Source: Polymorphobacter sp. (GTDB taxonomy: Bacteria; Pseudomonadota; Alphaproteobacteria; Sphingomonadales; Sphingomonadaceae). From it: 32,543 nucleotides of DNA. The stretch lies in contig NZ_JANYGL010000032.1 of the NCBI RefSeq assembly GCF_025362435.1, positions 1 to 32,543 on the forward strand, given 5' to 3'. The notes beneath the pieces were generated by a model, which did no database searches, had not been told where the DNA came from, and worked only from the letters and a program-made list of their open reading frames with translations. Below, piece after piece: positions 1 through 32,543 of this stretch (position 1 is its first letter; the number at the start of each line of letters is the position of its first letter). Made by a program: the position numbers and the translations under genes.

Positions 1-246
1 GGTGGCGATCAACCGGTCGAGGTCGAGCCAGCGGTCGCCCTGCAGCGCGCCGAACTGCGCGAGGCTGAACCCGGCGCGCTTGAGGACGGTGACCTGGTGG
101 AGCCGGGCAACCTCGTCGGCCCCATAACGCCGCTGCCCCGCCGCCGAGCGCTGCGCGCCGACCAGCCCGCGCGCCTCGTAGAAGCGCAGGGCGCGGGGGC
201 TGAGCCCGGTGCGGCGGCAGACATCGGTGATCGACAGGGTTCCCAT
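1..246 (-). CDS. MerR-family transcriptional regulator, N-terminal part (runs off the window)
   Basis: The reading frame starts with ATG at 246 and is still open at base 1, so only the first 82 residues are visible. They form a typical MerR winged helix: the start LSITDVCRRTGLSPRALRFY, then EARGL, QRRYGADEVARL and a helix with LKRAGFSL. MerR proteins bind as dimers between over-long -35 and -10 elements and activate by twisting the promoter. The effector-binding C-terminus lies outside the window, so the inducer (metal, redox signal, drug or organic compound) cannot be named. No cysteine that would suggest metal sensing is conserved in the visible part beyond Cys10. The gene is transcribed away from ftsK, and its promoter should lie in the 247-300 stretch, where a dyad is present. 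The family call is firm; any finer call is not possible. Confidence 0.85.
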   Translation of the reverse strand, partial: MGTLSITDVCRRTGLSPRALRFYEARGLVGAQRSAAGQRRYGADEVARLHQVTVLKRAGFSLAQFGALQGDRWLDLDRLIAT

Positions 247-591
247 GCCCCGAGTCGTAACCGATGACGTTACGTCAACCGCAAGCGGTTTCGTGCGTGG
301 CGCTGCTCGGCCCGGAAGCGGCGCCGGTCGAGGCCCGACCCGGCTCAACTCTTCGCTGTCCTACACCCTCATAGCCCGGGTAAACGTGAGACACGTGAGT
401 CGGCGACGGCTAGTCTGTAGCGTTTCGTTTTGTGGAGCACGGTGAGCTTTATTGAGCTCATCATGGTCATCGGATCAAAGTGCGTATGAACAGTGTTACG
501 CAGCTTTATTGCGTGTGAGCGCACTCTGCCGCACGAAACAAGATGTGTTTAGTGTCATCTTTGTCATCTTAGCCGGTAGCGCCACTCCGCC
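247..591. other. 345-base gap, AT-rich for this genome
   Basis: This stretch lies between the MerR-type gene and the 3' end of ftsK. Bases 421-580 count to about 46% G+C, far below the neighbouring genes. I see no convincing gene: the short open frames on either strand have no family features or good ribosome site. Visible structure includes the 10-mer AGCTTTATTG at 445-454 and 502-511, a TGTCATCTT tandem pair around 552-571, and a CGTGAG-ACA-CGTGAG direct repeat near 385-400. The part next to 247 should hold the MerR promoter. The rest could be a remnant of transferred DNA or an unrecognised RNA. Confidence 0.5.
265..277. promoter_or_regulatory. Candidate MerR operator (TGACGT-T-ACGTCA dyad)
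   Basis: A perfect 6-base inverted repeat around a single T lies 19 bases upstream of the MerR-type start codon. Read on the minus strand it begins with TTGACG, a good -35 hexamer, and overlaps a second dyad GTAAC-N7-GTTAC. MerR proteins typically bind dyads inside their own promoter spacer, which fits. A matching -10 is not obvious, so this is a candidate only. Confidence 0.4.
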
Positions 592-2922
592 TTACATCCG
601 CGTCCCGTCGGGCTCGATCAGCACTTCGCGGCGTCCGACATGGTCGGCGACGCCGACATAGCCGTCCTTTTCCATCCGCTCGATCAGGCGCGCGGCATTG
701 TTGTAGCCGACGCGAAGCTGGCGCTGGAGGTAGCTTGTCGACGCCTTGCGGCTTTCGGCGACGATCATGATCGCCTTCTTGTAAGTCTCGGCCTCCTCGC
801 CGCCGCCGCCCTCGCCGAGATCGAGGCCGAACACCCCGTCGCCCTCGACCGGCTCCTCGGTGACCGCGTCGACGTAGTCGGGACGGCCCTGGGTACGGCA
901 ATAATCGGCGACCGCCTCGACCTCCTCGTCGCTGACAAACGGGCCGTGGACGCGGACGACCTGCTTGCCGCCGGGCATGTACAGCATGTCGCCCTTGCCG
1001 AGCAGCTGCTCGGCCCCCTGCTCGCCGAGGATGGTGCGGCTATCGATCTTCGACGTCACCGAGAAGCTGATTCGCGTCGGCAGATTGGCCTTGATGACGC
1101 CGGTGATGACGTCGACCGACGGGCGCTGGGTCGCCATGATCAGGTGGATACCGGCTGCCCGCGCTTTCTGGGCGAGCCGCTGGATGAGGAACTCGACCTC
1201 CTTGCCCGCGGTCATCATCAGGTCGGCGAGCTCGTCGACGACGACGACGATGAGCGGCAACGGCTCAAAGTCGAGCGTTTCTTCCTCGTAGATCGCGTGG
1301 CCGTCGTCGTCGTAGCCGGTGTGGACCTTGCGGATGAACGGCTTGCCGCTGGCCTTGGCCTCGCGGACGCGCTGGTTGAACCCCGACAGCGAGCGGACGT
1401 TGATGGTCGACATCATCCGGTAGCGGTCCTCCATCTGCTCGACCGCCCATTTCAGCGCGCGGATCGCCTTGGCCGGCTCGGTGACGACGGGGGACAGCAG
1501 GTGCGGGATGCGGTCGTAGACCGACAGCTCGAGCATCTTCGGATCGATCATGATCATCCGGCACTGGTCGGGCGACAGGCGGTAGAGCAGCGACAGGATC
1601 ATGCAGTTGAGCCCGACCGACTTGCCCGACCCGGTCGTGCCCGCGATCAGCAGATGCGGCATCGGCGACAGGTCGGCGATGACCGGGTCGCCCGCGATGT
1701 TCTTGCCGAGCACCAGCGGCAGCGCGGCCGACTGGTCCTCGAACGCCGCCGAGGCGAGCAGTTCGGACAGAGTCACCATCTGGCGGTTGGGGTTGGGCAG
1801 CTCGATACCGATCACGTTGCGCCCCGGCACGACCGCGACCCGCGCGCTGACCGCGCTCATCGACCGGGCGATGTCGTCCGACAGGCCGATCACCCGGCTC
1901 GCCTTGAGGCCGGGGGCGGGTTCGAGCTCGTACATCGTCACGACCGGGCCGGGCCGGACATCGCCGATACGCCCCTTGACGCCAAAGTCGTCGAGCACCG
2001 ATTCGAGCAGCCGGGCATTCTGCTCGAGCGCGGCACGGTCGATCTTGACCACCGGCCCCTTCGGCACCGGCTTGAGCAGGTCGAGCGGCGGCAGCTCGTA
2101 GATATCGCCAAGGCCGAGCGTCGGCTGGCGGTCGCGCCGCCCGCGCTTCGCCGAGACGGCGGCCGGAGCGGCAGGGGTGACGATCGTCGCCCGCGGCACG
2201 GCGGCCTGCTCGATCGCGGCGGCGGCAGCGGCGGCTTCGGGAGCAGGACGGCGGCGGCGCTCGACCGGAACGACGTCGGGCCGGGCATCGTCGGCATCGT
2301 CATCGTCGCGGTGGCGGAACAGCCCGATGATCGTCGCGGCATCGTCCCGGTCGACGCCGACGCCCCACAGCAGCAGCGGCAGCGCCAGCATCGCCAGCAC
2401 CAGCGCGAGCAGGCTCGTCACGGGAAGCGCCGACAGCGCCGCGATCGATCCCAGCGCATCGCCCGCATTCGCCGCGACCAGCCCGGCGAGCCCACCGGTC
2501 CCGGCCGGCAAGGCGGCATCGGGGTCGGGCCAAAGCGCGCCGACCGCGCCCGCCGCAAGCAGCGTCCCCGCCAACGTCGCCAGCGTGTAGCGCCGCCAGT
2601 TCGCCAGCCCCTTCCGCCGCAGCAGCCGCGTGCCCGAGACGACCAGCGCCGGAACCAGCGCGACGACCATATATCCCGCGGCAAACAGCAATGTGTCGGC
2701 AGCCCATGCCCCGGGAGCGCCGAGCAGGTTCTGCGGCACGCGGCCGGTGACGGTGTCGAACGACGGGTCGCGCGGGCCATAGCTCGCCAGCGCGGCGACG
2801 ATCACCGCCGCCACCACCAGCAGCAGCAGCCCTGAAGCAACCGCGAGACCGCGGCTCAACGCCGCCCGGGTTTCGGCGGCGACGATTGCGCCGCGCCCCG
2901 TCGTTGCGGCCCTCGTTGCCAT
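592..2922 (-). CDS. ftsK: DNA translocase FtsK
   Basis: FtsK/SpoIIIE-type ATP-driven DNA pump that clears chromosome ends from the division septum and activates XerCD recombination at dif. The 776-residue protein has an N-terminal membrane domain with several hydrophobic segments (about 25-190), a short Ala/Asp/Arg-rich linker (about 200-265), the alpha/beta motor and a C-terminal winged-helix gamma domain (about 712-776) that reads KOPS. The Walker A GTTGSGKS is at 428-435 and a Walker B region around [12 protein letters not shown] at 559-569. An upstream in-frame ATG at 3006 exists, but the ATG at 2922 is preceded by GGAGGG at good spacing and begins just before the first membrane segment, so I chose it. 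The linker is short, as is usual in alphaproteobacteria. The gene is divergent from the UbiH-type hydroxylase, with 113 bases between starts. Family assignment is very secure. Confidence 0.97.
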
Positions 2923-3035
2923 GCCGTTCGCCCTCCGTTCGCGTCGCCGCCACGATGCCTTGGAACAGTGCGCGGGGCAAGATCGGGACATCGTGCCACT
3001 TCGCAATCCCCGCCATGCGGGCTAAGACGCAACAC

Positions 3036-4274
3036 ATGCAGAGCGACGTGATCATCATCGGCGGCGGGCTGGTCGGCATGACGCTCGCGCTCGCGCTCGA
3101 CGCGCATGGGGTGTCGAGCGCGGTGGTCGACGCGGCCGACCTCGACGCGACGCTTGCGCAGGGCTTCGACGGGCGCGCGACCGCGATCGCCAGCGCCTCG
3201 GCGGCGATGTTCCGCGCGATCGGGCTGGGCGGGGTTCTCGACGAGCAGTCGTCCCCGATCCACCGCATCCGCGTCAGCGACGGGATCACGACCAGGCCAT
3301 TGATCTTCGACGCGCTCGCGGCCGATGGACCCGACTCGTCGGGGGGCGGCGCGCTCGGCTACATGGTCGAGAACCGCCACCTCCGCACCGCGCTGCTGAC
3401 CGCCGGGCGCGCGGCGAAGGGCATCGCGCTCCACGCCCCCGCGACCGCGACGTCGATCGTCCGCGATGGGCACGGCGTGACGGTGACGCTCGCCGACGGC
3501 ACTATCCTGACCGCGCCGCTGCTGATCGCCGCCGACGGTCGCCGGTCGAAGATCCGCGACGGCGCCGGGATTGCGGTGGCGCGCTGGACCTATCCGCAGA
3601 CCGCGATCGTGACGATGATCGAGCATGCCGAGCCGCACGACAACACCGCGTTCGAGCTGTTCTACCCGACCGGGCCGTTCGCGATCCTGCCGATGCAGGA
3701 CAGTCCGGGCGGAGCGCATCGGTCGGCGATCGTGTGGACGGTCGAGAACGACGCCGCGCCGGGGACGCTCAAGCTCGGTCCGCGCGGGCTCGCTGCTGAG
3801 ATCGAGGAGCGGATCGGCGGGCTGCTCGGGGCGGTGACGGTAGCTGCTCCGGCGGCGTCGTATCCGCTCGGCTACCACCACGCCGCGAGCTACACCGCCG
3901 AGCGCCTCGTCCTCATCGGCGACGCTGCGCATGGGATCCATCCCATTGCAGGACAAGGACTTAACATGGGTTTGCGCGACGTCGCCGCGCTGACCGAGGT
4001 GCTCGTCGACAGCGCCCGGCTCGGCCTCGACCTCGGCGCACCCGCTGTGACGGCGCGTTATTCGGCGTGGCGGCGGCTCGACAATTCGATGGTCGGGAGC
4101 GTCACCGATGGGCTCAACCGGCTGTTCGCGTTGAAGGGCCGGCTCCCGGCGGCGGCGCGGCGCTTCGGGCTGGCGGCGGTCGGGCGGGTGCCGCTGCTCA
4201 AGCGGCGCTTCATGGCCGAGGCGCGCGGCGAGACCGGCGACCGGCCGAAATTGCTGACCGGAACCGCGCTCTAG
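3036..4274 (+). CDS. UbiH/UbiF/COQ6-family FAD-dependent hydroxylase (ubiquinone biosynthesis)
   Basis: Class A flavoprotein monooxygenase of 412 residues, of the kind that hydroxylates the aromatic ring of ubiquinone precursors with O2 and NAD(P)H. The FAD Rossmann motif IIIGGGLVG lies at residues 6-14, the family signature GRATAIASAS around 47-56, the DG motif as ADGRRSKIRDGAG near the middle, and the second FAD motif GDAAHGIHPIAGQGLN followed by MGLRD in the last third. This last motif is the hallmark of the UbiH/COQ6 group rather than of catabolic PobA-type enzymes. The ring position cannot be read from sequence, and alphaproteobacteria carry variable sets (UbiH, UbiF, UbiI, UbiL, UbiM), so no symbol is given. 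An alternative start at 3015 adds seven residues; neither start has a strong ribosome site. Divergent from ftsK. Confidence 0.9.
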   Translation: MQSDVIIIGGGLVGMTLALALDAHGVSSAVVDAADLDATLAQGFDGRATAIASASAAMFRAIGLGGVLDEQSSPIHRIRVSDGITTRPLIFDALAADGPDSSGGGALGYMVENRHLRTALLTAGRAAKGIALHAPATATSIVRDGHGVTVTLADGTILTAPLLIAADGRRSKIRDGAGIAVARWTYPQTAIVTMIEHAEPHDNTAFELFYPTGPFAILPMQDSPGGAHRSAIVWTVENDAAPGTLKLGPRGLAAEIEERIGGLLGAVTVAAPAASYPLGYHHAASYTAERLVLIGDAAHGIHPIAGQGLNMGLRDVAALTEVLVDSARLGLDLGAPAVTARYSAWRRLDNSMVGSVTDGLNRLFALKGRLPAAARRFGLAAVGRVPLLKRRFMAEARGETGDRPKLLTGTAL

Positions 4275-4436
4275 TCCGTCGCGCCACCACGCGCACAGGC
4301 ACCGCACAACGCCGCGCCCGAAGCATCTTGCCCGCATCGAATGCACCCCGCCGGCACAGCTTGACGCGCCGACGTGCATCGGTGACCCTTCGACGAGCCG
4401 GCGGCAATACGCGGCCGGCGGCGCAGGGGTGGCAAT

Positions 4437-4814
4437 ATGGCCGTGACCGGCATCGGCGGATTGTTCTTCCGCGCGCGTGATCCAGAGGCGCTGGCAGCGT
4501 GGTACGTCACCCATCTCGGCGTCGGCGCGGGCTGCGGCGGCGCAGCGAATGAGGAGCCCGACCCGTGGACGTGGCGAACCGCCGTCGGCCCGACGGTGTT
4601 CGCCCCCTTCGCCGCGACGAGCGACTATTTCGCCGCCGACAAGCCGTTCATGATCAACTTCCGCGTCACCGGCCTCGACGACCTCCTCGCCGGGCTTCGC
4701 GCGGCGGGAATCGACGTCGAGACGCGCCCCGAATGGGACTCGCCCGAGGCCGGCCGCTTCGCCCGCATCCACGACCCCGAGGGCACCCCGATCGAGCTTT
4801 GGGAGCAGTCCTGA
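4437..4814 (+). CDS. VOC-family (glyoxalase/bleomycin-resistance fold) protein
   Basis: A 125-residue single-domain protein with the paired beta-alpha-beta-beta-beta pattern of the vicinal oxygen chelate superfamily. The first half starts with the usual GIGGLFFRARDPEALAAWY strand-helix and YVTHLGVG; the second contains INFRVTGLDDLLAGLRAAGI and ends with the characteristic RFARIHDPEGTPIELWEQ strand, whose Glu is the usual last metal ligand. Members include glyoxalase I, extradiol dioxygenases and drug-binding proteins; which reaction this one carries out is not evident. An AGGGGTGG ribosome site precedes the ATG. It stands alone after 162 bases without a gene, and another gap of about 260 bases follows. 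Family secure, function unknown. Confidence 0.87.
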   Translation: MAVTGIGGLFFRARDPEALAAWYVTHLGVGAGCGGAANEEPDPWTWRTAVGPTVFAPFAATSDYFAADKPFMINFRVTGLDDLLAGLRAAGIDVETRPEWDSPEAGRFARIHDPEGTPIELWEQS

Positions 4815-4889
4815 CGAGGCGCGCGGGCAGCCCGGCTGGGGCGCCCAAGATCGCTATCGGCGACACCGATCGACATCGTCTAATCGCCT

Positions 4890-4940
4890 TCAAGCACGGC
4901 TTGACTCGGTGAGGACGCAGGGCCAATCGCGGCCTGCGTC
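4890..4940. repeat. Two adjacent inverted repeats upstream of the ABC permease gene
   Basis: The gap 4815-5078 holds no convincing gene. It contains TCAAGC-ACG-GCTTGA (4890-4904), a perfect 6-base dyad that could be an operator, followed by GACGCAGG/CCTGCGTC (4914-4921 and 4933-4940), an 8-base hairpin stem with an 11-base loop. Neither has a T-run, so a factor-independent terminator is unlikely. They lie 140-190 bases before the permease start and are candidates for transporter control. Confidence 0.35.
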
Positions 4941-5078
4941 GGCTCGCACGGGACGGCGCAACTCCAGCAGAGCAGGCACGATGCCCGGCGACAGTAGCAA
5001 CCGAATACGCAAGCCGACGCCGAGCGCGACCGCCTGACCTCCAGGCTCTCGCGGCGGCGGGCGGCCATGAGGGACACG

Positions 5079-6830
5079 ATGGCGCAACGTGATGCCACGA
5101 CTGAACGCGGCTGGCCGATCGCACGCTTTTTGCGGATGCGGTCGGCTCCGTCATGGGCCGACCTGATCAGCTTCCTGCTGCTCGCCGCCGCTGCGGTCCT
5201 GATCGTCCGCGGAGCCGGCGAGGCGAGCCAGCCGCTCGCCGCGCTGCGGGCGACGCCGGTGACGCTCGATGTCGCCCGGCTGCCCGAATATGCGCTGCGG
5301 ACGACGCTGCGGATGTTCGCCGCGCTCGGCGCGTCGCTCGTCTTCACCTTCGTCTTCGCCACCCTCGCCGCGAAAAGCCGCAAGGCCGAGATGATCATCG
5401 TCCCCGCGCTCGACATCCTTCAGTCGGTGCCGGTGCTCGGCTTCCTGACCTTCACCGTGACCTTCTTCATGGGCTTGTTCCCGGGGCGGCAGCTGGGTGT
5501 CGAGCTCGCCGCGATCTTCGCGATCTTCACCAGCCAGGCGTGGAACATGACGTTTAGCTTCTACCAGTCGCTGCGGACCGTGCCGAACGATCTCGACGAG
5601 GTCAGCCGCCAGTTCGGCTTTTCGGCATGGCGGCGGTTCATTCGGCTCGACCTGCCGTTCGCGACGCCCGGACTCGTCTGGAACATCATGATGTCGATGT
5701 CGGGGGGCTGGTTCTTCGTCGTCGCATCGGAGGCGATCACCGTCGGCAATACGACGGTGACGTTGCCCGGCATCGGCGCGTGGCTGGCGCTGTCGATCGA
5801 ACGGCAGGACCTGCACGCGGTGGCGATCGGCGTCGGCGCGATGGCGGTGGTTATCCTGCTCTACGACCAACTGGTGTTCCGCCCGGTCGTCGCCTGGGCC
5901 GACAAGTTCCGCTTCGAGCAGACCAAGTCGCAGGAGGCGCCGCGGTCATGGGTCTATGCGATGGTCCGCCAGACGCGCTGGCTCCGCGTCGGGTTTGCCG
6001 CGCTGGCGTGGCCGATGCGCCAGATCGGCCGGATCGACTGGTCGGTGCCGCGTCCGCCGGCGCTCCGCCTCGGCGGCGAGACCAGCCGCATCCTCGACAT
6101 CGTGTGGCTCGTCATCATCGGCGGCTTCGCGGTGTGGGCGGTCGCGGTCCTCGCCGGGTTCGTCAGCCATACGCTCAACTGGAGCGACGTCTGGACGGTC
6201 ACCGGCCTCGCCTTCGCGACGCTGGTCCGCGTGCTCGTCCTGATCGTCGTCGCCAGCCTGATCTGGGTGCCGATCGGCGTCTGGATCGGGTTGCGCCCGG
6301 TCTGGGCCGAACGCCTCCAGCCGATCGCCCAGTTCCTCGCCGCCTTTCCGGCGAACGTACTGTTTCCCTTCGCCGTCGTGCTGATCCTGCGCTTCAAGCT
6401 CGACCCGAACATCTGGCTGTCGCCGCTGATCATCCTCGGCACCCAGTGGTACATCCTGTTCAACGTCATCGCCGGGGCGAGCGCGATCTCGACCGACATC
6501 AAGGAGGCCGCGCGGATCTTCGACATCCGCGGATGGCAGTGGTGGCGACAGGTCGCGCTGCCCGGCATCTTCCCGTACTATGTCACCGGCGCACTGACCG
6601 CGTCGGGCGGATCGTGGAACGCGTCGATCGTCGCCGAGGCGGTCAGCTGGGGCCACGAGCATATCGAGGCGGTCGGGCTCGGCTCGTACATCGCCAGCGC
6701 CACCGCGGCGGGCCGGTCGGCGCAGGTCGCGCTCGGCGTCGCCGTCATGTCGGTCTTCGTCACCGCGCTCAACCGCGCGGTGTGGCGGCCGCTCTATCGC
6801 TATTCCGAACGCCGCCTGCGGCTCGACTGA
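5079..6830 (+). CDS. ABC transporter permease, fused double-domain (nitrate/sulfonate/bicarbonate-type)
   Basis: Inner-membrane subunit of an ABC importer of the NrtB/SsuC/TauC class. At about 583 residues it is twice the usual size and carries two binding-protein-dependent permease domains in tandem, each with about five or six hydrophobic helices. Each has a recognisable EAA loop for docking the ATPase: DLDEVSRQFGFSAWRRF in the first half and DIKEAARIFDIRGWQWWRQ in the second. One polypeptide therefore supplies both halves of the channel. I chose ATG 5079 because GAGGG lies five bases upstream; ATG 5067, four codons earlier, has no ribosome site. The ATPase gene follows after nine bases. 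No periplasmic binding protein is encoded nearby, so the substrate cannot be inferred; aromatic acids, anions and sulfonates are all possible. Confidence 0.9.
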   Translation: MAQRDATTERGWPIARFLRMRSAPSWADLISFLLLAAAAVLIVRGAGEASQPLAALRATPVTLDVARLPEYALRTTLRMFAALGASLVFTFVFATLAAKSRKAEMIIVPALDILQSVPVLGFLTFTVTFFMGLFPGRQLGVELAAIFAIFTSQAWNMTFSFYQSLRTVPNDLDEVSRQFGFSAWRRFIRLDLPFATPGLVWNIMMSMSGGWFFVVASEAITVGNTTVTLPGIGAWLALSIERQDLHAVAIGVGAMAVVILLYDQLVFRPVVAWADKFRFEQTKSQEAPRSWVYAMVRQTRWLRVGFAALAWPMRQIGRIDWSVPRPPALRLGGETSRILDIVWLVIIGGFAVWAVAVLAGFVSHTLNWSDVWTVTGLAFATLVRVLVLIVVASLIWVPIGVWIGLRPVWAERLQPIAQFLAAFPANVLFPFAVVLILRFKLDPNIWLSPLIILGTQWYILFNVIAGASAISTDIKEAARIFDIRGWQWWRQVALPGIFPYYVTGALTASGGSWNASIVAEAVSWGHEHIEAVGLGSYIASATAAGRSAQVALGVAVMSVFVTALNRAVWRPLYRYSERRLRLD

Positions 6831-6839
6831 GGTGCATCC

Positions 6840-8132
6840 ATGACCGCCATTCTCGACCGGCCGCTCGTCGAAGTCCGCAACGTCCGCCATTTCTACGGCA
6901 AGTCGGCGGAGAGCAACCTGCTCGTCCTCGACGACGTCGACCTGACGCTGTTCGACAACGAGATCGTCGGGCTGCTCGGCCGCTCGGGGTCGGGCAAGTC
7001 GACCCTGCTCCGCTCGATCGCCGGGCTGCTGACCCCGACCGGCGGCAGCGTCGCCTTCCCGGCCCCCGCGACGACCGTCAGCATGGTCTTCCAGAGCTTC
7101 GCGCTGTTCCCGTGGCTGACCGTCCAGCAGAACGTCGAGGTCGGGTTGGAGGCGAAGCGCGTCCCCGCCGCCGAACGGCGCAAGCGCGCGCTCGCCGCGA
7201 TCGACCTGATCGGCCTCGACGGCTTCGAGAACGCCTATCCGAAGGAATTGTCGGGGGGGATGCGCCAGCGCGTCGGCCTCGCCCGGGCGCTCGTCGTCGA
7301 CCCGTCGATCCTGCTGATGGACGAGCCGTTCTCGGCGCTCGACGTGCTGACAGCCGAAACGCTGCGGACCGACCTGCTCGACCTGTGGTCCGAAGGCCGG
7401 ATGCCGATCAAGTCGATCCTGATGGTAACGCACAACATCGAGGAGGCGGTGCTGATGTGCGACCGCATCCTCGTCTTCTCGTCGAACCCGGGGCGCGTCG
7501 TCGCCGAGATCAAGGTCGACCTGCCGCAGCCGCGCAACCGCCAGGAACCAGCGTTCCGCGCGCTGGTCGAGGACATCTACGTCCGCATGACCAAGAAGGC
7601 GGCCCCGGGCGAGGTGCGCGACGGGCTGTTTCCGGGAACAGGCATCAGCATGGTGCTGCCGCGCGTGTCGACGAACACCCTCGCCGGATTGATGGAGGCG
7701 ATCGCCGGGTCGCCGTACAGCGGCAAGGCCGACCTGCCGCAGCTCGCGCGCGAACTGCAGTACGAGGCCGACGAGCTGTTCCCGATCGCCGAGGTCCTCC
7801 AGCTGCTCCGCTTCGCCGAGCTCGAGGGCGGCGACCTCCGCCTGCTGCCCCCGGCGTTCCGCTACGTCGAGGCCGAGGTCGACCAGCGCAAGCAGCTGTT
7901 CGCACAGCAGTTGCTCAACTACGTCCCGCTGGTGGCGCATGTCCGCCGCGTCCTCGACGACCGCGCCAGCCACCAGGCCCCCGCGCGCCGGTTTCGCGAC
8001 GAACTCGAAGACAATATGTCGGAGGAATACGCCGACCAGACGATCCGCTCGGTCGTCCAATGGGGCCGATATGCCGAGGTCTATGCCTTCGACGAAACCG
8101 CCGACCTGTTCACCCTCGACAACCCGAGCTGA
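6840..8132 (+). CDS. ABC transporter ATPase with C-terminal AAA-associated domain
   Basis: ATP-binding partner of the preceding double permease (430 residues). Residues 1-245 are a complete nucleotide-binding domain: Walker A GRSGSGKST at 47-55, Q-loop Gln85 in VFQSFALFPW, signature LSGGMRQR at 137-144, Walker B ILLMDEP at 157-163 and switch His198 in MVTHN. This matches the nitrate/sulfonate/taurine group. Residues from about 280 to 420 form an extra domain matching the AAA-associated C-terminal family (AAA_assoc_C, PF09821), with DELFPIAEVLQLL and a long Arg/Gln-rich helix. This domain occurs on a subset of such ATPases; its role is unknown and may be regulatory. The start codon follows the permease stop by nine bases, so the two genes are one transcription unit. 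The reading frame ends 11 bases from the convergent S9 peptidase. Confidence 0.92.
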   Translation: MTAILDRPLVEVRNVRHFYGKSAESNLLVLDDVDLTLFDNEIVGLLGRSGSGKSTLLRSIAGLLTPTGGSVAFPAPATTVSMVFQSFALFPWLTVQQNVEVGLEAKRVPAAERRKRALAAIDLIGLDGFENAYPKELSGGMRQRVGLARALVVDPSILLMDEPFSALDVLTAETLRTDLLDLWSEGRMPIKSILMVTHNIEEAVLMCDRILVFSSNPGRVVAEIKVDLPQPRNRQEPAFRALVEDIYVRMTKKAAPGEVRDGLFPGTGISMVLPRVSTNTLAGLMEAIAGSPYSGKADLPQLARELQYEADELFPIAEVLQLLRFAELEGGDLRLLPPAFRYVEAEVDQRKQLFAQQLLNYVPLVAHVRRVLDDRASHQAPARRFRDELEDNMSEEYADQTIRSVVQWGRYAEVYAFDETADLFTLDNPS

Positions 8133-8143
8133 CCCGGCCCTGA

Positions 8144-10243
8144 CTACGGCTTGAGCTTGGCTTCGAGGAACCGCACCGTCGCGCTGTCGGCCTTGAGCCA
8201 GCTGCCGTAGCGCAGGAAGCCGTGGATTTCGTTGGGGAGGACCATCTCCTCATACTCGACCCCGGCGGCGTCGAGGCGGCGGGCGAGGTCGATCGTCTGG
8301 TTGAAACGGACGTTGCGGTCGTCGTCGCCCTGGATCAGCAGGACGGGTGACTTCCACGTCGCGATGTCGGCGTCGGGCGAGCTGGCGAAGGCGGTCTTGA
8401 CCAGTTCGGGCCAGTCGCCCTGCTCGAAGCGTTTCACCGGCGCGGACTCCTCGTAGAGCAGCCGCGACCAGTCGTGGACGCCGTGAAGGTCGACGCCCGC
8501 CTTGAAGATGTCCGAGTTGCGGGCGAGCGCGAGGCCGGTCAGATAGCCGCCGTACGATCCGCCCCAGATGCCGATCCGTGCCGGGTCGACCCCCGCCAGC
8601 GACTGCAGATACTTCGCCCCGGCGACGACGTCCTGATACTCGGACGCGCCCGCCGGACCGCCCTTCGCCGGGTGCTGGAAGGCGCGGCCGTAGCCGATCC
8701 CGAGCCGGTAGTTGACCGACAGGACGACGAAGCCGTGCGCGGCGAGATACTGGTTCACCGCATAAGCATTTGAATAATAGTCCATGTACGACCAGCCGAG
8801 CAGCATCTGCCGCGGCGGCCCGCCGTGGACGAAGATCACTGCGGGCTTCTTCGCGCTGCCGCCGGTGCTGAACAGCTGCCCGTGGATCGTCAGTCCGTCG
8901 GCGGCGGTAAAGGTGACGCGCTGGGGCACGACGAGCGCGGTGGCGGGATAGCGAGCGGCGGCGTCGATCGCCCGGTCGTCGCCGTTGTCGGCGACATGGA
9001 CCGCAGCCGGACGCTGCGCGGTGACCGAGACATAGGCGATCCCGGTGCCAACCGCGACCGGAAGGAACTCGATCCCGGTTCCGGGGGTGAGTAGCGCCGG
9101 TGCGCCGCCGTCGACGCCGACGCGATAGACGTGGCGGCGGTCGTCGTCGCTCGCATCGGGACCGGTGTTGGCGGTGTAGAGCAGGCCGTGCCTGTCGGCG
9201 GTCGGCTGGACGTTCTCGACGATGAAATTGCCCGGGGTCAGCAGCTTCGGCGCGCCTCCTGCGACCGGCAGCGCGTACAGATGCGCCCAACCGTCGAGTT
9301 CGGCGCGGAAGGTCAGCACGTCGCCCGCCGCCCATGCCAGCCCGACCCCGCCGGGGACCTCGGGGAACGAGCCGTCGAGCGTCTTCGGGCTGTGCCACAC
9401 CTCGCGGCCTTCGCCGGTGGCGGCGTCGGCGACGCGGATCGACCATAAGTGGGGGACGTCGACAAGCATCGGCTCGGGGGCACCGCCATCGCCGGGGCGG
9501 CGGGTGAAGGCGAGGCGGCGGCCGTCGGGCGACCATACCGGGTCACCGTCCTGCCCGGTCGACGGCGTCAGCCATGTCACTGACTTCGCCGCGACGCTGT
9601 AGACCCCGACGAAGGCGTGGTCGCCGCGCCGCGAGACGAACGCGAGCTTCGCGCCGTCGGGCGACCACGCGAGGCTGGCGTCCTTGCCCGAATCGTAGAG
9701 CAATCGCTGTGGCTTGGCCTTGCCGCCGTCGAGCGGGGCGGTCCACACCTGACCGTCCTTGAGATAGGCGAGCCTGCCGGTTGCCGACAGCGTGGGGTGA
9801 TCGCCCTCGGTGACCTTGACCGGCGCCCCGCCGGCGGCAAGCGCGGTCCAGATGGCGAGGCCGGGTTGGCTCGGGTCGTTCGCCGGATTGGGCTCGCGTC
9901 CGCCTTCGCTCGGCCAGTTGGCGTCGTGGTCGCCGCCGCGGACCCATGCGAGGCGGATGCCATCGGGCGAGAAGGTCAGCCCGGTCAGCTCCTGCCCGTC
10001 GTCGGCGGTGGCGCGCGTCACCTGCCGCGGCGCGAAACCCGGCGCGGTTGCGGTCCAGACATTGCGGACGCCCTTGACCGTCGTCAGCCAGGCGATCCGC
10101 TCGCCTTTCGGGGCGGCGACGAGCTCGTTGACGAACGGATAGGCGAGCATTGCCTCGAGCCCCGGCGGCGGCGCTTCGGCCGCGAGCGAGGTTCCCGCGA
10201 GCAGGATCGGCAACGCCACGAGCCATCCGAACCTGATCGTCAT
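8144..10243 (-). CDS. Secreted S9-family serine peptidase (prolyl oligopeptidase/acylaminoacyl-peptidase type)
   Basis: Exported serine peptidase of 699 residues. The first 22 residues form a Sec signal peptide ending in SLAAEA. Residues about 40-420 carry repeated WSPDGKLAF-like blades (FSPDGIRLAW, WSPDGAKLAF, WSPDGRRLAF), the TolB/PD40 propeller that gates the active site. The C-terminal alpha/beta hydrolase domain has the nucleophile Ser563 in GGSYGG, the acid within QGDDDRNV (about 638-645) and His674 in NEIHGF. An oxyanion-type HGGPP lies upstream. This is the usual architecture of S9 DPP/acylaminoacyl peptidases that cut short peptides in the periplasm. An AGGGGAT ribosome site precedes the ATG. 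It is divergent from the M28 peptidase gene, so the two may share a promoter region and act together in peptide scavenging. Confidence 0.93.
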   Translation of the reverse strand: MTIRFGWLVALPILLAGTSLAAEAPPPGLEAMLAYPFVNELVAAPKGERIAWLTTVKGVRNVWTATAPGFAPRQVTRATADDGQELTGLTFSPDGIRLAWVRGGDHDANWPSEGGREPNPANDPSQPGLAIWTALAAGGAPVKVTEGDHPTLSATGRLAYLKDGQVWTAPLDGGKAKPQRLLYDSGKDASLAWSPDGAKLAFVSRRGDHAFVGVYSVAAKSVTWLTPSTGQDGDPVWSPDGRRLAFTRRPGDGGAPEPMLVDVPHLWSIRVADAATGEGREVWHSPKTLDGSFPEVPGGVGLAWAAGDVLTFRAELDGWAHLYALPVAGGAPKLLTPGNFIVENVQPTADRHGLLYTANTGPDASDDDRRHVYRVGVDGGAPALLTPGTGIEFLPVAVGTGIAYVSVTAQRPAAVHVADNGDDRAIDAAARYPATALVVPQRVTFTAADGLTIHGQLFSTGGSAKKPAVIFVHGGPPRQMLLGWSYMDYYSNAYAVNQYLAAHGFVVLSVNYRLGIGYGRAFQHPAKGGPAGASEYQDVVAGAKYLQSLAGVDPARIGIWGGSYGGYLTGLALARNSDIFKAGVDLHGVHDWSRLLYEESAPVKRFEQGDWPELVKTAFASSPDADIATWKSPVLLIQGDDDRNVRFNQTIDLARRLDAAGVEYEEMVLPNEIHGFLRYGSWLKADSATVRFLEAKLKP

Positions 10244-10372
10244 CGCTTATCCCCTGCCGCCGCGGCGCAAGCCTAGCCGCAGTGGTGCAACAGTCAATTG
10301 GTCGACCAGGCGACCTTGGCGGGTGCCCTGCGGCGTGCAACATACGCGCCGGTTCACCGGCGGGAGCAGGCC

Positions 10373-11857
10373 ATGTCGATAGCGTTGATCGCCCTTGCGC
10401 TGGCGACGTCGCCGCCTGCAACTGACCGCGACACGAGCACGTGGTGGGCGACGACCAAGCTGTTGTCGAGCAACGCGATGGAGGGGCGGGACACCGGGTC
10501 GGCGGCGTACGAGCGCGCGGCGAGGGTCGTTGCCGCGCGGCTGGCGGCGGCGGGGGTCAAGCCGGCGGGTGACAATGGCAGCTGGTTTCAGCGCGTGTCG
10601 ATGGAGCAGGTGGCCTTGCCGAAGGCCGGTGTCCGGATCGCGGTCGACCGCACGCCGCTCGCTTTCCTCCACGATATCAACGTCGACGCCGCCCTCGACA
10701 TGCCGACCAGGCTCGACGCGGCAATCGCGTTTAGAGGCTATTGCGGCGACGCGCTGGGTGATGTTCGCGGCAAGATCGTCGTCTGCTGGGGGACGCATCG
10801 CCCCGGGCTGCCCGATGCGGCGGCACGGCTGAAAGCGGTTCGGGGCGGGGGCGCGGTCGGCATTCTTACTGTTGCCGACCCGGGGTTTACCGTCGAACCA
10901 CCGCGCTGGCCGTTCGCTTATGCGCGGTCGGTCTGGCTGGCGGGGAGCCCGCCGAAGCGCGAGGCGATGCTGATCGCGACGCTCAATGATGAGGCGCTTG
11001 GGCGAGTGATTGCGGGTTCGGGGCGTGATACAACGGGGCTGATCGCGGCGGGAACGGCCGGTGAGCCGCTGCCGAGTTTCGATGCTCCCGGGCGTTTCGT
11101 CGCGAGCTTCTCCCCGACACGGCGAACGCTAACCTCTTCGAATGTCGTCGGTTTGTTGCCCGGTTCGGACCCGGCGCTGGCGAAGCAGCATATCGTCCTG
11201 TCGGCGCATCTCGATGGCTATGGCTTCGGCGAGCCGGTCGATGGCGACGGGCTGTACAACGGGACGCTCGACGATGCCGCTTATGTCGCGCTGCTGATCC
11301 GGCTGGCCGAGCGGCGGCATGGGCAGGGGTATCACCGGCCGGTGCTGCTGGCTGCTTTCACCGGCGAGGAGAAGGGGTTGCTCGGGGCGCGCTGGTTCGT
11401 CGCGCATCCGACGGTGCCGCTCGCCACGATCGCCGCCGACATCAATCTCGACCAACTGCGGCCGATCTTCCCGCTCGAGCTGCTGACGGTCCATGCGCTC
11501 GACGACACCAGCCTTGGTATCGACGTCCGGGCGGTGGCGCTGGATATGGGTATCGCGGTGCAGAAGGACCCCGAGCCCGAGCGCAATTTGCTGCGGCGGG
11601 CGGACCAATGGCCGTTCCTCCAGGCGGGGGTCCCGGCGACGGCCTTCGTCTTCGGTTATCGCCCGGGAACGCCGAGCGAGCGCATCTACCGCCGCTGGTA
11701 TGTCACTGGGTATCACAAGCCGCAGGACGACACCGCACAACCGATGGACTGGACCGCTGCGGCGCGGTTCAATTCGTTCTTTTATCGCCTCGTCGACCGG
11801 GTCGCCGACCAGCCTTCAGGACCGTCGTGGCTGCCGGGAAGCACGCTCAGGCCGTGA
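10373..11857 (+). CDS. Secreted M28-family zinc aminopeptidase with PA-like insert
   Basis: Putative exported metallo-aminopeptidase, 494 residues. It opens with a short hydrophobic signal-like segment (2-16). Residues about 120-240 resemble the protease-associated (PA) insert common in M28 exopeptidases. The catalytic domain shows the family's metal set in order: His279 in SAHLDG, Asp300 in GTLDDAA, Glu332-Glu333 in TGEEKGLLGA (one is the general base), Asp360 in INLDQ and His448 in GYHKPQDD, so the two-zinc site looks complete. I chose ATG 10373 because GGGAGCAGG sits just upstream and the protein then begins with its signal sequence; an in-frame upstream ATG at 10298 adds 25 residues with no export features. 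Divergent from the S9 peptidase (129 bases between starts) and convergent with ligI. Confidence 0.92.
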   Translation: MSIALIALALATSPPATDRDTSTWWATTKLLSSNAMEGRDTGSAAYERAARVVAARLAAAGVKPAGDNGSWFQRVSMEQVALPKAGVRIAVDRTPLAFLHDINVDAALDMPTRLDAAIAFRGYCGDALGDVRGKIVVCWGTHRPGLPDAAARLKAVRGGGAVGILTVADPGFTVEPPRWPFAYARSVWLAGSPPKREAMLIATLNDEALGRVIAGSGRDTTGLIAAGTAGEPLPSFDAPGRFVASFSPTRRTLTSSNVVGLLPGSDPALAKQHIVLSAHLDGYGFGEPVDGDGLYNGTLDDAAYVALLIRLAERRHGQGYHRPVLLAAFTGEEKGLLGARWFVAHPTVPLATIAADINLDQLRPIFPLELLTVHALDDTSLGIDVRAVALDMGIAVQKDPEPERNLLRRADQWPFLQAGVPATAFVFGYRPGTPSERIYRRWYVTGYHKPQDDTAQPMDWTAAARFNSFFYRLVDRVADQPSGPSWLPGSTLRP

Positions 11858-11948
11858 TCCGTCCACGCGCACGCGTACCCGCACGCGGCCGCGCCACGTA
11901 GCGAACCGCGGGCTCCCGCTGTCGCCCATCCGGCACCGGCAATGCGGC

Positions 11949-13892
<1,944 letters not shown>

Positions 13893-13900
<8 letters not shown>

Positions 13901-14567
13901 AGGTCAGCCCCAGCGCCGCGAGCTTGCCGCGCATGTCGTACATGTCGAGCCCGAGTTCGCCGCCTGCGAGCCGGTTGCGCTTGTCGCCCTCGTTGGCTTC
14001 GCGCTTCTGCGCGGCGGCGAGGACGGTTGCGGCCTGTTCGCGCGGGACGACGCAGACCCCGTCGTCGTCGGCGACGATGACGTCGCCGGGCATGATCGCC
14101 GCCCCGGCGCAGACGATGGGCACGTTGACCGAGCCGAGCGAGGTCTTGATCGTGCCCTGTGCGAAGACCGCCTTCGACCATACCGGGAAGCCCATTTCGG
14201 TCAGGTCGCGGATGTCGCGGACCCCGGCGTCGATGATCAGGCCTCGACAGCCGCGCGCGATCGCCGAGGTCGCCAGCAGGTCGCCGAAATAGCCGTCCTC
14301 GCACGGGCTCGTCGGCGCGAGGACGATGATGTCGCCGGGCTGGACGAGTTCGATCGCGACGTGGAGCATCCAGTTGTCGCCCGGCGGGGCGCTGATCGTC
14401 ACCGCCGACCCGGCGATCCGCGCGCCGGGGTAGATCGGCCGCAGGCGGCTGGCGAGCAGCCCGGTCCGGCCCTGCGATTCGTGGACGGTGGCGACCCCGC
14501 ACGCGCCGAGCGCGTCGATGACGGCGGGATCGGCGCGCTCGATATGGCGTTTGACGAGTCCGGTCAT
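13893..14567 (-). CDS. ligK: 4-carboxy-4-hydroxy-2-oxoadipate aldolase / oxaloacetate decarboxylase LigK
   Basis: Class II aldolase with the RraA-like fold, 224 residues. It splits 4-carboxy-4-hydroxy-2-oxoadipate into pyruvate and oxaloacetate, the last step of the pathway, using a divalent metal. The metal and substrate loop is seen as [14 protein letters not shown] with Arg117 and Asp118, matching the Arg-Asp pair of characterised HMG/CHA aldolases. The conserved [12 protein letters not shown] and [13 protein letters not shown] segments are also present. I chose ATG 14567 because AGGGAG lies upstream at normal spacing and the length then fits the family; the longer frame to 14651 has unlike-family sequence. 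It is the first gene of the minus-strand ligK-ligU-ligI operon, divergent from the LysR-type regulator gene, with a 98-base control region between them. Confidence 0.95.
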
Positions 14568-14637
14568 CTGTCGCTCCCTAAGACAACCTTCCCCGTGCCG
14601 CTGCGACTGCGTGCGCCGCCAGTCACAGTTGCGGCTT

Positions 14638-14655
14638 TCGCATAAGTTCATGCTA
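14638..14655. promoter_or_regulatory. Candidate LysR-type operator between ligK and the regulator gene
   Basis: The 98-base divergent gap contains GCAT-AAGTTC-ATGC (14640-14653), a short dyad that also fits the T-N11-A pattern of LysR-family sites (T14643 to A14655). It lies just before the GTG start of the regulator, a usual place for an autoregulatory site. The 8-mer TCGCATAA at its left edge recurs at 21178-21185, upstream of the vanillin dehydrogenase gene. Confidence 0.4.
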
Positions 14656-14665
14656 ATCGAGCGCG

Positions 14666-14819
14666 GTGGAGCCCGACCGCCTTAACCTTCGCCACCTCGA
14701 CGTCTTCGCCGCGATCGTCCGTCTCGGCAGCGTCAGCGCGGCGGCGGCGGCGGCGAACCTGACCCAGCCGGCGGTGACGCAGGGACTCGCCCGGCTCGAA
14801 CACCAGCTCGGCGTCGCTG
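14666..14819 (+). pseudogene. First winged helix of a tandem-HTH LysR regulator, separated by a frameshift
   Basis: From a GTG at 14666 the frame encodes a normal LysR-type winged helix: LRHLDVFAAIVRLGSVSAAA, then NLTQPAVTQGLARLEHQLGV. After GTC at 14813-14815 the frame no longer makes sense (VAVRPPPRRDD...), whereas reading on in the +1 frame gives LFDRHPGGMTATAAARGF, exactly how such a domain should continue. Restoring two bases (GTC GCG CTG TTC instead of GTCGCTGTTC) would give LGVALFDRHPGG, so loss of one GC unit in a GCGC run is the simplest cause. It may be a true mutation, a sequencing error or, less likely, a programmed shift. If the frame is intact in the cell, this and the next feature are one regulator of about 382 residues. 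Confidence 0.7.
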
Positions 14820-14840
14820 TTCGACCGCCACCCCGGCGGG

Positions 14841-15815
14841 ATGACTGCGACGGCGGCAGCGCGCGGGTTCGCGCCGCGGGTCGAGGCGGCGCTGGTCCAT
14901 GTCGCCAGCCGCCGGGTGACGATGGCGCAGCTGACCGCGTTCGTCGCGGTGGCACGCGGCGGCAGCTATGTCAGCGCGAGCGCGGCGACGGGATTGGCGC
15001 AGCCGTCGCTCCACCGCGCGGTCCGCGACCTGTCGCTCGCGCTCGGGCGGACGCTCGTCGACCGGCGCGGGCGCGGGCTTGTGCTGACCCCGGCGGGGCA
15101 GCGGACCGCGCGCGGGTTCCGCCTCGCGCTCGCCGAACTCGCCGCCGGGATCGCCGAGCTCGAGGGGTTGCAGGGGCTTGCCCGGGGGCGGATCGCGATC
15201 GGGGCGATGCCGCTGCCGCGCGCGCGGGTCCTCCCGGCGATCGTCGCGGCGTATCATCGCGCCTTCCCGCACGTCGAGATTGTCATCGCCGAGGGGTCGC
15301 ATGCCGAGCTGATCGAGCCGTTGCGCGACGGCGAACTCGACCTGCTGATCGGGGCGCTGCGCGATCCGGTGCCGGGGCCCGACCTCGTCCAGACGCCGCT
15401 GTTCCGCGACCATCCGGTGATCATCGGCCGCGCCGGGCACCCGCTCGCCGACGCGCCGCATACGACCGCCCAACTGGCGAGCTTCGAGTGGATCGTCCCC
15501 GCCCGCGGCACCCCGCTGCGCGCGATGTGGGAGGCGATGTTCACCCGCGCGGGCGTTGCGGTTCCCCGCGTGTCGATCGAATGCGGCTCGGTCATCCTCA
15601 TCCGCGGGCTGCTCCTCGACAGCGACTGCCTGACGATGCTGTCGCCCGACCAGGTCGCGGTCGAACTCGCTGCCGGGCTGCTGGCGACGGTCGGCGGGTC
15701 GCCGGCGGGGACGCTGCGGACGATCGGACTGACTGCGCGCGCGGGGTGGATCCCGACCCCCGACCAGCGCGCGTTCATCGACCAGGCGATCGCGACGGCG
15801 GCACAGACTTCGTAG
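14841..15815 (+). CDS. LysR-family transcriptional regulator of the lig locus (intact second HTH plus effector domain)
   Basis: Open frame of 324 residues from ATG 14841, about the length of an ordinary LysR regulator. It begins with the end of a first winged helix (1-25), followed by a complete second winged helix (about 27-86: AQLTAFVAVARGGSYVSASA, PSLHRAVRDLSLALG, LTPAGQRTARGF) and a two-lobe periplasmic-binding-like effector domain (about 110-320). Because the second HTH is intact, this frame alone could still make a working regulator despite the upstream frameshift. LysR proteins bind a pathway intermediate as inducer; in SYK-6 LigR activates the lig operons, with protocatechuate or gallate as inducer. 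The position between ligK (-) and the lig operon (+) makes this the likely equivalent, but orthology is not proven. No clear ribosome site precedes 14841, which fits the real start being GTG 14666. Confidence 0.8.
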   Translation: MTATAAARGFAPRVEAALVHVASRRVTMAQLTAFVAVARGGSYVSASAATGLAQPSLHRAVRDLSLALGRTLVDRRGRGLVLTPAGQRTARGFRLALAELAAGIAELEGLQGLARGRIAIGAMPLPRARVLPAIVAAYHRAFPHVEIVIAEGSHAELIEPLRDGELDLLIGALRDPVPGPDLVQTPLFRDHPVIIGRAGHPLADAPHTTAQLASFEWIVPARGTPLRAMWEAMFTRAGVAVPRVSIECGSVILIRGLLLDSDCLTMLSPDQVAVELAAGLLATVGGSPAGTLRTIGLTARAGWIPTPDQRAFIDQAIATAAQTS

Positions 15816-15827
15816 GAAGTTATACCG

Positions 15828-15846
15828 GCGATCGGATTGCGATTGG
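15828..15846. repeat. Helically phased direct repeat before the lig operon
   Basis: GCGATCGG (15828-15835) and GCGATTGG (15839-15846) are spaced 11 bases start to start, one DNA turn, in the 64-base gap between the regulator stop and the first gene of the plus-strand lig operon. They could be half sites for a regulator or lie in the promoter. Evidence is positional only. Confidence 0.25.
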
Positions 15847-15879
15847 CCCTTCGCCGCCGCAGCGAGCAGGCGGATCGCC

Positions 15880-16703
15880 GTGGTCCCGGTCTCCCTCATC
15901 GGCTTCGGCGAAGCGGCGCAGGCGTTTGCGGGCGGAGCCGCCTGGGCGGCGCGCGGCTACGACATCGCCGGGCGCGGGGCCGATTTTTCCCGGCTCGGGG
16001 TAACCGCGATGGGCGACAACGGTGCCGCGATCGCCGACGCGCCGCTGATTCTCAGCCTCGTCACCGCCGGTTCGGCGCTCACCGCCGCGCGCAACGCCGC
16101 AGCGCATCTGTCGCCGGGCAGCCTGTGGTGCGACATGAATTCGGTGTCCCCCGCAACCAAGCGCGCCGCCGCCGCTGCGATCGACGCCGCGGGCGGGCGC
16201 TACGTCGATTGCGCGGTGATGGCCCCGGTCCACCCGAAGCGCCGCGACGTGCCCATCCTCCTCGCCGGGGACCACGCCGCCGCCGCGCGCGACGCGCTCG
16301 CCGCCGCCGGATTTACATCGCTCCGCATCGTCGCCGGGGCGGTCGGCAGCGCCGCCGCGATCAAGATGGTGCGGTCGGTGATGGTCAAGGGGATCGAGGC
16401 GCTGACCGCCGAATGCCTGATCGCAGCGCATCGCGCCGGGGTCGTTGACGCGGTCGTCGCGTCGCTCGGCCCCGACTGGGAAGCGAAGGCCGACTATAAC
16501 CTCGACCGGATGCTCGCTCACGGCACCCGCCGCGCCGACGAGATGGACGAGGTCGTCGCGACGCTGACCGATCTCGGCATCGACCCGCTGATGAGCCGCG
16601 GCACCGCCGCCCGCCAGCGCGCACTCGGTGCAACGGGCTCGAACCCCGCCGGCCTCGCCGCCAAACTCGCGCTGATCGACCCTGACGAGAGGCAACGCGC
16701 CGC

Positions 16704-16707
<4 letters not shown>
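15880..16707 (+). CDS. NAD(P)-dependent oxidoreductase with 6PGDH-like N-domain and DUF1932 C-domain
   Basis: A 275-residue dehydrogenase-like protein of the beta-hydroxyacid dehydrogenase group. It has the N-terminal Rossmann motif LIGFGEAAQAF (6-16), the substrate loop YVDCAVMAPVHPKRRDVP (108-125) and the helix GSAAAIKMVRSVMVKG (156-171), in which Lys162 sits where the family's catalytic lysine is expected. The C-terminal part fits DUF1932. It starts with GTG at 15880 behind GAGCAGG and overlaps ligJ by four bases (ATGA), so it is the first gene of the lig operon. None of the known steps from protocatechuate to pyruvate and oxaloacetate needs it: LigC already supplies the pathway dehydrogenase. 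A role on a side product or hydroxy/keto intermediate is possible but unproven. Family secure, function unknown. Confidence 0.85.
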
Positions 16708-19975
<3,268 letters not shown>

Positions 19976-19979
<4 letters not shown>

Positions 19980-21136
19980 AGACACAGGTCGCGATCATCG
20001 GCGCGGGCCCCGCAGGGCTCCTCCTCGGCCACGCGCTGCGGCAGGCCGGGATCGAGTGCGTCGTCGTCGAGCGGACCAGCCGGGCACGCGTCGAATCGCG
20101 TATCCGCGCCGGCATCCTCGAAACGACGATGACCGACCTGCTCACACGCCTCGGGCTCGACGCGCGGCTCAAGGTCGAGGGGATGCTCCACCATGGGCTG
20201 ACGCTGGTCAGCGACGGCAACGTCATCCCCGTCGATATCGCCGGGTCGACCGGCAAGCACGTCACGGCGTACGGCCAGACCGAGATCACCCGCGACCTGA
20301 TCGACGCCGCCCCCGCCGCCGGGCTCGACATCGTCTGGGAGGCGGGCGAGGTCGCGCTCCACGACGTCGACAGCGACCACCCGTCGCTCGGCTTCACCGT
20401 CGACGGCGTCGCCCGGACGATCGAATGCGACGTCATCGCCGGGTGCGACGGCTTCCACGGCCCGTCGCGCGCGGCGGTCGGCGGCACGCATTTCGAGCGC
20501 GCCTATCCGTTCGGCTGGCTCGGCGTCCTCGCCGATGTCGCGCCGTGCCACCACGAGGTCGTCTATGCCAGCCACGACCGCGGCTTTGCCCTCGCCTCGA
20601 TGCGCTCGCCGACGCGGAGCCGTTATTACGTCCAGGTGGGCAATGACGAGCGCGTCGAGGATTGGTCCGATGATCGCTTCTGGGACGAGCTCGAAACCCG
20701 CCTCGGCCCCGACATCGCCTGCGGCGTCACCCGTGGCCCGTCGATCGAGAAATCGATCGCGCCGCTGCGTTCGTTCGTCTCGGAGCCGATGCGACGCGGA
20801 CGGCTGTTCCTCGCCGGTGACGCCGCGCACATCGTCCCCCCGACCGGGGCGAAGGGGCTCAACCTCGCCGCGTCGGACGTCATCTACCTTTCGGAGGCGC
20901 TGATCGGCTGGTTCGCGCGCGGCGACACCGCCGGGGTCGACGGCTATTCGGCACGCGCGCTCCGCCGCATCTGGAAGACCGAGCGCTTCAGCTGGTATCT
21001 GACGACGCTGATGCACCGCTTTCCCGGCGCAGGAGCGTTCGAACGCCGGATGCAGGCGGCCGAACTCGATTATATCGCGACCTCGGCGGCGGCGCAGGCG
21101 AGCATCGCCGAGAATTACGTCGGACTGCCGCTATAA
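19976..21136 (+). CDS. pobA: 4-hydroxybenzoate 3-monooxygenase PobA (TTG start)
   Basis: Class A flavoprotein hydroxylase, 386 residues, making protocatechuate from 4-hydroxybenzoate with NADPH and O2. The alignment with Pseudomonas PobA is clear: FAD motif GAGPAG at 9-14, RIRAGILE at 42-49, CDGFHGPSR at 157-165 and GDAAHIVPPTGAKGLNL near the end. The substrate and proton-relay residues line up at an offset of four: Tyr197 (Y201), Ser208 (S212), Arg210 (R214), Tyr218 (Y222) and Tyr381 (Y385). No ATG fits the N-terminus: the protein must begin at MKTQVAIIGAG, which is encoded from TTG 19976. That TTG overlaps the ligC stop (TTGA), so translation is probably by coupled re-initiation. Last gene of the operon, feeding its product straight to LigAB. 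A gap of 72 bases follows. Confidence 0.96.
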
Positions 21137-21177
21137 CCTGCCAAAGCGGATTTGCAGCCACATCAATTTAAGCTATG

Positions 21178-21185
21178 TCGCATAA
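21178..21185. promoter_or_regulatory. Candidate regulatory site upstream of the aldehyde dehydrogenase gene
   Basis: The 72-base gap before the aldehyde dehydrogenase gene is AT-richer than its surroundings and contains TATG-TCG-CATA (21174-21184), a small dyad including the 8-mer TCGCATAA also found at 14638-14645 by the LysR gene. It may be a regulator site or promoter element; the shared 8-mer could be chance. Confidence 0.3.
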
Positions 21186-21208
21186 CAACTAAGACTGGGG
21201 AGTCGACG

Positions 21209-22654
21209 ATGACGCTTTCTGCAGCGATCGTGCCGAACGACAAAGCGGTTGCACACGCGACCTTCGACCGCCTCAACCCGGTCGACGGCAGCGTCGCGAC
21301 GACGATGCCGGCGGCGACCGTCGCCGATGCCAATGCTGCGGCCGATGCCGCAGCGGCGGCGTTTCCCTCATGGTCAGTCCTCGGCCCCAACGCCCGCCGC
21401 GCGCTGCTGATGAAGGCGGCGACCGCGCTCGAAGCCCGCGCGCCGCAGTTCGTCGACGCGATGATGGGCGAGATCGGTGCGACCGAGGGCTGGGCACGCT
21501 TCAACCTCGCGCTCGCCGCCGGCATGATCCGCGAGGCCGCAGCGCTGACCACGCAGATTTCGGGCGAGGTCATTCCGTCCGACAAGCCCGGCTGCATCGC
21601 CATGGCGCTGCGCGAACCGGTCGGCGTCGTCCTCGGCATCGCCCCGTGGAACGCCCCGATCATCCTCGGCGTCCGCGCGATCGCGGTGCCGCTCGCCTGC
21701 GGCAATACCGTCGTCCTCAAGGCGAGCGAGCAATGCCCGCGGACCCACAGCCTGATCGTCGAGGCCTTCGTCGAGGCCGGGCTGCCCGACGGCGCCGTCG
21801 GCATCGTCACCAACGCCCCCGCCGACGCCCCGGCGATCGTCGGCGCGCTGATCGACCACCCGGCGGTGCGGCGGATCAACTTCACCGGCTCGACCGCGGT
21901 CGGGCGGATCATCGCGCAGCGTGCCGCCGGACACCTCAAGCCGTGCCTCCTGGAACTCGGCGGCAAGGCGCCGCTGATCGTCCTCGACGACGCCGACCTC
22001 GACGAAGCGGTCAAGGCGGCGGCGTTCGGCGCGTTCATGAATTCGGGCCAGATCTGCATGTCGACCGAGCGGATCATCGTCCTCGATGCAGTCGCCGACG
22101 ACTTCGTCGCGCGGTTCAAGGCAAAGGTCGCGACGATGAAGGTCGGCAATCCGCGCGACGGCAACGCCCCGCTCGGCGCTGTGGTCGACCGCAAGACCGT
22201 CGACCATGTCCGCCACCTGATCGACGACGCCGTCGCGGCGGGTGCCGAACTCGTCACCGGCGGCGCGTCCGACGGCGTCCTGATGCCCGCGCACGTCGTC
22301 GACCGGGTCGTCCCCGCGATGGCGCTGTTCCGCGACGAGAGCTTCGGCCCGGTCGTCGGCATCACGCGTGCAAAGGACGAAGCCGAGGCGATAGTGCTGG
22401 CGAACGATACCGAATACGGCCTGTCGGCGGCGGTCTTCACCCGCGACACCGCGCGTGGCCTCCGCGTCGCCCGCCAGATCAAGTCGGGGATCTGCCACGT
22501 CAACGGCGCCACCGTCCACGACGAGGCACAGATGCCCTTCGGCGGGACCAAGTCGTCGGGCTATGGCCGCTTCGGCGGCAAGGCCGGGATCGACAGCTTC
22601 ACCGAACTGCGCTGGATCACGATCGAGACGCAGCCCGGACACTACCCCATCTGA
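21209..22654 (+). CDS. NAD-dependent aromatic aldehyde dehydrogenase (vanillin dehydrogenase type, LigV/Vdh)
   Basis: ALDH-superfamily enzyme of 481 residues, close in pattern to vanillin and salicylaldehyde dehydrogenases. Catalytic Cys283 lies in NSGQICMSTERI, general base Glu249 in LELGGKAP, the oxyanion Asn148 in APWNAPIILG and the cofactor motif FTGSTAVG at 225-232. Ending with MPFGGTKSSGYGRFGG is also typical of this group. ATG 21209 follows CTGGGGAG; the longer frame to 21152 would start inside the promoter region. With the hydratase/lyase gene 38 bases downstream it forms the usual pair that turns feruloyl- or p-coumaroyl-CoA into vanillate or 4-hydroxybenzoate, the latter being the PobA substrate. 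Whether vanillin, 4-hydroxybenzaldehyde or both are preferred cannot be read from sequence. Confidence 0.88.
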   Translation: MTLSAAIVPNDKAVAHATFDRLNPVDGSVATTMPAATVADANAAADAAAAAFPSWSVLGPNARRALLMKAATALEARAPQFVDAMMGEIGATEGWARFNLALAAGMIREAAALTTQISGEVIPSDKPGCIAMALREPVGVVLGIAPWNAPIILGVRAIAVPLACGNTVVLKASEQCPRTHSLIVEAFVEAGLPDGAVGIVTNAPADAPAIVGALIDHPAVRRINFTGSTAVGRIIAQRAAGHLKPCLLELGGKAPLIVLDDADLDEAVKAAAFGAFMNSGQICMSTERIIVLDAVADDFVARFKAKVATMKVGNPRDGNAPLGAVVDRKTVDHVRHLIDDAVAAGAELVTGGASDGVLMPAHVVDRVVPAMALFRDESFGPVVGITRAKDEAEAIVLANDTEYGLSAAVFTRDTARGLRVARQIKSGICHVNGATVHDEAQMPFGGTKSSGYGRFGGKAGIDSFTELRWITIETQPGHYPI

Positions 22655-22692
22655 TTGGCCACGACGGCCGCCACCGCGAACAGGGAAACGCC

Positions 22693-23529
22693 ATGACCGA
22701 AACCAGCTCCAACGGGACCGTCGCCTACGACGTCGTCGATCGCATCGCGTGGGTCCGCTTCAACCGCCCCGACAAGCGCAACTGCATGTCGCCGACGCTC
22801 AACCGCGACATGCTCGAGGTTCTTGGCCTGCTCGAATTCCGCGACGACGTCGGGGTTCTCGTCCTTTCGGGCGAGGGCACCGCTTGGTCGGCCGGAATGG
22901 ACCTCAAGGAATATTTCCGCGAGACCGAGGCGAAGGGGCTCGGCGCGACGCGCGATGCGCAGCGCGAGGCGTATACGTGGTGGCGCCGCCTGCGCTGGTA
23001 CCAGAAGCCGACGATCGCGATGGTCAACGGCTGGTGCTTCGGCGGTGGTTACGGCCCGTTGTTCGCCTGCGACCTCGCCTTCGCCGCCGACGAGGCGCAG
23101 TTCGGCCTGTCGGAGATCAACTGGGGCATCCTCCCCGGCGGCGGCGCGACCAAGGTCGCGACCGAGCTGATGCCGATGCGCAAGGCGATGTATCACGCGA
23201 TGATGGGTGAGAACCTTGACGGCAAGATGGCCGCCGAGTGGGGCCTGGTCAATGAGTCGGTGCCCCTCGACGCGCTGAAGGACCGCGTCACCGCGGTCGC
23301 CGCCGTCCTGCTCAAGAAGAACCCGGTCGCGCTCAAGGCGACCAAGGACGCCGTCCGTCGCGTCGGCGTATTGAGCTACGACGACGCCGAGGATTATCTG
23401 ATCCGGGCGCAGGAAGCGGCGAACAGCTACGACAACCACGGCCGCAAGGAAGGCATCAAGCAGTTCATCGACGACAAGACGTTCAAGCCCGGCCTCGGGG
23501 CGTACGACACCTCGAAGCAGCGCGGCTAG
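22693..23529 (+). CDS. p-Hydroxycinnamoyl-CoA hydratase/lyase (feruloyl-CoA hydratase/lyase, FerB/Ech/HCHL type)
   Basis: Crotonase-fold enzyme of 278 residues that hydrates feruloyl-, caffeoyl- or p-coumaroyl-CoA and cleaves it to acetyl-CoA and the aromatic aldehyde. It is strongly similar to Pseudomonas HCHL: RPDKRNCMSPTLNRDML, AGMDLKEYFRE, VNGWCFGGGYGPLFACDL, FGLSEINWGI and KQFIDDKTFKPGL. The catalytic Glu is Glu141 (E143 in HCHL), and Tyr235 matches the substrate-binding Y239. The position equal to Ser123 of HCHL is Gly121 here. The ATG has AGGGA upstream. The feruloyl-CoA synthetase gene that usually accompanies it is not in the window. A strong hairpin follows the stop. Confidence 0.94.
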   Translation: MTETSSNGTVAYDVVDRIAWVRFNRPDKRNCMSPTLNRDMLEVLGLLEFRDDVGVLVLSGEGTAWSAGMDLKEYFRETEAKGLGATRDAQREAYTWWRRLRWYQKPTIAMVNGWCFGGGYGPLFACDLAFAADEAQFGLSEINWGILPGGGATKVATELMPMRKAMYHAMMGENLDGKMAAEWGLVNESVPLDALKDRVTAVAAVLLKKNPVALKATKDAVRRVGVLSYDDAEDYLIRAQEAANSYDNHGRKEGIKQFIDDKTFKPGLGAYDTSKQRG

Positions 23530-23537
23530 GACACGGC

Positions 23538-23568
23538 AACAGCGGCGAGCGACCGCTCGCCGCTGTTT
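23538..23568 (+). terminator. Hairpin terminator after the hydratase/lyase gene
   Basis: A perfect 14-base inverted repeat, AACAGCGGCGAGCG and CGCTCGCCGCTGTT, with a nominal two-base AC loop (in practice a few more bases unpaired), starts nine bases after the stop at 23529. It is followed by only a short TTT. The very stable GC stem makes it the likely end of the aldehyde dehydrogenase-hydratase/lyase transcript. Confidence 0.8.
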
Positions 23569-23642
23569 CGGGCGATCGGGTCGATGTGACAGGGTGACGG
23601 CGCTGGGACTGCGAGGCAGTGCTTTCGATAGAGGAGTCGGCC

Positions 23643-24959
23643 ATGCGAACTGACATTGTTCGGGCCGCACGCCGGGCGGGACCGATCTGCGTCGCGCTTA
23701 TGCTAGCTGGTGCCACGCTGACGCCGGGGGCCGCGGCGCAATCGCCGGGCGCTCCGCGATCAGAGACGGGTGAGCTCGCCGATGGCGCAAGCTGGCGCGC
23801 GACGGTGCCGCCGAACTGGAACGGCACGCTGCTATTGTGGTCGCACGGCTATGCCCGGACGCGCCCGGCGGCGGAGGATGCGCCCGCGGCGTCGCGCGAG
23901 GCGCTGCTCGCCGCCGGCTATGCCATTGCCGGATCGAGCTATGCCGAGGGCGGCTGGGCGCTGGCGACGGCGGTGCCCGACCAGGAGGCGACGATCGCGG
24001 CGTTCACGCAGCGGTTCTCGAAGCCGAAGCGGACGATCGCGTGGGGCTATTCGATGGGCGCGCTGGTGACGGTCGCGCTCGCCGAGCGGCCGAGCCGGCT
24101 GCTCGACGGCGCATTGCCGATGTGCGGGTCGATCGGCGGCGCCGTCGGCATGATGAACATGGCGCTCGACGGCGCCTATGCTTTCCGCACGCTGCTGGCA
24201 CCCGACTCGGCGATCCGGCTGACCGGCGTCGACGACGACCTCGTCAACGCCAAGCGCGTCGCCGCCGTTCTCGCCGCAGCGCAGGCGACCCCGGCGGGGC
24301 GTGCACGCACTGCGCTCGCGGCGGTGCTTGCCGGGCTGCCCGGGTGGACGACGCACGACGGCTCGCGCCCGGGCGACGACGATGCGACCGCGCAGGAAGC
24401 CGAGATGGCGAAGACCTTCGCGATGGGGACCTTCCTGCCGCGCGTCGACCAGGAGCAACGCGCGCGCGGGGTGTTCTCGTCGAACGCCGGCATCGATTAC
24501 CGGGCGCAGCTCCAGCTGTCCGAGCGGCGAGCGCTCGTCGCGAAGCTGTACGCCGCCGCCGGGCTCGATCTCGACCGCGATCTCGATGCCCTCAACGCTG
24601 GACAGCGCGTGTCCGCCGATCCGGCCGCGACGCGCTACATGCTCGACAATTATACGCCGAACGCCAAGCCGGTGGTGCCGACGCTGGCGGTGCAGAATAT
24701 CGGCGACGGCCTGACCTCGCCGTCGCTCCAGCGGGCGTATCTCGACGCGGCTGAGCACCGCGCGCCGAAGATGGCGAGCGGCCTGTGGGTCGCGGCGGCA
24801 GGCCATTGCACCTTCACGACCCCGACCGTCCTCGCCTCGCTCCACCAGCTCGAAGCGCGCCTCGACACGGGCAAGTGGCCCGCGCCCCCGGCGGGGTTCG
24901 TCGCCTACGTGCCCCCGCCGATGCTGCGCCCGTGCATCCGCGACAGTGCCTGCCGCTAG
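23643..24959 (+). CDS. Secreted alpha/beta hydrolase, substrate unknown
   Basis: Exported hydrolase of 438 residues with an N-terminal signal peptide (hydrophobic 14-32, ending in GAAAQ). The alpha/beta hydrolase core shows the oxyanion loop LLLWSHGY (63-70), nucleophile Ser137 in WGYSMGA and a C-terminal catalytic His in AAAGHCTF. An insert between about 175 and 330 would form a lid. GAGGAG stands at ideal spacing before the ATG. It is downstream of the ferulate genes but separated by a terminator-like hairpin. An exported esterase that frees hydroxycinnamates from plant material would fit the neighbourhood, but the sequence does not show that directly: it is not a tannase-fold feruloyl esterase by its motifs. 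It ends one base from the convergent next gene. Confidence 0.82.
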   Translation: MRTDIVRAARRAGPICVALMLAGATLTPGAAAQSPGAPRSETGELADGASWRATVPPNWNGTLLLWSHGYARTRPAAEDAPAASREALLAAGYAIAGSSYAEGGWALATAVPDQEATIAAFTQRFSKPKRTIAWGYSMGALVTVALAERPSRLLDGALPMCGSIGGAVGMMNMALDGAYAFRTLLAPDSAIRLTGVDDDLVNAKRVAAVLAAAQATPAGRARTALAAVLAGLPGWTTHDGSRPGDDDATAQEAEMAKTFAMGTFLPRVDQEQRARGVFSSNAGIDYRAQLQLSERRALVAKLYAAAGLDLDRDLDALNAGQRVSADPAATRYMLDNYTPNAKPVVPTLAVQNIGDGLTSPSLQRAYLDAAEHRAPKMASGLWVAAAGHCTFTTPTVLASLHQLEARLDTGKWPAPPAGFVAYVPPPMLRPCIRDSACR

Positions 24960-24960
24960 G

Positions 24961-25923
24961 TCAGTCTATACCCTTCTTGCGGACGGTCCATGCCTTGTCG
25001 GTGCACAGGCGGCAGTCGGCGCCCTTGAACCAATGCGCTGCAGCGGGATCGCCGCGAAGCTGCCAGTCGAGCCACGCGACCGCAACCTGCGCGTTCTCGC
25101 CGCCGTTCGCTTGTCCAAAGGTCCCGCCATGCCCGGTGTCGTGGCTGAGGAGCATCGCGGGGACGACGGTGATCTTGTCGAAGTCGTCGCTGCCGTTGGG
25201 CCAGGCGACGTCGGTGGTGCCGCCCATGACGTAGAGCACCGGCGTGTGCAGCGTCTTGAGCAGGCTCTTGTCGACTTTGATCCCGGCGATCGGGTTGCCG
25301 CCGTCGGTGAAGACGCCGCTGTTGTGGATGATCACCGCATGGATGCGCGAATCGGCGGCGAGCTGGAGCGCCTGCAATCCGCCGCAGCTATGCCCCGAGA
25401 CTGCAACCAGCGCCGGGTCGATGCGGTGATACAGCGGGCTCCCCGAGCGGTTGTTTTCGGCGAGCGCCCAGTCGACCCCGGCGGCGACTTGCGCTGAAGT
25501 CGTCTTGATGCCGAGCGGGGCGGGGGCCGACTGGGCAGGGCGCGACGGGGATCCCGGTCCCGACAGGACGCTGCCGGGGGCGATGACGACATAGCCGTGG
25601 CTGGCGATTTCAGCGAGGTGCTGGCGCGCGCTCGCGGCGTCGTCGCTGCAGCCGCCATTGGCCCAGGCGAGGATGCCGAGCTTGCGTGCGCCTAGCCGCG
25701 ACGGGTCGGCGGGAAGATAGACGACATGGTCGGGCAGTCCCGGCTCGACGGTCTTGATCGCGGGGTAGGGACCCGTCCCGGGCGTGTCGGGCATCGCGTC
25801 GGCCGCGGCGCGTGCAGCAGCCATGCGCGCCATGTCGGCGGGCGGCATCACCGGCACCGGCTGAGCGTAAGCCGCGCCCGCCAGCGTTGCTGCGGCAAAA
25901 GCCGCTTGGATCCATCCCCGCAT
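24961..25923 (-). CDS. Secreted alpha/beta hydrolase of the dienelactone-hydrolase-like type
   Basis: Exported hydrolase of 320 residues with a clear signal peptide (1-20, ending AAYAQ). Visible features are the oxyanion strand ILAWANGGCSDD (84-95), the nucleophile elbow GHSCGG with Ser179 at 177-182, and the acid/His region GGTTDVAWPN and SHDTGHGG further on; a Cys pair near the end (DCRLC) may form a disulfide. I chose ATG 25923 because GGAG lies eight bases upstream and the protein then starts with its signal peptide. Its upstream region holds a near-consensus LacI-type operator (25975-25988), so it is probably controlled by the adjacent LacI regulator together with the P450 operon. Substrate unknown; an exported esterase or lactonase is likely. 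Confidence 0.83.
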   Translation of the reverse strand: MRGWIQAAFAAATLAGAAYAQPVPVMPPADMARMAAARAAADAMPDTPGTGPYPAIKTVEPGLPDHVVYLPADPSRLGARKLGILAWANGGCSDDAASARQHLAEIASHGYVVIAPGSVLSGPGSPSRPAQSAPAPLGIKTTSAQVAAGVDWALAENNRSGSPLYHRIDPALVAVSGHSCGGLQALQLAADSRIHAVIIHNSGVFTDGGNPIAGIKVDKSLLKTLHTPVLYVMGGTTDVAWPNGSDDFDKITVVPAMLLSHDTGHGGTFGQANGGENAQVAVAWLDWQLRGDPAAAHWFKGADCRLCTDKAWTVRKKGID

Positions 25924-25974
25924 CACGCTTCTCCGTCTTGTTATGCCGCAATACTGTTCGGCACCCGACACTGA

Positions 25975-25988
25975 TGCAAGCCCTTTCA
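25975..25988. promoter_or_regulatory. LacI-family operator (one mismatch) upstream of the alpha/beta hydrolase
   Basis: TGCAAGCCCTTTCA matches the LacI-family consensus TGNAANCGNTTNCA at all fixed positions except one (CC instead of the central CG). It lies 51 bases before the hydrolase start on the minus strand and touches the stop codon of lacI, so it probably serves the hydrolase promoter. It repeats the half-site TGCAAG found in the perfect site at 27039-27052. Confidence 0.6.
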
Positions 25989-27005
25989 TGCACTTTCGCG
26001 GGCGATGATGCGGAAGCCGACGTCGATCGAGCGCTCGGCCAGTTTGGTCCCGGCGGCGCGCAATCTCAGGACGCGATTGACCTCGTGGGCGATGCGCGTG
26101 CCGTCGACATCGACCGAGGTTATCGTCGGCCGCATGTCGCCGGCCATCCGCAAATTGCCGAATCCGGTCACCGCCAGCCGCCCGGGTACGGCGACCCCGG
26201 CGACCTGCGCTTCGACGATCAGCCCCTGCGCGATCCAGTCCGAGCCGCAGACGACGACGTCGGGCTGGACCGCGAGGTCGGCGAGGCCGCGGTAGCTCTG
26301 CCGCCCCTGGCCGAAGTGACTCGGCACGGCGACCTCGAAGCGGGTCGGCGCGTCCCCGCCATTCGCGACCCAGCGCTCGGCGAACGCGGCGGCGCGACGT
26401 TCGGCTCGGGTCGAGCGCGGCACGATCATATGCGGCCGCCGATACCCCCGGTCGCGGAGGAACTCGGCGAGCGCATAGCCGATCGCGCGATGCGAGAAAC
26501 CGATCGCGATATCAATCGGATCGTCGGGCAGGCCCCAGGTCTCGATCACCGTCACCCGGCTGTTGCGCAGCTGTGCCCGGATCGCGGCGTCGGCGACGAT
26601 TCCGGTCAGGATGATCGCATCGACCCGCCGCGACAGCGCGGCGTTGATCTGAGCGACGAGGCGGGCGTCGGTCGTTCCGGTCAGCGCGAGGATGACGCTG
26701 TTGCCCTCGGCGGACAGCGCGTCGATCATCGCTTCCATCGTGTCGTTGAAGATGGACTGGGCGATGTCGGGGACAAGTGCCGCGATCAGCCGCGACCGGC
26801 TCGACGCGAGCGCGCCCGCGGTCAGGTTCGGCAAATACCCGGTCGCCGCGATCGCCGCCTCGATCCGCTGCGCCGTTGCCGGTGCGACGACGCCGGGAGA
26901 GTTGAAGTAGCGCGAGACCGTCGCCGAGGAGACGTTGGCGACGGCGGCGACCTCCTCGAGGCGGGGCGCGCGGGTGCGGTCGGTGGGCGGCATTCCACTC
27001 GGCAT
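25986..27005 (-). CDS. LacI-family transcriptional regulator
   Basis: LacI/GalR-type repressor of 339 residues. The N-terminal headpiece has the expected HTH and hinge: PRLEEVAAVANVSSATVSRYFNSP at about 14-37, then IEAAIAATGYLPNLTAGAL. The rest is a two-lobe periplasmic-binding-like domain (ALVPDIAQSIFNDTMEAM, VDAIILTG, VVVCGSDWIAQGL, VTGFGNLRMAG). Members close to this bind small effectors, often sugars or sugar acids, but aromatic and other ligands occur. It is divergent from the P450 operon with 68 bases between starts; a perfect LacI operator lies there and a near-perfect one lies just after its own stop, upstream of the hydrolase. The gene therefore probably represses both neighbours and itself. 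No good ribosome site precedes ATG 27005; an in-frame ATG four codons later is an alternative. Confidence 0.92.
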   Translation of the reverse strand: MPSGMPPTDRTRAPRLEEVAAVANVSSATVSRYFNSPGVVAPATAQRIEAAIAATGYLPNLTAGALASSRSRLIAALVPDIAQSIFNDTMEAMIDALSAEGNSVILALTGTTDARLVAQINAALSRRVDAIILTGIVADAAIRAQLRNSRVTVIETWGLPDDPIDIAIGFSHRAIGYALAEFLRDRGYRRPHMIVPRSTRAERRAAAFAERWVANGGDAPTRFEVAVPSHFGQGRQSYRGLADLAVQPDVVVCGSDWIAQGLIVEAQVAGVAVPGRLAVTGFGNLRMAGDMRPTITSVDVDGTRIAHEVNRVLRLRAAGTKLAERSIDVGFRIIARESA

Positions 27006-27038
27006 AGCGCAAATGACGGCAGCGCGGCAAAAGATGCT

Positions 27039-27052
27039 TGCAAGCGCTTACA
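27039..27052. promoter_or_regulatory. LacI-family operator, perfect consensus, between lacI and the P450 operon
   Basis: TGCAAGCGCTTACA fits TGNAANCGNTTNCA at every fixed position and carries the central AAGCGCTT palindrome; an overlapping palindrome GCTTGCAAGC runs just to its left. It lies 22 bases before the P450 ATG and 34 bases before the lacI start, well placed to repress both. Confidence 0.78.
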
Positions 27053-27073
27053 CCTCTGCCTACGGGGAATGTT

Positions 27074-28252
27074 ATGTCGGATGACTTCAACCCCCTTTTG
27101 CCCGAAACCTTCGACAGCGCACAGGTCGAATATCGCGGCCTGCGCGAGACCTGCCCGGTCGCGCATAGCGATACCTGGGGCGGCTTCTGGGCGCTGATGA
27201 AGCACGACGATGTCGTCGCGGCGGCGACCGACTGGCGGACATTCCAGACGTCGAAGCAGAATGTCGTGCCGAAGGTCGCCTTCACCGGCCGCCGCCCGCC
27301 GCTCCACCTCGATCCGCCCGAGCACACGCCGTATCGCCGCGCGCTCGCGCCGCTGCTGACCGAAAAGCGCGTTGCCCGGCTCGAGCCAGTGATGCGCGAG
27401 ATCTGCCGCGGACTGGTGGCGACGATGGTCGCACGCGGCGGCGGCGACGTCTGTGCCGATTATTCGGCGCCGATGCCGGTCGCGATCTTCGCGCACTGGA
27501 TGAACCTCGACGCCGTGGCGATCGAGGCGCTGACGGACGCCGGACGACGTTATAATATCGCGGTCCAGTCGGCCGACCTCGAGACGACCAAGGCAACCAG
27601 CCTGTTGCTCTACGATATGGCGAGGCAGGTCGTCGCCGACCGCCGCGCCGCGCCGCTGCCAATCGACGAGGATGCGACGAGTGCGCTGCTCGCCGCTCGC
27701 GACGACGGCGAGCCGCTGCCCGACGATATGATCGTCGGCACGATCCGGCAGGTCCTCGTCGTCGGGTTGATCGCGCCGAGCGTGATGATCGGATCGATCG
27801 CGGTCCACCTCGCCCGCGATCAGGAACTCCAGTCGCGCCTGCGCGCCGCCCCCGAACTGCTGCCCGACGCGATCGACGAGCTGCTGCGGCTTTATACGCC
27901 GTATCGCGGCTTCGCCCGCACCGCGACCCACGACGTCACGATCCGCGGCCGGACGATCCCTGCCGGTGAGCCGATCGCACTCGTCTATTCCTCGGCGAAC
28001 CGCGACGAGGACGTCTTCGAGCAGGCCGACACCTTCCGCATCGATCGTCCGAACATGAAGGACTCCGTTGCCTTCGGCCGGGGTCCGCATTCGTGCGTCG
28101 GCGCCGCGCTCGCCCGCCTCGAACTGATCGTCGCGGTCGACGAGCTGCTCAAGGCCGCACCGTCGTTCTCGCTCGCCGGCGAACCTGCGCCGACGCGCTT
28201 CCCCGAGATCGGCGCGCTGCGCGTGCCTATCACCTTCGGCGCCCTCGCTTGA
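27074..28252 (+). CDS. Cytochrome P450 with atypical I-helix
   Basis: Soluble bacterial P450 of 392 residues. The C-helix region reads HLDPPEHTPYRR (78-89), the ExxR motif is Glu269-Arg272 in DELLRLYTP, and the haem loop is FGRGPHSCVGAALAR with ligand Cys341. Unusually, the I-helix segment that normally reads AGxETT is VGLIAPSV (230-237): the acidic residue is Ile233 and the following Thr is Ala234, so the acid-alcohol pair that delivers protons for O2 activation is missing, with a Pro in its place. Such enzymes may use substrate-assisted or peroxide-type chemistry. ATG 27074 follows ACGGGG. First gene of an operon with CapA and membrane-protein genes, with a perfect LacI operator upstream. 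No ferredoxin or reductase is nearby. Substrate unknown. Confidence 0.93.
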   Translation: MSDDFNPLLPETFDSAQVEYRGLRETCPVAHSDTWGGFWALMKHDDVVAAATDWRTFQTSKQNVVPKVAFTGRRPPLHLDPPEHTPYRRALAPLLTEKRVARLEPVMREICRGLVATMVARGGGDVCADYSAPMPVAIFAHWMNLDAVAIEALTDAGRRYNIAVQSADLETTKATSLLLYDMARQVVADRRAAPLPIDEDATSALLAARDDGEPLPDDMIVGTIRQVLVVGLIAPSVMIGSIAVHLARDQELQSRLRAAPELLPDAIDELLRLYTPYRGFARTATHDVTIRGRTIPAGEPIALVYSSANRDEDVFEQADTFRIDRPNMKDSVAFGRGPHSCVGAALARLELIVAVDELLKAAPSFSLAGEPAPTRFPEIGALRVPITFGALA

Positions 28253-29370
28253 CCGCGATCGTCCTCGCCACCGGCGACCTCGCGATGGACCGCGCCGATT
28301 ACGACGAGAGCTTCGTCGCGACGCGCGACGTCCTGTCGGCGGCGGACATCGTCTTCGGCCAGCTCGAGACGAGCTTCGCGGCGCATGGCACGCGCCTGCC
28401 GCAGGCGCGCCATGCCGTCCTCGCGCGGCCCGAAGGCGCAGCTGCCCTTGGGCGGGCCGGCTTCGACGTCATCTCGTGCGCCGGCAACCACGTCCTCGAC
28501 TGGGGCAACGAAGCCTTTGCCGAGACGCAGCGCCACCTGCGCGATGCCGGGATGCAGGTCGTCGGGGCCGGACCAGATATCGCCGCCGCGCGGACGCCGG
28601 CGCGCTTCACCCTGCCCGACGGGACGACGGTCGCCTTCCTTGCTTATTCGAGCATCCTGCCGCAGGCGTATTGGGCCGAGGAGCGCCGCCCCGGCTGCGC
28701 GCCGATGCGCGCGTTCACCGTCTACGAGCAGATCGAGCACGACCAGCCCGGAACGCCGCCTCGCATCCATACCTACCCCCATCGCGGCGACCTTGCGGCG
28801 ATGGTTGCGGACATCCGCGCGGCCAAGGCGGCGAACGACGTCGTCATCGTGTCGCAGCACTGGGGCATTCATTTCGTACGGGCGAGCATCGCCGACTATC
28901 AGCGCGACGTCGCCCGCGCCGCGATCGAGGCAGGGGCCGACATCATCCTCGGCGGCCACGCGCACATCCTCAAGGGCTGCGAGCTGATCGACGGCAAGCC
29001 GGTGTTCTACTCGCTGTGCAACTTCGCGACCGACCTGCGGATGGACCCGGCGCACGCCGCATCGGCAAGCTTCAACGAAATCCGCGCGCTGGCCGAAGTG
29101 TGGGAGCCCGATTTCGACAGCCTGTACAACTTCCCCGACGCCGCGCGCGCATCGATGGTCGCGCGCTTCGAGATCGCCGACGGCAAGGTCGTCCGCGCCG
29201 GCTTCCTGCCGCTCGACATCGGCACCGACGCCGTTCCGCGCTTTGCAGCGCCCGGGTCGGCACGCCATGCCGAGATCGTCGACTACATGACCGCCGTCAC
29301 CGCCGAGGCCGGGCTCAACGCCCGCTACCGCAGCGGTGTCGACATGGTCGAGCTGGATCTTGCAGCATGA
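28249..29370 (+). CDS. CapA-family metallophosphoesterase-like protein (TTG start)
   Basis: A 373-residue protein of the CapA/PgsA (PGA_cap) group, which shares the calcineurin-type metallophosphoesterase fold. The metal motifs are in order: ATGDLAM (7-13) in the first strand, QLETSF, CAGNHVLDWG, VSQHWGIHF and GGHAHILKG. The first strand begins before any ATG, so the only suitable start is TTG 28249, which overlaps the P450 stop (TTGA); a later ATG would remove the GD motif. CapA is known for poly-gamma-glutamate capsule synthesis, but relatives occur beside catabolic genes with undefined roles. No signal peptide is seen, so it appears cytoplasmic, unlike capsule CapA. Its TGA overlaps the ATG of the next gene. 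A hydrolase acting on a product of the P450 reaction is one possibility. Confidence 0.85.
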   Translation: MTAIVLATGDLAMDRADYDESFVATRDVLSAADIVFGQLETSFAAHGTRLPQARHAVLARPEGAAALGRAGFDVISCAGNHVLDWGNEAFAETQRHLRDAGMQVVGAGPDIAAARTPARFTLPDGTTVAFLAYSSILPQAYWAEERRPGCAPMRAFTVYEQIEHDQPGTPPRIHTYPHRGDLAAMVADIRAAKAANDVVIVSQHWGIHFVRASIADYQRDVARAAIEAGADIILGGHAHILKGCELIDGKPVFYSLCNFATDLRMDPAHAASASFNEIRALAEVWEPDFDSLYNFPDAARASMVARFEIADGKVVRAGFLPLDIGTDAVPRFAAPGSARHAEIVDYMTAVTAEAGLNARYRSGVDMVELDLAA

Positions 29371-30392
29371 GCGCGCGGCGCGCTTTCCCGCTCGAGGCGT
29401 ATGTCGGGATCTATTTCCTCGTCTATCTGCCCAACGTCATCATCACCAAGCTGATCACCAGCCTGCCGCGCGGAGCCGGGATCCCGCCGCTGACCGGCCT
29501 CGAAACCCTGCCCGCATCGCTGATCCTCAACGCCATTTTGACCTACATCTTCATCTGGCTGGCCGGCTGGTATCGCGACGCCCACACCGTGACCGTCGCC
29601 GGACGGACGCTGCCGGTGCCGACGCGTTACACCGTGCTGTCGGGGATCGGGACGGCGCTGGTGCTGTTCACCGTGCCGCTGTCGTTCACCTTCAAGGGTG
29701 TCAGCATCCCGTTCATCCAGCTGCTGATGCGCGGCGATATCCTCGTCATCGCGCCGCTGGTCGACCTGATCTTCGGGCGTCGCGTCCGCTGGTGGAGCTG
29801 GACCGCGCTCGCGCTCGTCGCGGTTGCGCTGGCGATCACGCTGCACGATCGCGGCGGGCTCAAGCTGCCGCCGCTCGCGATCCTGACCGTCGTCCTCTAC
29901 ACGCTCGGCTACTTCATCCGCCTCGCGGTGATGACCCGCATCGCCAAGACCGGCGAGCCCGCCTCGATCCGCCGCTACTTCGTCGAGGAGAAGATGGTCG
30001 CGCTGCCGCTGTCGGTGCTGATCCTCGCAGGGATTTCGGCGTCGGGCTTCGGCGGCCAGTCGGGCGAGCTCGGCTTCGGTTTCATCACCATCTGGAGCGA
30101 CCCGGTGATGATCTGGATCGCCCTGATTGCGGTAACGCTGACAGCGATCTCGATCTTCTCGGCGATAATCCTGCTCGACGCCCGCGAGAACGCCTATTGC
30201 GTCCCGCTCGAACGCGCTTCGAGCCTGCTCGCCGGCATCTTCGGGTCGATCCTCCTCGCCTGGTGCTGGGGGTTGCGCATGCCCAACTCCGCCGAGCTCA
30301 CCGGCGCGGTCATCCTGATCGCCGCGATCGTGTTGCTGTCGGTCGCACCGCGGTTCGGCGCCAGCCGACGCGCACTCGCCGAGACACAATAG
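29367..30392 (+). CDS. Multi-pass membrane protein, DMT/EamA-like
   Basis: Integral inner-membrane protein of 341 residues with about ten hydrophobic segments. The stretch VSIPFIQLLMRGDILVIAP followed by LVDLIFGRRVRWWSWTAL resembles the inner repeats of drug/metabolite transporter (EamA/DMT) proteins, where a first half of about five helices ends with this kind of loop. The match is by pattern only; other membrane families remain possible. The ATG overlaps the CapA-type stop (ATGA), making it the third gene of the P450 operon. A carrier for the operon's substrate or product is the natural guess. I do not recognise a characterised homologue. Confidence 0.7.
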   Translation: MSARRAFPLEAYVGIYFLVYLPNVIITKLITSLPRGAGIPPLTGLETLPASLILNAILTYIFIWLAGWYRDAHTVTVAGRTLPVPTRYTVLSGIGTALVLFTVPLSFTFKGVSIPFIQLLMRGDILVIAPLVDLIFGRRVRWWSWTALALVAVALAITLHDRGGLKLPPLAILTVVLYTLGYFIRLAVMTRIAKTGEPASIRRYFVEEKMVALPLSVLILAGISASGFGGQSGELGFGFITIWSDPVMIWIALIAVTLTAISIFSAIILLDARENAYCVPLERASSLLAGIFGSILLAWCWGLRMPNSAELTGAVILIAAIVLLSVAPRFGASRRALAETQ

Positions 30393-30464
30393 CCAGCTTT
30401 TTCCACCACGTATCACCGCCAAGCGTCCCCCAAGAGGCGCACGGCTCAGCTCAAGGGGAGTGAC

Positions 30465-32408
30465 ATGAAGACCATTCGCTACAATCGACGGACCGCGACG
30501 CTTGCCGGAAGCGCGCTGGCGCTCGTCCTCGCGGCCCCTGCGTTCGGCCAGACGGCGCAGCCGCGCGATCAGGCCGTGCCCGATGCCGCGGCCGCCGCCA
30601 CGGCTTCACCCGCCGCCGCCGCGCCGCTGCCCGATGCAGCCGCTGAATCCGACATCGTCGTCACCGGCAGCCGCATCCGCGGCGTCACCGCGACCGGCTC
30701 GAACGTCATCGCCATCGACCAGGCGAAGATCGCCGAGGAGCCGGTGATCTCGACCAACGACCTCCTCCGCCGCCTGCCGCAGGTCGTCGGCCTCGGCACC
30801 AACCGCAACGGCGGCGCGGCTCAGAACGGCCAGGCCAATGCCACCCGCGGCGCCGGCATCAACCTGCGCGGCATCGGCACCAACGCGACGCTGCTGCTGT
30901 ACGACGGCAAGCGCTTTCCGCCGCAGGGCACGCAGGGTCAGTACACCGACCCCGCGGTCCTGCCGTCGATCGCCCTCGAGCGCGTCGAAGTCGTCGCCGA
31001 CGGCGCCTCGGCGATCTACGGGTCCGACGCGATCGCCGGCGTGGTCAACTTCATCCTGCGCAAGAAGCTCGACGGCGCCGAGTTCCGGCTGCGCAGCGGC
31101 CTGACCGAAGAGGGCTATAACGAGCAGCAGGCCGCCGCCATCGTCGGCAACACGTGGAGCACCGGCTCGGCGATGCTCGCGGGCGAATATACCCGCAACG
31201 ACGCGCTGATCGCCGGCGACCTACCGTTCTACAAGGATAACAATGTCAGCCGCGGCGGCCGCGATCTGCGGACGACCTTCTGCAATCCCGGGACGATCTC
31301 GGCGGGCGGCAGCACCTATGCGATCCCGGCGGGCGGCGTGACGCGCGCGAACGTCGGCTCGCTCACTGCCGGGACCGCCAACCGGTGCTTCTACAATACC
31401 AACGACGCGGTCATCCCGCAGCAGCAGCGCGTCAGCGCCGTCGGCAACTTGAGCCAGCAGATCGGCGACCGTATCCGCGTCTTCGCCGACGGCTATTATT
31501 CGTACCGCGAGGGTATCGACCTCGGGACCGGCGACACCTTCACCGCGACGGTGCGCAACACCAACCCGTTCTTCGTCTCGCCGGTGCCGGGCCTGACCTC
31601 CGAAACGGTCAACTACTCTCTGCTTCCCGAGCTTGGCGCCAACCGCAATCACTTCCATAGCTATTCGTGGAACCTGTCCGGCGGCGTCGAAGCCAAGCTC
31701 TTCGGCGACTGGGTGGCGACGGCCTATTATGCGCACGGCGAGTCGAAGGACATCGCCGACCGTCGCCTCGGGGTGAATTCCTCGGCGCTCGCAGCCGCGC
31801 TTGCCGATACCAACCCGGCAACCGCGCTCAACGTCTTCGGCGGCCCGAACAACCCGGCCACGTTGGCGCGGATCCACGACAACTACTTCATCATCGCCGG
31901 TGCGACGCGGCTCGATGTCGGCAACGTCCAGTTCGCCGGGTCGCTGTTCAGCCTTCCCGGCGGCAACGTCCGCGTCGCGGTCGGCGGCGAATATCGCAAG
32001 GAATACACCTTCACCGACCTGACTGTCGGCAGCAGCGTGGCGCAGGCGCACATCAAGGACGCAGGGTCGCGCAACGTCAAGGCGGGCTTCGGCGAGTTGT
32101 ACGTGCCGATCTTCGCCGGACCGAATGCCATCGACGGCATCCAGGAACTATCGCTGTCGCTCGCCGGACGCTACGAACATTACAGCGACTTCGGCGACAC
32201 GACGAACCCCAAGGTCGGCGTGACCTATCGCCCGGTTTCCGGCGTCACCTTCCGCGGCAGCTACGGCACGTCGTTCCGCGCCCCGACCTTCACCGAGGTG
32301 TCGACCGTCGCTGGTGGTGCCGGGCTGTATTACGACACGCTTCCCGGTGCCGGGGGCAACCTGACCGGCATCGGCATCGCCGGCGGTAATCCCAAGCTCA
32401 AGCCTTAG
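30465..32408 (+). pseudogene. TonB-dependent outer-membrane receptor, C-terminus lost to an IS insertion
   Basis: The visible 647 residues include a signal peptide (1-29, ending APAFGQ), an Ala/Pro-rich spacer, a TonB-box-like DIVVTGSRIRG (63-73), the plug domain (about 80-200: VISTNDLLRRLPQVV, RGIGTNATLLLYDGKR, VEVVADGASAIYGSDAIAGVVNF) and much of the beta barrel, up to TFRGSYGTSFRAPTFTEVS and GGNPKLKP. Complete receptors of this kind continue after that motif with several more strands and end in an aromatic residue; here a TAG follows at once and IS-type sequence begins. The missing barrel end should stop assembly, so this allele is probably inactive unless the rest lies beyond the IS. GGGGAG precedes the ATG. 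It follows the P450 operon by 72 bases and may have been its uptake receptor. Confidence 0.9.
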
Positions 32409-32543
32409 TGTCTGACCCGAAACTAAGTTGGGTGATATCAGTCTGTTGCGCTTGACGTGCTGGCACATGTTTGATTCTGCGGGTTTTGCGAAGAACTCGA
32501 AGGACATACGATGTGGACTGACACCACCCGGGCACAACATGCC
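32409..32543 (+). mobile_element. Left end of an insertion sequence, probably IS5 family
   Basis: Immediately after the broken receptor the composition drops in G+C and the sequence begins TGTCTGACCCGAAACTAAG, the sort of terminal inverted repeat that bounds IS elements. About 100 bases later a transposase-like start appears. The right end lies outside the window, so the inverted repeat and target duplication cannot be confirmed; the IS could begin one or a few bases earlier (TTA or TTAG would be plausible duplications). Confidence 0.7.
32511..32543 (+). CDS. Transposase, first 11 codons (runs off the window)
   Basis: ATG 32511 behind AAGGA opens a frame reading MWTDTTRAQHA to the end of the window. 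This start closely resembles IS5-family transposases, many of which begin MWT-TTR-QHAR and then continue with a conserved LTDAEW block. Eleven residues are too few for certainty; the IS-like left end upstream supports the call. Confidence 0.6.
   Translation, partial: MWTDTTRAQHA

Follow-up and report, generated by a model that had tools for sequence, protein, structure and literature searches.

The gene trio and its surroundings

The window analysed here (the whole stretch of 32,543 nucleotides from a contig of Polymorphobacter sp.) carries a cytochrome P450 gene, a CapA-family gene and a membrane-protein gene, with a LacI/GntR-type regulator gene on the opposite strand before them and a TonB-dependent receptor gene after them (Table 1). 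The head-to-tail overlap of the trio claimed in the initial annotation was exact to the base: the P450 and CapA genes share TTGA at 28249-28252, and the CapA and membrane-protein genes share ATGA at 29367-29370.

Table 1. Features of the window, in order of position.
Feature	Position	Strand	Basis or remark
4-Oxalomesaconate tautomerase	12818-13900	-	NF033377, 525.3 bits (cut-off 440)
4-Carboxy-4-hydroxy-2-oxoadipate aldolase (LigK)	13893-14651	-	TIGR02798, 386.5 bits (cut-off 304.5)
Protocatechuate 4,5-dioxygenase beta-type subunit (LigB)	18178-19020	+	NF009903, 533.9 bits (cut-off 317)
4-Hydroxybenzoate 3-monooxygenase	19976-21136	+	TIGR02360, 582.6 bits (cut-off 538.7); residues 156-541 of the frame from 19511
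Aldehyde dehydrogenase	21152-22654	+	PF00171
p-Hydroxycinnamoyl-CoA hydratase/lyase	22702-23529	+	NF006588, 454.6 bits (cut-off 276)
Exported DUF6351 tannase-like hydrolase	23619-24959	+	PF19878, 2.7e-4, 20.1 bits (below cut-off 22.4)
Exported alpha/beta hydrolase	24961-25989	-	Hydrophobic N-terminus from an internal ATG, by eye
LacI/GntR-type regulator	25986-27005	-	PF13377, PF00356
LacI-family operator TGCAAGCGCTTACA (predicted)	27039-27052	+	Ends 21 bases before the P450 start codon
Cytochrome P450	27074-28252	+	392 aa; PF00067 (Pfam P450, 3.5e-24)
CapA-family protein	28249-29370	+	373 aa, TTG start; PF09587 (PGA_cap, 1.4e-62, 211.9 bits)
Membrane protein	29367-30392	+	341 aa; DMT fold in model
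TonB-dependent receptor, N-terminal part	30465-32403	+	About 646 codons; PF07715, PF00593; interrupted
End of IS5-family element, contig edge	32404-32543	.	Repeat and plasmid annotation

Local control by a LacI-type regulator, also proposed earlier, agrees with the Pfam matches of the regulator gene and with the conservation of its operator; the best NCBIfam model of the regulator, TransRegGNTRPSEAE, scored 197.5 bits and so fell short of the 400 set as its cut-off. The operator TGCAAGCGCTTACA shows 0 mismatches to TGYAAGCGCTTRCA, which at up to two mismatches occurs 2 times in the window against a mean of 0.06 in shuffles of the window. At the same tolerance the operator was found in all 23 divergent lacI-P450 gaps and in 26 of the 32 gaps of any arrangement, counts in which L149 and L031 are probably one genome entered twice. 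We infer that the operon is repressed by the LacI-type regulator.

The TonB receptor reported downstream of the trio is present but broken, and its frame ends at 32408 because the end of an IS5-family element begins at about 32404. The truncated protein is 90% identical over 639 aa to the intact receptor of a same-genus genome (G005). In the window's genome, the C-terminal 228 aa of the receptor and the rest of the cluster are found on contig C65. The IS5-end repeat recurs at G000:C75 (100%) and at C153 (86%), and this region is annotated as an IS5 family transposase in the best 5 of 49 matched plasmid records.

The nearby exported hydrolase was recognised by eye on the minus strand, and a second, tannase-like one lies next to it. 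The earlier picture of an uptake-hydrolysis-oxidation layout holds in that the receptor, exported esterases and tannase are all present. The first hydrolase gave weak PETase, Chlorophyllase and DLH matches, all below cut-off, and its homologues recur beside the cluster; homologues of the DUF6351 hydrolase occur in many loci and are mostly 53-61% identical. The tannase of locus L097 (13709-15253), 71% identical to the cluster tannases, has a hydrophobic N-terminus and GCSGGGRQ (both by eye), and a Pfam tannase match was seen on L036. An exported feruloyl-esterase/tannase is found in the operon, as expected of a hydroxycinnamate-ester cluster.

Among the aromatic genes upstream, the lyase is 80% identical to that of a Croceicoccus cluster, and the aldehyde dehydrogenase probably acts on (hydroxy)benzaldehydes. 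Relatives of the Croceicoccus-cluster aldehyde dehydrogenase at no less than 73% identity were found in 19 sources, including the window's (76%) and the query's own. The lyase recurs in 5 of the sources compared and LigB in 3, the window and the same-genus L093 being in both counts. As the hydroxycinnamate and Lig genes recur in so few sources, they may be tied to the trio only locally.

Recurrence in other genomes

Among 396 Sphingomonadales genomes, CapA was found in 17, the P450 in 20 and the membrane protein in 15; the P450 was present in 17/17 genomes with CapA and in just 3 of the 379 without it, and the membrane protein in 14/17, the genomes and loci behind these counts not being independent of each other (the two sets overlap at G525/L031, G533/L048, G688/L014 and G417/L033). 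The trio does co-occur in other genomes, as the initial annotation required. At 79 CapA loci from named genomes, strict adjacency of the trio (gaps of <120 bases between matches) was seen in 16 and adjacency of CapA and the membrane gene in 48, so that the association is more than chance.

The proposal that the trio forms a module stands in so far as the genes recur together, but CapA and the membrane gene often lack an adjacent P450, and the natural unit is larger, taking in an MmgE/PrpD enzyme and the tannase as well. The MmgE/PrpD gene was found in 57 of the 79 loci; the one member scanned matched the NCBIfam PrpD model weakly, at 48.7 bits against 950. In G005 the P450, CapA, DMT, receptor, tannase and MmgE/PrpD genes are contiguous, and annotated Novosphingobium and Croceicoccus plasmids carry CapA, the DMT protein, receptor, tannase and MmgE/PrpD together. 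Operons of Rhodobacterales and Devosia combine an Opp importer with CapA, MmgE/PrpD and the P450, and no recurring esterase cluster was seen in them. At 38 of the 79 loci neither the P450 nor a glycyl radical enzyme lay within the DNA examined. The recurrent neighbours scanned were receptors, exported esterases, substrate-binding proteins and CoA enzymes. The matches listed in the literature search held no description of a P450-CapA-DMT set, in agreement with the earlier statement that no system of this composition had been described; the recurring cluster is, as far as those matches go, apparently undescribed.

We also tried to read the substrate from distant CapA members on plasmids. Their neighbours (3-isopropylmalate dehydratase subunits, tartrate dehydrogenase, allantoinase, TRAP/TTT importers) are suggestive of carboxylate catabolism, and were too mixed to be decisive.

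The proteins and their possible roles

The P450 keeps both the heme-ligand Cys loop (FGRGPHSC) and the ExxR motif (DELLR). Its clade is without the I-helix acid-alcohol pair: AP stands there in 48/48 rows of at least 45% identity, and VVGLIAP takes the place of VVAGNETT in CYP125MRCA, LIAP pairing with NETT. Nine NCBIfam models matched, none at cut-off (best 121.4 bits against 850), so by these models the P450 falls in no characterised CYP family; membership of one with a known, unrelated substrate would have counted against the initial annotation. The attempt to find the substrate via its relatives led nowhere, as the best solved ones are generic.

In 8 of the 79 CapA loci, mostly from anaerobic lineages, the neighbourhood of CapA includes a glycyl radical enzyme with GC[LI]D; it occurs together with the P450 in 2 of the 8 and in G043, and in some lineages it stands in place of the P450. 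The glycyl radical domain PF01228 was detected in L058 and the RVAGY glycyl loop in 8 of 11 copies (two others are cut by the locus end, and L062 lacks it). An activase gene is present in 6 of the 8 loci, TIGR02494 being passed in L067. The nearest solved enzymes are mostly C-O/C-N eliminases: glycerol dehydratase, choline lyase and hydroxyproline dehydratase. The active-site GCxE of eliminases is absent from 8 of the 11 copies, in which GC[LI]D aligns with GCVE of glycerol dehydratase, and GCLE was found in three second copies of Dehalococcoidia.

Such relatives would suit a P450 acting as an O- or N-demethylase in a pathway that strips a small carboxylate of a methyl or alkyl group, with the glycyl radical enzyme eliminating the same C-O/C-N bond and the ester and aromatic genes being lineage-specific additions. 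In L080 the P450 is followed by a zinc alcohol dehydrogenase and a PF00756 esterase, read as a glutathione-linked formaldehyde pair. As this pair occurs in L080 only among the loci compared, formaldehyde release was rejected as a mark of demethylation; the Asp in place of the eliminase Glu also speaks against this reading, and we regard it as unlikely.

The CapA protein carries the YEQIEHDQPGTP signature, and its structure model (pLDDT 91.6) has an MslH-like fold. Of the earlier assignment to the CapA-family metallophosphoesterases, the family stands, but the model is far nearer to the epimerase MslH, which it matches over most of its length (E about 1e-27, 23% identity, TM-score by query length 0.81-0.82), than to phosphatases (E 5e-8 or weaker, TM by query at most 0.47). 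MslH is a lasso-peptide C-terminal Trp epimerase (PDB 8gq9, 8gqb, 8itg, 8ith; PMC10406935). Both His/Asp acid/base dyads given there (D11-H295 and H88-D91) are matched by CapA D10, H239, H81 and D84, D10 being equated with D11 by position and not inside the alignment. Three of the four MslH metal ligands from the same source (E44, N87, H259) are matched by E40, N80 and H204, and the fourth, H261, corresponds to the invariant G206. All four dyad positions are invariant in 35 CapA sequences, as are E40, N80, H204 and H237, the last of which points to a more phosphatase-like metal site.

The eight invariant residues D10, E40, N80, H81, D84, H204, H237 and H239 would also suit a metallophosphoesterase-like site, and a 5'-nucleotidase and purple acid phosphatases are among the lower fold matches. 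It is nevertheless improbable that CapA is, as the name of its superfamily would imply, a metallo-hydrolase of an ester, amide or phosphoester feeding the P450, since MslH, an epimerase (PMC10406935), is far ahead of all phosphatases in the fold match.

The model of the membrane protein (pLDDT 83.8) matched SLC35B1 best (TM 0.63 by query, 0.72 by target), followed by Vrg4 and the triose-phosphate translocator and, lower, by LicB, which bears out its description as DMT-like; no Pfam family was found for it, even at E 0.5. Of the 79 CapA loci, 51 have the DMT protein and 16 an Opp-type or MatC importer, and none has both. The first TRAP test covered DctM only; in 7/51 DMT loci there is also a gene for a TRAP binding protein akin to the one in a second CapA operon, which rules out full exclusivity of the DMT protein and TRAP importers.

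The DMT superfamily includes drug and metabolite exporters, and in the seven loci with a TRAP importer gene the DMT protein need not be the importer, as would suit a detoxification cassette, with the P450 and CapA altering a toxic compound for removal by the DMT protein. In 16 loci without the DMT protein, however, Opp-type or MatC uptake genes stand beside CapA, and in G005 the receptor and tannase belong to the same operon, making efflux very unlikely. The DMT protein is probably an inner-membrane importer of the substrate acid.

A secondary-metabolite cluster (e.g. for a lasso-like peptide, which CapA would epimerise, the P450 tailor and the DMT protein export) would agree with MslH as the nearest solved relative, but is most improbable and was rejected on its neighbours, which are those of an uptake and CoA-enzyme kind listed above, and on the placement in five genomes of the lasso leader protease PF13471, absent from G000 and G043 and on another contig or >1.6 Mb away in G005, G667 and G525.

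A proposed pathway and its relation to known systems

We favour, with a probability of roughly 0.43, the reading that the trio forms the cytoplasmic centre of a catabolic operon under LacI repression, its substrate being an ester-linked plant compound, probably of the hydroxycinnamate type; the catabolic role is deduced from gene content. The ester would be taken up through the TonB receptor and split by the exported tannase/feruloyl-esterase-like enzymes. The aromatic half would be handled in turn by the hydroxycinnamoyl-CoA lyase, the aldehyde dehydrogenase and the 4-hydroxybenzoate hydroxylase before protocatechuate 4,5-cleavage, and the other carboxylic acid would enter via the DMT protein and be converted by the P450, CapA and MmgE/PrpD. 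CapA may perform metal-dependent acid/base chemistry at the carbon next to the carboxylate, as an epimerase or isomerase like MslH, and MmgE/PrpD a dehydration or epimerisation. The P450 would make an oxygen-dependent cut, for which relatives in anaerobic lineages may use the glycyl radical enzyme.

A wider proposal is possible, though doubtful: the P450 of aerobes, without the usual proton-delivery pair, and the Asp-type glycyl radical enzyme of anaerobes would be unrelated enzymes for the same bond-breaking step of a widespread undescribed pathway, to which CapA, as the first MslH-type epimerase with a catabolic role, and a new kind of MmgE/PrpD enzyme would contribute. If true, this would assign a function to a misnamed CapA family, point to unusual oxygen chemistry in a P450 clade and offer two ways of carrying out one reaction, one needing oxygen and one not, that can be put to the test.

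The lyase, aldehyde dehydrogenase, 4-hydroxybenzoate hydroxylase and Lig genes upstream in the window correspond to hydroxycinnamate catabolism via protocatechuate 4,5-cleavage. The P450, CapA, DMT protein and MmgE/PrpD are not known to belong to the hydroxycinnamate pathway. The MmgE/PrpD partner belongs to the family of IDS-epimerase and cis-aconitate decarboxylase, and its nearest solved structure is IDS-epimerase 2hp0. By sequence, soluble bacterial P450s of the CYP125, CYP130 and P450cin types are among the best solved relatives of the P450, which differs from them by AP in place of the I-helix acid-alcohol pair. The DMT protein has its fold in common with SLC35B1, the triose-phosphate translocator and the choline importer LicB.

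Unlike MslH, CapA has an invariant YEQIEHDQPGT stretch and lies in a catabolic-looking operon with no lasso protease near. It shares the Pfam family PF09587 with the CapA/PgsA poly-gamma-glutamate proteins but is without their N-terminal membrane anchor, because the protein starts a few residues before its first strand (from residue 3). No capsule gene was seen among the annotated CapA neighbours, and a classical capsule role was rejected on the missing anchor and the catabolic-looking neighbours. CapA-family genes are routinely annotated as capsule genes; the clade studied here is instead found, next to a P450 or glycyl radical enzyme, in an operon that looks catabolic.

The gene trio and its surroundings

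According to the initial annotation, the genes for the P450, the CapA-family protein and the membrane protein overlap head to tail. Their positions were confirmed, and each junction is a four-base overlap. The Pfam search assigned the first gene to the P450 family and the second to PGA_cap, and returned no family for the third. The LacI regulator and the exported hydrolase reported beside them were also found; the TonB receptor is present but interrupted. Its frame ends at 32408, shortly past the start of an IS5-family end at the edge of contig C3, which the window covers in full. This end is repeated on contigs C75 (100%) and C153 (86%); of 49 matching plasmid records, the five listed all carry an IS5 family transposase annotation. 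This organism may lack an intact receptor. The remaining part of the receptor, together with sequence that recurs at the beginning of C24, forms the end of contig C65.

Another genome from this genus has the genes arranged as regulator, P450, CapA, membrane protein, receptor, tannase, MmgE/PrpD and MarR. The edge of C65 carries the C-terminal 228 residues of the receptor, the tannase (with a hydrophobic N-terminus and GCSGGGRQ) and MmgE/PrpD, and from the order in the related genome we infer that C3 and C65 adjoin.

Coordinates of the cluster genes, the predicted operator and further loci
Feature	Location	Remark
LacI regulator	25986-27005 (-)	
Predicted LacI-type operator TGCAAGCGCTTACA	27039-27052	between regulator and P450; near-palindromic
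P450	27074-28252 (+)	
CapA-family protein	28249-29370 (+)	
Membrane protein (DMT fold)	29367-30392 (+)	
IS5-family end	32404-32543	within TonB receptor gene, contig edge
BPD_transp_1 permease, then ABC ATPase with AAA-associated C-terminal domain	5067-8132	unrelated to trio
Glycyl radical enzyme loci	L058, L059, L062, L067-L070, L077	
Zinc alcohol dehydrogenase and PF00756 esterase after P450	L080 11170-13124	Maritimibacter
Recurring Novosphingobium pair	L019 10514-11464; L028 13369-14892	examples; adjoins second TonB receptor
P450 of same clade with one internal TGA	G621:C12:222494-223660 (L145)	
Second CapA operon	L095 (G000:C16:6000-25999); L099 1402-12924	CapA ~35% identical

Recurrence and predicted control of the gene set

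A survey of 396 Sphingomonadales genomes (E limits of 1e-70 for CapA, 1e-50 for the membrane protein and 1e-80 for the P450) found these proteins in 17, 15 and 20 genomes, respectively. Recurrence of the gene order across Sphingomonadales had been put up for checking; the P450 occurs in 17/17 CapA genomes and the membrane protein in 14/17. Only three genomes (G033, G522, G621) have the P450 without CapA, and one (G621) the membrane protein without it. Fisher's test for CapA–P450 co-occurrence gave p = 4e-27, a value inflated by common ancestry. Where CapA and the P450 are not neighbours, ~3 to 19 kb separates them; in G500 alone they are on different contigs. Among 289 genomes drawn from the class, the membrane protein was found in two, the window's own being one. 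G621 retains the DMT protein, with no CapA at the threshold, and its cluster is possibly decaying.

A CapA scan of genomes yielded 91 confirmed stretches, the best 80 of which were kept (79 distinct loci). Genes were scored by tblastn thresholds. As the loci extend no further than 7 kb from CapA, an absence carries little weight. MmgE/PrpD was present in 57 loci, the membrane protein in 51, the P450 in 35, the tannase in 32, the receptor in 29, the regulator in 28, an SBP_bac_5 binding protein in 14, an Opp-type permease in 12, a TRAP large permease in 4 and a MatC-like carrier in 1. CapA adjoins the membrane gene in 48/79 loci; the strict trio occurs in 16.

The predicted operator was matched at no more than two mismatches in 23/23 divergent regulator–P450 gaps (two rows probably being one genome) and in 3/9 gaps of other arrangements.

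CapA, P450 and glycyl radical enzyme

The CapA model (pLDDT 91.6) had as its top fold matches four entries of the lasso-peptide epimerase MslH (E 3e-27 to 7e-28), with phosphatases ranking after them at 5e-8 or weaker. According to the MslH report (PMC10406935), the dyads D11-H295 and H88-D91 surround a Ca ion liganded by E44, N87, H259 and H261. In an alignment of 35 members, their CapA counterparts D10, H239, H81, D84, E40, N80 and H204 do not vary. G206 takes the place of H261, and H237 is an additional invariant histidine. The signature YEQIEHDQPGTP, counted as an ungapped text match in rows that include copies from the same genome, occurs in 80/88 rows at ≥63% identity, 32/38 at 44.5–63% and 2/22 below.

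The acid-alcohol pair of P450s serves proton delivery for oxygen activation. At the I-helix position where this pair is expected, G[LIM][IVM]AP stands in 48/48 aligned relatives with ≥45% identity (rows covering at least 300 residues, the count including near-duplicates and the window's own sequence). The motif is absent from the remaining three rows (30–35% identity), and CYP125MRCA has GNETT there. Among the larger frames beside the P450, none was identified as a ferredoxin or reductase gene. The Maritimibacter dehydrogenase and esterase are possibly a glutathione-linked formaldehyde pair.

A PFL-like glycyl radical enzyme lies near CapA in 8/79 loci, from Spirochaetes, Deltaproteobacteria, Dehalococcoidia (four), Gammaproteobacteria and Sterolibacterium; most of these lineages are anaerobic. 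The L058 enzyme carries PF02901 and PF01228, and MmgE/PrpD and an activase each occur in six of the eight loci. GC[LI]D, in place of GCxE (GCVE in glycerol dehydratase), occupies the active site of 8/11 copies; GCLE stands in three second copies, which belong to three Dehalococcoidia loci. The P450 occurs without the glycyl radical enzyme in 33 loci, the reverse in 6, neither in 38 and both in 2 (L059, L068); they are also co-located in G043. This distribution is suggestive of two enzymes that may substitute for each other.

Candidate substrate, proposed import and comparison with known systems

Upstream in the window lie genes for p-hydroxycinnamoyl-CoA hydratase/lyase, 4-hydroxybenzoate 3-monooxygenase, 4-oxalomesaconate tautomerase, LigK, LigB and an aldehyde dehydrogenase, whose family matched at ≥73% in 19 of the sources searched and at 35–36% in three more. 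On a Croceicoccus plasmid, genes for the lyase and an acetate-CoA-ligase-family protein lie ~6.6 to 9.6 kb beyond MmgE/PrpD. The tannase, these upstream genes and the Croceicoccus lyase favour hydroxycinnamate esters as the substrate. Against this, the lyase was found in only five of the sources searched, two from one genus, and no recurring esterase cluster was seen in the Rhodobacterales/Devosia loci. The pair recurring near many Novosphingobium clusters comprises a secreted-looking protein of ~260 aa and one of ~505 aa with two CxxCH (by eye), neither having a Pfam match at 1e-4.

None of the 51 loci with the DMT protein has an Opp-type or MatC-like importer gene, found in 16 others. This pattern, taken with the DMT fold, speaks, though imperfectly, for import of the pathway's acid by the DMT protein. 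Because Opp or MatC occurs in 0/49 loci with CapA identity of at least 63%, lineage effects may underlie the split. Among loci without the DMT protein, three have TRAP only and nine have no DMT, Opp, MatC or TRAP. TRAP is not exclusive of the DMT protein, since 7/51 DMT loci have a TRAP binding-protein gene at 71–100% identity to the copy in the second CapA operon of strain ES2-1 (L099). This second operon encodes a TonB receptor, CapA, a TRAP importer, two CoA-transferases III, a 2-hydroxyacyl-CoA dehydratase-like protein and hydrolases.

The literature matches listed, with subscription journals mostly outside, agree with the initial annotation in giving no description of such a system; none describes CapA combined with PrpD/MmgE, P450, glycyl radical enzyme, TonB receptor or tannase. 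The gene set and the P450 I-helix motif look undescribed, as does the GC[LI]D variant, the search having been aimed at the gene set, not this motif. Every cluster protein falls in a known superfamily, and we read the cluster as an apparently undescribed form of a known type, the receptor-esterase-importer catabolic operon.
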